Source: Symbiodinium natans (Eukaryota > Sar > Dinophyceae > Suessiales > Symbiodiniaceae). From it: 64,000 nucleotides of DNA. The notes beneath the pieces are model-generated. The model had not been told where the DNA came from, made no database searches, and was given only the letters and a program-made list of their open reading frames with translations. Position 1 is the first letter of the stretch. Every line of letters starts with the position of its first letter. Shown piece after piece: positions 1 to 64,000 of this stretch. Location: NCBI GenBank assembly GCA_905221605.1, contig CAJNDS010001680.1, positions 197,501 to 261,500 of the forward strand. The letters are read 5' to 3'. Both the position numbers and the translations under genes were made by a program.

Positions 1-99
1 GGGTGGGGGGGTGGGGTGGGGGGGTGGGCGGGGGGGGGAACCGACACAGGGAATCTTCCCAGTTCGCATTGGTATGGGGTTCGGGCGTGTCTGGGGTAC

Positions 100-168
100 C
101 TACTTGAAGGTTCATTGGTAAGTAGGGTACTCCTAAACCCTACTTGTAAGTACCCATAAACTTCAAGC
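100..168 (+). mobile_element. Family-1 element, short
   Basis: CTACTTGAAGGTTCATTGGTA to TACCCATAAACTTCAAG around a minimal core. Confidence 0.5.
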
Positions 169-2444
169 GGCATGACACCGTGCGTAGTCCACACCGCCTT
201 CACCTGGTCACATGCAGAATAGAGCCTTAGTATGCCCTACATAACCCCCTATGTCTACCTGTTATAGTCCCTATATACCTAAGTAGCCCCTACATGAAGT
301 TCCCACTAGGGTATCTTCTAAAAGGGTCCCTCCTTTAGTCCCAAACCCTAAACCCTAAGCCCTAAGGTCCCTTGTAAGGGTCCCTCCTTTAGCCCGAAGC
401 CCTAAACCTGTACCTTCTCTAGCGCCGAAGGAACATCTGACCGTTTCTCGTTGGCACCTTTGCCTGAAAAGTTTTAGATCAACTTCGAGCGGCGTCCCTG
501 CATCTCGTGACTACAGGGTTCTTAAGGCGGGTTTAGGGTCTAGGGTTACAGGGGTTTTTAGGGGAGGGGGGGTTCAAGGGGCGATGCAACCCAAGGGTCC
601 CTAGTACTCCCCACAACTCCCCAAGGCTCCCTAAGGTTCTCTAGGTACCTGCCCCCTATGAACCCTCCCCGCCCTGAAGAACCCTATAACATGAGTTAGT
701 GTCAAGCAAGACAAGCTGAAGAGAACTTGTCGCCGACGCCTTTTGGAGTTTGTGTGGGGTGTAGGGTCTTGGGGACGTTGCTGTGAGCTAGACGAAGGCC
801 GTTTGAACACAACGCAGTTTCTGTTTGGCCTTTTGGCCTTGTCCGGAGCTTCGGCATCTTTTAACCTTGCGCGATGGCTCAAAACAATAAATTAGAAACC
901 CTGAAACATAGACCCCCAAAGCCCAAAAGCCAGAAAGCCTTAAACCCCAAACCCGAAACCCTCCCGCATTGGCGAAGTAGCCCCCAATGAGGGTTTCGGG
1001 TTTAGGGTTTAGGGCCTCTTTGTTGAGGGTTTAGGGATTAGGTTTAGGGTCCCAAGGACCATGCATCATGTTTAGGGTTTAGGGTTTAGAAATTTAGGGT
1101 TTAGGGTTCAGGCTTTAGGGTTTAGGGTGGCCAGTAGCCCTAAACCCTAAACCCCAATTTCAAAACGCAATAGCAGATCAGGATTTTTAGGGTTTCGGGT
1201 TTAGGGCCTGGCAACCATGAAGGCCGGTTGCAAAACGGGCTCAGGGCTATAGGGTTTTATTTTTAGGGTTTAGGGCTACTTGAAGGCTCATGAGTAGTTT
1301 TAAGTAGGATTCGGAGTACCCTAAGTAAAAGGCTACAACCGGTTGCCCTAGTTTGTTAAATCAAAACCCTGTAGTTTCGCTCCCACGGCCATCGCAATCT
1401 TTCTCATTCTGGCATCGAGACAACGCTGTTGCCGAAAACAGGCCCCGCCGAGTGCGTACTATAGCCTTAATATTTCGAATAGAGTTTCGAGGGGTATTGT
1501 CGTATAGCTACGTAGGGACCTTAGGGGGGTATCTGGGTCCTGGAGGAAGTGGGTGTTTAGTCAGGGGTGTGGAAAAAAGGGGCTTCGGGTTTGTAGCAAC
1601 TCTCCACAAGTCCTGCACCCCAAACCCCAAACCCTAAACGCTAAACCCTAAACCGCAGGAGCCCGCAGACCCCCGAAAGCTCACCGACAGCTAAAAACTG
1701 CACGAGCCAGTGTCATACATAATACATACCAATTTGGGAGTTTAGGTTTTAGGGTTTAGGGTTTAGGGTTTTTCCAGTTTCCCAAAATGGGGGGGGTACT
1801 CTTTTGGGGAGGGGTCCTTTAAGGGGATTTGGGGTATAACAATGGTAATGCATGCCAATGTGGGGGAGTTTCCAAAATAGTGGGTACCTTTTCTGGGTTT
1901 AGGGTTTAGAGTTTTCGGGTTTTGGGGCCTTAGTATAGGGGAGTTTCCCCAAACATCGGGGTACCTTGTTGGGGGGGGGGGGGGTCCGTTTTCAGGGGGT
2001 TCTATTTCTTTTCTGGGGTATCAACGGGTACCCCCTGTACGACTCTTGTTCTGACCCATTCCAATTCAAACCGGTAGGTCAGTCCCAAACCCTGACCCCT
2101 ATACCCTAAACAATTAAACCCCAAACCCTTAACCCTTTAACCCAAAACCCTACACCCTAAAACCCTAAACCCTTAAACCCTTAAACCTGAAATCCCTAAA
2201 CCCTAAACCCTAAACCCTAAACCCTAAACCCCTTAAGACCCCCTAGCCCTCAGGCCCTAAACCCTGGGACTTCGCCCCAAGGACGGCGCCTTGCTCGAGG
2301 TGGAGCGAGTCGCGGAGCGGTCTGCAGTCGAGGTGCGGCCGAAACCCTGCTTAGGGGTTAGGGTTTAGGGTTTAGGGTTTAGGGCAAGCAGGGTAAGTAT
2401 GGTTCGAAGGATCTGATGAGGAAGGTAGCTGTATTGCCGAAACT

Positions 2445-2546
2445 CTACTTGGAAGGTCCATGGTTAGTTAGGGTATGTATAAAAGATAACCTTAGGAAGG
2501 GTACTTATTCAAGCCCTACCTATAACCACCCATGAGCCTTCAAGTA
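2445..2546 (+). mobile_element. Family-1 element
   Basis: CTACTTGGAAGGTCCATGG to CCACCCATGAGCCTTCAAGTA, followed by a second partial left arm (CTTGGAAGGTCTGTGG). Confidence 0.6.
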
Positions 2547-2772
2547 CTTGGAAGGTCTGTGGTGTTTTTGCTTAAGTAGGGTTACTTGGACCCTTGCCAG
2601 GAGGGTAGCTATGTTTAGATACGGCTCTTACCTGGTTTCGCAAGCACACTCTGCTTAAATGACCCTAAACCCTAAACCGAAGTATTGGAGAAAGAGAGAG
2701 CGAGAGAGAGAGAGGGAGAGAGAGAACCAGATACAGAGAGAGAGAGAGCGCGAAATAGGACCACTCGCGGAT

Positions 2773-2905
2773 GGTAGTTTCATGGTCCCTTAATATGGCC
2801 CCTTGCCTTTGGGTTTTCTAGGATATACAAGGGTTTAGGGTTTAGGGTTTAGGGAATACAAGGGGTCCCTATGTAAGTGCCCATATGAAGGGACCGTGTG
2901 ACGGA
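2773..2905 (+). mobile_element. Family-6 element interrupted by a telomere array
   Basis: GGTAGTTTCATGGTCCCTTAA to GAAGGGACCGTGTGACGG with three TTTAGGG units in the middle (2834-2854). Confidence 0.6.
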
Positions 2906-4481
2906 CTTTAAGAAACGTCATACTTGCATACTGGTTCAGGGTTTAGGGTTCAGGGTTCGTCTCGTTGCAGAAATATAGGTAGTGGCTGTAGGTCTTCCCA
3001 TCTGCCTGCCGGAGTTGAACTCGCCGTATTCGCATGAATGTAGAACCCTTGTTCAGCCGGCACATGTGCCGTCAGCTTGCTGTCCATACTGGCCAGCTTG
3101 ATTTGACAACCAAGCTTTAATAGTTTCGGGTACACTTCCTTCAGCAATGCTGACGAGCTGTCGTTTCGACTCAAACAGTGCAACCACGGTTTAGGGTTTA
3201 GGGTTTAGGGTTTAGGGTTTAGCGTTTAGGGTTTAGGGTTTAGGGTTTAGGGTGCGCCGGCCGCTTTCTTGTTTGTGCTGCTTCAGCATTCGTCATCCCA
3301 GGCGCTTACGGCGGAGAGTGGTGGCCAAGCACCCAGTAAACCCCAAACCCCAAACCCCAAACCCTAAACCCTAAACCGCCAGTTTGTCACCAAAGCTTGA
3401 GGTTGCTTTCTGAGGTGGTACTCTTGAGACTGTGCTTGCAAACAAGACCACGGTTTCGGGTTTAGGGTTTAGGGTTGCCAATCCTTCCGGAACCACACGA
3501 AGGAACCCCAAAGCCCATGAGCCTCAACCCTAACCCTAAGGCTCGAAGGACACTTTTTTAAGGTTTCTGGGCACAAAGCCCTCATTACTAAAAGTTTTTG
3601 GGCGCCATGTTTTAAACCCTAAGGGTAACTCCCAGCCCAGAATCGTTGCAGTTGAAGCAACTTCAGGTTTGTAGGGGTTTAGGGTTTACGGTTTAGGGTT
3701 TAGGGTTTGGGGTTTAGGGGAATTGAGGCACGCATGCGAGAAGTACTTGAGAACACTATTGGTCTCCGCATCGCAACACCTTTGCTAAGGCTACGCCATC
3801 GACCCAGGTCGCTTGGAGGTGAAGTGCTCGAGCGCGCCTTTCGCTGCAAGAGGGTTTAGGGTTTAGGGTTTAGGGTTAGGGTTTAGGGTTTAGGGTTTAG
3901 GCTTCAGGGCTTCCTGCACCTTGTGGGCCCGAGCTTGAGGGAGAACAAACCCCTCCCATAGTGGTTTGTAGGGGTTTTGGGTTGCGGACCATCGCACAAC
4001 TCCATAATACTCCATATCTAACAGTCAGGAAGATGGTCCCCCCCCCCCCCCCCCCCCCCGCTTTGCAATTTCTGAGTATGTTGCAAGGACCTCTAAGCAT
4101 ACCCCATGAAGACCGTCATCTGTTCCCCCTTATACTGAGGGTCCTTAGTCGGCATTCTGGTACTATTATTGTAGTCCCTATTCAGGACTGTTAGTATAAG
4201 GGGGAGCATCCCAAACTGTCATCATTGTGTTTTTTTAAGGCGAAGAACCGGGATATGTCCATGGACCCTATGACCCTCGTCAGTTTTGGAGACGCCTCTC
4301 ACTCAGGTGCCACCGTATACTGGCGACCTGGGTGATGACAGCGTAAGGCCCACGCAACCCAGCAAAGCCCTAACCCTAAATCCTAAACCCTAGGGAGGTT
4401 GAGCGTATTCCTCCTTTGGCAAATGTCATGGGACTCTACCGATTGGAACCTAAGGTTTTTCCCTTGGGTTTGGGGACCCTT

Positions 4482-4597
4482 TTCAACTACTATTTGCTTA
4501 AGACCCACCCAAGAAATAGATAATATTCTTCCATATAAGAGCAATATTTTAGCGATCATTTGTTCTTTTTGGGGCTTTTTCTGCAATAGTAGTTCAA
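4482..4597 (+). mobile_element. Family-3 palindromic element (CTACTATTTGCTTAAG ends)
   Basis: TTTTCAACTACTATTTGCTT to TTTCTGCAATAGTAGTTCAAG; arms pair for about 25 bases. Confidence 0.7.
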
Positions 4598-5003
4598 GAT
4601 CCTGTAAAGGCAATATAAGGGGGGCATATTCGCAGCATATTAAGGGAACCTCTTAGGGGTACATCCTCAGGAGTCCAAGTCTGACTCCCTTGAGAGTTGA
4701 ACCCTTAACGGTTAAGGGTTTAGGGTTTAGGGTTTAGGTTTAGGGCCCCAAAATGAGAGAACCCTAAACTCTAAACCCTAAACCCTGCTTGAACCCTATC
4801 GCGGGTGGAGGACTGCAGGGATTGAGAACTTGAGGATCTTGGGGACTGGATGGCTCATCCACCCTGGATCCTGGTCGAGAATGAGGGAATCAGGTACTCT
4901 CAGACCCCCTATTATCATCATCATCAACATTGTTATTACTATTATTATTACAAGCCCTAGACCCTAAACCCTACCCCAAACCAAAAACCCTAAACCCTAC
5001 ACC

Positions 5004-5136
5004 CTACTTGAAGGTTCATGGGTAGTTTCAGGTAGTGCGATAAGTACCCTACGTGAGGTGAGAACCAGTCTGAATAATAATTGTTGCGTGTGCCCTACTT
5101 ATATTCCCACTTATAGTTACAGAAAACCTCCAAGTA
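5004..5136 (+). mobile_element. Family-1 palindromic element
   Basis: CTACTTGAAGGTTCATGGGT to AGTTACAGAAAACCTCCAAGTA. Confidence 0.65.
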
Positions 5137-5620
5137 TTCTACTGGATCTTGGTCGGGAATGAGGGTGGCATCCTATAGAATCCCATAAAGGGTGTACGTA
5201 GGGTTTAGGGTGTTTATTGTTTAGAGGGATACACGTACGGAGAACCAGTAGGTTATCGTTTTTTTTTTGTTTTTTCGGCGGTTTGGAGATTTTCGGGGTT
5301 CAGGGCGTTTAGGTTTTTTTAGGGTTTTAGAGTCCAGGGTTAGGTGGGCCTTAAGGGTTTAGGGTTTCAGGGTTTTAGGGTTTGGGACTTAGGGGTTTCG
5401 CGGCAGGGGAGAGAGACAGAGAGAGAGGGGCATTTTCACTCAGCAGCAGAAGAAGAAGAAGAAGAAGAAGAGAAAGAAGAAGAAGAGACAGCGCCTGGCC
5501 TAGAAGGATGTTTCGCCCGCGATCCTTCAAAAATCAGCTTCGTCCTGCGAGCTGAGCACGAAGCCCGCCCTAATCCCTGAACCGTCTCAGCCCCTGTACT
5601 CTGAATTTCAGCTTGAAATT

Positions 5621-5779
5621 CTTTCTTGGAGGTTCATGGGTAGCTAGACAGGGGGGGGGGTATACATATATATATATATGTATATGTAACCCTGTATATG
5701 TAGGGTGACTTTAATTAGCTTGTTATAACCTTATTGAGGGCACTGATAACCCTACTCATAAGTACGCACGAGCCTTCAG
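5621..5779 (+). mobile_element. Family-1 element with a TA-repeat core
   Basis: TTCTTGGAGGTTCATGGGTA to ATAAGTACGCACGAGCCTTCA, with a poly-G run and an alternating TA tract inside. Confidence 0.6.
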
Positions 5780-6539
5780 TTAGCCCGAAAACCTGAACCC
5801 TGAACCCTGAACCCTAAACCCGAAACCCTAAACCTAAACCCTGAAGTGTTTTGATCCGTGCAACTCCCAAAAAGCCCCCCCCCCCCCATCTTGTGTACCT
5901 CCTTCGCCAAAGCCAGCCGAAGGCTCGACAAGCCGCGGCCTCAAAGAGGGTTTAGGGAGTTTAGGGGTCCAGCGGTTTTAGCGGTTTAGGGGGTTTAGGG
6001 TTTAGGGTTTGGGGCTGATGCTCTGAGTCTGGGTTCAAAAATAAGGGGTTTCGGGCTGCATCGGGTGTTTGGAGCATGTCGCCTTCCACGGGCTCTGGGC
6101 TCAAAGAGCTAGAGGCGCCAGGAGGTTCCTCGGTTGAGGGTTTAGGGTTTAGGGTTTAGGGAACAGGGAACAGGGTTTAGGGTTTAGGGTAAAACTAGTA
6201 TAAGCGGGTTGTAAATACACCAGGTTTAGGGTTTAGGGTACCCAGGCCCTAAATCCCTTTTGTTCGGGTTTAGGTAGCCCTTTTTAACCCAAAATGGCAC
6301 GCTTTTGAATTCCCGGGTTACTCGTTGGTCTAGATTGAGGAGATAAGGTCATGCCCAGTTTATAACGATAGCTACCCTCCATATAACCCCACTGATAACT
6401 CCTGCAAGCATGCCAGGCACCCTTTGTTTCTCTTGTAAAAGGATCCGAATGGGAACCCCAGACAGGCAACCCCAAGAAGATAGTAGGAACATAAAGAGAA
6501 TAGAAGTAGGTATCTTCCGGCTATATTCCGAATATTTGA

Positions 6540-6682
6540 GGGCAGTTTCATGGGTCCTTAATCTGTTCCCTTACCTTCGTTAAGGGGTTCTGATGTATGG
6601 GCCCTCAGTTTGTATAGGGTATATCAGGGGTATGTAAGGGCCACCCTTCTAAGGGCCTATACTAAGGGACCGTGCAACTACC
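6540..6682 (+). mobile_element. Family-6 element (GGTAGTTTCATGGTCCC ends)
   Basis: GGGCAGTTTCATGGGTCCTTA to TAAGGGACCGTGCAACTACC, with GGGTTCTGATGTATGGGCCC in the core. Confidence 0.65.
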
Positions 6683-8020
6683 CTAAGAAACCATATCCCT
6701 GTGGTTCCCTGTTTGGGGTTTGATTTAAAAATCCCTTCGTCTTGGGCCTGGTGGGAGAGAGAGCCTTGGTCACATCCGGAAACCACCTTTCAGGTAGTGA
6801 GACCTGGCCCTGAAGACCCAAAAGCCCCTCTAAATCCTGAGCCCTACTTCAAACCATTGTTTATCCTCTGTGCTTTGCCTAGGTTTCGGAAAATTTCTTC
6901 GGCTATACTCAGGAAGAAGGGACTACACCTGGGAGGTTCAGGAAATCAAGCAGCCTAAACCCTAAACCCTAAACCCTAAACCCTAAACAATGGGGCCCCC
7001 AAGTCTGCTAAAGCTCTACAAAACGTGCCCCTAAGAGGCCGAAGCCTCCTCCCAATGCTACGTGTGCCCGGCACCCAGCCGTGGCGTGGGTTTTGGGGGC
7101 TTAGGGTTTAGGGTCCCTAAGGCTTAAGGGTTTAGGGTTTAGGGTTTAGGGTTTAGGGTCCCTAGACGATCTGGGTTGGGGTCCGGATTGTTGTCAGCCT
7201 GACTGTCTACAGTACAGCGCCGTGGCTCGAGACAGCCCTGAAAATGTGGTTGGTTCACAAAACTTACCTCATCGAATTCGGGCTCTGATGTCCAGGGCAC
7301 CCAGAAAAGGGACCCTTTCTCTGAGAACCGCCATGAACTGGCAAGCCGAAAAGGGGTGTGGCAGAAGGAAGGAAGGTTCCACATAACCGTAGCGGCTAGG
7401 GAGTTGTGTACCCTAGACAATCCCTTCAAAGGAACAAATGGGAAATTCATATTCCCAAACCCTAAACGCAATTCCTGGTAGGCTGCTGTTCCGTAAGGTT
7501 ACACGCACATGAATACCACTTTCACTTCTTGGTCACCTGCAGCGCCTTGATGGTAGGGGAGTGAAGGGTTTTTAAGCGTTTAGGTTAAAAAGACCCAACC
7601 CTATATAAGCCGGGATTTATTCAGCTTTCCCGCTATTGCACTGGTCGGAATAATTCCTCATGGTATTCCTTTATGGTCCCTACACAAGTATACTATAATC
7701 ATTACCCCCCAAAAGCAACTATTCTAATTATTAAGGCCCCTATAGTAGCGTGTCGGTCGTGCCTACGTCTTCTTTTGCGCTGCCCCTGCATGCGCCTCTC
7801 AGTTCCGTGGGCCTAGTTATGAATAGCATGGCTAGGGTTACCCTAAACCCTAAACTCTAAACCCTAAACCCTAAACCCTAAACCCCCTTAAACATCCTTG
7901 AGCTTCACTTCTCAGCCCGAAACTGCTTTGAGGCCCGCGTGACGAGCCGCTGGCCGGCCATCGACGAGCAGGGAGTGGCGGGGAGCCCTATAGACTTGTC
8001 TTTTGCGCTTAAGAGCGCCC

Positions 8021-8092
8021 TTTAGGGTTTTAGGGTTTTAGGGTTTAGGGTTTAGGGTTTAGGGTTTAGGGTTTAGGGTTTAGGGTTTAGAG
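8021..8092 (+). repeat. Telomere-type array, about 10 units
   Basis: The first two units have an extra T (TTTTAGGG), then seven or more canonical units. Confidence 0.9.
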
Positions 8093-9466
8093 CTATCAGG
8101 CCTTCTAGTCCCCAGAATCAATCCTGTAAAAAGTTTGTTCTCAAGGAGGTACAGGGTTTAGTTGTAGTTCCTGTTTTGGACATTTGGGGGGAGGATAATC
8201 ACATAGCTGAGTCTGGCTGAACCCCGAACCCCAAACCGCAGCTTCCTTATGATATTTCCCCAGACTGGCTTGAGACAGGGACTGTGACTCTAGGGACTAT
8301 AGGGATAGCACGTTCAGGGCAAGCGGCCTTAGGCTCTTAGGGGGTTTAGGGTTTAGGGTTTAGGGTTTTGGGTTTTGGGTTCATTCAAGAGAAAAGCCCA
8401 CACCTCCCCTGGGCAATGGTGTGTTAGAACGGTTCCTCTTGCCCAGCAGCCTCCAGACATCAAGTCCACAGCCTCAAGCATGAACGTGCATGCATAGCGT
8501 GTGCCGCTCCCAATCATTCCCCTAAACCCTAAACCCTAAACATCCCAAGCTCAGTGGCAGCCAAGGCTGCCGACCTTGAGTTCGCGCAAACCTCAGCTGA
8601 GCTTAGGGCTAAGGGTTTAGGGTTTCCGGTTTAGGGTTTAGGGTTTAGGGTCTATTTGAATATTCATCAGAGCAAGTTTTGTTATACGCTCTGTCATAAG
8701 TCGGATATGCAAAACCCTAGACCCTAAACCCTAATGCCTTTTTTTGTCATTCATCCCCACCCCTTGCAAAGAAGAGTGGAAAGTCCCATGGAATCCCAGA
8801 CCCTCTCACCTCTCACTTGGGGTGGCCTCCTTTGCCGCTTGAGGGTTCAGGGTTCGAGGTTTGAGGTTTAGGGCTTAGGGCTTAGGGCTTAGGGTTTAGG
8901 GTTTAGGGTTTAGGGCCCTATACACCTAAACCCTTTGCCCAAAGCCCCTGAGCTCGGACCGGCTCAACTCTAGCGTTTGGGGGTCCAATTAGGGTCAGGC
9001 GGCTCTCAATTCTGACGTCCATGCTTTGTGTGTTCCGTATATTCGATTCGACCACAGAGGGGCCGATGGCAAGGGGTGAAAGCAATGTGGCCAAGGCCAT
9101 CAGGGCCTTGAATCAATTCCTACCACCCTGCTGATGTGCCAAGGCCACTAGGCAACCCCGCCCTCAACCCCAAGACCCTAAACATGTTGAGGGTTTGGGG
9201 TTTAGCGCGCCCGTGTCAGTGGGTCACAGCTGTAGCGCTTGGAAACCCGAAAGCCCAAGGCCCCTGAAGGAAAGATGCCTTCGAGTTTTCAAGGGTCCCC
9301 AGTGAAAGGTTCGTCTCTGGTGCACAAATCTGGGCCTAAACCCTGTAGGGTTTAGGGTTTAGGGTGCAGGGTCCTAAGCTGCAAGATCGTTCTCCACTTC
9401 GACCGCTGTGTGAAAGCGACAAACCAAACTGTGCCGCAACCTCAGCGCCTTTTTGAGGGTCTTGCC

Positions 9467-9554
9467 TACTTGGAGGTTGTTCAGTAGGGTGATATTTAGA
9501 TCCCTATTCAGGGTGCTTCAAACGCTGCTTACAACTACCCAATAACCTTCAAGT
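9467..9554 (+). mobile_element. Family-1 element, short
   Basis: CTACTTGGAGGTTGTTCAG to CAACTACCCAATAACCTTCAAGT, 88 bp. Confidence 0.6.
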
Positions 9555-10103
9555 CGGGTGCGATTAGGGCTACGAGGACTTGGGGGCTTGGAAGGCTCTT
9601 TGCAGCTGTTTGGGGTGCAGGGTGTTCAGTTTTTGAAGCAGCCTTCAGGTTTCGATATTAAAGCAAGTTCAGGGTTCAGGGGTTTAGTTCTATGCCAGGT
9701 GATGCAAGGAATCCGCGCTCTACAGGAGGTTGTTCCTGAAATGTCTTGGGTCCGTGTCTCTGTCGCCTTGCAGGCATGGACAAACAACCCAAGACCTCGT
9801 CCCCTGCTTTGGGCAGGGCCTCCATCATGATGACATAGCCTGTGCCACTGCTGTGAGGTGTCAATAAGGTAATACTATTAGTAAAGCTTCCGACTAAGCC
9901 GAACCCTAAACCCTGAACCCTGAACCCTAAACCCTCTGTTAAGCTACGTCCGCAGAGGCTAAAGCTGTCCGTGCTGCCGCGGGCTGCGGGGATCTCAGCC
10001 AACTCCCCGGCTCCATCTTCCCACCTGCAGCCTTCAAGAGTCAGGGTTGCAGTTGGTTTAGGGTTTAGGGTTTAGGGTTTAGGGTTTACTGTAGGGTTGA
10101 GGG

Positions 10104-10219
10104 TGAAGGTTCATGGGTAGTTCTAAGTCGGGTTATATGCACCCTAAATAAGGTCACAGCCACTGGTATTTAAATCGCTACCCGACTTAGAACCCCACTG
10201 CCCATGAACCTCCAAGTAG
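10104..10219 (+). mobile_element. Family-1 palindromic element
   Basis: TGAAGGTTCATGGGTAGTTC to CTGCCCATGAACCTCCAAGTAG; inner arms TAAGTCGGGTTATA / CGACTTAGAACCCC. Confidence 0.7.
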
Positions 10220-10767
10220 CCCAAGTCAGACCCTAAACCCGAAACCCTAAACCCTAAACCCTAAACAGAGTGCAAGGGCGCTTGGGAAGCGCCTTTCCCT
10301 TGAAACATACGGGGGTTTCCCCCGGTCCTTCTTCTAAGGGAAGCCTGCTATTTTTTTGTTTTAGGGTTTCCTTATGTTCGTAAGCCCACATACATTGCCC
10401 TATAAAAGCCCATTGAAGCACCTAATTCCCATGTGGCCTTCATTTCACCTGAAACCCAAACCTGTGAGTCCATCATGCTAGGAGCCTCGGCTGGCGAACC
10501 TCTTGCACTAGCTCCTTGTGTAAGTTTACAGTTTTATGGTTTAGGGTTTAAGGTTTACGGTTCAGGGTTTAGGGTTTAGGGTTTAGGGTTCATGCAACGC
10601 ATGGCCGCGCAGGATGTGGAAGACGAGATCAACTTGCCGCACGGGACGAGTGATCTGTCCATCGCCCAGCGCATGAGAACGCTTGCCAATGGTTGGCCTT
10701 TTGGGATGGACTTATAAGTTGGTCCTTAGTATAGGGATTTTAGGTTTGGGGTTTAGGGGTTTAGGGT

Positions 10768-10870
10768 TGGGATGTTCCCCCTTTATACTAACAGCTCCTA
10801 AATGGGGGTTCTAGTACCCCCTTTTGTAATCCCGATTATAAGGACTGTTGGTAAAAGAGGGAACACTTGG
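10768..10870 (+). mobile_element. Family-2 palindromic element (GGGATGTTCCCC ends)
   Basis: TTGGGATGTTCCCCCTTTAT, then CAGCTCCTAAATGGG, and the right arm AAGGACTGTTGGTAAAAGAG GGAACACTTGG. Arms pair over about 30 bases. Confidence 0.75.
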
Positions 10871-11638
10871 CCAATGTTGGCCCCCTCATAACCCATGTGA
10901 CGCAAAATCCTACGAGTGGAATAAAGGAGATGGTCAGTTCTCAAAATTATGGTTCCTTTTGGGGGTATCCGTATTTATTCTAAGGCGCCTCTACTATCTA
11001 GGGTACCCAAAAAGGGATCATAGCTTAAAGAACCCAACACTTACGCAACACTAAGTTGCTGCGGGAAGGTTTGGTCTTCCAGGAACAGGTTAAGCCATCA
11101 CGGCTAAACCCTTGTTTACGGTTGAAGGTTTAGGGCTTAGGGTTTAGGGGCCCTAAACCCTAAACCCTAAACCCTATAGGGTCTGTAGGGTCCAGGGTCT
11201 ACGGCACAAAAACCTCCATGCCGGGCTGTAGTTCTGAGCTCGAAGAGTCTTCGGAAGTTAGGGGGAGCTCCTACAGCTAGATCCTGGGTTTCGGGTTTAG
11301 GGTTTTTAGGGTTTAGGGATGTACCTCGGGAACCCCAAAACTATTTTTTTCTGGTAGGTTCTTTGTATCAAGCCCCTTACATGATTCTCAGGTAACCTGC
11401 GAACAAGTAGGCTTTGCGCTCTTATGGCAAAGCAAAACCCTGAACCTGATTTGAGTCGCTTTGTGTGTAGGGTCCGGATTAAGGAGTTGAAGTTGTTAGA
11501 CCGTACCGGTTGTGATGTCAGAGGGTTAGTGTGATCAGCAACACACTTGTTGAGAACTCTATGTTCTCATTCAACAGACTGCACAGACGTGATCAGAAGG
11601 ACAACAGCCCTAAATCCCATGCCCGGTAAAATCTAGGA

Positions 11639-11740
11639 TGCCCAGTAGTACCCTTATTCCCTTTTTGGGGGGCTTAGGTTCCCTTATAAACCCCTTTAAG
11701 CAGAAAAGGGGCACCCTTTTTAAGCCTTGGTTACTGGGCA
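11639..11740 (+). mobile_element. Family-5 palindromic element (GCCCAGTAG ends)
   Basis: TGCCCAGTAGTACCCTTATT to AAAAGGGGCACCCTTTTTAAG...TTACTGGGCA. Confidence 0.65.
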
Positions 11741-11916
11741 GCCTCGAAAATGAACTCATGAAAACCAGCCCTTTTCTGCTCAGCTGGAGCCTCTGCAAAG
11801 TCTGCCAAGCCCTGAACACCAAAAGCTCCGCAGGCTTCAAAGGCTACACACGTAAACCCTATGGAACCTAGAAGAGCCAATCCCTAAACCCCAAACTGTA
11901 AACCCTAAACTTTGAC

Positions 11917-12079
11917 CCCATAAACCTTCTAAACCATGTCTAAACCCTCGACCCCTGAGAGCCAGAAGCTTAAGGCCGCAGGAGACCTTACTCTTAGACT
12001 TCAACCCCTAAACCTTCTAAACCATGTACATGTAAGCCTCTCCCGTTTGCGCCAGAAGCTTAAGGCCGAAGGAGACCCT
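11917..12079 (+). repeat. Direct tandem duplication, about 88-bp unit, in an open frame
   Basis: TAAACCTTCTAAACCATGT and CAGAAGCTTAAGGCCG(C/A)AGGAGACC each occur twice. Both copies read QKLKA(A/E)GD in the same open frame (11,936-12,208). The frame has no other support. Confidence 0.75.
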
Positions 12080-12514
12080 GATCTTCCCCCTCCGGGGGCA
12101 GCGCATCGGCCCGAACCGCCAGTGGGGTCGCCCAAAGCGCGGCTCGCGGGGTGGCAGGGTTTAAGGTTTTTTTTAAGCGTGCTTTTTCGGTTTGTTTTAT
12201 GGTTTTGAGGGTGTTTAGGGTGTTGAGGGTTTTTTTAAAGGTTGTAGGGTTTTAGGGCTTTTCGGGTTTTTGGCTTTTTGGGTTTAGGTTGTAGGGCGGA
12301 CACATGCAGCAAGGTTTCGGGCGTAGGGCTTAGGGTTGAGGGTTTATACGCCCTTGAGGGCCTTCCTAGAGACTCCAAGACTCCTCTTAAGGAATCTTCC
12401 ATGCATGACAGGAGCCCTTTGAGAATTCGAGGAATCTCTTCGAGCTAAGCGTCCAGTTTTCAGGGGGCCTGTGGCCAGGACTCCGAGGGGCACTTCTTTC
12501 TCTCCCTTTTTTTA

Positions 12515-12656
12515 TCATGGATTCCCCTACTACCCCCCTCTATACCACCCCCCCCCTAGGTTCCCCCCTTAAATAACCTTAATTAAGCTTAATTACCCCA
12601 AAATCGCCTTAATTATGGGGGGAACCTAGGGAGGGTAGTATAGGGGAACCCACGAT
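12515..12656 (+). mobile_element. Long palindromic element
   Basis: Left arm ATCATGGATTCCCCTACTAC ... CTAGGTTCCCCCC; right arm GGGGGGAACCTAGGGAGGG TAGTATAGGGGAACCCACGAT; AT-rich core with TTAATTAAGCTTAATTA. Arms pair over about 45 bases. Confidence 0.75.
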
Positions 12657-12689
12657 CTTACAAATGGACACTTGCTATTTTTTTACGGC

Positions 12690-12799
12690 TTGGTAACCCA
12701 GTGGTACCCTTTTCCCTTTTTTTGGTTCAAGGTTCCCTTATAAAGTAACCAAACCAGAAAAAAAGGGTGCCCGTAGAAATATGGTTACTGGGCTACCAA
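12690..12799 (+). mobile_element. Family-5 palindromic element
   Basis: TTGGTAACCCAGTGGTACCC to AAAAAAAGGGTGCCCGTAG...GGTTACTGGGCTACCAA. Confidence 0.7.
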
Positions 12800-13018
12800 G
12801 ACAGGCTCTGCTCGGACCTAGCACAGCTGACATGCATGCGCGAGGGCAGGGTCCCTAAAACCCTAAACCCCAAACCCTAAACCCTAAACCCCAAGCCCTA
12901 AACCCCAAACCCTAAACCCTAAACCCTAGACCCTTGACCCTAAACCCTAAACCCTAAACCCTAACCCTACTTGGAACTAACCGTGAACCAAGTAGACACG
13001 CCTCAGAGCCCAAAACAT

Positions 13019-13129
13019 ACTGTTGGTTCGCAAGGAACGGGGGAATGTGGTACCTTATATAATCCCTTAAAGGGTGTATATAGGGCGATATAGGGTACCT
13101 CATTCCCCCATTCCCTACTAACCAACAGT
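13019..13129 (+). mobile_element. Family-9 palindromic element (ACTGTTGGTT ends)
   Basis: ACTGTTGGTT at the left and AACCAACAGT at the right, with inner GGGGGAATGTGGTACC / GGTACCTCATTCCCCC. The core has CCCTTAAAGGGTGTATATAG. Related cores occur at 5155-5215 and 18,215-18,320. Confidence 0.75.
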
Positions 13130-13346
13130 AAGAAGAGCGTCTCCAGGATTCATATGTCTCTCGCGGGAGAGCCGGTCGTCAGTTGCGAGGATGAGGCGCA
13201 CAAGGGTGGGCACCTAGCTGCTATCGAAATAGGCTTGGAAATTTAGCGTTTAAGGCTTAAGGTTTTTGGCTTAGGGTTTTAGGGTTTAGGGTTTAGGGCT
13301 TTTGTTTTGGGGTAGGGTTTGGCCTGGATGCAAAAGGGCTTTAGGT

Positions 13347-13439
13347 TTGAGATGTTCCCCCTGATACGAACGGTCCTTAGTAGGGGCTATAGCTATAATC
13401 CCCATCAAGGACTGTCAGCATAAGGGTGAAGATCCCAAG
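13347..13439 (+). mobile_element. Family-2 palindromic element
   Basis: TTGAGATGTTCCCCCTGATA to AGCATAAGGGTGAAGATCCCAA. Confidence 0.7.
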
Positions 13440-13569
13440 TTTAGGAGTTTAGGGTTAGGTAAAGCACCCGGGGTTTGCAGGAGCCAATCTGCAATGACTT
13501 CGACTCCGTCTTCTACACGGCCACCCGGCTGACACGCTTGCAGTGTGCTGTTGATATGTGGCCCTAAAA

Positions 13570-13651
13570 CTTTGTGGTGCTTTACTGTAACTTTACATCT
13601 TTAGCCTTTTTGGGCTTATTGGGTTTCTTAATAAGGCAGCTAAAAATTTAA
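13570..13651 (+). mobile_element. Family-7 dispersed repeat
   Basis: CTTTGTGGTGCTTTACTGTA ACTT, TTAGCCTTTTTGG and GGTTTCTTAATAAGGCAGCTAA recur in the same order at 62,091-62,163. Inverted-repeat ends are not clear. Confidence 0.6.
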
Positions 13652-13908
13652 TTTTAACGCTACGCGACCCGCCTCGGCCCGGCCCAGCGCATCCGCGTGA
13701 GCATGGTGATTCCGCAGCGCCCAAGTCGCTGGACCCCAAGCAATAAGGGTTGGGTTGAGGGTTGAGGGTTGAGGGTTCCGGGTTTATAATTTATGGTTTG
13801 GGGTTTGGGGTTGAGGGTTAGTTTAGGGCTCAAGGTTCACGCTTTGGGGTTGAGGGTTTTCTTGGGTGAGCTAGGCCCCTTAAGGTTTAAGGCGACTCTT
13901 GGGCAGGG

Positions 13909-14041
13909 TGGGGGGGGGGGGGGGTGGGGGGAGGGGGGGTGGGGGGGGGGGGGGGGGGGGTGGGTGGTGGGGGGGGTGGGGGGGGGGTGGGGTGGGGTGG
14001 GGGGTGGGGGGGGGTGGGGGGGGGGGGGGGGGGGGGGGTGT
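13909..14041 (+). repeat. G-rich tract with T interruptions
   Basis: About 130 bases of long G runs broken by single T. Likely G-quadruplex forming. Read in frame it gives poly-Gly/Trp or poly-Pro/His, which I do not accept as coding. Confidence 0.9.
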
Positions 14042-14046
14042 GTGGG

Positions 14047-14165
14047 TGACGCTTCAACTGCCTCTGGTCCTGGCGAACCGACCCCGGTTTCCCAGGGGGG
14101 GTACCCATTTGAGGCCACAGGCTTTGGGTGCGGGGGGAGGATTTGTGAACCTATACACCTCGGCC
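14047..14165 (+). repeat. Flanking duplicate, left of the minisatellite
   Basis: CTTCAACTGCCTCTGGTCCTG, then GGCGAACC, GGGGGGGTACCCATTTGA, GGCTTTGGG, GGGGGAGGATTTG and CTATACACCT recur in order at 15,487-15,630. Confidence 0.8.
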
Positions 14166-14461
14166 GTGCTCACACCAGTTGAGCCTCCGGCCCTCAAGCC
14201 AGCGCGTCGGAGCAGGAAACTCCGCCTTTCACAAACACCTTATGTGAGCAAGCGCCAAAACCCCCAGCCATTCAATTAAGCAAGGGGTGGACACGAATGC
14301 CCAAAACCCTGTAAAACGATGGGAACACTTGAAAAGCGACACCTTTAGGTTATGAACCATTGGGTGTGCTATAGCGACACCTACAAACATCAAGCCCCTC
14401 TTGTTGCGTCCATTAGCACCTCGAACCCAGCCGCGCATGTGGCTTTTGTGGGAGGGACAAA

Positions 14462-14570
14462 AGGGGGGGGTAGGGGGGGGATAGGGGGGGGGGGGGGTAG
14501 GGGGGAGGTGGGGGGGTGTGGGTAGGGGGTAGTAGGGGTGGGGGGGGGGGGGGTTAGGGGGGGGGTGGTA
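14462..14570 (+). repeat. G-rich tract with TA interruptions
   Basis: Runs of 5-14 G separated by TA, GA or T (GGGGTAGGGG units), a G-quadruplex candidate. Confidence 0.85.
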
Positions 14571-14725
14571 AGATGGACACTTAAAGGCTATGCTGCACGG
14601 GTGCGTGCCTTGTAAACAATACGTTTACAAAGGAAAAACACCCGCAGAATAGACCCAACGCACCCGAAGAGACGCAATTGAACCCTTAGCATCCAGAAAC
14701 TGTGTTCAGGGACGAGAAAGGCTCG

Positions 14726-15250
14726 GAGGGTGCGCGAGGGGCGCGGAGGCGCGCGCGGAGGGCGCGTGAGGGCGGATGGCGCGGATGGCGGGAAGGCGCA
14801 GGAGGCGCGGAGCGGCGCGGAGGGCGCAGAGGAGGGCCGGAGGGCGCGGAGGGCGCGGATGGGGGCGGAGGGAGGCGCGGAAGGCGCGGAGCGCGCGGAG
14901 GCGCGGAGGGCGCGGAGGGCGCGGAAGGAGCGGAGGGCGCGGAGGGCGCGCCCTCGCGGAGCGCGCGGAGGGCGGGGGAGCGCGGGAGGCGGGAAGGGCG
15001 CGAGGGCGCGGCAGGACGCCAGGCGCGGAGCGCGCGAGCGCGCGCGCGGAGGGCGCGGAGGGCGCGGAGGGCGCGGAGGTCGACGCGGCGGGAGGCGCGG
15101 AGGGCGCGGAGCGCGCGCTGCGGATGGGAGCGGAGCGGTCGCGGATGGGCGCGGGAGGCGCGGAGCGCGCGGAGCGCGCGGAGGGCGCGGAGGGCGCGGA
15201 GGGCGCGGAGGGCGCGGAGGCGCGGAGGGCGCGGAGGGCTTGCAAACGCG
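14726..15250 (+). repeat. GC-rich minisatellite, GCGCGGAGG-type units
   Basis: About 525 bases of imperfect 9-base units (GGCGCGGAG and variants such as GAGCGCGCG), very different in composition from the surroundings. All six frames stay open because the unit lacks T, giving Glu-Gly-Ala or Ala-Leu-Arg repeats. I treat these frames as artefacts of the repeat, not proteins. Confidence 0.9.
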
Positions 15251-15486
15251 GAGGGCACGGAGGAACATCCACGTGTCCCCACTCCCCTGCCCATCAAGGG
15301 AATGTCACGCTCCCCGCCACGCCCCTCTCCCAGCAAATGTTCCGAACCCTCTCCCTTAACCATGTCGTCCCCGCGGCCTCACGTCAAAAAGTTTCGGGAA
15401 GAATCCAAGAAAACAAAGAGCGCGCAGAATAGACGTTAAGCGTCCAAGGCACGGGGGGGGAAAAAGGGGGGGGCCCTGCTGGGAAG

Positions 15487-15630
15487 GGCTGCAACTGCCT
15501 CTGGTCCTGGCGAACCATCCGCTTGCGGACCCTGCTCACCTAGGGGGGGTACCCATTTGAAAAAGGGCTTTGGGCCTGGGGGGAGGATTTGGAGGGGGTG
15601 CCTGTTCTGACTACCTATACACCTTCGGCC
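15487..15630 (+). repeat. Flanking duplicate, right of the minisatellite
   Basis: The second copy of the 14,047-14,165 segment, same orientation, with about 25 extra bases (TGCGGACCCTGCTCACC) and GGAGGGGGTGCCTGTTCTGA. Confidence 0.8.
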
Positions 15631-15682
15631 CGAGGCCTCGGCGGATTTATAGCTAGCCTCCTAAGTGCAGCCAAGAAAAGTG

Positions 15683-15796
15683 CCTGGTAGCCCGGTGGTG
15701 CCCTGTACACTCTTTTTGGTTCTGGGTTCCCTGATAAAAGCAGCCAACCCAAAAAAGGGTGCCCGTACTGTAATGACTTGGTTACTGGGCTACCCA
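15683..15796 (+). mobile_element. Family-5 palindromic element
   Basis: CTGGTAGCCCGGTGGTGCCC to AAAAAAGGGTGCCCGTACTG...GTTACTGGGCTACC. It is preceded by CCTCCTAAGTGCAGCCAAG, which recurs at 62,174. Confidence 0.7.
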
Positions 15797-17062
15797 CTGA
15801 TGTGTGGCCCTAAAGTATCGGTGCACGCGAAATGCCTGGTCCTTCAGGCGCATATCCCCATCTTCCTTTCACTTTTTTTCGTTCCGACATTGGGTTCCAC
15901 ATGGTGTGAAAGCACCCATGTGCACCCCTACTGTCCCCGATTCTAAACCTCAAACCACCACCCGAGCAACAGTTACATCAGCCCCCTGCCTCAATCCCTA
16001 AACCCTAAACCCGAAACCCTAAACCCTAAACCCTAAACCCACTTGGCTAACTACTGGTTGGAACCTCCAGGTCGTGTCGGATCCGCGTGTGGTCAGGAGC
16101 GAGGGCACGCTGGGTGGGTTGACGGAGACTTTGTGCATTAGTTCTTGCTTGGCTCGGGAGAGCTTTGAATATTTACACTCCTTGAGTTCCTTACTTATAA
16201 GCTCTTTTGACTTAGTCTAGTTAGTATGCCCCAGAAACCCTATTGTAATCCCCAGAACCCACCTTACTAACCCTACTTACGAAGCCAGAAGGGTTTCCAA
16301 GTGAGGTGCAGGGCTCATGGCACATGGCTTGTCTGATTGGCTGCGTGGAGTCAGCTGGCCGTTAGCAGGTTTAGGGCTGTTGCTCATTTCGGGTTTTTGG
16401 GGGCTGTTCGTTTTCTAGGGCAAAGCAGGCAGTGATGCGGAGTCTTCCTGCCACAAAAAAGGGCAGTGCTTCAAGTAGCCTAGGATCTAGACCAGAAACC
16501 CTAAACCCTTAAACACTTAGAAAGCCAAACCTTTGTCCTTTCAGGACGGACCTTGTGGAAGATCGGTGGCTTCGGTCAATCTTTGACTTGCCCGTCGAGG
16601 CATCTGAGTTGAGAGGGTCTTGGGGCTTTAGGGTTCGGGGAGTAGATGGGATTTAGGGCAGCTCAGTGGCCGAACAGCATTCCCTAAGCCCTGAGCCCTA
16701 AGCCCGAAGCCCGAAGCCCTAAGCCCTAAGCCCGAAACCTAGACACTCGGAAGTGTGCTTGCAGATCGCCTCCGCGCACTCTTGCTGTTGAACTCTGCTA
16801 AGTTTAGGGTTGCGGGCTTATAAGCCTTCTGCGATTGCGCATGTGGTTCAGGGTGCAATGCTTGGGCTTATCAGCTGTAGGATATAGGGTTTCGAGGTAC
16901 CCAAGCTCTAGCCTCACTTGTGCCCAAAACGTAGCCCTTAAAGCCTTCTCGCTTGCGGCCGAAGCCTTATAATAAGACCTAAACTACACCCTGAAGCCTA
17001 AAAACCCAAAAAACCGAAACCCGAAACCCTGAAACCCTAAACCCCCACAACCTGCACCCTAA

Positions 17063-17518
17063 GCCCCCAGACCGACCCTAAAACCTCAACTCTTTACCCC
17101 GACAACGTGCTCACTGGCTCAAGCCCTGAAGAAGCTGCGCGCCTGGGACCATGACATAGCTCTGGTGTTCCTCAGCAAAGTGGAGTATGGGCCCAAACAT
17201 CAAGCCCCAATTCGGGCGAGGGGTTCAATGGGCATTGGCACGAGTCAGGCCCAAAGCATGGGGGACCCTCAACAAGCCTCGAACATGGCTCTGAAAATCT
17301 TCGTAAATGTGATCCTGAAAGCCCCAGCAAGCGAAAGACAGAATATCCCAAGGACCTATACCTGTAAGAACCACCACAAACATTGTAAAGAAGCAACCAA
17401 AAAAAGAAACGCCCTACTCTTCCAAGCGTTTCAGCCAACTGCTCCTGGCAGCTTCCGTCAGGCGGCGGAAGAGGCCTTCGCGAAGTCGGGGCCCACTTCT
17501 GGGTTTGAGGGTCTGTAA
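17063..17518 (+). CDS. Coding-like island, unknown product
   Basis: An open frame of about 150 codons from a TAA at 17,060 to a TAA at 17,516. It contains protein-like sequence: SLAQALKKLRAWDHDIALVF, then KVEYGPKHQAP, ALKIFVNVILKAPASERQNI and AFQPTAPGSFRQAAEEAFAK. There is no convincing start; a possible acceptor lies at CCCCCAG/ACCGACC. The final residues (SGFEGL) come from telomere-like repeat. It may be an internal exon. An overlapping 194-codon minus-strand frame exists but passes through repeat-coded LNPKP words, so I prefer the plus strand. Confidence 0.35.
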   Translation, partial: APRPTLKPQLFTPTTCSLAQALKKLRAWDHDIALVFLSKVEYGPKHQAPIRARGSMGIGTSQAQSMGDPQQASNMALKIFVNVILKAPASERQNIPRTYTCKNHHKHCKEATKKRNALLFQAFQPTAPGSFRQAAEEAFAKSGPTSGFEGL

Positions 17519-18380
17519 GGGTTTGAGGTTTCGGGTTTAGGTTTAGGGTTGAGGCTTGTTGGATACAGAGCCTGTTGAGGCTTCTGGGTTTACAGGTTAG
17601 AGTCGAGGGTATGGGCCTCGCCGGCATTGCGCCCTCAGCTCGGGTTGGTGAGCAAAGGGGACACGCGTAAAAAAAGGCAACACTCCCAGAGTGCTGAGGG
17701 CCAGTCAGGCACGCATCTACATGGTTGAAATGATTGCTGTGGTGATTCCCCAACAAAACCCAAGAGCTATTGCAGGAGATGAGGTATGTACATGTAATTC
17801 GAGCACACGAGAGCGGAGTCCCGCCAAGGAGTAGCAGTAGAGGAAGCTGAAGCCAGGGAGCACTCCATGTGCAAAATGGCCCCCCCGCACCCGCAAACCC
17901 ATACAGCTTTGCAGCAGCAGTTCGCAGGTATCCTAGGTAGGATAAGGGGGACCCTTAAAGGGGAACCCTTCTTTACCCTCTTCTGGCTCTCTTAAACAGA
18001 GATTTTATTCAGAGGGTCTATATCCTCAAGGGTACCCCTAATCTTTTCCCTAAGGTAGGGGCCGGGTACGTACAAGACTTGATGTGATACACTCTTCGTC
18101 TGCCATGTTTCAGTAGAAGCCCGAGAGCCCTAAACCCTCAGCATCGCAATATCCGGGCTTCTGAAAACAAGAGACACTCCTTGAGAAGCACATTCCTGGA
18201 GCCTACTGGTTAAGCAGGGAATGAGGCAGGCATCTGATAATCCTGTATGTAACCCCTCAAAGGGTGTGAGTGTACATATAAACATATATATGTGTGGAGA
18301 TATAAGGTGCCCAATTCCCTTGTTGAAGCCCTCAGTTCTGTAGGGTACCAAGCACCGTGCAAGCCCAACATTCGCAGCAC

Positions 18381-18489
18381 TCATATGTCGGCAGCCGCTG
18401 CCCTGCCGTTACTCTACGAAGATGTGGTGGCTGAGCATCGCGCGTTCCTGCGTTCAGGCCCGGCGCATGAGTCTTATAGACTCCTGTGA
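18381..18489 (+). CDS. Coding-like island, possible terminal exon
   Basis: After AACATTCGCAG (acceptor-like) a frame reads HMSAAAALPLLYEDVVAEHR AFLRSGPAHESYRLL and ends in TGA. Short but balanced in composition and free of repeat. No family recognised. Confidence 0.3.
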
Positions 18490-19492
18490 GACAAAAGAGG
18501 GTGTGGGTTGGGCCTTTACGCCAAGTTCTATAAGAGGTACCTTCTAAAGCCCAGAACTCAAAGCCTACTTAGACTTTTTGTAGGCTATTTCTCTAAAGCC
18601 CCATTTAGGACTCCTAGGTAGCCTACCACAAAAGTAGGTGTTTGAGTCCCTGAACCCTAAACCCTAAACCCCGAAACCCCGAAACCCTGAAACCCTAAAC
18701 CCTAAACCCTAACCCCTAAACCCTAAACCCCAAACCCCAAACCCCAAAGGCTCAGGCGGCCCAAAACAGGGGCAGCTGGTTTAGGGGTGGGGAGCTAATG
18801 AGCTCCGCGGGTGCCAGGAAGTTCTAGGGTTTAGGGTTTAGGGTTTAGGGTTTAGGGTTTTGGGCACGGGGCACGGGGCAGTCCAACCATGAGTTTCAAA
18901 CCCTAAACCAGTCCAAAGCCCCGGTGTTTAGGGTTGAGGGTTTTCAGGGTTCACGTACCCGGGGTTCGGATAAACCGAAAGCCCTAAACCCTAAACCCCA
19001 AACTCCCAACCCCAAACCCTAAACCTTCCCTGGGCGTCAGGCAGCTTGCAACACCTGCCACGAAGCTTCGGGCGGAGCCGCATTGCCCTGCGAGGGAACA
19101 TGGACGCTTTGACTGCCAGGGTGGAACCCTGTGGGGCCTCAAAAATCTCCAGATGCCCTACACCCTAAACCCTAAACCCTAAACCCATGATCCCCAACCC
19201 TATAGTCCCTAAATTCCTACTGCGTTTCTAAACACAAAGTCCCAGTTGTTCTTCAAGAAGGGTTAAGGGCCCTGGACCCCAACCCCTAGGTTTTAGGGTC
19301 AAACCGTCAAACCCTACTAAACCCCTAAAACCTAGACCCCCAAGCCGCCTCCCCCAGATCCGCCCAAAGGAAGTTGACGACGTAGAGCAAGCGCATCGCT
19401 TCCTTCGCACTGCCCACTTCCTTGTCCCTGGCTCTTGCTTCAACTCCTCTCAGAGGCAGCGCAACTTGGGTCTTGAGGGGCTGAGGGCTTTG

Positions 19493-19618
19493 CTCGGAGG
19501 TTCAGGGGTAGCTATAAGTAGGGTTAGAAGTAAGGCAACTACACTTCTAACTGGTTATATCCTTATATAGGCCCCTTATAGCACTACGTATAATGACTAC
19601 TTATGAACCTTCAAGTAG
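19493..19618 (+). mobile_element. Family-1 palindromic element
   Basis: CTCGGAGGTTCAGGGGTAGC to TACTTATGAACCTTCAAGTAG; a typical internal GTTATATCCTTATATAGG core. Confidence 0.7.
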
Positions 19619-19734
19619 GAGTGGGAACCCCAAAACCTTTAACCCCCCCTTAAACATTGTTGAACAGCATACTTCCCAGTTCCCAGTCTGTACATCCTCT
19701 ACCCTGCAGTCGGGATTTCATAAACCTGTAAAGC

Positions 19735-19861
19735 CTACTTGAGGTTCATGGGTAGTTATGGGTGGGGTTATGAGTAAGGTAACTATAATTCTAACTGGTT
19801 ATAACCTTGTTTAGGGTACTTAGAGAACCCTACTTATATCTACCCCTGAAGCTTCAAGTAG
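19735..19861 (+). mobile_element. Family-1 palindromic element
   Basis: CTACTTGAGGTTCATGGGTA to CCTGAAGCTTCAAGTAG. It shares the words GTAACTATAATTCTAACTGG with the neighbour at 19,493-19,618. Confidence 0.7.
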
Positions 19862-20102
19862 ATCCCCAAAGGCTAGGAGGAAGGTAGGGTGGAAGAGCCC
19901 CGGCACTTTCGGACCGTCAGTGGTCTAGGGTTTAGGGTTTAGGGTTTAGGGTTTAGGGTTTAGGGTTTAGGGTTTAGGGTTTAGGGTTTAGGGACCCTAA
20001 GCCCGTAAACCCGGGAGTTCTGTGAGGTCTGGCAGCTCGGGGCTTTGCTTCGGGTTTATGAGGTCCTGTAGTGAGCGCGGTCCAAAGGGAGGGGGGGAGG
20101 GG

Positions 20103-20230
20103 TACTTGAAGGTTCATGCGTAGTTATAAGTGGCGTTTTAAGTACCCCAAAATATTTAATATGGTTATAATCAGTTCTACTTAAAGTTACCTTGCTTATA
20201 GCCCCACTTCTACCCATGAACCTCCAAGTG
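20103..20230 (+). mobile_element. Family-1 palindromic element
   Basis: TACTTGAAGGTTCATGCGTA to CTACCCATGAACCTCCAAGT with TTATAAGTGG / CCCCACTTCT inner arms. Confidence 0.75.
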
Positions 20231-20372
20231 GGCAAGCCATGTTGTCCTAACACTTCATATAAGGGACCTAGTATTAGACGCCAGTTCGTTTGAGGTTGCT
20301 ATGGTTCAAGTCTCATACAGGCAGGGGGCGTTTGTGTTTCGGCACCTTACGTTGCTTCCACGGCGGTTGTCA

Positions 20373-20534
20373 CCCTAAACCCTAACCCTAAACCCTAAAC
20401 CCTAAACCCTAAACCCTAAACCCTAAACCCTAAACTCTAAACCCTAAACCCTAAACCCTAAACCCTAAACCCTAAACCCTAAACCCTAAACCCTAAACCC
20501 TAAACCCTAAACCCTAAACCCTAAACCCTAAACC
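20373..20534 (-). repeat. Longest telomere-type array, about 23 units
   Basis: CCCTAAA repeated for 162 bases, with one hexamer slip (CCCTAA) near the start and one CTCTAAA unit. Otherwise perfect. Confidence 0.95.
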
Positions 20535-21215
20535 AAACACACCCAGTAATTAAGGCAGATGCTGTTCCAACCTTGGCCGAGCACCGCGCGGGTGCTTTGA
20601 TGCTTGGCTGCTCAATGTTGCTTTTGGCTTAGGATTGGACCAGAGAAATCAAAACCGTGATTCAGGAATGTTTCATTTGTTGGTGACAGTTTCAGGGAGT
20701 GATTCAACTCTATTCGCCAGTCACCTCTCAACCGGGCGGGAGAAGCCGAATTTTTTCCAGTCACTTCCAGTCTTATCCACGTATATCCGGCAAATCGCAC
20801 TGCAGTCCCTCCTCAATAAATCCACGTAATATCAACCCGCCGCCGCTCCCCCAGAAAAAAATGTTGGAGCTGAGCCCTCACAGTCTGCACCCAGATTTCC
20901 CAAAGCCCCGGATTTAAGGAATATTCCCGAATTTATACTAGGGATCATTCTTATGAACTGGGGTCTATTCCTTACTTGTAAGGGTTTTTGGAAGATCTGG
21001 GCACCGCGTCGCATTTCGACTATGTCTCGGGTCGGCTCTGGGGAGCTGTCCTACAACCCTAAACCCTAAACCCTAAACCCTAAACCCTAACGGTGTTAAA
21101 ATCCGGCTGGGTGGGAGCCGAGGACATCTGGAAGGCTCCACACCTCTGTTGCCACAAGGACGCCCTGGCGCTGTCGTGTGGATGGCTCGATCTCAAACCC
21201 AAACAAAACCCTAAG

Positions 21216-21311
21216 GGTCCATGGACCTAAATAGGGAGGACTTGGGCCTTAAAGGACCTCTTATATAGGGGCTTTTGGGCCCAAGTATATAATAATGTGG
21301 TACATGGACCC
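21216..21311 (+). mobile_element. Family-8 palindromic element (GGGTCCATG ends)
   Basis: GGGTCCATGGACCTAAATAG, inner CTTGGGCCTTAAAGGACC / GGGGCTTTTGGGCCCAAG, to TGGTACATGGACCC. Confidence 0.65.
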
Positions 21312-21323
21312 TTCGGGAAAGGG

Positions 21324-21427
21324 TGGGTTTCCTAAGTTCGGGGTACCTTTATTGGGGTCCCTATAATTAGGGATTCCTATTATTTTTGGGGGGTCTATTT
21401 TTGGTCCCCTTATTTTCGGAAACCCCC
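21324..21427 (+). mobile_element. Family-10 palindromic element (GGGTTTCC ends)
   Basis: GGGTTTCCTAAGTTCGGGGT ACC to TTGGTCCCCTTATTTTCGG AAACCCCC. Related sequence lies at 63,536-63,620 and, more weakly, 1775-2000. Confidence 0.65.
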
Positions 21428-21654
21428 ACATCACTAAGCGTCCACAGTCTGCTCAGGTCTTGCAGCGTTATATTTCAGGCTTTGATCTTCCGGGATGGAG
21501 GCATTCTTGGCTGATCTAGTTTCCCAGACATGGAGTGCTCGGGTTCAGTTTGTGCTTAGAGCAATCCCAAAGGCCTGGGGGTCTACATCCTCAGGCGTAC
21601 ACGTACGCATCAACATGGTCATGGTGATTGTGATTGTGATGTAAGTCATGACTC

Positions 21655-21879
21655 ATGAATGCCAAACACGTAGATTGTGCAGCTTCAGCTGAGTCTATGG
21701 GCGGTCTAGGTAGCGCAGGTCTTCATACTGCGATTGTAGAAGATGAATGCACAGGTTCTCGTTCTGACTTTGATGAAGACATCCTTGAAAAAGATCCTTC
21801 GCAATTCTGGGAGCACACGCTCCTCGACACTGAGTCGGCTCAGAAGATTACATTGATGCTTAAGCCCCTCAAACCCTGA
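21655..21879 (+). CDS. Coding-like island, acidic
   Basis: 74 codons from ATG, rich in Asp and Glu (VEDECTGSRSDFDEDILEKD PSQFWEH). The end (LMLKPLKP) runs into repeat. The sequence looks protein-like and lacks telomere units until its last residues. There are no splice signals I trust. Confidence 0.3.
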   Translation: MNAKHVDCAASAESMGGLGSAGLHTAIVEDECTGSRSDFDEDILEKDPSQFWEHTLLDTESAQKITLMLKPLKP

Positions 21880-22455
21880 ACCCTCGCCCACCTAAAGCTT
21901 CAGTCGCAAACCCCAAGCCCCCTAAACCCTCAACATCCCTCAACCCAAAAGTCCTAACCCCAAACCCTAAACCTCAACGGGATGCGCGTGATTTGTAAAC
22001 CTTACTAATGCTAAACCCCCGCAATGTGGACGCACAGTTCAGCTAACAAACACTTGAAATCTGTCTCGTACCAAATATGCCATATGCCATATGCAATGTG
22101 GATCTTAGTTCAGATAGGCGGGTGGCAAAAAACAAACTGCTAAGCTTTCTGTCGCGGCCCTGAAACTCCAGAGCACCTTATGTTCTTAGGAGTGAAACCC
22201 GTTTACTCCATTAAGGGACTTTTTTTGTGGACCCGAATTCCCGAATTCTAACCCCTAATCCGAGCTTCTGTTTAATTGGTGGGGGGGGCCCCCCCCCCCC
22301 CCCTTCCACAATAAGGAATGCAGGGTTCCGCAATAGTTGGACCGTGGCCCTGTATTGATTCTCTATTCAAAACAATAGGCTGCAGATCCCTGAGGTGCTG
22401 TAGCTTTGCGTCTCCGCAAGCAAAACAAGAAGCCTGCCGACAGATTTTTGAACCC

Positions 22456-22571
22456 CCCCAAAAAATTCCTTTAAATGTGGGGGGTTTGTCCCATACGAAA
22501 TCCACCCTAATGGAAAGTAGTCTTCCGGCGGGCTTCCGGCCAAAAAAAATTCCTTTCAATGTGGGGGTATT
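22456..22571 (+). repeat. Pair of 24-base direct repeats
   Basis: AAAAAATTCCTTT(A/C)AATGTGGGGG occurs near 22,461 and 22,546, 85 bases apart, with unique sequence between. Confidence 0.75.
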
Positions 22572-22718
22572 AACTAAACTGATGCTCGGATTAAACATGA
22601 AACCCTTATGACCTTATGCCCTGTAAACCGTGACAACTCCGCGCCAGGCGCGCCCTCGCCAGCCCAGCGAATCTCTGACGTCCCGAGCGCTGCTCGAGGC
22701 ATGGTTTCTTTGTCCAGA

Positions 22719-22840
22719 GGGTCCACGTAACTCATATAGGGTGTAGGGTTTAGGGTACCCGGAGAGTCTAAACTTGGGCCTTGAAGGGGTTCCTACATAG
22801 TAGCTTCAGGGCCCAAGCATATACTGTTTGTGTGGACCCC
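22719..22840 (+). mobile_element. Family-8 palindromic element with telomere units inside
   Basis: GGGTCCACGTAACTCATATA, inner CTTGGGCCTTGAAGGGG / AGGGCCCAAGCATATAC, to TGTGTGGACCCC. Confidence 0.65.
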
Positions 22841-22870
22841 CTAGGGGTTGATGCTTGGGCCAGGACCAAA

Positions 22871-23002
22871 GGGTAGTCATACGGCCCCTTCATATGGTCC
22901 CTTACCTCCTTGAAAGGCTTCTGAGGTATGGGCCCTTGGGTTGTATAGGGTATGTAAGGGTATATAAGGTAAGGGCCCAGACTAAAGGGCCATGTCATTA
23001 CC
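22871..23002 (+). mobile_element. Family-6 element
   Basis: GGGTAGTCATACGGCCCCTT to AAAGGGCCATGTCATTACC; core CTTCTGAGGTATGGGCCC as in the copy at 6540. Confidence 0.65.
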
Positions 23003-23361
23003 TTACCCGAAGCCAGGACATGTGTAAGGCAAGAAGATATTGAAGGGCTTGGGGTGTAGGGCTGGGCTTCAAGCAAAGGCGCTGGTGTTTAGGGTTTCGG
23101 TTTAGGGTTTAGGGTTTAGGGTTTTGGGTTTAGGGTTTAGGGTTTAGGGTTTATGGTTTGGTTTCGGTTTAAGGTATTTAGGGCATATGTACTCGGGGTA
23201 CCTGCCACGAGGCATCGACTCAAAGACTCGCCCCCGGAGAATTCACAGAGCTTATCGTCGGCACACCTTCAGGGTTTAGGGTTTGGGGTTTAGGTTTTAG
23301 GGTTTAGGGTTTAGGGTTTAGGGGCTACATTAGTTCAGGGTTCAGGGGCTACATTATTTCA

Positions 23362-23652
23362 GAGTCTTCACGGGACTACCTTGGACACTTGAAGAAGGGA
23401 CTGCGACGAACCAGCAAGCTCGGCAAGTGCTCCTCGAAGAAATACCAGCACCACGTGGATGGCCTGGCTGCAGTGTTTATGTCCGACATGACTAGCTTCG
23501 AGTGCGTGATCGAGGCGGTCGCCACATGCAGGGCAGTAGTGGGGGACAAGATCTCACCAGTTCAACACGTACGACTGGCTCGGAGGGAGCTGAGTCCGAA
23601 AGTGCAGGGGATGAAGGGCACTGTTGTTGGGATTTTGGAAGTTGAGGGGTAG
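23362..23652 (+). CDS. Coding-like island: YLGHLKKGLRRTSKLG...
   Basis: An open frame of 95 or more codons with strongly protein-like content. A basic start (YLGHLKKGLRRTSKLGKCSS) is followed by KKYQHHVDGLAAVFMSDMTS, FECVIEAVATCRAVVG and VQHVRLARRELSPKVQGMKG, ending in TAG. There is no ATG at the left; the frame continues upstream past DYL, so it is probably an internal or terminal exon. It is flanked by telomere arrays. I do not recognise the family. Confidence 0.4.
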   Translation, partial: ESSRDYLGHLKKGLRRTSKLGKCSSKKYQHHVDGLAAVFMSDMTSFECVIEAVATCRAVVGDKISPVQHVRLARRELSPKVQGMKGTVVGILEVEG

Positions 23653-23654
23653 GG

Positions 23655-23728
23655 GAGGTTTGGGACTTCAAGTTTGGAAGTTGAGGGGCGGGACTTCAAG
23701 TTTGGAAGTTGAGGGGTAGGGGGCAGTT
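23655..23728 (+). repeat. Short tandem repeat after a coding-like island
   Basis: GGGACTTCAAGTTTGGAAGTT GAGGGG occurs twice, plus a partial unit, directly after the TAG that ends 23,362-23,652. Confidence 0.8.
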
Positions 23729-24131
23729 TGAAGCAACACAGTTCAGTCGCAAGTGTCTATAGCCAACCTCCGTCGCCCCCACCCACGTTTTGTGCGGCAA
23801 ACGTGGAGGACGAAAACCCTAAACCCTAAACACTAAACGGACGCACCCTAAACGCAAGATCATCCTAAAGCCCCTAAATCCTCAATCCGAAGCCTGAGGT
23901 CCCCCAAGTTTTCGGGTTTAGGGAGTAGCTGCGTCTATTGAATCCTCTATAACAGGTAGAGCCTTTTGTTTCCCCTTAGTGGGAGCTTCAATAGCCATAA
24001 ACCCTAAACCCCAAACCCCAAACCCTAAACCCTAAACCCTAAACCCTAAACCCCAGGGTGGCCCGGAGAGCGGCTGCGCCGCTTTGGCCGACCTGGCGGG
24101 CGCCGGCATCACGGCGCGGGGCGGCCCAGGG

Positions 24132-24297
24132 GTGCTTGGAGGTTCATGGGGTAGCTCTGAGTGGGTTTAGGGTTTAGGGTTTAGGGTTTAGGGCTACTTG
24201 GGGTAGTTGTAATGAATTAGGGTCATTAATAGGAGAACTGGTTAGGACCTTTTGTCAGGGCACTGCTAAACCTGCTCAACCTATAAACCTCCAAGTA
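24132..24297 (+). mobile_element. Family-1 element containing a telomere array
   Basis: GTGCTTGGAGGTTCATGGGG to CCTATAAACCTCCAAGTA, with four TTTAGGG units near 24,166-24,195 inside. Confidence 0.6.
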
Positions 24298-24723
24298 TGG
24301 GGAGGCTGCGGAGAGGGTTTGCAGGTGAGGGCTTGGGGGAGTCGAAAAACCCTATGCGCCCTATAAAAGCCCCAAAAACCCCACAAAACACTAACCCCCA
24401 TAAAAACACCAAACCCCATAAAACCCCTAAGCGCTAAACAACCCTAAACCAATCCTTCAGGTGATTTCTGTTCTTCCCTGGGGGCCCGCTCTGTAGTGGC
24501 TTCGGTTCTCAGCTGAGACCTTAGGGTTTAGGGTTTCGGGCTCCTAGCTTACCCTTGCGGGTCTCGATGGCATCTTCTTGCACTTCTTGGTGGGGACTGG
24601 GGAGGTGGCCCATAGCTATCACCAATCCTCCACAGTGGGGGAAACTTACAACTTGCAATGAACCTCCAAGTGCAAAGCCCGCCACACCCACCCCCCCCCC
24701 CTAGTCGAAGCGACCCGGCCCAC

Positions 24724-24806
24724 CCCAAACCCAAAACCCTAAATAAACCCAAAACCCTAAATAAACCCAAAACCCTAAATAAACCCAAAACCCTAAATAA
24801 ACCCAA
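24724..24806 (-). repeat. 18-bp tandem repeat derived from the telomere heptamer
   Basis: AAACCCAAAACCCTAAAT repeated four times with almost no variation. Confidence 0.9.
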
Positions 24807-24899
24807 ACACCAAATCCCAGACAGGTGGATGGAGCGCCTCCTGCAACTTCCAAAGGACCTTCAGGCCCCCTGCAGCCCCGACTGCAGCAAAGGGTTTCG

Positions 24900-25170
24900 C
24901 GGGATGATTATGGGGCTTGGAAGGATTATAGGGTTAGGGCTAGGGTTTCTAGGGATTCTAGGGATTCTGGAGTTTACAGGGATTATGGGGGTTTACAGGG
25001 ATTATAGGGTTTAGGGTTTAAGGTTTCAAAAATTTTGAGGTTTATAGGAATTATGAGGGTTTATAGGGATCATAGGGTTTATAGGGATTATAGGGTTTAG
25101 GGGGTAGTAAGGTTTCTAGGGATTATGGGATTGATAGGGATTATAGGGTTTAGGGTTTAAGGTTTCTAGG
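24900..25170 (+). repeat. Degenerate GGGATTATAGGGTTT repeat
   Basis: Words GGGATTATAGGG, GGGATTCTAGGG and TTTATAGGGATTATAGGG recur irregularly for about 270 bases, mixed with TTTAGGG units. Confidence 0.75.
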
Positions 25171-25309
25171 GGGTTTGTAGGGGTTCTAGGGTTCAGAGGT
25201 TTCATATAGGGGTTATGGAGCTCAAAGGGACTGTGGGGTTATCATAGGGAGTATATGGTTTAGGCTTTTAGTGCTCCTCTGCTGCTGAGTAGCTAAGCTT
25301 TTGGCTTTT

Positions 25310-25572
25310 GGTTGAAGGCTCATGGGCAGTTACACGTAGTGTTGAAAGTACCTATCTAAAGGAAGAGATACCTATGGTTATCCCACTTGTAACCCCACTT
25401 AGACGCAATGTTATAGGTACCTAAAAATAAGGTCAGAACAATGGTTATCCTTGTTAGAGCCCTACTTATGCGTAGCAGTGTTTTTAGTATGTAGACTAGG
25501 TTATATCTACCTTATCCTATGTTATCCTACTTCTTGCTCTACTTATAAGTAAGTACCCATGAACCTCCACTA
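25310..25572 (+). mobile_element. Family-1 composite element
   Basis: TTGAAGGCTCATGGGCAGTT to AAGTACCCATGAACCTCCACTAG. About 260 bp with repeated GGTTATCC...ACTTGTAACC words, so probably two elements merged. Confidence 0.5.
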
Positions 25573-25964
25573 GGACCCGGAGTAGCCCCTTTGTTTCCTT
25601 TTGTAGGGTTAGGGTTCCCTTACAATCCCCTTAAAACCCAAAAGGGCACCTTTTTCATTCCTAGTACTCCTGGGTCTAGTCCAAGTGAGCCGCCAAGAAA
25701 GCCGGACAGCACTGAGGCATTGCAGGGTCCATGGCCAACCGGCTGCAGGCCTCCGGAAGCTGTTTGCAGGGGTCTAGGGTTTAGGGGTTAGGGTTTAGGG
25801 CTTAGGGCTTTGGGTTTAGGGTTTAGGGATAGGCAGGCGCCTGGCAGTCAGCAAGTCTAGCTTCAAAAGGGGGTTAGGGTTTAGGGTCTAGGGAGTATCT
25901 GGTTGCGCAGGGGACTGGATGCTGCGATGGCAACGCGACTTGATTCAAGCCCTCGCAAGAGGGC

Positions 25965-26076
25965 CTGCTTGGAGGTTCATGAGTAGTTACAAGTAGGGTT
26001 ACAAGTGCCCTTACAATCATGAGTATAATTACCCTTCTTATCACCTTGATTGTAACGACCCTGAACCTCTAAGTAG
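25965..26076 (+). mobile_element. Family-1 palindromic element
   Basis: CTGCTTGGAGGTTCATGAGTA to GACCCTGAACCTCTAAGTAG. Confidence 0.65.
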
Positions 26077-26696
26077 ACCGCAAGTGGGCCACTCTCTCAC
26101 TCTCTCTCTCTCTCTCTCTCCCTCCCCCTCCGTGCGAATTCAAGTCAGAAGCGTCGAGCCACGGGCCACGGGTGTTGACGCATTTTTGCGGCCCTCGTTG
26201 GGGAGATAATCAAGGGAGCCGCGAGCGGCGACAAGCTAGCAGCACGAGACAAAGAGCACCTGAAGTTTCCTCATCTCTAGCTGCATGCTGATTAACCTTG
26301 TGCCGGCAAGTTGTGGTGTAAGTCGCCCCGGGTCAAGCGTTCAGACTTTGCCGATGCGATGTGGTCGGTTGAGGAGTCGGATTTCCAGTTCATGCCTCTT
26401 TCCAGACCCTGAAGTTCAAGTCAGGGGCGTTCCTTCGCCTGTAGCAATAAACCTTTCGGGGAAAGTCACCAATAGTTGAAGGTGCCTTTCCCTCAGTCAC
26501 TCTTCGGGAAAGCGCCTGAACCCTGAACACTAAACCCTAAACCCTAAGCCCTAAACCCTAAACCCCAAATCAAGAAAAAACGGGCCCCCGAGACTATGCA
26601 GGCTGTGAGCCTCAGCAGCGCAAGCCGCGCCCTCCGGAGGCCCCGGAGACTTCAAGAGTTTCGGTTGGGAGGGTTTAGGGTTTAGGGTGTAGGGGG

Positions 26697-26748
26697 TGCT
26701 ATAATCCCTATTAAGGACTGTTAGTGGAAGGGGGAACATCCCAAAGTT
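26697..26748 (+). mobile_element. Family-2 element, right half only
   Basis: CTATAATCCCTATTAAGGAC TGTTAGTGGAAGGGGGAACATCC; no left arm is present, and a telomere array lies where it should be. Confidence 0.5.
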
Positions 26749-27352
26749 TGAGTATTTCCCACGTACTTGTAGGGACGAGTCCCTGGAATGTGGGGGAATC
26801 CTCGATAATAACAGGCCACCCCCAATTTGGGGGGAAGCCGCCCCCCCCGGCCGAGAAAGGCTCATATTACAAGGTTAAGGTTTAGGGTTTAGGGTTTAGG
26901 GTTGGGACCTAACACCCGGAGCCAGCTAATGCAAGATTGCAGGCTGCGCGTCTGGCTGGTCGAGCACTGCCACTTAGGCTGCAATGACTCACGGACTCAC
27001 GGAAGGATGCATCCCTACATGCTGAGATGAAGTCAAAGTGACACGGGTTGGGGGAACATAGCCCAGGGTGCCCAGAAGTCCCTCGATTCCCGTTCTGCCG
27101 GTGTAGTTAGGGGTTTAGGGGTTTATGGGTCTGCGGTTAGTGTTTAGGGTTCAGGTTTCAGTGCGCAATGCCCAGTAGTACCCTCATGACTTTTTTGTTC
27201 GGGATTACGCTCCCTCATATTAAACAATCCGCTGTTCAGCAAAGGTATCTTTTCCATATTCGGATTCCCGGGAAGTTTCCAGGGCTCAACGAACGGCTGT
27301 ATCGCTACGAAGGTCCATCGGTAGCTGCAAGTAGGGTTTCGCTTCGGGCATA

Positions 27353-27412
27353 CTTAGTAGCTGAGTGAGAACACTCTGCACTTTTTTGTGGCCTATGAAC
27401 TCAGCAACTAAG
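27353..27412 (+). mobile_element. Family-4 element, internally deleted
   Basis: CTTAGTAGCTGAGTGAGAAC joined to GTGGCCTATGAACTCAGCAACTAAG; 60 bp instead of about 103. Confidence 0.65.
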
Positions 27413-27420
27413 TATAGGAT

Positions 27421-27633
27421 CTACTTGAAGGCTCCCGGTAGTTCTAAGTACAGTTCTCAGTACCCTAAGTAAGGTTGTTATCAACAGTAACATCCATAGT
27501 TCCCCTACCAACAGCGCTGATAACTGGCAAGCAGGGGCTACTTGAAGGTTGGGTACGGGGCCAAAAGTACCTTGCAAACCCCGTGATTGTAACTTACAGC
27601 CCTACTTGTAACCACCCATGAACCTCCAAGTAG
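27421..27633 (+). mobile_element. Family-1 elements, two in series
   Basis: Left arms at 27,421 (CTACTTGAAGGCTCCCGG) and about 27,538 (CTACTTGAAGGTTGGG), with one clear right arm ending CCCATGAACCTCCAAGTAG. A family-4 fragment abuts the left end and a telomere array follows on the right. Confidence 0.55.
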
Positions 27634-28021
27634 GTTTTTTTCCCCCTAAACCCTAAACCCTAAACCCTAAACCCTAAACCCTAAACCCTAAACCCTAAAC
27701 TTCTCTTGAACCTCCAAGTACTACACAGTCGTCGTGGTTTTGGTTCTTGGCTTCCATGCCAAAGCCTATGGTGTCAATCATTCAGGGCTTTTAGGGTCTA
27801 GGGTTTAGGGCCACTGTAACATGAACTTAGGGTTTAGGGTTTAGGGTTTAGGGTTTAGGGTTTAGGGTTTAGGTACCCATGAGCACCCAGAAAAATGCCG
27901 AAGCCGTAAACTCGCAGAACTTTGATACCTCAGACCCCTAAACCCCAAACCCTGAACCCTAAACCTACAATTTCGGAGTCTTTCACCGCCTAGATGCCGG
28001 GACCCCGAGCAGGCCCTTATT

Positions 28022-28032
28022 CCTTTTTTTTT

Positions 28033-28077
<45 letters not shown>

Positions 28078-28080
28078 GGG
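28022..28080 (+). repeat. T-run joined to G-run
   Basis: About 20 T directly followed by more than 30 G with one T. Such a junction is prone to sequencing length error. Confidence 0.85.
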
Positions 28081-28111
28081 GGTTAGGGTTGAGGGCCTTT
28101 TGAAATCCAAG

Positions 28112-28185
28112 CGTAGCTACATGGTCCCTGAATACGGTCGCTTACCTTTTTAAAGGGTTCTGAAGTATGGGACCATGGAAGTACC
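28112..28185 (+). mobile_element. Family-6 element, internally deleted
   Basis: GTAGCTACATGGTCCCTGAA to GTATGGGACCATGGAAGTACC, 74 bp. Confidence 0.6.
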
Positions 28186-29169
28186 CTACGAAGATAGCGT
28201 CGCAAGGAACCCGTACGCCATCCTGGACTTGATCCTTCGACCCGAACCTTTAAACCCTTCTGTGGTTTAGGCTTTAGGGCTACCGGCAATGGCCCTCACT
28301 TGGCGGTTAAAAGTCGTGTGGGGTTTAGGGTTTAGGGTTTAGGGCTAAAGGCAAGAAGGCCCTGCTTTCAGGTGTTGCCGGCAGCCTCTTCAGTCCGTGC
28401 TTTTTAGGGGTTAGGGTCTAGGGTATATAGGGTTTAGGGTATATAGGGTTTAGGGTTTGGGGTTTTAGGGTTTAGGGTTTAGGGCTACCCCCAATGCATC
28501 AGACTCAGGCCCATCCCGGCGTGCTCTTGCAGCCATGCGGCGAAACCTCCTCTTTTGGGACACCTGCCTCTTCTCAGTCTCGAACCCCCATGCGATGGTA
28601 GCTCTTTAGGGTTTACGGTTTAGGGTTTAGGGTTCAGGGTTTAGGGTTTACTCTGAACCCCAAAGCCTAAACCCATGAGTTAAGTGGATTGAGGGTGAGG
28701 GTGCTTGGTGGCATTCTGTGAGAGCTTGAGGTGAAATGTAGCAGCAATGACTTCGCCAGAGGGACGGGCTCAGAACCCCAACCCCCCCCCCCCAAACCTG
28801 ATGGTTGAGGTTTCGGATGCATTGTGTGGGACTTTCGTACACGTAAGCCTACGGCCCTAAGCTAGTCTTGATGGCCAGGCTGGCGGATTCCAAAACTCCA
28901 AAACCCTAAACCCTGAACCCTGAACCCTAAACCCTAAACTAGCCGACTCGACCATGGTCAAGATGCTCGGTCCTCATCGGCATTCTAAGCTAGAAGGGGT
29001 TTTCAATAGGAGAGACCCACGCGGTTTAGGGTTTAGGGTTTAGGGTTTAGGGTTTAGGGTTTAGGGCTGTAGCTCCCCCCGCCCCCTTTCCCTGACCCAT
29101 CCACTCCCCGAATAACGCATGCCCAGCTCCGGAGATAGAAACCCAACGATTCGACTGTGGGGAACTACC

Positions 29170-29279
29170 CGTGTGAAAACCCTAAACCCTAAACCCTAAA
29201 CCCCAAACCCCAAACCCCAAACCCTAAACCCTAAACCCTAAACCCTAAACCCTAAACCCTAAACCCTAAACCCTAACCC
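29170..29279 (-). repeat. Telomere-type array, about 15 units with CCCCAAA variants
   Basis: Three consecutive CCCCAAA units sit near the left end of an otherwise canonical array. Confidence 0.9.
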
Positions 29280-29422
29280 TGGAAGCCTTGCTAGATCAGG
29301 CTTTGGGTTCCGCAGCCGCAGTTCTTCGGTTCGCTGTTGGAGCATTAGGGCTCGCTTAGATGGTATCCTGTGCACCCTTCAACTCCAACAGGGTTTAGGG
29401 CTTAGGGTTTAGGGCTAAGGCT

Positions 29423-29716
29423 TTGTTTGGGCTTCACGATTCATGCACAAATTGTAGCCTTGAAGGAGAAGTGGCATCGATCCAGTGGCAGCTGCAGTCG
29501 GATCGTCCAGCTGCCTGCCTCAGAAACATAGGGCCTGTTAGTTGTTTTGAGTGTATCCTTCCAACAGGGCCCCCGCGACCCAACAAACTTCTAGAGCACA
29601 TTGCAGAGCAAGGGCTCACGTTTCGACCTGCGCATCCAAGGGATCTACCCATGACCCTCCAAGGTAGAGAGCCTATGCCAGCCATGGCACGCGCCTTTGC
29701 CCTGCCCCCCCTGTAG
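29423..29716 (+). CDS. Coding-like island
   Basis: 97 codons, FGLHDSCTNCSLEGEVASIQ and LLEHIAEQGLTFRPAHPRDL among others, ending TAG. A 135-codon frame on the minus strand (29,434-29,841) covers the same bases. I cannot decide between them, and either may be chance in a repeat-free 400-bp island. Confidence 0.25.
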   Translation: MFGLHDSCTNCSLEGEVASIQWQLQSDRPAACLRNIGPVSCFECILPTGPPRPNKLLEHIAEQGLTFRPAHPRDLPMTLQGREPMPAMARAFALPPL

Positions 29717-30032
29717 CCCTGTAGCCGGCTGAGCGACTTTTTGTCCGCTTTTGAGTCAGCATATGACCTCTCTTTTTCAGGCTTCCCAATAGGACGTAGA
29801 GCTTCCGGGCGCGACATGCAAGCCCGATGTAAATGTAACAAGGGGCTGAGGGGGTACGGCCACCCCTCGAACTACAACTGGGGTCCATGAAGGCTCGTAT
29901 AGCTCTCATGGAGGGGAGTTCTAACTCGAGCTCACAGACTTCAAGCCCAAGTTATAGTACTTGAGAAATCATAAGGCTCTTTATCATCAGCGGTTTGGGG
30001 TGTAGGGTGTAGGGCTCACTTCTCTTACACTC

Positions 30033-30157
30033 TTACTTGGAGGTGCATGGGGGGTTCGAGCTTGGGCTGTAAGTACGCCAGCTATTGTTACGTTGTCTCA
30101 GGTTATATACGTGTAGCCTTGCGTGCAGAAACTACCGTACCTGCGAGCCTCAAGTAG
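30033..30157 (+). mobile_element. Family-1 element
   Basis: TTACTTGGAGGTGCATGGG to ACCTGCGAGCCTCAAGTAG. Confidence 0.55.
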
Positions 30158-31385
30158 TGTGTAGTAGGGCTCACAAGCAGGGGCCCCCTTTCCATACTAG
30201 CTATAGCTCACGGACTTAAACAGCCCAAGACATGCGGTTTAGGGTTTAGGGTACCCATCACACTACTAGCCGTAAACCCTAAACCCTAAACCCTAAACCC
30301 TAAACCCTAAACCCTACACCCTGCGTATCATCAGGGGGGTTCCCCTCCTTGCACGGCTTCTCAGCTCATGAGAGCCCCCAAGGAACCTACGGTTGGAACC
30401 CTAAACCCTAAACCCTAAACCCTAAACCCTAAACCTAAACCCTGAACCGTAAGCCTTGTTTAAAGGGATTCAATGGGATCCGCAGTATGGGCCCTTATTC
30501 TGTAGAGTGTATATGAGGGTTTTTTCATGCCCTAAAATCCCGATGAAGCTGAGCCCCCAGGAACCCATACTTCGGGTCGAACCCTAAACCCTAAACCCTA
30601 AACCCCTAACCCCTAAACCCTATCCCCTCAGGAACCTCACCCACGCGCTGGAAGCCTGCCGGGCAAAGTTCTCGCAGGCACCGGTTCTGCAGGCCAGGGG
30701 AGCTCACCGGAGGCTTTTTCCCAAAAGGGCCCGGAGCCCTTATTCCCTCTTGTTTGGGGGGTTTAGGGTTTAGGGTTTAGGGCTGCTTCCTCAGTCCGTG
30801 CTGAAAAAGGGTTTAGGGCTAGAACCCAGAGTCGGCCCCTATTCCCCCTTTTGAGATCTCCAGCTAGAATTAGGATCAGGGTCCATGTATTCATTCGAGA
30901 AACCTACTCTTTTCCCGGGGTTCCCATGTGAGTTTCGTTCTGCAAGGGCTCATGCATTAGGGCTTCCTTCGAGATGCTCCGTGCCAGCGAAGAAGCAAAA
31001 ATCTCATCCTCTCTTTTCTTGCTGGGTTTGGGGTTTAGGGTTTAGGGGTTAGGGCCTTAGGGTCTAGGCGATCCCGGTTGCTTGCCAGGATGTGTGTGAG
31101 GGACCTGGCAAATGTCTTCATCAAGTCTAATACAGCATTCTTATACTTCTGTATATTTATATTATTCTACTACTAGACTCTGAGACTTCTCTACTCTTAT
31201 TATGCGTGTTGATCCTAGAAACCCGAAGGCCTAAACACTAAACCCTAAGCAACTGCGTGAGAAGTGCAGGTGCACATCGCTAAGACCGCTGGCAGCAGCC
31301 GCTTGGCGGCGGGAAGTTGGACGGCAAACCCCCTCCCCCCCCAAGAAAGCGCAGCTTGAAGCGTGATAGCCTAAAACCGCTTCCT

Positions 31386-31444
31386 TTGAGAGAGAGAGAG
31401 AGAGAGAGGCAGAGAGAGCGAGAGCGAGAGCAAGAGAGAGAGGT
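31386..31444 (+). repeat. GA microsatellite
   Basis: GA units with occasional GC; a family-2 element follows within 10 bases. Confidence 0.85.
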
Positions 31445-31453
31445 AGGTATCGT

Positions 31454-31557
31454 TTGGGATGTTCCCCCTTATACTATCAGTCCTTAGTAGGGATTATAGT
31501 GCCCCCTCCCAGAATCCCTATTAAGGAGCTGCTAGTATAAGGGAGGAACATCCCCAA
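31454..31557 (+). mobile_element. Family-2 palindromic element
   Basis: TTGGGATGTTCCCCCTTATAC to AGTATAAGGGAGGAACATCC, near-complete arms. It lies just after a GA microsatellite. Confidence 0.75.
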
Positions 31558-32017
31558 CTTATAGTTACCCTAAACCCTAAACCCTGAAACCCTAAATCCT
31601 AACCCCTAAACCCTAAACCCTAAGCCCATGAACCTGGGGGAACAGCCCAAGGCATCCTGTTCTCGTGCCACTTCTTCGATCTTGGCACGCATCTCAGGTC
31701 TCTGCAGCTGGGCCAACACCAGCGGCTTCGCTTCACGAAGGCCCAGAATCTAAGGAGCCCTAAGCCCTAAACCCTAAACCCTAAACCCTAAACCCTAAAC
31801 CCTAAACCCTAAACCCTGTTTTGAAGTCAAGGCTCGGGGCTTCCTTTGGGATTTTGGTGATCTGTTTTCTCGACTCTCGACTTTCGGAAGCATGCAAAAA
31901 GAAACAAACACGACAGCCCGCCAAAAGCAGCAAGCAAAACCAGTTTGCACATATATATATATATAGAGAGAGAGAGAGGGAGAGACATGCACAATATGTC
32001 TACTTCTAAAATGTTAC

Positions 32018-32110
32018 AAATGCACATTCATACATACATACATACATACATACATACATACATACATACATACAGGCAGATATATATATATATGTATGTA
32101 TGTATGTATG
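32018..32110 (+). repeat. CATA microsatellite followed by TGTA microsatellite
   Basis: About eleven CATA/ATAC units, then TATATATATA, then about five TGTA units, so the two halves are inverted repeats. Reading frames through here (THTYIHTYI-like) are artefacts. Confidence 0.85.
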
Positions 32111-32299
32111 TATACATATATACAAAAAAATGTATAATATACATATAACAAAGGTTATTTCTATATTGTCACAAAAGGATGTCGAGTTTACAGGATTTCG
32201 AACCCAGCTCCCCGTGCCCCCATCCCCACCCCCCTCTCGCTCGAGAAAGCGCTTCGGGATGAAATGATGTGGGCGTACTTAACGCGGAAGTTTGGGTAG

Positions 32300-32484
32300 G
32301 CTTTGGGATTTAAGTAAGGTTACAAGTATCATAAATGGTGGTGCTAACCAGATATACTTATTATTCCTGACACCATGTCTAATTAACAAGTGCCATACAT
32401 GTGGTTGCAAGTTGCAACCAGCATTAGTTCTAGTTACCTTACATATCACCCCTCTTACAGCTACCCAAACGAACCTCCAAGTGG
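32300..32484 (+). mobile_element. Family-1 element, diverged left arm
   Basis: The right arm TACCCAAACGAACCTCCAAGT is clear. The left part (GGATTTAAGTAAGGTTACAAG) is degenerate. Confidence 0.4.
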
Positions 32485-32581
32485 CCCTAAACCCTAAACC
32501 CGAAACCCTAAACCTTAAACCCTAAACCCGAAGGCTTCCCGACCTGCGTTGCCAGCTTCCTGGCTCCTGGGCTGCCTTTTG

Positions 32582-32650
32582 TGGGGGGGGGGGGGGGGGT
32601 GGGGGGGTGGGGGGTGGGGGTGGGGGGGTGGGGGGGTGGGGGGGTGGGGT
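32582..32650 (+). repeat. G/T minisatellite running into a telomere array
   Basis: G runs of 5-15 separated by single T, which pass directly into TTTAGGG units at 32,650. Confidence 0.85.
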
Positions 32651-32796
32651 TTAGGGTTTAGGGTTTAGGGTTTAGGGTTCAGTGGTTGCAAACACTGCAG
32701 TGCTCCCCAGATCTGGCTAGCCCACAAGCCCACTTGCAAAAAGGGTTTAGGGTTTAGGTTTGATGAACTCCAAAGCTCTTATGACCCTCAACCCTT

Positions 32797-32909
32797 CTTG
32801 GAGCTTCATGGGTAGTTACAAGTAGGGTTATAAGCTACAAGAAGGGTGTCTATACGTGGAACCCTACTTGGGCTACTTATCACCCTACTTACATCTACCC
32901 AGGAACCTG
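32797..32909 (+). mobile_element. Family-1 element
   Basis: CTTCTTGGAGCTTCATGGGTA, inner TTACAAGTAGGGTTATAAG, to TACTTACATCTACCCAGGAACC. Confidence 0.55.
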
Positions 32910-34048
32910 ATACCCTAAACCCTGTGTGCCAGTCCCAGTGTCAGAGTCGAAGCCGCAAACCCCTCACCCTAAAGCCCTACGACCCTCAAGTCCCACACCC
33001 TGCACGCTCAAAACCCCTAGAGCCCTACAACCGGTTTAGGGTTTAGGGTTTAGGGGTTCAGGGTTTCGGGTTAAAAACTTATCGGGCGGCCAACCAAAAT
33101 AAAATCAGGTGATGGCCCCTTTTGGCTGGGCGAGAAGGCTGCTCCGGCCACGTGCCAACAACGTCTTCGGGAGCCTCCCGGATCGGACTTAATGCGGGTT
33201 TGGGGTTTAGGGTTTAGGGCTGAGGGCTTGGCCCTAAACCCTAAACCCTAAACCCTAAACCATAAACCCTAAACCCGTTTGGGGCACGCGCTTTGCCCTT
33301 GTTCTGCTCGCTGATTGCCTTCTGCAGCCGGTCTAAAGCCGGCAGTTGTTGTTTGGGGGGTTGTAGGTTCAGGGCTGAGAGTCGAGGGTCTAGAGGTTCA
33401 TCAGGGTTTAGGGCTTAGGGATTAAACCTGTCCAGCAAGTCGTGAGTCCTTCTTTGCGGGGGGGGGATACGATTTGGAGATTCGTACGGCAGGACAAAGA
33501 CGCGGTGATTAGGGAATTGCGTATACCTTACCTTACTCCCCCGCCCCCCCCCCCCCCGGACCCCCGCTCCCCCCCGCATAATCAGTTGAACGAGCAGATG
33601 CCTGAACGCGCTATCTGCACCCCAAATATAGCAGAAAGTTTCAACAAAAGCCCTAAGCCCCAAACCCTAAGCTCTTTCAACCTAAACCCTAAACCCTAAA
33701 CCCTAAACCCTAAACCCTAAACGCCTTCGCAGGTTGGCTCGGCACAACCTCTCCTGGAGCTCCATCGAACGATGGCTGGACCTCCCGCTGTGCGAGGCGC
33801 TGGTCGTATTTAGGGTTTATAGGGTTTAGGGTTTAGGGTTTAGGGTTTAGGGTGTCAAAATGATGGTCCCTTTTTGGATCCCTATTATAATACAGCACCT
33901 ATATTTTTTAGGTAGGCTTTAAGGTACCCCAAAAGGGATCAGAATTTTGACAACCACCCATGTGCATGTGCATACGATTTTATGTATTTTACTTGTGCGT
34001 GTTTGTGTGCGTTATGAGCCCCAAGCCCTAGACATGTTTTCGATGCTT

Positions 34049-34165
34049 CCGTAATGAGATGTTCCCCACTCTACTAGCACTCCTTCATAGGGATTATACT
34101 ACCCTCCCCCCCCCCCCCAGTACCATCCCTATTAAGGACTTTTTTGTATAAGGGAACATCCCTAC
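34049..34165 (+). mobile_element. Family-2 element with poly-C core
   Basis: GAGATGTTCCCCACTCTAC to TTTGTATAAGGGAACATCCC with a run of about 14 C in the loop. Confidence 0.7.
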
Positions 34166-34562
34166 TTCTATAAGCTAACCCCTGAACCCCGAAAGATCGA
34201 CAATCGAAGCCGAATGTATCCAAATGTTCTGTAGGAGCTGCAGTACGTCGCTGCCCTGCGCCTGCCGGTGACACGGACCCGCCTGCGGTAAGGATGAAGG
34301 GCCTCAAAAGGAAGAGATAAGCCTCATCAAATAGAGCTGTGAGATGTGTGCCAAGAAGGACTGTCGCCGGAGCTTTTGCCGAACTTGGGGGCTGTGGGGC
34401 TCGTGGACGGAGGTCAGTTGAACGAACGCGTTCCAACCCTATAAACCGCAACTCCGAAGCTCGCAAGCTGAAGCAGACACAAGCGTCGTTGGACGGTTTG
34501 TGTCATAATTTATTGTGAGCACCGATCCCATGTGTAGCACTGCCATTGTTGCCTTTCAAAGA

Positions 34563-34664
34563 CTTAGCAGCTGAGTGAGCGCACTGTACACTTTTTGGAT
34601 ACTCTAGTCCCCTGTAGAACTGAAAGTGTACACGTTTTTGGGGCTTATGAACTTAGCAACTAAG
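34563..34664 (+). mobile_element. Family-4 palindromic element (CTTAGCAACTAAG ends)
   Basis: CTTAGCAGCTGAGTGAGCGC ACTGTACACTTTT to GTGTACACG...GCTTATGAACTTAGCAACTAAG. Confidence 0.7.
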
Positions 34665-34968
34665 ATCATGGGTACCCCCAGCCTACAGCATACATCAGCT
34701 TGCTATAATTGTGATTCCACTGCACAGAGCTTGGGGCAGGACGCTGCATCACTTCGTGCACTTGCTGAGCCTCTCGGCAAAAGGTGCTTGGTTGCTATCC
34801 CGAGCCGGAAGCTATTTGGGGTTTAGGGTTTAGGATTTGGGGCTATGAAGCACCCTGTGCGCCCCTGGAGCGCTGCTGGCTCAGTCCTTTCCAGGAGTAG
34901 AGAAGCAGACCCCTCAGCCCGAAAGCCCTTACAAAGTAAACCCTACACCCTCAACCCTAACAGCCTCC

Positions 34969-35211
34969 TTGCGGATTCCATGGGTTAGGGGGTTTCGCCT
35001 GCGGGTGGAGTTGCTTTTTTCGGATCTCAAAGCCCTGCACCCTGATCCCATCTATACTGGAGGTTTCCATCACCTTGGCCGCTTTGACTTGCGCGAGAAG
35101 GCCTGGAAAATTATCCCTGGACCCGCGACCCTAAACCGCCGGGCCAATATTCTGGAATCCCTTCTGAGTGGTTCGTCCAGCTATGTGGGTGCCAAAAAAA
35201 ACACTTCCTAA
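34969..35211 (+). CDS. Coding-like island: LLFSDLKALHPDPIYTGG...
   Basis: An open frame with LLFSDLKALHPDPIYTGGFH, HLGRFDLREKAWKIIPGPAT and LNRRANILESLLSGSSSYVG before TAA. Composition and third-position C/G bias are protein-like from about 35,000 on. The first residues derive from weaker sequence, so the true left border may be an acceptor near 35,000. No family recognised. Confidence 0.35.
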   Translation: MRIPWVRGFRLRVELLFSDLKALHPDPIYTGGFHHLGRFDLREKAWKIIPGPATLNRRANILESLLSGSSSYVGAKKNTS

Positions 35212-35240
35212 ACCCTAAACTATCTCCAAACCCTAAACTT

Positions 35241-35340
35241 TGGATGTTCCCCCTTATACTAGCAGTCCTTGATAGGGACTTATAGTACCCCCTATTACAA
35301 ATCTCTATTAAGGACTGTTAGTATAAGGGGGAACACCCCA
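35241..35340 (+). mobile_element. Family-2 palindromic element
   Basis: TGGATGTTCCCCCTTATACT to GTTAGTATAAGGGGGAACACCCCA; very well paired. It lies 30 bases after the coding-like island 34,969-35,211. Confidence 0.75.
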
Positions 35341-35606
35341 CCCCTAAATCCACAACCCCTTCCCCCCCCCCCCCCCAAAAAAAAAAAAAAATCGCCGAAC
35401 CCAGGGGAGACACTCGAAGGGTCAGCTTTCGAGGTTTAGGGTTTAGGCTTCCGGGTTCAGGGTTTAGGGTTTAGGGTTTAGGGAGAAGGGTTTTCCAGAC
35501 CCTCTGTCGACGGTGTTTTTGGTCGCCCAATACCCTCATCATCCTAACAGGGCGTCGTGGATTTCGGGTTGATGCCGATAGGCTCAGTATCAAGCTGTCG
35601 AAGAAA

Positions 35607-35706
35607 GACCTCTCTCTCTCTCTCTCCCCCCCCCTCTCTCTCTCTCTTCTTTTTGTTGTTGTTCTCTCTCTCTCTCTCTCTCGCTCTCTGTCTTTGTTTC
35701 TCTCTG
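35607..35706 (+). repeat. CT microsatellite
   Basis: Three CT runs separated by CCCC and TTCTTTTTGTTGTTG. Confidence 0.85.
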
Positions 35707-36062
35707 TCACCCTAAACCCTAAACCCGTGGCCGAAGAAGTCCTACACCACCTTACAAGTAGCCTCTGGACTCTGGTCAGGTCGACATCCTGGCACTTCGG
35801 CAAGGCCCACTAGCTGGGATCGTGATGCTGATTTGTTTGCCTACAACCCCTTAGGAGTTTTTTTATCCTTAGGAGTTTTTTGTTTGTACTTTACCTACAA
35901 CCCAAGGGAATCTTAAACATACGACAACCCCCTTAGGAATTATGTATTTATTCGCAACCCAAAGGAATATTAGGAATACTATATTGTTGCAAGTTGAAAG
36001 GGAGTATAGTTGCAAGTCGCAACTTGAAGAAAGGTGGTGGGGTTTATAGGGTTTAGGACCTT

Positions 36063-36135
36063 AGGGTTTAGGGTTTAGGGTTTAGGGTTTAGGGTTTAGG
36101 GTTTAGGGTTTAGGGTTTAGGGTTTAGGGTTTAGG
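36063..36135 (+). repeat. Telomere-type array, about 10 units
   Basis: TTTAGGG units after an AT-rich stretch; more diverged units flank both ends. Confidence 0.9.
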
Positions 36136-36479
36136 GGTTAGGGTTTGGGACTCAGGGTTTAGCTGCGCTATCCCTCTCTGAAGCCCTAAACTCCAAACCC
36201 AGCAGCTCTGAACGCAGCATGCCACAACCCTAAACCCTAAAACCTAAACCCCAAACCTTCCGCGGAGGCCTCTTTCACAAGGTCTTGCGCCCTCCGCAAT
36301 GGCTGCACCTGGGATGCAGCAGCAGTCGGACGCAGAAGAATGCCAGTGGACCATCATCATCTCCTTTAAGTGTAAACCCCAAACCTAAAATCCCTAGACC
36401 TTAAAACCCTAAACCCAAAAAACCCTAAACCTTATACCCTCGGCCTGTGCCAGCCATGAGAGTCGGAACCTTAAACCCT

Positions 36480-36596
36480 AAGCTTCTTTTTATAAACCCT
36501 AAACCCTTTATTATAAACCCTAAGCCCTTTTCTCATAAACCCTAAGCCCTTTTTTATAAACTCTAAGCCCTTTTTTATAAACCCTAAGCCCTGTCA
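36480..36596 (-). repeat. Tandem repeat of CCCTTTTTTATAAACCCTAAG type
   Basis: About five units of 19-22 bases: one CCCTAAA-like heptamer followed by a T-run and ATAAA. The units vary in T-run length. Confidence 0.85.
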
Positions 36597-37437
36597 CTTC
36601 GCTGCTCTGGGAGCTGTCAGGGCGAGCTGCGCTTCGCAGCCTAAACCTGAAATGCAAAACACCAAGTAATTTCTGTGGGCTTAAATATTAAAGAATAACT
36701 AACTAAATAAGTAAAGAAAGAAATACATATATATGTATATGCATATATATATATATACCTGTGTATATAAACCCGGGGAACCCTAGCCTGCAGTAACGGC
36801 AGCACCCCAAATGCTTGACACCAGATGAGCTTGCCCTTAACAACTCCACTAAGGAGAGGCAGAACACCCCAACTTTTAGTGCCACAGGCAATGGAGAATA
36901 CACTGGCAGTTTGACCATTCCAGAAGATGGAACCCTAAACCCTAAACCCTAAATCCCAAACCCTGTTTGCTGCCCCCTTGTTGGAGCTGCTTTCGTGCTC
37001 GAGATCCGCTAGTGATACGCTCAAAGTGGTCAGCTTGACAGAACGGGTTTAGGGTTTAGGGTTTAGCGTTTAGGGTTTAGGGCGCATAGAGCCACGTACT
37101 GGATAGCCAAAGTAGGACCTCCAGCGGAACCTCTTCAAAGGGGTCCTCGTTACCCAGCTGCCCTTCTCCAGGTTGCAAGACACATCAGCACAAGGCGGCG
37201 GACATGCAGGCATGCAGGGTGTGAGAAGAATTGCACTTGCCTCCTGTTGCCCTCAGTGTGTGGGTACTTGAAAGACGCCAAGAAGGATCGGGGCTCCAGG
37301 ATTACTTCGGACGCTCTTGAGCCCGATAGACCCTCTATATGGTGCAGTGTTGCCCATCCCCCCTCGCCCCCCCCATCCCCGTCCCCCTCACCCCCCCAAG
37401 GTAAGGTTTCCCCCGCCCCCGCCTCCCCCATAGAAAG

Positions 37438-37530
37438 CCCTAAACCCTAAACCCTAAACCCTAAACCCTAAACCCTAAACCCTAAACCCTAACCCTAGAC
37501 CCTAAACCCTAAACCCTAAACCCTAAACAT
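37438..37530 (-). repeat. Telomere-type array, about 12 units with one break
   Basis: CCCTAAA with a CCCTAACCCTAGA interruption near 37,490. Confidence 0.9.
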
Positions 37531-38341
37531 GCACCTTCGCAGGCTTTCGCTGGCCTGCCTCGACAGCGCAGCTCAGGGACCCTGCCAGGGCTGCAGTGTT
37601 CAGGGTTTAGGGTATTAGGTCTGTTTGTCTTCCAAGAGCGTGGAGCCAGCCCCAACATGGCCTCCAAGACCCTCCAAAAGGGGTGGGGCTAGCCTCCAGC
37701 ACCCTCTTCACCAGCCCCAACAGAACCTGAGCAGAACCTACAGGGAGCCAGTGGGGGTTGCGTACATTGATAGTGGTTTATGTTATTCTGTACTCTTTGG
37801 TCAGGGTGTTTCTGACCGCCACGGCTTTTTCAGCAGGCTCCGATTCTTGAGCTCATGCGCAGCATCGGCGCCTATGCTGTGCGCACGCGATGACACTGCA
37901 ACATTCTACAGTTAAATCCGGTATGAGCGAATTCCCCTCTAAGTCTCAGAATGCTTTGGGTTTAGAGTCTCGCTGCTTTGTGTTTAAGTTGGCAGTCCCC
38001 CTCTGCACATGTCAATGGCACACATGCGTAGAGGCGTGCGAAGCTGCGCTGAACATGAAGGCCTTTGCCACATCCTCAAGAAGCATGTCACTTGCAGCAG
38101 CGTGCTGCAAGGGTGCCGCGATACAGAGTAGTCAAAACAATACGGTTTCCTAGAACCCAAATCAGTCCTGAAAATTGAGATATGAGCAATGAAGATGGAG
38201 GAGCTGTCCCTCAAACCTTACAGGGTTTGGTTTAGGGTTTAAGGGTTTAAAAGGGTTTATAAGGGTTTGCAAGGGTCTATAAGGCTTTAGAGGGCTCCTC
38301 ACCCCACCCCCCCCCCCTTCCCCCCCAGCCTTAACGCACCG

Positions 38342-38413
38342 ATGTCGTCTGCACAGTCGCTCACTGTCTTGGGCCTGGACGGCGGCAAGCTACTGGGCCC
38401 CGAAGCTGCCCAG
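38342..38413 (+). CDS. Candidate exon 1, copy A: MSSA...LGLDGGKLLGPEAAQ
   Basis: 24 codons from an ATG, preceded by a C-rich tract. The differences from copy B are three replacement changes plus synonymous ones (for example CTG/CTA, GGC/GGG, CAG/CAA), with no indel over 72 nt. The frame is probably real. The words LGLDGG recall the N-terminal glycine loop of patatin-like lipases, but the expected GGGxRG is absent, so I do not assign that family. The right border is unclear: a family-1 element begins within 15 bases and possible GC donors lie at CAGGGC. Confidence 0.4.
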
Positions 38414-38451
38414 GGCAGTGCAGGCCCTACTTGGAGGTTCATTGTACTTAT

Positions 38452-38590
38452 TAATTAGCCATTAGAATAGGGTTTCCGGGCCAATATTTATAGGTCTCAT
38501 TTCGAAGGGACCATAAACCATTAGAATAGGGTTTTTGGGGGCTATTATAGGTCTTAGTACAAAGGGACCATAAGGGAATATTTATTCAAA
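38452..38590 (+). repeat. Direct tandem duplication of about 67 bp, copy A
   Basis: CCATTAGAATAGGGTTT, ATAGGTCT and AAGGGACCATAA occur twice in the same order. It is not found in copy B. Confidence 0.8.
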
Positions 38591-38613
38591 ATGATTCCGA
38601 CCCCTATATTAGT

Positions 38614-38731
38614 CTACTTGGAGGTTCATGACCGGGTTAGTAGGGTGACTATAGTTATGACTTACCCTAAACCCTAAACCCCAAACCCTAAACCCTAAAC
38701 CCTACTAAAAACTACCTATGAACCTTTAAGT
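38614..38731 (+). mobile_element. Family-1 element with internal telomere array, copy A
   Basis: CTACTTGGAGGTTCATGACC to CTACCTATGAACCTTTAAG. The core carries CCCTAAA/CCCCAAA units. In copy B the corresponding position holds the element at 47,642-47,815. Confidence 0.55.
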
Positions 38732-38832
38732 TTGCAAATAAAATGTGCCTGGGCACTGGGGGTGATCTCTTTTGAAGTTTGAGAGGCACATGTCTGCACA
38801 TAGAAGTTAAGTTCGTGCATGCTTGGTTGCAG

Positions 38833-38880
38833 GTACCCTGAATAGGGCCATACTCTCGTTGTCCAACTTCGGAGACCAAT
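38833..38880 (+). CDS. Candidate exon 2, copy A: TLNRAILSLSNFGDQ
   Basis: It follows the acceptor-like TTGGTTGCAG. The frame (GT) ACC CTG AAT stays open in both copies with replacement changes such as R/G, S/P and N/D and no indel until near the end. The right border is not visible. Support is modest: short length and conservation after an AG. Confidence 0.3.
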
Positions 38881-38924
38881 CCTCAGCCCGTAATTCCCTC
38901 AACCACCCATGCGCCTTCACGCAG

Positions 38925-39017
38925 GCCATCTGAGACGGCGCCTCTTGCAGGGGGTGCTGAAGGAGCTCAACGCAGGGGCAACCGTGCGACTCGTGCACGG
39001 GGGCAAGGACCACAGGG
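38925..39017 (+). CDS. Candidate exon 3, copy A: HLRRRLLQGVLKELNAGATV...
   Basis: A basic, helix-prone block beginning after CCTTCACGCAG. The frame GC CAT CTG AGA CGG is conserved with copy B over 93 nt. Copy B ends in a clear GTGAG donor. In copy A the bases GGTGAGATG are missing, so CACAGGGAAAGG follows directly and no donor is visible. That loss would cause intron retention or exon skipping here. No family is recognised. Confidence 0.45.
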
Positions 39018-39118
39018 AAAGGGCATGGGTTTGGGGCTTGTAGGGTTTTGGGGTATGGGGTTTGTAGGACTTATTACTTGACTTGAACAAGCTGCCTCCT
39101 CCTCTCCTCCTCCCTCAG

Positions 39119-39262
39119 CCCTGCCGCTCATAGCCGCCCTAAACCCTAAACCCGACTGTATGGTGCTCTTGGGTTGTGTAGCCAAGAGCATAAGTCACAA
39201 GCTCCCGAACAATCCGTCGTAGTCCGCTCGCATCCTCCTGGTCCCCGCCTTTTTGGGGTTGC
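39119..39262 (+). pseudogene. Candidate exon 4, copy A, interrupted by telomere repeat and frameshifted
   Basis: It begins after a polypyrimidine tract ending CTCCCTCAG, a good acceptor. Two units of CCCTAAA sit at about 39,137-39,152 inside the block, where copy B reads straight through (GCCGAATGTATGG). Downstream of CMVLLG, single-base indels against copy B bring a TAG into frame. The copy A version therefore looks non-functional. Confidence 0.35.
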
Positions 39263-39470
39263 CGCAGTAAGTATGCCCAGTACATGCTCGAGCTTGTTTC
39301 GCAAAGAGGGCCGCCTTACCATTACTGGACTCACTTTAGTTCAAAGCACTTGATAACCTATGATACAATACTTATAGCTCAGGTAAGGGCTCAACTTCAA
39401 GTGCTGTGGAGGTAGTGGAAAGTAGGGTAACTACAGTTAAGTTATATGATCTTTTTAGTGCACTTGTAAC

Positions 39471-39574
39471 TTGGGATGTTCCCCCTCATGCTGACAGTCC
39501 TTCATAGGGATCATTTTAGGGGGGGTACTATAATCCCCAATAAGGACTGTTGGTATAACGGGGAAGATCCCAAC
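39471..39574 (+). mobile_element. Family-2 element, copy A only
   Basis: TTGGGATGTTCCCCCTCATGC to GGTATAACGGGGAAGATCCCAA. In copy B the matching spot (48,918) carries a family-4 element instead. Confidence 0.75.
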
Positions 39575-39640
39575 TTATAACTCTACTAACCAAGAGCGAC
39601 AACCTCGCCAGAAAACCAACAACAAACAAAACGTACAACG

Positions 39641-39930
39641 CAGCACCAGACATGTTCTACCTGAAGGTGAGTTATATAAGTAGGGTTATAAGTAGCCTAA
39701 GTAAGGTGAAAACACAACACAGCACCAGAAATGTCCGACCTGAAGGTTAGTTATATAAGTAGGGTGCTACGCACCCTAAGTAAGGTTAAAACACAACACA
39801 GCACCAGAAATGTCCGATCTGAAGGTTAGTTATAAGTAGGGTTATAAGTTATAAGTACCCGAAGAAAGGCTATGACACCCTACTTCTCTGACACAGCACC
39901 AGAAATGTCCTACCTGAAGGCTCACGGGTG
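39641..39930 (+). repeat. Tandem expansion of a family-1 left half, copy A only
   Basis: Four units of roughly 76-95 bases, each starting CAGCACCAGA(A/C)ATGT, then CTGAAGGTTAGTTAT, AAGTAGGGT and TAAGTAAGGTTAAAACACAA. Copy B has a single unit. Confidence 0.85.
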
Positions 39931-40035
39931 GTCATGAGTAGGGTTTTCATTACCCTCAGAAAGGTTCAAACCAGTCATAACAAGAGATGCCCTACTTAGA
40001 GCCTCACTAGCAATTACCCATGAACCTCCAAGTAG
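39907..40035 (+). mobile_element. Family-1 element before exon 5a, copy A
   Basis: From GTCCTACCTGAAGGCTCACG to CCATGAACCTCCAAGTAG. It forms the last unit of the 39,641-39,930 tandem series and its only full-length inverted repeat. Confidence 0.55.
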
Positions 40036-40063
40036 ACGCCTTCAAGCAGCCGCGAAATGACAA
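40036..40063 (+). CDS. Candidate exon 5a, copy A: DAFKQPRNDN
   Basis: A small block directly after a family-1 element ending CCTCCAAGTAG, followed at once by a telomere array. The residues DAFKQ.RNDN are shared with copy B. It is too short to support by itself. It is included because it lies exactly between an intron-like element and an array. Confidence 0.3.
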
Positions 40064-40098
40064 CCCTAAACCCTAAACCCTAAACCCTAAACCCTAAA

Positions 40099-40204
40099 CA
40101 TCAAAGAGGAGCTGCTCGACGACGCAGAGCTTCACTCGCTGCCAGCCTCTCATGGGGCCCTTGAGCTTACAGCCGTTGCTCCCCGGCCGCTTCGGAGGAG
40201 GCGG
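40099..40204 (+). CDS. Candidate exon 5b, copy A: EELLDDAELHSLPASHGALEL...
   Basis: It lies between telomere arrays of opposite orientation (40,063-40,098 C-strand; 40,204-40,287 G-strand). The frame is kept against copy B with one three-base indel (CCA, a proline) and substitutions such as L/P, H/Q and H/D. The in-frame indel is good evidence of coding history. The block is acidic. No family is recognised. Confidence 0.45.
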
Positions 40205-40287
40205 TTTAGGGTTTAGGGTTTAGGGTTTAGGGTTTAGGGTTTAGGGTTTAGGGTTTAGGGTTTAGGGTTTAGGGTTTAGGGTTTAGG
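40204..40287 (+). repeat. Telomere-type array, about 12 units, copy A only
   Basis: Follows candidate exon 5b. Copy B has no array here (GACCACTTTGGAAGAGGGCC continues). Confidence 0.95.
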
Positions 40288-40339
40288 GGTCACTTCTACA
40301 AAGTGTTGGGGGGAGGAGATTTTCTTGACAACTATGCAG

Positions 40340-40426
40340 GTTCCATTTTGGAAAATTGCATGGCCCGACATGCTCATACACCACTGGCGGAAGTGTACTA
40401 GAATTCTGACCAAGGGCCCTGATGTT
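40340..40426 (+). CDS. Candidate exon 5c, copy A: ...MLIHHWRKCTRILTKGPDV
   Basis: It follows ACTATGCAG. The C-terminal part of the block is conserved with copy B (MLIHH.RKCT..LTKGPDV), but the first 30 bases differ by a one-base indel, so one copy is frameshifted there. A GTGAGT donor-like word lies downstream near 40,475. Confidence 0.3.
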
Positions 40427-40834
40427 TGAACAACCCCGATGTAAACAGCTCAGCAACAAAAAGCTCACGGGGGTGAGTGGTCCAAGCTCCGGGAACTTCA
40501 TGTTCTGCGAGAATTCTTGAAACTTTTCAGGTTTGCCAGCTCTTCGAACTATTAAGAGAGCGGTCAACTGAAGGATCCCTCGTACAAGTGCTTTATAGTG
40601 CTTTGCACACACATACACACTAACAGTCAGAATGTCATAGTCATCGCAATAGCAAATCTTCGTGCGAATGACAGCATGTCTACATGTAGAGTTTTGGTAT
40701 GTGTATGGCTATTTAATGTTTTTTAGGTCCCCGGGGACAGTCATGGTGGCTTTTGTTCGGCGAAAAGGGCCCTACCATGAGTTGTAATTCGGGCTGGCGG
40801 AGACCATTGCGTATGGGGGGGGGGGGGGGGGGGC

Positions 40835-40995
40835 GTCGCCTTATATATATTATATATATATATATATATAATAATAATAGCAATAATAATAATAATAATA
40901 AATAATAATTAATATATATATATATATATATATACATATGCATATATATATATATATATATTTATTTATTTATTTATATGTTTGCTTATTTATTT
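40835..40995 (+). repeat. TA and AAT microsatellites, copy A
   Basis: Alternating TA, AATAATAAT and TTTATTTA runs, preceded by a run of about 17 G (40,817-40,833). The matching part of copy B is shorter (49,741-49,860). Confidence 0.8.
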
Positions 40996-41226
40996 TTCAT
41001 TTATGGGTATATATATATATATGTGTACCTGTGTGTGTGTGTGTGTGTGTGCGTGTGTGTATGCATGTCTGTACGTACGTGCGTATGTAGGTACGAAATT
41101 ATGTACGTATGTATGTATCCAGGTAGCTGTGCCCACACGTATGTATGCACGTGCGTGCACGTGGATGTATGCGCGCGAGCGGGTGCGCGCTGGTGTAGGT
41201 GGATGCCTTCCGCCCGCCTCCCGCAG

Positions 41227-41346
41227 GTGCGGCCAAGCTTCAAGGCAGAGCTTCAGCAGCTCCAGGCGAGGGCGGAGGAGGTCCAGAGGGGGCGCGAGGA
41301 GCGGGAGGCGGTGGAGGGAGTCGAAGATGAAATGTACCTAGATAAG
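41227..41346 (+). CDS. Exon 6, copy A: 40-codon coiled-coil-like exon
   Basis: Bounded by CCTCCCGCAG on the left and GATAAG/GTTACA on the right. It is exactly 40 codons, starting [19 protein letters not shown] and continuing through charged Arg/Glu-rich residues ([12 protein letters not shown]). The spacing of Leu and Ala among charged residues suggests an alpha-helical coiled coil. Nine of 120 bases differ from copy B and there is no indel. The next 113 bases are a family-1 element beginning GT and ending TAG, so the intron and the element coincide. The upstream intron carries the GT/TATG microsatellite. No family is assigned. Confidence 0.6.
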
Positions 41347-41459
41347 GTTACAAGTACCTAATATAAGGTTAGAAATGTAAACCAGTTCTGATTGTAGTTG
41401 CCATACTCAATCATACTCATGACCCTACTTATAACTACCAGCCATGAACCTTCAAGTAG
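41347..41459 (+). mobile_element. Family-1 element forming the intron after exon 6, copy A
   Basis: 113 bp starting GTTACAAG at the last codon of exon 6 and ending CCATGAACCTTCAAGTAG. The right arm is typical of family 1; the left arm is diverged. Element ends and GT-AG splice ends coincide. Confidence 0.55.
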
Positions 41460-42100
41460 CCGAAGCAGGTATGACTTCAAGTCCCCATGCCTTCCCTTCA
41501 CTTCCGTGTGTACTTGGAGGGACGCATGATAGCGGCTAGTTGTCGTGTAAACGGTACAAGCTGAGTGTTCACATAGTTTGATGGTAGGTTTAGGGTTGGT
41601 ATTGCGTCGATTTAGGGTTGGCACAAGGAGGTGGGCAGCTGCACGGCGAATATCTTCGCGAGCTTGATATTTCGGAGTTGCTTCGAGTGTTCGGGGATTT
41701 GACGTAACTAATCCCTTCCCACGAATATTAACGGGAGCACCCCCCCACGCCAAAGAAAAACCTCGAAAGGGTTTTTGGTATTGGGGGGTTCTTAGTCAAG
41801 CTTGTGGGGGGCGCATCAAGCGTGTGGGTTCTAACGAATCTTTTGAGTTTTAGAGTGAGAGTTATGGGGAACTGAGGGGTTAAGACTTCGGGTTTCAAAT
41901 TGCAGGGCTACTAGTTTAACATGATTCGGTAGACATCTTCGACGGGGCAACTGCCGGACCGGGTTTGGGGCTAGTTCGTTGGTTGTTTGTTTTCGTTTCT
42001 CATCATAACTACTGTACATATTATTAAGGAAAGGGGTTACTCGCACGGTCCTAAAGCCGTGTCCTTTCTGGAGTCGTATTTAGCACCCTGGTAATCCCAG

Positions 42101-42172
42101 GCCAGATGAGGGAGACCACCGAAAGGGATGTGAAAAGTGGAGAGATCCTCTACAAGCCTTGCCGGGGGGTGG
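42101..42172 (+). CDS. Exon 7, copy A: QMRETTERDVKSGEILYKPC
   Basis: Acceptor GGTAATCCCAG, then GC CAG ATG AGG. The frame is kept against copy B with changes E/A, T/A, D/Y, I/L and K/E and no indel. The right end is unclear; it meets a G-rich run, and a GT or GC donor cannot be chosen. The next intron is only about 70 nt and contains telomere repeat. Confidence 0.5.
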
Positions 42173-42240
42173 GGGGGCGTTAGGGGTTTCGGGTATTCAG
42201 GGTTTAGGGTTTCCGTAGATCCCTCAAAGTTCTTTGCCAG

Positions 42241-42327
42241 GCAAAGCGGGCCAAGGAAGCTTCATCAGACGACCTGAGCAAGGATGCAGACTTGAGAGAA
42301 TCCCGGCTCTCCTTGGGGCACGACCTG
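42241..42327 (+). CDS. Exon 8, copy A: AKRAKEASSDDLSKDADLRE...GHDL
   Basis: A clean 29-codon exon between TTTGCCAG and a GTAGCA donor. It is charged and helix-prone. Copy B has the same frame and length once its 135-bp insertion is removed. Together with exon 6 it suggests an extended helical protein. Confidence 0.6.
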
Positions 42328-42816
42328 GTAGCACCCGTGTGTAGAGCTACACATGTATGTAGGAGTTAGGAGACTTTGGGTTTAGGGTTTACGGTTCACG
42401 GTTTAGGGGTTTAGGGGTTTAGGGGTTTACTAGGTTTACTAGGGGTTTAGGGGTTTAGGGTATGTCACGGCATCTCAGTCAGTAGTGCTGAGTTTGCGGG
42501 ACTCTTGGCAGCATCTCGGCAACGCCCTCAGTATTCCGGCAACGCCCTCAGTCCGGCTGCAAAAAGGGTATTTCATGTAAACAATGCATTTCTAATTTCT
42601 AAAGGGAGTATATGGCTCATGCGAAGGGTTTGTTGCGCGCGTAGGGTTTCCATAGGTTTGCTTTCAAAGGCCGCCCAACGTGCAACAACATATGTAATCA
42701 ACGCACCGAAAAGAGCATCAACACAACGCAGTCCCACGAAGTCCTTCGTTGGCCTTTGCCTCTGTTTGGCGCCTTTGTTGATCCAGATCTTCGAAATCGC
42801 CCCCCTCCCGCCTTAG

Positions 42817-43110
42817 GAGTACCAAGCTGCTTTCAATGATCTGGTCTTCTGGATTGCCGAGGACGCCCTAAACTACACCAAACCCCAAACCCTCCTAAAC
42901 CCCAAACCCCAAACCCCAAACCCCAAACCCTAAACCCTAAACCCTAAACCCTAAACCCTAAACCGCTAAACCCTAAACCCGAGAGGACGCCCAGACTCAG
43001 TGCAAGAGGGCCGCCAGCCAGGGAAGGGCTGAGATGGTCTTCGACTTCCAAGACGTCTCGTATCGCTTCGGTGCGCACCTGGGCTTGAGACTTCGGAAGT
43101 GGTTAGAACG
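42817..43110 (+). CDS. Exon 9, copy A: EYQAAFNDLVFWIAEDA / telomere array / QTQCKRAASQG...
   Basis: It starts after the acceptor CCGCCTTAG. 17 codons run to GAGGACGCC (42,859-42,867), then 115 bases of telomere-type repeat, then GAGGACGCC again (42,983-42,991) and a long open stretch with AEMVFDFQDVSYRF, ending at a GTATGG donor-like word. The frame is continuous if one GAGGACGCC and the array are removed. Either the array is a spliced intron whose borders fall in the direct repeat (GAG/GACGCC would give a GA-AG intron) or it is a disruptive insertion. Confidence 0.55.
42868..42982 (-). repeat. Telomere-type array inside exon 9, copy A
   Basis: Starts CTAAACTACACCAAACCCC, passes through four CCCCAAA and then CCCTAAA units. 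Flanked by GAGGACGCCC on both sides. Confidence 0.9.
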
Positions 43111-43118
43111 GTATGGGT

Positions 43119-43199
43119 TATTTAGGGTTTAGGGTTTAGGGTTTAGGGTTTAGGGTTTAGGGTTTAGGGTTTAGGGTTTAGGGTTTAGGGTTTAGGGTT
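43119..43199 (+). repeat. Telomere-type array, about 11 units, copy A
   Basis: Lies 10 bases past the GTATGG donor-like word of exon 9. Copy B has one diverged array and an AT-rich stretch instead. Confidence 0.95.
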
Positions 43200-43230
43200 A
43201 AAGTTCCTGGTAGCTTCGAAAGTAATGCCT

Positions 43231-43377
43231 TGGGATGTTCCCCCCTCCCCCCCCCTAGCAGTCCTAAAAAGAATAACTAGCGGGGGGGGGGGGGGGGGGG
43301 GGGGCGGGGGGGTACTAGAATCCCTATTAAGGGCTGTTAGTATAAGGGGTATATTATAAGGTCCCAAGTAATGTCCA
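43231..43377 (+). mobile_element. Family-2 element with long poly-G core, copy A
   Basis: TGGGATGTTCCCCCCTCCCC to the right arm CTATTAAGGGCTGTTAGTATAAG...TCCCAA. The loop holds a run of more than 20 G. The orthologous element in copy B (52,755-52,852) has no such run. Confidence 0.7.
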
Positions 43378-44603
43378 ACACGGAGGGGTTCAGGGTTTAG
43401 GGTTGAAGGCCCTGTTTTCCAAATGTATATACTGGATAAGATACTTATTGCCCTAAACCCTAAACCCTAAACCCTAAACCCCTAAACCCCTAAACCCTAA
43501 ACCCTAAAGCCATATCACTGCCGCACGGTCATCTTTGAGGCCTGCTGGGCTTCGAAGACCCCGAGATCCTGTTGGTTTAGCGCACGTGCCATAGGGTTTA
43601 GGGTTTAGGGTTTAGGGTTTAGGGTTTAGGGTTTAGGGTTTGGGGGTTAGGGTTTAGGGGTTTTAGGACTTGGGAGGTCTATGCTACCAGCCCTACGCGT
43701 CACGGCGACCCCAAAATACCTGCCGCTTGATGTAATGGATGGGGTGGAAACCACAAACATGGCAGCCAATCGGTACCAAATTATCATCTTGTGATAGCTC
43801 AGCTCTTACGGCAGCCCTTTGGGTGACAATCGCGATCAGGACCTATTCTTCGCAAGGAATTAGTGATCTCAGGACTTCATGTCATCCGATATGACCTTTT
43901 AAGGGATTTGGGGGGGGCGGGGGGGTAAGGTGCAAGAACTAGTAAACCAAGAGGCTTGGCTCCAAGCTGGCTGGCCCCAACCAACTCAGTCTCGCCTCCG
44001 ACGCGGTGCTGCGCGGCTGGTACTTTTCTCTTGTTCCTTGGCCCCTCGTTGTTTCAGAAGAGTCTTGCAAAACTGGCCCGGAACAAGCAAGACACCTGAA
44101 CTTGAGCGAGTTTCGGCGAACTTGGCTTGTATAATCCGTTCTTTCATTGGCACTGTGCCACTTTGGCTGTTGTGCTGTCAGGTTCTGGGTCCACAAGCTT
44201 AGGGTTTGGGGTTGAGCGCCTAGGGTTCAGGGTCTAGGGTTTAGGGGTAATGTTGACCTCAAACTGATAAACCCCCCCTCAATTGAGAAACCCCCAAGCC
44301 CAGAACTCAAATATAAACCCTAAACCCTAAACCCTAAACCCTAAACCCTAAACAACCCCCCCCCCCCCCTCAATCAAGGAACCCCGGCCCGATTTCCTTT
44401 TCTGTGGGCCCTTTTGGGTAGGTCAGGGTTTAGGGTTGAGGGTTTAGGGTTTAGGGTTTAGGGTTGAGGGTTTTTGGGTTTAGGGTTTGGGGGCGGCTCA
44501 GGACAGCCCGACCCCCCCCCCCCCCCCCGCTTAAATAGGGGGTCGAGGCGGAAACAAACAAAACTAATTGCGACCGGGGGGGGGGGGGGTTAATTCGAGG
44601 TCA

Positions 44604-44690
44604 ACATTCTACTGACAGTCCTTAAAAGGGGTTATAGCACCCCCCGATTATAATCCCCATGAAGGGCTGTGAGTTTAAGGGGACATCCCA
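44604..44690 (+). mobile_element. Family-2 element, truncated left end
   Basis: ACATTCTACTGACAGTCCTT to GTGAGTTTAAGGGGACATCCCAA; preceded by a poly-G tract. Confidence 0.55.
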
Positions 44691-44798
44691 ATATGAGATC
44701 TGCAGGTAAGCACAGCACTAAGCCCTAAACCCTAAACCCTAAACCCTGAACCCTGAACCCTAAACCCTAAACCCTAAACCCTACATATATCTTGACAG

Positions 44799-44826
44799 CA
44801 TCCCCAACCTTTTGAAACGCCCAAAG
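44799..44826 (+). CDS. Exon 10, copy A: micro-exon IPNLLKRPK
   Basis: 28 nt between TCTTGACAG and GTACTGGAGG. The frame joins exactly to exon 11 (RPK-HEAIRAKSS) when the family-1 element between them is removed. The same length and borders occur in copy B. Confidence 0.45.
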
Positions 44827-45005
44827 GTACTGGAGGTTCATAGGGTTTCGGGTTTAGGGTTTAGGGTTTAGGGTTTCGGGCTACTTGGAGGTTCATGGGT
44901 AGTTCTAAGTAGGGCTATAAGTAGGGTAACAGGAACTGTACTTGGTTCTACCCGTATTCAGGGTAGTTATATCCCCACTTCTAGCTACCCCTGACCTTCA
45001 AGTAG
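44827..45005 (+). mobile_element. Family-1 element(s) forming the exon 10/11 intron, copy A
   Basis: It begins GTACTGGAGGTTCATAGG and ends GACCTTCAAGTAG. It contains a telomere array (44,846-44,880) and a second family-1 left arm (CTACTTGGAGGTTCATGG), so it looks like a nested or duplicated element. GT...AG ends fit a spliced intron of 179 bp. Confidence 0.6.
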
Positions 45006-45324
45006 CATGAGGCCATCCGTGCCAAAAGCTCTGCGAAACCGCAAAGCATAGCGAAGAAGCTGAAGATGATAGCTTGTGCTTGGTGTGGTGTGTGCTGTTC
45101 TCCGTTTCATCGCGAGGGGGGCTTGGCACAGATTTTCTGCAACAATTAGGGTTTAGGGTTTAGGTTTTAAGATGGATAGCCTTGCCATTGGCCTGTCCAC
45201 TGTCCCGCCTGAGGTCCAGCCCGACGCGACGGAAGCCCCCAGCCATGCGTCTCCCAACCGCTTGCAATTCTTCGCAAGCATCCAACGTGTGCTAGTGGAC
45301 CGCCTGAGACTACGCCAGAATTGA
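45006..45324 (+). CDS. Exon 11 (terminal), copy A: HEAIRAKSSAKPQS...VDRLRLRQN stop
   Basis: It begins right after a family-1 element ending TCAAGTAG. The first part carries a Cys-rich word (CAWCGVCC). About 24 bases of telomere-like repeat lie at 45,146-45,169, where copy B has only AAAG. The last part starts at ATG 45,172 (MDSLAIGLSTVPPEV) and ends QFFASIQRVLVDRLRLRQN with TGA at 45,322-45,324. Removing the array joins both parts in one frame. The shared stop and the drop in constraint afterwards mark the gene end. The Cys cluster hints at metal binding but is too small to call. Confidence 0.5.
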
Positions 45325-46990
45325 GCTTTACTCTATTATTGCTTTCTGAGTGTAAAAATTCTTCGTCCAGGGGAACCATGGACTTTGCTCGTGTTCAAAC
45401 CGGCTTGCAGCAACCCAGTCGGGCCTGATAAAGTGCGGTTCATCATACATATACCTGTACGTAGACATTAGGGCTTAGGGTTTTAGGGTTTAGGCCCTAA
45501 ACCCTCAACCCTAAACCCTAAACCCCTCAACCCTATGTATCACGGCGTACAGGCAACACATGGCTTAGGTCGGTAAAGCCCAGTGCCACGTAACGCCGGT
45601 TACCTGGGCATGGTCACTTGTCTCGGTTTCTACTATTTGCTTTAGAACCCACCCCCCCCAAAAAAAAAAACAAAAAGCAAAAAAATGATAATAATAATAA
45701 TACTAAATAATAAATAAATAAAACAATATAAAAAAGAAACTACCCTTATAAGGAAGACTTCTTTTTTTTGGGGGGGGGGGCTCTTAAGCTATTCGTAGGT
45801 TTCGGGTTTCGGGCTCAGGATTGGTGCTGCCGGTTCATCTTCGCAGCCAAAGTAAACCCCAAAGCCCAAACCCCCAAACCCGCTTAAGACCTCCAACCTA
45901 AACCCCTAAGCCCTCAACCACCCATAACCCCAAGCCCTAAACCCTAAGCCCCAAAACCCGGCCCCAGGAGAGATCTGGATTTGGATGTGGTGACGCAGAG
46001 ATGCTGCCATCACCTTACTCTCTCGTGGAAGGATGCTCAGGAGGGTGCTGATCCATCACAACCATAATGCCCCCGCCCCTTTTGCCCCGAAGCCCTAAAC
46101 ACCCATGGAGGGGCACCTTACACCCACCCTAAACCCTGGCAGTTGACAGGAAGAACTGGACGAAGAGCCTTAGCCCGAATCGAATATACCATGTGCCTTG
46201 CGAAGTGGAGTTCAGAGGCAAAAGAATACCCGAAACCGTAAACCCTAACCCCCCCCCAAAAAAAAGCCCTAAGCAGGCATCTTAGCAGCCTTAAAGTGTG
46301 TCAGGACAGCGGTCCAAGCTCAGCCCAGAGCTAATGGAGACTAGGACTAGGATAAAGGGCATCAAACTCGGCTGACACACCCTAAACCCTAAACCCCATG
46401 CCCAAAAAGCACTCAACCCTAAACGGCCCTAAACCATTTTCCGGGTTTACTTGGAGCGGTGCCTGGGTTACTGCTGAGCTTTAAGGTTTCTTGACAGGCT
46501 CGGTAGGCGCTAGGGACATCTCTAATTCCCCCCTTATTTGGGTTTAAGCCGCTCATGTGCTAGGGTTTAGGGTTTAGGGTTTAGGGTGTTTGGGTTTAAG
46601 AGGGGAATATGTTTCAGAGGGGTTTAAGGGCCATCCTAGAAGGGTGTTCTGGGGTCCTTAACGGGGGTTTCAGGGCTTGGGTTGAAGGTTTTTCGTCACA
46701 CATATGACCCTAGACCCTAAACCCTAAACCCTACTGTATACCCTATAAACCCTAAACTTAGTCCAAAGACCTCCAAACCCTAAACCCTAAACCCTAAACC
46801 CCAAGAGCAGGGAGACTCCTGGCTCAAGATTCCCTGTGAGCTGCTGACTGCTGGCCCTGGGACCTGGCGGTCGGAAGCACGAAAACGGGACCTGCATGGT
46901 TTTAGGGTTTAGGGTTTAGGGCTTAGGGCTTAGGGTTTAGGGTTTAGGGTTTATGGTTTAGGGCTCGGGGTTCGGCATCTCATGTTCTGG
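45325..46990 (+). other. Downstream flank of copy A gene
   Basis: After the terminal TGA, copies A and B still align for about 150 bases (GAGTGTAAA.ATTCTT, then CATACATATACCTGTACGTA), compatible with a 3' untranslated region. A family-3 element follows in copy A only, then telomere arrays. Further shared stretches lie near 45,960-46,140 and 46,800-46,980. No polyadenylation signal can be named with confidence. Confidence 0.4.
45627..45799 (+). mobile_element. Family-3 element, copy A only
   Basis: CTACTATTTGCTTTAGAACC to GGCTCTTAAGCTATTCGTAG. A core of poly-C, poly-A and A/T microsatellite. Copy B reads TCTCGGTGTGGGGGTTTCGGG without it near 54,415. Confidence 0.7.
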
Positions 46991-47551
46991 CTTTTGGTAA
47001 GGGTGTTTCTGGACGTCCCGCTCCCCCGGCAGAGGCCCCGATTCTTGCGCTCATGCGGAACATAGGCGCCTGTGTCGCGCGCGCAATGAAGTTGCAATAT
47101 TCTCCACTTAAATCCGACATGCGTGAATCCCCCTATGAGTCTTAGAATACTTTGGGTTTAGGCGGTTTAGAGTTTCGCTGCTTTCGCAATCCCCCTCTCC
47201 ACATGTCAGCATCGCACATGCGTAGAGGCATACTAAGTTGCGCTGAGCCTGAAAGCCATTGCCACATGTGCGCTCAAGCATGTCACTTGCAGCAGTGCGC
47301 TGCGAGGGTGCCGTGATACAGAGAAGTGAAAAGAATACTTTTTCCTGGAGCCCAAATCAGTCCTGGGCTGGGGCTGTCTGCTACAACGCACTTCTTCTCT
47401 CTCACACTCTCTCACCACAGGCCCAGGCCCCTCAAAACCTTACAGGGTTTGGTTTACGGTGTAAGGGGTTTAGAGGTTTACTTGCTTGGGGGACCCTAAA
47501 CCCTAAACCCTTAACCCTTAACCCCTCTTTCTCCCCGGCCTTGAAGCACCG

Positions 47552-47623
47552 ATGTCGTCTGCACCGGCGCTCAATGTCTTGGGCCTGGACGGCGGCAAGC
47601 TACTAGGGCCCGAAGCTGCCCAA
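47552..47623 (+). CDS. Candidate exon 1, copy B
   Basis: The paralogue of the copy A block, with ATG at the same place and the frame kept for 24 codons (MSSAPALNVLGLDGGKLL...). It is followed by a family-1-like element whose left part reads GTCTCCTTGTTGGAGG and whose right part ends GCAAGCAG near 47,815. GT and AG could serve as the intron ends. The start assignment rests only on the conserved ATG. Confidence 0.4.
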
Positions 47624-47641
47624 GGCAGTGCAGGCCCTCGT

Positions 47642-47815
47642 CTCCTTGTTGGAGGTTCAGGGTCGGGTCGAAGTAGGGCAACTGTAGCTATAACTTTATA
47701 CCTTATGCTTTAGGGGCCCGGACCTATAGAGCCTGAACTCTGAACCCTAAACCCTAGGCCCTGAAACAGGCCCGAAACCCTACTGATACCTACCCCAGGA
47801 ACCTGCAAGCAGTCT
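47642..47815 (+). mobile_element. Family-1 element after exon 1, copy B
   Basis: TTGTTGGAGGTTCAGGGTCG to ACCCCAGGAACCTGCAAGCAG, with diverged telomere units in the core. Confidence 0.5.
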
Positions 47816-47972
47816 GTCAACCAGAGGTTGCATCTTTGGGGCCCATTTTAGGGTTTAGGGTTTAGGGTTTCGGGTTTGCCAGTAAAATGTGCCTGGCAGT
47901 TGGGGTGTCTCTCTTTTGAAGCTTGTGAGGCAGATGTCTGCACGGGCAACGTTCATGTATAGGTGGCTGCAG

Positions 47973-48020
47973 GTACCCTGAATGGGGTCATACTCCCATT
48001 GTCCGACTTCGGAGGCAAAA
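47973..48020 (+). CDS. Candidate exon 2, copy B: TLNGVILPLSDFGGK
   Basis: The same block after GGTGGCTGCAG. It continues into an A-rich stretch and then a family-3 element (48,058-48,155) that copy A lacks. The right border is uncertain. Confidence 0.3.
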
Positions 48021-48057
48021 AGCAACCCTCAATCCTGAGCTCTTAAGTCCCTAGACC

Positions 48058-48155
48058 TTGCTTAAGAACCCCGAACAAATAAACAGATTCTTCCTGATTA
48101 AGGGCAATATAGGGATTATCATGTTTTTATTCTTTTGGGGTTCTTAAGCAAATAG
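48058..48155 (+). mobile_element. Family-3 element, copy B only
   Basis: CTTGCTTAAGAACCCCGAAC to GGGGTTCTTAAGCAAATAGTAG, inserted just before the exon 3 acceptor; absent at the matching site in copy A near 38,895. Confidence 0.75.
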
Positions 48156-48179
48156 TAGCTTGCATGAGCCTTCACGCAG

Positions 48180-48272
48180 GCCAGCTGAGACGGCGCCTCT
48201 TGCAGGGGGCGCTGAAGGAGCTCAGCGCAGGGGCAACCGTGCGACTCGTCAACGGGGGCAAGGACCAAGGGG
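48180..48272 (+). CDS. Candidate exon 3, copy B: QLRRRLLQGALKELSAGATV...
   Basis: Bounded by TTCACGCAG on the left and GGTGAGAT on the right, giving an AG-GT bounded exon of 93 nt. The residues RRRLLQG.LKEL.AGATVRLV are kept from copy A. A family-3 palindromic element ends (AATAGTAG) only about 20 bases upstream, and copy A lacks it. Confidence 0.5.
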
Positions 48273-48504
48273 GTGAGATGGAAAGGGCGTGCGGTTGGGG
48301 TTTGGGGCTTGTAGGGTTTTGGGATTATGGGGTAACGGCCGGTTATAGGCCTTATATGGTTATTAACGGGCTTTAGCATTTTTCATGTTTACGGATTTCC
48401 CTGCCTTGAACAAGCCACCTCCTCCCCCCCCCTCCTCCTCCTCCTCCTCAGCCCTGCCGCTCTAAGCCCTAAACCCTAAACCCTAATCTCCCCTCCTCCC
48501 TCAG

Positions 48505-48622
48505 CCCTGCCGCTCATCGCCGAATGTATGGTGCTCTTGGGTCGCGTAGCCAGGAGCATAGGCACAAGCTCCGAACAATGCTTCGTACTCCGCTCGCATC
48601 CTCCGGGTCCCCGCCTTTTTGG
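48505..48622 (+). CDS. Candidate exon 4, copy B: ...PLIAECMVLLGRVARSIG...
   Basis: It starts after CCTCCCTCAG and stays open to the telomere array at 48,623. The acceptor and first bases are present twice: a 16-base direct repeat (CTCAGCCCTGCCGCTC) at 48,447-48,462 and 48,500-48,515, with a short telomere array between the repeats. Two frames are open across the block, and the one giving CMVLLGRVARSIG is preferred because copy A keeps its beginning. Confidence 0.4.
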
Positions 48623-48917
48623 GGTTTAGGGTTTAGGGTTTAGGGTTACCGTTGTACCAGCAGCTGCTTTTTCTGGCATTCCCCACCCAGCCCAGATGTG
48701 TTAGGGTGAGGGAATGGAAATATCGGGTGCCGCGGTAAGTATGCGCAGTACATGCTCGAGTTTCGTTTCAAAAAGAGGGACCCCCCTTACCGCTACTCCA
48801 CTCACTTTTTTTAAATCATATTACTGATAACTCAGGTACGGGCTCAACTTATAGGGCTGGAGATAGTGAAAAGTAGGGTGACAAGTGGGATAGCTACAGT
48901 TATGTGATTTTGGGGGT

Positions 48918-49022
48918 CTTAGTAGCTGAGTGAGCACACTTTGCACTTTTGGGGATACTCTAATCCCTTCTTTATCACTGAAAGAGTACACTTTTGTGGG
49001 GCTTATGAACTCAGCAACTAAG
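48918..49022 (+). mobile_element. Family-4 element, copy B only
   Basis: CTTAGTAGCTGAGTGAGCAC to GGGCTTATGAACTCAGCAACTAAG. It occupies the place where copy A has a family-2 element. Confidence 0.7.
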
Positions 49023-49127
49023 CCGTACTTAGAACCCTACTAACCAAGAGCGACAAGCTCGACTCCTTGAGGAAAACCTCGCCGAGAACACCAACAACAA
49101 ACAAAACCACGACACATCACCCAACAT

Positions 49128-49243
49128 GTCCTACTTGAAGGTTCACGGACCGTTATAAGTAGAGTTACAAGTGCCCTAAGTGAGGTAGGTTATAACACCC
49201 TACTTGTAACCCCACTTGTAACTACCCGTGAACCTCCAAGTAG
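49128..49243 (+). mobile_element. Family-1 element before exon 5a, copy B
   Basis: GTCCTACTTGAAGGTTCACGG to CCGTGAACCTCCAAGTAG, with inner arms TATAAGTAGAGTTACAAGT and ACTTGTAACCCCACTTGTAA. GT and AG are again available at the ends. It is a single unit, without the tandem expansion of copy A. Confidence 0.6.
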
Positions 49244-49271
49244 ACGCCTTCAAGCAGCTGCGAAACGACAA
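49244..49271 (+). CDS. Candidate exon 5a, copy B: DAFKQLRNDN
   Basis: The counterpart of the copy A block, between the family-1 element (49,128-49,243) and a three-unit telomere array. Its flanks AGCTGC...ACGAC recur at the far side of the array in the next block, a loose direct repeat that may be chance. Confidence 0.3.
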
Positions 49272-49293
49272 CCCTAAACCCTAAACCCTAAAC

Positions 49294-49377
49294 ATCACAA
49301 AGGAGCTGCCCGACGACGCAGAGCTTCAATCGCTGGCCTCTGATGGGGCCCTTGAGCTTACAGCCGTTGCTCCTTGA
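49294..49377 (+). CDS. Candidate exon 5b, copy B: KELPDDAELQSLASDGALEL...
   Basis: The frame matches copy A, with the proline codon missing, and ends in TGA at 49,375-49,377 where copy A continues (CCC CGG CCG). The stop may lie in the following intron or mark decay. Confidence 0.45.
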   Translation: MTKELPDDAELQSLASDGALELTAVAP

Positions 49378-49443
49378 CCACTTTGGAAGAGGGCCACTTC
49401 TGCAAAGTTTTGGGAGGACGGAATTTCCATGACAACTGTGCAG

Positions 49444-49538
49444 GTTCCATTCTGAAATTTGTATGGGCCCATATGCTCATACACCACAAGCGGAAGTGTA
49501 CTAAGATGCTGACCAAGGGCCCTGATGTTGCACGACCC
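49444..49538 (+). CDS. Candidate exon 5c, copy B: ...MLIHHKRKCTKMLTKGPDVARP
   Basis: It follows CTGTGCAG and is open to a TAA at 49,539. A GTAAGA donor-like word lies downstream near 49,573, matching GTGAGT in copy A. The first bases are out of frame relative to copy A. Confidence 0.3.
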
Positions 49539-49869
49539 TAAAGTGACCAGCTCAGCAAGAGAGCTCGCGGGGGTAAGAGGTCCAAGCTCCGAGAACGGAA
49601 CATTTCAGGTTTGCCAGCTACTAACAGTCATAATTTCATAGTCCCTAGACAGTCATAGTGGCTTATTCGGCTAGTAGGACCCTACCGGAAGTTGTAATTC
49701 GGGCTGGCGGAGACCATGTCGTATGGGGCCTCGCCTTACACAAAAAAAACATATATATATATATGTATCGATATATACACAATACATATGTATGTATATG
49801 GAAACATGAATATAAAGGAATATACATAGACATACATATATATATATGTATATACATGTATATGTGCCA

Positions 49870-49985
49870 GTGTGTGTGTGTGTGCGTATGTATGTATGTA
49901 TGTATGTATGTATGTATGTATGTATGTATGTATGTATGTATGTATGTATGTATGTATGTATGTATGTATGTATGTGTGTATGTAC
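49870..49985 (+). repeat. TATG microsatellite, about 24 units, in the intron before exon 6, copy B
   Basis: A GTGTGT run passes into TATG units. Copy A has only a degenerate version (41,030-41,130). Both lie upstream of the exon 6 acceptor. Confidence 0.85.
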
Positions 49986-50056
49986 ATAGGTAGCTAGGCC
50001 CATGTGTATGTAGGCACGTGTGTGCATGTGGGATGCCTTCCGCCCGCCTCCCGCAG

Positions 50057-50176
50057 GTGCGGCCAAGCTTCAAGGCAGAGCTTCAGCAGCTCTGCGCGAG
50101 GGCGGAGGAGGTGCAGAGGGGGCGCGAGGAGCGGGAGGCGGTGGAGGGAGTCGAAGTTGAAAAGTTCCTAGGCAAG
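50057..50176 (+). CDS. Exon 6, copy B
   Basis: Same borders (CCTCCCGCAG / GGCAAG-GTTACA) and same 120-nt length as copy A, ending EGVEVEKFLGK. The differences cluster at the end (D/V, M/K, Y/F, D/G) and at LQA/LCA. It is followed by a 98-bp GT...TAG family-1 element (50,177-50,274). Confidence 0.6.
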
Positions 50177-50274
50177 GTTACAAGTACCTAAAGAAGGTTA
50201 GAAATGCTAACCAGTTCGGATTGTAGCTGCCATACTTATAACCCTACTTGTCACTACCATGGACCTTCAAGTAG
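50177..50274 (+). mobile_element. Family-1 element forming the intron after exon 6, copy B
   Basis: 98 bp, GTTACAAG to GGACCTTCAAGTAG, at the same site as in copy A. It was therefore present before the duplication. Confidence 0.55.
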
Positions 50275-50908
50275 CCGAAGCAAGTATGACTTCAAGTCCC
50301 CGTGCCTTCCCTCCACTTGCGTGTGTATTTGGAGCTCCGCATGACACCGGCTAGTTGTCGTGTAAACGCTATAAGCTGAGAAGCACCCCCCATGCCAAAA
50401 AAGCACCTCGAAAAGGTTTTTGGTATTAGGAGAGGGGGGGGGGGGGGGGAAAGGGGGTTCTTATTGTCCAAACAAACAGCCCGTCCTTGTTCAGGGTTTA
50501 GGGGTAGGGTTTAGGGCTTAGGTTGTGAAGGTTCCAGGGACTTGAAGCCTCGGGGGTTGAAGGAGGCTCAGAAGAGCTTGAGTGTTGAGGGTTTAAGGCT
50601 TGAGGTTGTCAAGGTTCTGGGGGGGCATCAAGCACTTGGGTTCTAATGGATCTTGTGAGTTTAAGGGTGAGAGTTGAAGGGTGAGAGTTAGGGCTGAGGG
50701 GTTAAGACTTCAGGTTTCAAATCGTAGCGCTACTAGTTTCAGGATTCGGTAGAGATTTTGAACGGGGCAACTGCTGGACTGGGCTTTGGGGCCAGGTTTT
50801 TTTTCTCCAAATAATAGGGGCATATTAATGGTAGGGGGGAGGGGTTACTCGCACTGGTTCTTAAAGCGTGTCCTTTCTGGGGTAAAGGGTTTTTGGCACC
50901 CTGGTAAT

Positions 50909-51088
50909 CCCACTTGGAGGTTCATAGCACTTATTAACCAATCATAACTGTACTTATAGCCCACTGAAAAGCCCCCTAGGTGCCGTCATATGGTTGTAAG
51001 CACAGTTATAAGTACTTCACCCTTTACCCCTAAACCCTAAACCCTAAACAGCTATAATTGGTTAGTAAGTGCCATGAACCTCCAAGCT
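50909..51088 (+). mobile_element. Family-1 element inserted at the exon 7 acceptor, copy B only
   Basis: ACTTGGAGGTTCATAGC to GCCATGAACCTCCAAGCT, with a telomere array inside (51,028-51,050). Copy A has the uninterrupted site TAATCCCAGGCCAGATG at 42,092, giving a filled/empty pair. Confidence 0.75.
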
Positions 51089-51152
51089 GGCCAGATGAGG
51101 GCGACCGCCGAAAGGTATGTGAAAAGCGGGGAGCTCCTCTACGAGCCTTGCA
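51089..51152 (+). CDS. Exon 7, copy B, acceptor replaced by an element end
   Basis: The same frame as copy A (QMRATAERYVKSGELLYEPC). The natural acceptor CCCAG is destroyed: a family-1 element (50,909-51,088) sits between CCC and GGCCAG. The element's right end reads CCTCCAAGCT, so CCAAG could act as a substitute acceptor. Confidence 0.45.
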
Positions 51153-51281
51153 GGGGGGGGGTTTAGGGTTTAGGCTTTAGGGTTTAGGGTTCAGGGTTTA
51201 GGGCTAGAGTTTAGGGTTTAGGGCAAGAGTTTTGGGTTTCGGGGTTAGGGTTTCCGCGGATCCCTCAAAGTTTGGTGCCAG

Positions 51282-51503
51282 GCAAAGCGGGCCAAGGGAG
51301 CCCCACCACATGCGCTGAGCAAGGATGCAGACCTGAGAGAATCCGGGCTCTCCTTAGGGTTTAGGGTTTAGGGGTACTGTACTTTTGCTTAAGAACCCCC
51401 CCCCGCCAAAAGATACGCAATAATAATCCCTATATTACCCTCATAGGGAAGAATATTGTTTGGGGGGATTTCTTAAGCAAACAGCAGCTTGGGACACGAC
51501 CTG
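51282..51503 (+). pseudogene. Exon 8, copy B, split by a 135-bp insertion
   Basis: The first part (51,282-51,355) ends TCTCCTT. A 135-bp insertion made of telomere units plus a family-3 palindrome follows to 51,490. The exon then resumes GGGACACGACCTG with the GTAGCA donor. CTT is present on both sides of the insertion and once in copy A, as in a short target duplication. Without splicing, the telomere units put stops in all frames. Confidence 0.6.
51356..51490 (+). mobile_element. Telomere units plus family-3 element inserted in exon 8, copy B only
   Basis: AGGGTTTAGGGTTTAGGGG, then TACTTTTGCTTAAGAACCC, an AT-rich core and GATTTCTTAAGCAAACAGCAG. CTT flanks both sides. It shows a telomere tract and a palindromic element entering as one unit, or one after the other. 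Confidence 0.75.
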
Positions 51504-51857
51504 GTAGCATCCATGTGCAGAGTTACACATCATGTAGGGTTTAGGGCAGACGGGTTAGGGGTTTAGGGCTTAGGGTATTTCATGTAAACAACGCATGTCT
51601 AAGTTCTAAAGGGAGTAGATGGCTCATGCGAAGGGTTTGTTGACGCGCAAGGCGCGCGCGTGCTGTTTCCATAGATTTGCTTTCAGCCAAAGGCCGCCCA
51701 ACGTGCAACAACATGTGTAACCAACGCCCCGACGCGAGCATCAACACAACGCCGTAGCATGAAATCCTTCGTTGGCCTGTGCCTCTGTTTGGAGCCTTTG
51801 TTGATCCAGATCTTCGAAATCGCCCCCCCCCCCCCCCCCCCATCATTCCCTCCTAAG

Positions 51858-52068
51858 GAGTACCAAGCTGCTTTCAATGATCTGGTCTTGTGGATTGCCG
51901 AGGACGCCTTAAACCCTAAACTCTGAACCCTAAACCCTAAACCCTAAACCCTAGAGGACGCCCAGAATCAGTGCAAGAGGGCCGCCACCCAGGGAAGGGC
52001 TGAGATGATCTTCGACTTCCAAGACATCTCGTATCGGCACACGCGCCTAGGCTTGAGACTTCGGAACA
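51858..52068 (+). CDS. Exon 9, copy B, same telomere array between direct repeats
   Basis: EYQAAFNDLVLWIAEDA, then 45 bases of telomere repeat between GAGGACGCC copies at 51,900-51,908 and 51,954-51,962, then the downstream part (QNQCKRAATQGRAEMIFDF...). It differs from copy A by an in-frame three-base indel (RFGAHL versus RHTRL). The array insertion is therefore older than the duplication and its length has since changed. Confidence 0.55.
51909..51953 (-). repeat. Telomere-type array inside exon 9, copy B
   Basis: 45 bases, mostly CCCTAAA, flanked by GAGGACGCC on both sides. Confidence 0.9.
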
Positions 52069-52079
52069 GTATGGATGTT

Positions 52080-52640
52080 TATTTTATTTTGTTTAGGGCT
52101 TAGGGTTTGGGGTTTAGGGTTTAGTTTCTTTCATGTTGTTTAGTGTATGTTTCGGGTATGTTTTGCATTTCTGATAGAGATATGATACGAACTAGCTGTT
52201 ATCGGACTATGAAATTTGGAAAAATCATGTGTGTACATTTTTTGCAAAAATAGATGCGCTATGAAAACCTTATGTTTTTTTTCCATGTTAGTAGGGAAAA
52301 CCAACCACTTGAAATTACAATGATATGGTACGAGCTAACTATGACATCTCTATGTAAGCCAGGGCGACCTTGCCGAAAATGAAACACGTATTTCCTCGTA
52401 GAAAAATATTAAGTGGTTTCCAGGACCCCATTTCCAGGTTCATAAATAGCCAACCATATTGAAACCATATTCGAACCACGAACAAACTAGTTCCTTTAAA
52501 CATTTATTGACCAACACCTCAAGTCGCAAACCTAGGCCAAGCCCGATTCTGACATCAACGCCCTAAAGAACCACCAAACACAAAAGATAACAATCCCTAG
52601 ATTTCCCTTTTAAGGAATTTATGTTTCGATCCCCTTCTTA
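52080..52640 (+). other. AT-rich stretch present only in copy B
   Basis: Between the exon 9 donor and the family-2 element, copy B has about 550 bases of AT-rich sequence with few repeats, whereas copy A has the 11-unit telomere array. It ends in a family-3 right arm (CTTCTTAAGCAAATCGTAG). I see no open frame or palindrome in it. Confidence 0.6.
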
Positions 52641-52754
52641 AGCAAATCGTAGCAATGCGAGTGTGAGCATCGAAACCGGGTGGCTTCTGTCGTACCTTGG
52701 AAGGTCCAAGTTCCAATGCGCGCCAAAGTTCCTGGTAGCTTCGAAACTAATGTC

Positions 52755-52852
52755 TTGGGATGCTCCCCCACTAACAGTCCTTAATAGGGATGATTATAGG
52801 GGGTGCTATAATCCCTATAAAGGGCTGCTAGTATAACGGGGGACGTCCCAAC
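52755..52852 (+). mobile_element. Family-2 element, copy B
   Basis: TTGGGATGCTCCCCCACTAAC to AGTATAACGGGGGACGTCCCAA. It shares its site with 43,231-43,377, so the insertion predates the duplication. Confidence 0.7.
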
Positions 52853-53701
52853 TAACATCCAACACGAAGGGGTTTCGAGTTTTGGGTTTAGGGCTGAAGG
52901 TCCTGTTTTCCAAATGATACTGGATAGGATACTATTGCCCTATATATAAACCCATGTCGCTGCATGGGCATCATTGGGGCCTCACAGAGTAGCTGAGTAT
53001 TTAGGCCGAAATCGTTTTGGTTTAATGCACGCCCCATGGAGACAGGACTTGGCAAGTCGATGTTACCAACCCTACTCGTCACGGTGCCCCCAAAGTACCT
53101 GCCGTTTGATGTAATGGATGGGATGGAAACCACAAAAAATGGCAGCCAATCGGTACCAGGTACTATCTTGTGATAGCTCAGCTCCTACAGCAGCCCTTTG
53201 GGTGACAATCGAGACCAGGACCTATTCTCAGCAAGGAATTCGTGAGCCAAGGACTTCATATCCTCCGATATGACCTTTTAAGCCATTGGGGGGGATAAGG
53301 TGCAAGAACTAGTACACCAAGAGGCTTGGTTCCAAGCTGGCTGGCCACAAGCAGCTCAGTCTCGCCTCTGACGCGGTGCTGCGCGGCTGGTACTTTTCTC
53401 TTGTTCCTTGGCCCGTTGTTGTTTTAAGAGCGGATTCCAAATCTGGCCGGAATAAGCAAGACACCTAAACTTGAGCGAGTTTCGGCGAACTTGGCTTGAA
53501 TGCTGCGTTTTTCCCTCTTTTGGCACTGTCCCACTATGGCTGTTGTGCTCTCAGGTTCTGGGTCCACAAGCTGTCCTGTTGCAGCGGTTTAGGGTTAGGC
53601 TGGCTTTAGGCTTTGGGGCTTAGGGTTTCGAGTTCGGATCCGGCTGAGCCTGGAGTCAAAAAAAAGGGTTAAGGGGTAATTAGATATGCAGGCAAGTACA
53701 G

Positions 53702-53729
53702 CATCCTCGCCATGGCGAAACGCCCAATG
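53702..53729 (+). CDS. Exon 10, copy B: micro-exon ILAMAKRPM
   Basis: 28 nt between AAGTACAG and GTACTTGGAGG, in frame with exon 11 across the family-1 element at 53,730-53,850. KRP is kept from copy A. Confidence 0.45.
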
Positions 53730-53850
53730 GTACTTGGAGGTTTCATAGTTCTAAGTATAGCAGTAGGGCAACTGGAACTATACTTCGTTCTACCCTTATT
53801 CAGGGTACTTAGAGAACCCCACTTATAGCTACCCCTGAACCTTCAGGTAG
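53730..53850 (+). mobile_element. Family-1 element forming the exon 10/11 intron, copy B
   Basis: 121 bp, GTACTTGGAGGTTTCATAG to AACCTTCAGGTAG. Without the extra array of copy A, this is the simplest example of an element whose two inverted-repeat ends are the splice sites. Confidence 0.65.
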
Positions 53851-54145
53851 CATGAGGCCATCAGTGCCAAAAGCTCTGCAAAACCGCAAAGCATAGCGGA
53901 GAAGCTGAAGCAGATGGCTTGTGCCTGGTGTCGTATGTGCTGTTCTCCGTTTCATCGCGAGGGGGCCTCTACGTAGATGTTTTCTGCAAAGATGGATAGC
54001 CTTGCCATCGGCCCTGTTCACAGTCCCGCCTGAGGTCAAACCCGACGCGATGGAAGCCCCAAGCCATGCGGCTCCCCAGCGCGGGCAATTCTTCGCAAGC
54101 ATCCAACGCGTGCTAGTGGACCGCCTGAGACTACGCCAGATTTGA
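53851..54145 (+). pseudogene. Exon 11 (terminal), copy B, frameshifted
   Basis: HEAISAKSSAKPQSIAEKLK and CAWCRMCC match copy A. The block then loses frame: two extra bases and a TAG lie near 53,975, and an extra base in GGCCCTGTTCAC breaks the frame near 54,018. The end is well conserved (VPPEVKPDAMEAPSHAAP ... VDRLRLRQI) with TGA at 54,143-54,145. Confidence 0.5.
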
Positions 54146-56973
54146 GCTGTGCTTTATTCTTGCTTTCTGAGTGTAAATATTCTTTGTCCAGGGGAACCAC
54201 GAGGGGAACCATGGACTTTGGTCCTGTTCAAGCCGGCTTGCAGCAATCCAGTCGGGCCTGATAAAGTGCGATTCGTCATACATATACCTGTACGTAGACA
54301 TCTGGCTTTCGGGCTCAGGGTTTAGTGTTTAGGGTTTAGGCCCTAAACCCTCAACCCTACGTATCACGGCGTCCAGGCAAACATGGCTTAGGTCGGCAAA
54401 ACCCAGTACATGGGTCTCGGTGTGGGGGTTTCGGGTTTAGGGTTGGTGCTGCCGTTTCATCTTCGCAGCCTGTGAAACTCCTAACCCGTCTAAACCCTCC
54501 AACCTAAACCCCTAAGCCCTCAACCACACATGGAGAGACATCCCAACCCTAAGCCCTAAACCCTAAACCCCCAAACCCTAAACCCCCCCAAAACCGACCC
54601 AAGGAAAGATCTGGATTTGGATGTGGACCTGGAAGCGCAGAATTGCTGCCATTTCATTTCTCTATCCTGGAAGGATGCTCAGGAGGGTGCCGCTCCATCA
54701 CAGCCATAACGCGCCTGCCCCTTTTACCCCGAAGCCCTGAACCCCCATGGAGGGGCACCTTACACCCACCCTAAACCCTGGCAGTGGACAGGAAGAACCG
54801 GAAGAAGAGCCTTAGCCCGAATATGCCAAATGCCCTGCGAAGCGGACATCAGTCTCGGCTGACACACTCTAAACGGCTTCGCACCCCAAACCCTAAACCC
54901 TAGTCCCGAGACCCTAAAACCCTAAGAGCAGGGAGACTCCTGGCTCAAGATTCCTTATGCGCTGCTGACTGGTGGCCCTGGGACCTAGCGGTCGGAAGCA
55001 CGAAAAGGGGACCTGCATGGTTTCGGGTTTAGGGTTTAGGGTTTTAAAGGTTCAGGGTTCAGCATCTCATGTTCGGGCTTTCACGAGTCAAGCAGTTGTC
55101 AGGCGACAGATAAGTACCCACGCGCACATAGATTCCCCTAACATCAAGACAATGATCAACCCAGTAAACCTATCAACCCTAAAGCCCAAGGCCCGGTAAC
55201 CCTAAACCCTAACGACTTGAACCCCTAAAGCCCAAGGCCCAGTGGGCCCAAACCCTAAAGCCCAAGCCCAGTAGACTCTGAACCCTAATGCCCAAGGCCC
55301 AGCAAGCCAAAACTCAATGCCCTCGAAATTTGCGCAACGCCAACGAATGTTTGATTTCCACAGTGCCCACGAACAAACGCACAGCGCCCCTACCATTTTG
55401 CACACTGCCTACGAAAAGCCCGAAACCCTAAACCCTAAACCCTAAACCCTAGGAGCCCCAAGCCTTCAAAAATGGGGATCGAGCCCTGCCGCTCGTCTAG
55501 CTGGGCTCTGCAGGGCAAGGGGACGCTGTTCACCTTGAAACCCTAAACCCGACAAATCGGCCTCATGACCCATCCTCTGAACATCCCATCGTGACATCCT
55601 GAATTTGGGCTTTTGAACAACTCCCTATGCGAGACGGGTGGGAAAAACCCTGAACCCTGAACCCTGATCTCAGTTCAAGGAAGTGCTGTTTGGGCTTGTA
55701 ACGAGGCAGGCTGCGGGTTTTGGTGTTTAGGGCTTGGGGTTTGGGGTTTAGGGTTTAGGGTTTAGGGCTCAGAAGCCTATTGCAAAGGGTTTAGGGCCGA
55801 GGCAGCGGGGCCAGTCCAAGTCCTCTTGCGAGGCTTGTGCTCAGCGGGCACAAAGTAAGATGATGCCTCGAGCACTTGGGTGCAATACCCTAAACCCTAA
55901 ACCCTGAACCCCAAACCCGAAACCCTAAACCCTAAACATCCCTAAACCCTAAACCCGCGTATCCCCCTTGGAAATGATTCTTGATCTTTGTTCATATAAA
56001 ACCCAAGAGGAGGATATTAGAAGTAGTGATGTTGTTAATGTTCTAGGGGGAGTATAGTCCTAACTATGGCACAATGACAGAGTTTTATGGATCAAAGCTC
56101 GCAAACGATCGTGAAACATTCCAATATCATTCAGTCCCCCTGGTGTACAACGCCGTGCCCCTCAAAAGCCCTGTGTGCATGACTTGTTGTCAATCACATT
56201 CTGTCGCCAAGCACATGCTTCGAAACGTGCCTCCTCCACTTCGGCAGAAACGTTCATGTAGAGTTTAGGGTTAGGGGTTTAGGGTTTAGGATTCAGGGCT
56301 TAGGGCCCAAGTGTATATAGTATATGGGTACATGGACCCTGGGTTCTACTGGTCGGATGGACGTTTGCTTGTGCATCTCGTGCAGCTGAAGGGATTTTGT
56401 TTAAGATCATTCATTTTGATTATTTGTTTGTATTGCAAATGGATATGGAAAGCCCTAAACCCGAAACCCGAAACACTGTTTGCATGTCGGGGGCGCGACG
56501 CCCCAAAAAACTGTTATCCGGATCCGTGCTGGCTCATTCCAAGCGTCCGCAGCATTGAGCAAACCGTGCTCTGCGCAACGATGGGGTGCACCCAAAGCAT
56601 CCTGGCTCTTCATAGTTTAGGGTTGAGGGTTTAGGGTTTAGGGTTTAGGGTTTCAAGCTTAAGTGCTGAGAAGGTGAAACCCAAACCCCAATGAGCCCTA
56701 CTCCGAAACACAGCTGGCCGGCATCCCGTGTCAAAGACTCCGGGATTTAGGATTTAGGGTTTAGGGTTTTGGTTCATTTTCACAACCCCTGGAATCTGAC
56801 AAAGGTACCATTGCCTCCCAGGTGCTCCTTGGCTGCACTCTCTTCGGTTCGTAGCACCCGAAAATGACCGGGAAAACCTGGACAAAGGTAGACACAGCAA
56901 ACTAAATCCTAAGCCCTAAACCCTAAGTCCCAAACCCCAAACCCCAAACCCCAAACCCGTAACCCGTAACCCT

Positions 56974-57025
<52 letters not shown>

Positions 57026-57121
57026 ACCCTAAACCCTAAACCCTAAACCCTAAACCCTAAACCCTAAACCCTAAACCCTAAACCCTAAACCCTAAACCCT
57101 AAACCCTAAACCCTAAACCCT
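56974..57121 (-). repeat. Telomere array with a variant block joined to a canonical block
   Basis: About seven units of CCCTCAA (56,978-57,027) switch at one point to about thirteen of CCCTAAA. Two CCCGTAA units and several CCCCAAA units precede the block. Confidence 0.9.
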
Positions 57122-57965
57122 ATGCATGAATGTCAAGACCTTGAGTCGCCAGGTTCCGGCTTAAGGGCGGGGCAGCTCCAAAACTGAAGTAGCTAGAGTT
57201 AGGGAGCACCGAGGGTGTGGGGTTTAGGGTTTAGGGTTTAGGGTTATTAGGGTTTAGGGATGTTTAGGGTTAAGGGTTTAGGGTTCCGGGTTTAGGGTTA
57301 GGGTTTTTTAGAGGTAAGCCTTCAGTGTTCCTGAGTTTCAAAGCCCTTGGGAAGCCTTTGATGAACTCCAGAGACCCTACATGCGTCCTGTGAAAAAAAA
57401 ACTGGAAAACCGCTACGCGAACCTATACAAGCCCTGATCCCTTAACCCGAAAACTAGGCCCGAAGCCCTAAAGCCCAAACCCTACCTTATTTAAGCCTTT
57501 TACAAAACCCTTTTAAGCCTCTTCGGGCCACTAACGAAATCGACGGCACGTCCTGATCTAAACCCTAAACCCTTAACCCTAAACCGCGAAGGTCAAAGGA
57601 CACCTACTTGGCCAAGGTGGCGCCCGTGAACTCGGGCAGCCCGACCTTTCCAAATGGGCAGAACTTGGTCCAAGGACACTCCAGAGGGTCGAGGGGTTTA
57701 GGGTTAAGGGGTCCGGGAAAACTACGTCCTATGGAAACCCTATCTGGCGTTGGGTATCGTTTTACATTTTTAAGGGCACTTAAGCCTCTAAGGAATAATA
57801 TAGATTTAAATCTGAATACGATCCCAACCATGAACTAGAATCCCACCCTATGTCCCACAGTGGCAGCTTGCAGGTTCTAGGGCACTAGGAGTGGGCTTGG
57901 GTTCGAGGAACCTTCCTGGGCGTGCGAGTTTTTAGGGTTTTCAGGGTGTTTAGGGTTCAGGGTAT

Positions 57966-58048
57966 CCCTAAACCCTAAACCCTAAACCCTAAACCCTAAA
58001 CCCTAAACCCTAAACCCTAAACCCTAAACCCTAAACCCTAAACCCTAA
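57966..58048 (-). repeat. Telomere-type array, about 12 units, left arm of an inverted pair
   Basis: CCCTAAA units facing the TTTAGGG array at 58,165-58,252 across a unique 116-bp spacer. Confidence 0.95.
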
Positions 58049-58164
58049 GGTGGAGGAGAGCAGTCTCAGAACCTCATGCTGCTTACCCAGAACTTCCCTC
58101 CCCCTTTCCACGCCTTTGTGCCAGGAATGTGCGTAAGCGGAGGCGGCCGCCTGAGATGTGGGCT

Positions 58165-58252
58165 GGGTTTAGGGTTTAGGGTTTAGGGTTTAGGGTTTAG
58201 GGTTTAGGGTTTAGGGTTTAGGGTTTAGGGTTTAGGGTTTAGGGTTTAGGGT
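58165..58252 (+). repeat. Telomere-type array, about 12 units, right arm of an inverted pair
   Basis: Perfect TTTAGGG units that can pair with 57,966-58,048. A family-1 element follows directly. Confidence 0.95.
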
Positions 58253-58253
58253 C

Positions 58254-58373
58254 TTGAAGGTTCAGGGGCAGCTTTAAGTAGGATAATAAGTACCCTTAGT
58301 GAGGTTATAGGCATTTCCAACTATAGCTACCCCACGTCTAAGCCTACTTATAACGAATGAATCACCAAGCTGA
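58254..58373 (+). mobile_element. Family-1 element fused to a telomere array
   Basis: CTTGAAGGTTCAGGGGCAGC starts directly where the 12-unit TTTAGGG array ends; the right arm GAATGAATCACCAAGCTGAAG is weak. Confidence 0.5.
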
Positions 58374-59314
58374 AGGTTTCACAAAGGGGCTTTGGGTTTC
58401 AAGGTTTAGGGTTGAGGGTTTAGGGTTTAGGCGATACTGGGAAACTTACCCCGGCTTGCTGCAGCAGCTCGGCAGCAAAAGGGTTTAGGGGTTTAGTGTT
58501 GAATTCGGGTTTCTAGGTCAGGCGAGCACAGGTCAGAATCCCTACTCCCTAAACCCTAAACCCTAAACCCTATTTTTGGCGTTGGTACGGGTTGCGACCT
58601 CGGCCAAACCTGGTAACACCCTGGAGATGCTTCGGGTCCCTCCATGAAACAACCCACTTGAACGTTGGAGGTTCAGGTTTAGGGTTAAGGGTTTAGGGCT
58701 ACTAGGACTCAGAGTAGGCCCTTATTCCCTATTTATATGTGGGTTCTCCGAAAAGCCCCTTCTCTTTTTCCTAGGCTACCCCGGGGTCTAGTTAGAAGTA
58801 GGGCAGCTTGAAGGGTGGCCATGTTTAGGGTACTTATGAGTTATAACTCTACTCATAACTACCCTTGAACCTTCTAGTAGTCCTAAACCCTAAACCCTAA
58901 ACCCTAAACCCTAAAGTCTTCTGGGCGTCGCAGGTGGATCACGAGCATTCACCTGGTCCTTGGGCATCTACAGGGCGCTGAATGCCACATGGCCCTTTGT
59001 TGAGTTAGGGTTTAGGGTTTAGGGTTTCGGGTTTAGGGTTTTAGGGTTTAGGGTTTAGGGTTTAGGGTTTAGGGTTTAGGTCGAATACTTCCACAGCAAT
59101 GTGAACGCACCCCCGCCACGCGGACGGCTACCAACATGTGCACGGAATCTGACTGTGGAGCCGCAAAGACTATACCATCTGGGTTTGTTTTTGTTTGTAT
59201 CCTCTTTTCTGCCTAATCCCATAATAGTTTTTTCGCGTGGAAGCCTTTCACGCCGACCCCGCAGGAGAACAAGTTTAAGGTTTGGGGTTTGGTGATTTTG
59301 TTTGCGGTTCCTGT

Positions 59315-59500
59315 TGGGGGGGGGTGGGGGGGGGGGGGGGGGGGGGTCGCGGGGGGGGGGTAAGGGGGGGGGGGTGGGGGGGGGGGAGAGGGGGGCAGGG
59401 GAGGGCAGAGGGGGAGGGGTTTTTCCTTTACGCAGTGTGGGGCCTGTTCCTCACGGAAAAAGCTGGCGGGGTACCCCCCCCCCCCCCCCCCCCCGGCGTT
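59315..59500 (+). repeat. G-rich tract followed by a C-run
   Basis: G runs at 59,315-59,420 and about 22 C at 59,473-59,494. The two could pair as a hairpin. Confidence 0.8.
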
Positions 59501-59879
59501 TTGGGGGGGTAAGGAGGGAAAGAGGGAGGTTTTCACCTCTTTTTCCCATCCAACACGCCGCCAGGGTCGGCGGACCCTCTAAACCCCAAAGCCTAAACCC
59601 TCAACCATCTAAACCCCAAACCCTAAAACCCCTGATAAACCCCTATGAACCCTGATAAACCCTCATCAACCCTTAGTAAACAACCCTAAACCCCAAACCC
59701 CAAACGCCCCAAACCATTAGAAAACCCTTATAAACCCTAAGCAGCACCCCTTGAAGCACGAAGGAGCTGGGCATTCTTCCAAAGCTCGAAGGGATCAGCA
59801 CCTCGGCTGCGCATTCCCAGCAAAAGCATGTAAAAGGCCTTTCGGGTTTGGGGTTTAGGGTTTAGTGTTTAGGGTTTAG

Positions 59880-59964
59880 GGATGTTCCCCCTTGTACGAA
59901 CAGTCCTTCATAGGGTACTATAATCCCGATTAAGGACTGTTAGTTGAAGGGGGAGCATCCCAAG
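59880..59964 (+). mobile_element. Family-2 palindromic element
   Basis: GGATGTTCCCCCTTGTACGA to GTTGAAGGGGGAGCATCCCAAG, directly after a TTTAGGG array. Confidence 0.75.
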
Positions 59965-60209
59965 TTATAATGCATGTGCTTATTTCACCGTGTAAGGACC
60001 GCTATGCAGCTCGCAATAGATGTTCCTTACTTCCTGTGGTGTCGCTGGTAGATCGGGCTGCATACTGATGTCTTCAGCCTTCAGCAACACTTGCTGGGAA
60101 AGAGGAAATGGGTAGAACTAGCGAAGCAGTCTGTCCCAACAGTTGCATTCAGAACTTCCTGAAATCCTGGCTCTTTGCAAGATCTTTATTTCATGCACCC
60201 AGCCGTACC

Positions 60210-60324
60210 CACTTGGAGGTTCATGGGTGGTTATAAGTAAGGTCATAAGCAGGGTAACTATACTTGTAACCTTACTTCGGATACTTATAACCCCACTTAT
60301 AACTACCCATGAACCTCCAAGTAG
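60210..60324 (+). mobile_element. Family-1 palindromic element, best-preserved copy
   Basis: Left arm ACTTGGAGGTTCATGGGTGG TTATAAGTAAGG; right arm CCACTTATAACTACCCATGA ACCTCCAAGT. The arms pair over roughly 35 bases around a short core. There is no coding capacity, so any transposition enzyme must act in trans. A telomere array follows immediately. Confidence 0.8.
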
Positions 60325-60478
60325 CCCTAAACCCTAAACCCTAAACCCTATACACCCTAAACCCTATACACCCTAAACCCTAAACCCTTTCCTGTTGTGA
60401 CATGCGAAGGCTCTGTCAGCGGTGGCACGTGGTGCTCCTCAGTGGTGATGTTTGCGACCTTCGGCCTTGGATGGAAAC

Positions 60479-60597
60479 GGTTTAGGGTTTAGGGTTTAGG
60501 GTTTAGGGTTTAGGGTTTAGGGTTTAGGGTTTAGGGTTTAGGGTTTAGGGTTTAGGGTTTAGGGTTTAGGGTTTAGGGTTTAGGGTTTAGGGTTTAA
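60479..60597 (+). repeat. Telomere-type array, about 17 perfect units
   Basis: Uninterrupted TTTAGGG between GGAAACGG and TTTAAAGCGG. Confidence 0.95.
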
Positions 60598-60774
60598 AGC
60601 GGATGCTAAGTATGTAGCAGCTGCTTTGACACATCTTCACAGAGACGAGACGTACTCGGAGTGCAGCCCTTGCCAGTGCATGCAAGCAGCGGAAGTGTCA
60701 GGATGCTGTGGGTTTAGGGTTTAGGGTTTAGGGTTTAGGGTTTCGAATCGACGACTTGACATGGCCAGCTCCCA

Positions 60775-60978
60775 GTGCTATACGAGATTAGGTTGTGGCA
60801 TGTCATCCACTTAGCCATTCTACTCACACACAAGCACAGGCCAGTACGTATCAGCACAGTTGGACATGAACACGAGGTGCAACGGTATCTCGCAGCCGTG
60901 GTTCTTCACAGTTCAGAAATGGACCTGCTCAGCCGTGCTGCCTCAGGAAAGAGTATCAGGGCAACCCCATCGAGATAG
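60775..60978 (+). CDS. Coding-like island
   Basis: 67 codons after AGCTCCCAG (acceptor-like): HRPVRISTVGHEHEVQRYLA AVVLHSSEMDLLSRAASGKS to TAG. It lies in the 1-kb stretch with almost no telomere repeat. Unknown function; could be chance. Confidence 0.25.
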   Translation: MLYEIRLWHVIHLAILLTHKHRPVRISTVGHEHEVQRYLAAVVLHSSEMDLLSRAASGKSIRATPSR

Positions 60979-61530
60979 ATGCTGCTTGGGTGCATTCGCT
61001 TTCTCATGCCCACGCCCCCTTGAAAACGTGTGTCAACGATAAAGGAGCGCCTCCATACACTGTAAACCTCAACCCCAGACCCTAAACCCTGCTGTAAACC
61101 CGAACTGATTTTGAAGGTCTGAACCGTTTTGGGACCGTGGGCTCTCTTGCGACTTTGCCTGCTTTGACCTAGAAAATTCGGGTTGTTTGTGTCATTCTGG
61201 GTGGAGAACCCTGCCGTCCAGCCGTTCCTGTCCGATCCTGGCAGCACCGCGGAGAAAGTAATAAGTTGCAAGGCTAAGGATAGAGAAGCGCTTGCGTTCC
61301 TAGGTAGATATTCACGGGTTGTTGAGGGTATGGGGGTACAAGTGTCCTCAAGAAGCATATCACCAAGTTTGCCTCGAGTTACCCTGCGTACAGGCCGACT
61401 TGTAACTGCCCATGAACCTTCACGAGAACAATCCCACGAACACCTTTGCAACCCGGATTGCTTGCTCGCAGAGGCCCTGCTTGGCCCAGCAACGACTCCA
61501 GGAGAGGCGGTAGGGACACGTGCGGCCTGA
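60906..61530. other. Repeat-poor stretch with competing open frames
   Basis: A 181-codon frame on the minus strand (60,906-61,451) and a 115-codon frame on the plus strand (61,183-61,530) overlap. The plus frame includes a family-1 right-arm remnant near 61,405 (CTTGTAACTGCCCATGAACCTTC), which argues against it. The minus frame has no recognisable motif. I list the stretch because it is unusually free of arrays, not as a gene call. Confidence 0.3.
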
Positions 61531-62090
61531 TCTGCAATTCGGGTTTGCGCGCAGGGCGTCCGGGCAAAAAATGTGTAACTCCCTTCAAATCCTGCACCAC
61601 GACCAATCGATCAACTGCCCCCTACCAAGAATGTGGGCCAAGAAGCCCTAAGTGGACCACATTTTGGGCCAGTTGTCGATGGGAGGGGGAATAGCCAAAT
61701 ATCCTCATGAAAAGCACGTCCAACAGCGCTGTCCTAGTTTGCTTTGGCTGTCTCGCATCTGTGGAAGGGAAGTCTTGGTCGCTGCATCCCTACTGTAGAT
61801 ATAAGCAGGGTTCAAAAGAAGGATACCTATAGCTCTAGCCTTATGTTGAGGATACTTGGCTGACACCTACCCATGAACCTTCAAGTAGAGTTCTCAAAGC
61901 ATGCACAAAATATCGACGTCGGGGCCTTTAAAGTCTGCGAGTACTACGCCCTACGTTGCGCGATTCCCTAAACCCTAAACTCCAAACCCCTGAACCATAG
62001 TTGGCAATTCGTGTGTTGGCGGGCTTGGGTTTTTGGGGGGCAGGTCCTGGCTTCTCGAGTCCGAAGCCTCAAGCCCTATACTCTGTGGTG

Positions 62091-62163
62091 CTTCACTGTA
62101 ACTTAAGATCCTTAGCCTTTTTGGTGGTTTATTGGGTTTCTTACTAAGGCAGCTAAGAATTTC
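62091..62163 (+). mobile_element. Family-7 dispersed repeat, second copy
   Basis: CTCTGTGGTGCTTCACTGTA ACTT through TTACTAAGGCAGCTAAGAA. The tail CCTCCTAAGTGCAGCCAAG at 62,174 is shared with 15,657. Confidence 0.6.
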
Positions 62164-62510
62164 ATTCATAACTACCCTCCTAAGTGCAGCCAAGTATATA
62201 CCCTGAACCTACTCTACAGCATCCTGAATCGCCACAGCTTCTCCTGCAAAGTGGGTGCGCAGTTCAGAGGTGCCCTACTTCAACTCTCAACCCAAAAACC
62301 CTAAACCCCTAAACTCCAAACCCTAAACCCTAAACCCCAAACCCTATACTAAACCCCAAACCCTAAACCCCAAACCCTAGACCCCAAACTCTAAACCCTA
62401 AGCCCTGAAGCTTGAAGACTGGGGAGGAGAGTTGACACTCGACTTCTTGGCACAGCCGACGGCGCCGGCGGCTCACGGCATCTCCCAAGGCGCTTGGGCT
62501 TGGGTTTGCC

Positions 62511-62655
62511 TTAGGGATACTTGGAGACAGGTTTTAAATTTTGGGCACTATATCTCCTAAGAAACAGCTAAGCTTATGATTCTTAGGGATACTTGGGGAC
62601 AGTTTTTAGTTTGTGGGCATGATAATTCCGGAGGAACAGCTAAGATGATGATTCT
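62511..62655 (+). repeat. Direct tandem duplication, about 70-bp unit
   Basis: CTTAGGGATACTTGG(A/G)GACAG, TTTTGGGCA-like words, AACAGCTAAG and ATGATTCTT occur twice. The units are clearly diverged. Confidence 0.8.
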
Positions 62656-62709
62656 TGCTAGGGTCACGGTGGCGAGTGGCATCGATTTTAGGGTTTTAAT
62701 TTTCAGGTA

Positions 62710-62813
62710 AGTTCTATTTGCAAAAGAACCACCCAAAAAATGATATGCCCTCTTAGGGTAAAGTAGGGATGAGTATCTTTCATGTTCAGGTGGTTCTTAA
62801 GCAAATAGTAGCT
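62710..62813 (+). mobile_element. Family-3 element with splice-site-like ends
   Basis: Preceded by CAGGTAAGTTCTATTTGC and ending TTCTTAAGCAAATAGTAG. A GTAAGT word at the left end and TAG at the right would make a GT-AG intron, though no coding frame is visible around it. Confidence 0.65.
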
Positions 62814-62997
62814 TACAAGATTACACAGGGGTAGGTTCGAACAGAACTGGGTGTTTTTGGTTCCCCTGATTCTCCTACACAATCCTTACGCAAGGCCTAA
62901 ACAAATAGTTCGTATAGGACCCCCCAAACCTGCCCCACTACCGCCATGCTTGGCGGGCATTGTTTCTGTGGAATCTCGAAACCTTTAAGCCCTACAA

Positions 62998-63107
62998 GGA
63001 GGGGCCCCCTTACTAAACTGTAGCTAAGGGGCTTATATCCTAATTTAGGATCCTGAGAACCCAATTTAGGGGCCTTATAACTCTACTTATGACTGGGGGG
63101 CCCCTCC
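62998..63107 (+). mobile_element. Palindromic element with GGAGGGGCCCCC ends
   Basis: GGAGGGGCCCCCTTAC and GGGGGGCCCCTCC bracket 85 bases with inner CTAATTTAGGATCC...CCCAATTTAGGGG. Confidence 0.6.
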
Positions 63108-63721
63108 GTGTGCACCCTACACAACAACACTATCTTTAGCGGCTGCCTATCGCGGCTTCAGTTCCGCTATGGGGTAAGCCCCTTCAATTTGTGGGCTAGA
63201 ATGTAATCTGGGTGTTGAAAGCATCTTAAAGCTGAGGATACAGGTCCTTACCTACAGTTAGCAGAGTAAGAGGGCCCCTCCTTGCACGAAGTCGAGCCGA
63301 GGGCTTTGTACTTTCTGCGGTCTCAACGGTTTCTAGGCGCCTTGAGTGCTTTCTAAACAGCCCCTTCTAAGCCTGGACCTCAAACGCCTTTTGGAGTCAT
63401 CTTCGGACTTCAAGTGCCAAGGCTGATGGGGTTCAGGGCACAGGGCATGCAAGGTTTTCTGTGTTGCAAGGTACTTGAGAGGCTTGGAGCACAGAAGACA
63501 CAGGGGTGGCTCTAACATTGAGACTTGTAAATGATGGTTTCCGAAAATAGGGGGCACCTTATTGGGGTCCTTATTGCCAGGGAGTCCTGCTATGGGGGGG
63601 TGGGGGTCTGTTTTAGGGATCACCTATTTGCGTAGACACCCAAAATGGCCTGCATAAGGGGCCAGTTTTGTAAGAGACCCCTGGCCCTCTTCGAGCCGGG
63701 GCCTCTTTGAAGTCCTCAATA

Positions 63722-63891
63722 CTTGGGAGGTTCATGGGTAGTTACAAGCTTTTTCACCCCCAAGTCAGGTTCTAAGTATAGCTGCCCTACTTATATAACC
63801 CTACTAACACTAAGGTTCTAAGTGTAGTTACCCTACTTATAACCGTTGTATTATAACCCTACTTAGAACGACCCCATGAACCTCCCAAGTA
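63722..63891 (+). mobile_element. Family-1 element, longer variant
   Basis: TACTTGGGAGGTTCATGGG to CCCCATGAACCTCCCAAGTA, with an extra G in both arms (compensating change) and an inner duplication of GGTTCTAAGT.TAG...CCCTACTTATA. Confidence 0.75.
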
Positions 63892-64000
63892 AAACCCAGA
63901 ATACCATGACTCAGTGCGTCTCTCCCTAAACCCTAAACCCCTAAACCATCTCCCCAAGCGTTTGATGCTGTGACTTTAGGGATATATATTTTTTTGGGGG

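Follow-up and report, generated by a model that had tools for sequence, protein, structure and literature searches.

The locus and its telomeric arrays

The window, that is the whole 64 kb stretch of Symbiodinium natans DNA that was analysed, is heavily loaded with telomeric repeats. It contains 5,224 telomeric 7-mers where shuffled sequence contains 54 on average (about 96 times as many), and loose merging of these repeats gives 376 arrays (185 of CCCTAAA and 191 of TTTAGGG orientation) which occupy 15.4% of the bases; under a stricter definition there are 227 arrays. A telomere motif of this type fits dinoflagellates and plants. Other repetitive features of the window are a G-rich run of 133 bases at 13906-14038 and a GGCGCGGAG satellite of 500 bases at 14720-15239, which is open in several frames. 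Searches of the window with Rfam (gathering scores) and for tRNA genes returned none, and a relic of the dinoflagellate spliced leader was absent at up to 3 mismatches.

The central part of the window is a tandem duplication of roughly 9 kb, the two units of which are called here copy A and copy B (Table 1). When they are compared in 123 windows of 60 aligned columns each, 71 show an identity of at least 0.75, with a mean of 0.86 among those 71. Since A and B are tandem paralogs, an array found in one copy can be checked for an empty site in the other.

One CCCTAAA-type array, present at a common position in both copies, is the subject of this report. In copy A the 9-mer GAGGACGCC is found at 42859-42867 and again at 42983-42991 (period 124, with the 9-mers separated by 115 bases), and the direct repeat is exact over 10 bases, GAGGACGCCC being GAGGACGCC plus C; the tenth base of the left repeat is at the same time the first C of the array. 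The counterpart in copy B carries GAGGACGCC at 51900-51908 and 51954-51962 (period 54, 45 bases between), exact over 9 bases. A preliminary description of this DNA had reported a telomere array between direct repeats of 9-10 bases in both copies, and the arrangement was confirmed letter for letter, coordinates and array lengths included. Because the array and the repeat are shared by both copies, the arrays in A and B are a single event. The site is filled in both of them and a third copy is absent from the window. In a self-comparison of the window (most telomeric runs masked, E 1e-8) the array segment matches its tandem copy alone.

Table 1. Features of the tandem duplication, of the studied site and of neighbouring arrays that are missing from one copy (a slash marks a possible splice border)
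Feature	Positions	Strand	Remarks
Tandem copy A	37796..46897	+	tandem duplication with copy B
Tandem copy B	46993..55018	+	tandem duplication with copy A
Putative interrupted exon, copy A	42817..43110	+	pyrimidine tract and TTAG/G before, G/GTATGG after
Left direct repeat GAGGACGCC(C), copy A	42859..42868	+	exact 10-base repeat, register 124
CCCTAAA-type array with CCCCAAA variants, copy A	42868..42982	+	115 bases
Right direct repeat, copy A	42983..42992	+	exact 10-base repeat
Putative interrupted exon, copy B	51858..52068	+	TAAG/G before, GTATGG after
Left direct repeat, copy B	51900..51908	+	exact 9-base repeat, register 54
CCCTAAA-type array, copy B	51909..51953	+	45 bases
Right direct repeat, copy B	51954..51962	+	exact 9-base repeat
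TTTAGGG array in A between TAC(T)TGGAGGTTCAT repeats	44841..44876	+	B with single TACTTGGAGGTTTCAT, no array
CCCTAAA array in B between two repeats of CTCAGCCCTGCCGCTC type, about 21-23 bases	48467..48486	+	A with one copy, no array
CCCTAAA array in A between ACAGCA repeats, filler on each side	44723..44783	+	B with single ACAGCA; overlap 6
TTTAGGG array in A	40203..40288	+	missing from B; no clear flanking repeat
TTTAGGG array in A	45146..45167	+	missing from B; no clear flanking repeat
Short CCCTAAA array in A	39137..39153	+	missing at B counterpart; about 3 bases repeated; by eye only

Flanking repeats and empty sites

Similarity between the two flanks of an array was scored by local alignment for the 227 arrays and compared with 40 permuted sets, in which left and right flanks were taken from different arrays of the same orientation; such controls may pair A flanks with B flanks of one array and are thus conservative. 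A score of at least 8.8 was reached by 7 of the 227 arrays (permuted mean 0.475, maximum 2) and a score of at least 7 by 11 (permuted mean 1.475, maximum 5). The score of the studied array in copy B was matched by 0.2% of 9,008 control pairs (P 0.002) and that in copy A, 7.45, by 0.4% of them (P 0.004), both values being per array, before correction for 227 arrays. Among the seven arrays scoring at least 8.8, those at 55198 and 36493 resemble minisatellite units and those at 27644 and 44841 contain the end of a miniature inverted-repeat transposable element (MITE), while the remainder lie at 343, 48467 and 51910, the last being the studied array in copy B. Because minisatellite-like arrays and those with a MITE end make up four of the seven, and because A and B represent one event, the raw count overstates the excess that comes from true target duplication, and a long flanking repeat is absent from most arrays. 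In a plain exact-repeat test, which is weaker than the local-alignment test, repeats of at least 9 bases were noticed at 3 of 211 arrays (control mean 0.45, maximum 2) and of at least 10 bases at none of the 211. An earlier run of the local-alignment test had used 6 control sets instead of the final 40.

Some further arrays with related flanks were observed. A TTTAGGG array at 2830-2854 is placed between 9-base ATACAAGGG repeats with AGGG in register with the array, and its local-alignment P of 0.019 is modest. A second array is common to A and B, with 38 bases at 40062-40099 and 24 bases at 49270-49293; the B member shows an imperfect flank similarity of 18 bases, AAGCAGCTGCGAAACGAC against AAGGAGCTGCCCGACGAC (score 7.1, P 0.005), which is missing from the A member (score 1.95, P 0.68).

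In the duplication 49 arrays were examined, and both flanks could be aligned to the sister copy for 17 of them and not for 32. A clean empty site in the sister copy was found for five arrays, four in A (40203, 44723, 44841 and 45146) and one in B (48467), and at three of these five there is a flanking duplication, of 6, 12-15 and about 21-23 bases. The flanks of the array at 44841 overlap in B by 12 bases (TACTTGGAGGTTCAT), or by up to 15 if one indel is allowed; for 48467 the overlap is 28 according to the aligner and about 21-23 by eye. In 8 of the 17 rows the sister copy also has an array at the corresponding position or close to it (the pairs 40062/49270 and 42866/51910, and also 38664, 39137, 42199 and 51535), and among these 39137 is counted in this way by the alignment, its absence from B being a judgement by eye. 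The array at 47154 is a weak empty-site case because A also carries GGGTTTAG, and three rows were set aside: 45926 (mis-mapped, gap -163), 43386 (degenerate repeats in B, gap 26) and 54426 (another insert in A, gap 238). At 48622-48647 copy B carries an array and additional DNA that A lacks; it was uncounted since its right flank is unaligned. Three of the five empty-site arrays have duplicated flanks, which point to insertion, although telling gain from loss needs an outgroup. The earlier proposal of an array inserted as a unit, with duplication of its target, gains support here, both from the neighbouring empty sites, some of which have duplicated flanks, and from the excess of flanking repeats over permuted pairs.

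As an alternative, a short CCCTAAA seed (GCCCTAAAC) could have been lengthened into the array by slippage, or once GAGGACGCC had been duplicated in tandem, and a telomere-filled break would then not be needed. The large difference in array length between A and B does indicate that growth or shrinkage occurs, and the left junction in copy A is indeed GCCCTAAAC, in register with the array; however, at nearby sites the copies differ by entire arrays, accompanied by flank duplications of various lengths, and the 96-fold load of telomeric 7-mers calls for a telomere-specific source, which makes growth from a seed very doubtful. Even less credit can be given to the view that a DNA transposon or an introner-like element with a fixed target duplication has the array as its core, although a 9-base repeat also surrounds the array at 2830-2854 and MITE-like elements are common in the window, one of them containing an array (about 50913-51086). 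The GAGGACGCC pair encloses array-type bases only, a terminal inverted repeat is absent, and the duplications at the empty-site arrays vary from none to about 23 bases, which fits breaks and not a transposase; such a mobile element is most improbable here.

The element just mentioned, at 50913-51086, has the inverted ends CTTGGAGGTTCAT...ATGAACCTCCAAG, carries a CCCTAAA array and is missing from copy A at 42099/42100; other members of its family are found about ten times in the window. An exact match to one MITE end was absent from viral and prokaryote contigs. Another observation concerns 44706-44798, where copy A alone has CAG/GTAAGC, a CCCTAAA array and TTGACAG/ in succession, resembling a GT-AG intron with a telomeric body, and the counterpart in copy B reads ATGCAGGCAAGTACAGCATCC and lacks the array. 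This is not a clean intron gain because the spliced and the empty forms differ by 10 bases.

The interrupted segment as a putative exon

In the preliminary description the array was said to interrupt an exon. The claim stands as far as the reading frame is concerned, which is continuous once the array and one repeat are removed and gives an open run of 63 codons in each copy. The exon itself is unconfirmed: 35% of the positions of the + strand are within open runs of at least 63 codons, so that a continuous frame is weak evidence for an exon. Read-through of the array meets stop codons in both copies.

Identity between A and B over 42803-43052 is 0.95, 0.93 and 0.95 in successive alignment windows, the 0.93 window including array columns. 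The putative exon is thus among the most similar parts of the duplication and not at the top, since 0.97 is reached at 42743-42802 and 0.95 also at 44983-45042 and 46075-46134. The two exon pieces are 92% identical (151/164) and the upstream stretch 42567-42812 is 91% identical (223/246). In the frame proposed earlier, the right-hand piece differs between the copies by 9 non-synonymous and 2 synonymous changes (4/4/3 over the codon positions), that is with a pN/pS of 1.23 and without an excess at third positions, and the left-hand piece by 1 non-synonymous and 0 synonymous changes. The putative exon lengths, 170 and 157, differ by 13 and are frame-incompatible with the donor chosen, and several other conserved blocks of the locus contain indels which are not divisible by three.

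Searches for relatives were negative. For a string of 340 residues made of putative copy A exon translations, none of 6,679 candidates reached an E value of 10 or better; for the joined peptide of 61 residues there were 0 candidates sharing three words, and in viral contigs 5 stretches fit a pattern, of which 0 encode a relative. Pfam gave 0 matches to translations of the window with stops written as X, on the + strand in all frames (except 37503-37599 and 47202-50000) and on the - strand in all frames of 1-45000 and two of the three frames of 50001-64000 (45003-50000 left out). The exon is putative and unproven.

If the array and one repeat formed a GA-AG intron (GAG/GACGCC...GAGAG/GACGCC), with AG/GA lying in the duplicated target, the spliceosome would restore the frame. 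When all registers along the repeat in which the segment could be removed are considered (11 in A and 10 in B), 0 give GT-AG borders, 0 give GC-AG borders and one gives GA-AG in both copies. The AG/GA register is present in the repeat of both copies, both have a pyrimidine-rich tract with YAG/G just upstream and GTATGG downstream, and unspliced arrays would introduce stops in each; GC-AG and GA-AG intron borders make up 25-74% in Symbiodiniaceae, as given in the review PMC11453091. Simple decay would predict neither splice-like borders nor a local identity that ranks among the highest in the duplication. Such an intron, however, needs a coding segment, and the pN/pS value without third-position excess, the 13-base difference between the exon lengths, the indels not divisible by three in other blocks and the failure of Pfam and of the searches made for relatives speak against one. 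Moreover AGG[ACT], which the border needs, occurs in 8.3% of 100,000 random 10-mers of the window. The telomere-repeat GA-AG intron is a weakly supported candidate, and it is considered unlikely that the array is spliced in this manner.

Probable telomeric break filling and related systems

The reading preferred here, with a probability of about 0.68, is that an interstitial telomeric insertion was made at a staggered break before the duplication of the locus, telomerase being the simplest agent, and that the arrays changed in length independently afterwards. Insertion at the studied site itself is suggested by analogy with the neighbouring arrays. A double-strand break staggered by about 9-10 bases may have occurred at GAGGACGCC(C) before the 9 kb duplication, telomeric repeats would have been added to it, most simply by telomerase extending the minus-strand 3' end (...GGGCGTCCTC, then TAGGGTTTAGGG in B), the far end would have been joined via shared CCC/GGG, and fill-in of the stagger would have left the direct repeat. 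Following the duplication the arrays would have diverged to their present 115 and 45 bases, and the segment around them would now be a decayed or non-coding copy, not a spliced exon.

Read on the minus strand, the right flank ...GGGCGTCCTC leads into TAGGGTTTAGGG in B or TCGGGTTTAGGG in A; the end CCTC is continued by T(A/C)GGG, which is not clearly in register, a telomerase RNA sequence was not recognised at the junction, and the far end in A shares CCC/GGG with the target. Capture of telomeric fragments is as compatible with the studied array as addition by telomerase. An empty form of the studied site was seen in neither copy, and two of the five empty-site arrays (40203 and 45146) are without a duplication; both points count against insertion.

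Events of this kind are already known. In mammals, interstitial telomeric repeats were inserted in one step during break repair, and telomerase was implicated by in-register bases and fragments of telomerase RNA, as described in PMC2246262 and PMC7215372. A target duplication was given for 6 of 130 rodent and 4 of 25 primate loci in PMC2246262 and for 3 of 66 horse loci in PMC7215372. The short interstitial telomeric sequences described there resemble the present case in having an internal array, an empty related locus (here for neighbouring arrays) and a target duplication in a minority of loci. In contrast to them, the unit here is the seven-base TTTAGGG, it makes up about 15% of the bases in 64 kb, and the comparison is between tandem paralogs instead of orthologs; the array also lies in a possible exon, whereas among the human loci listed in PMC7215372 none is in an exon. 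In the dinoflagellate Karenia brevis interstitial telomere signals were seen by in situ hybridisation, according to a figure legend in PMC6395649. What is more unusual in the present locus is the density of arrays and the availability of empty sites in a tandem copy.

Roy et al. in 2023 reportedly dealt with the introners of dinoflagellates and Amoebophrya. As described in PMC7789003 and PMC11453091, introners of these organisms share with the studied array an inserted unit, direct repeats at the borders and possible non-GT borders. Unlike them the array has neither terminal inverted repeats nor a common non-telomeric sequence, and its splicing is putative; terminal inverted repeats, a shared non-telomeric core and a fixed duplication length, by which introners and MITEs are recognised, were missing, the first two at the array and the last across the empty-site arrays. 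A telomere-repeat intron was not found in the literature searched, and since most subscription papers were outside that search its absence from print is unproven.

Break repair and the tandem duplication of AGGT-type sites are further routes of intron gain. The studied site has in common with these routes a direct repeat with an AG/G site around a new segment, and differs from them in that the filler is telomeric and the splicing putative. It might be supposed that telomeric filling of breaks makes introns in this lineage, where a staggered cut at AG/G would duplicate the site, the array would become the body of the intron and the duplicated AG/GA its borders, and the upkeep of chromosome ends would thereby contribute to intron gain; this extension of the preferred reading is quite unlikely. 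Should even some genic arrays be spliced, new introns would arise from a known source and with a target duplication that can still be seen, which would offer a testable case for the question of intron origin. With arrays forming about 15% of the locus, some of them in only one tandem copy, this lineage is well suited to watching telomeric DNA in break repair.
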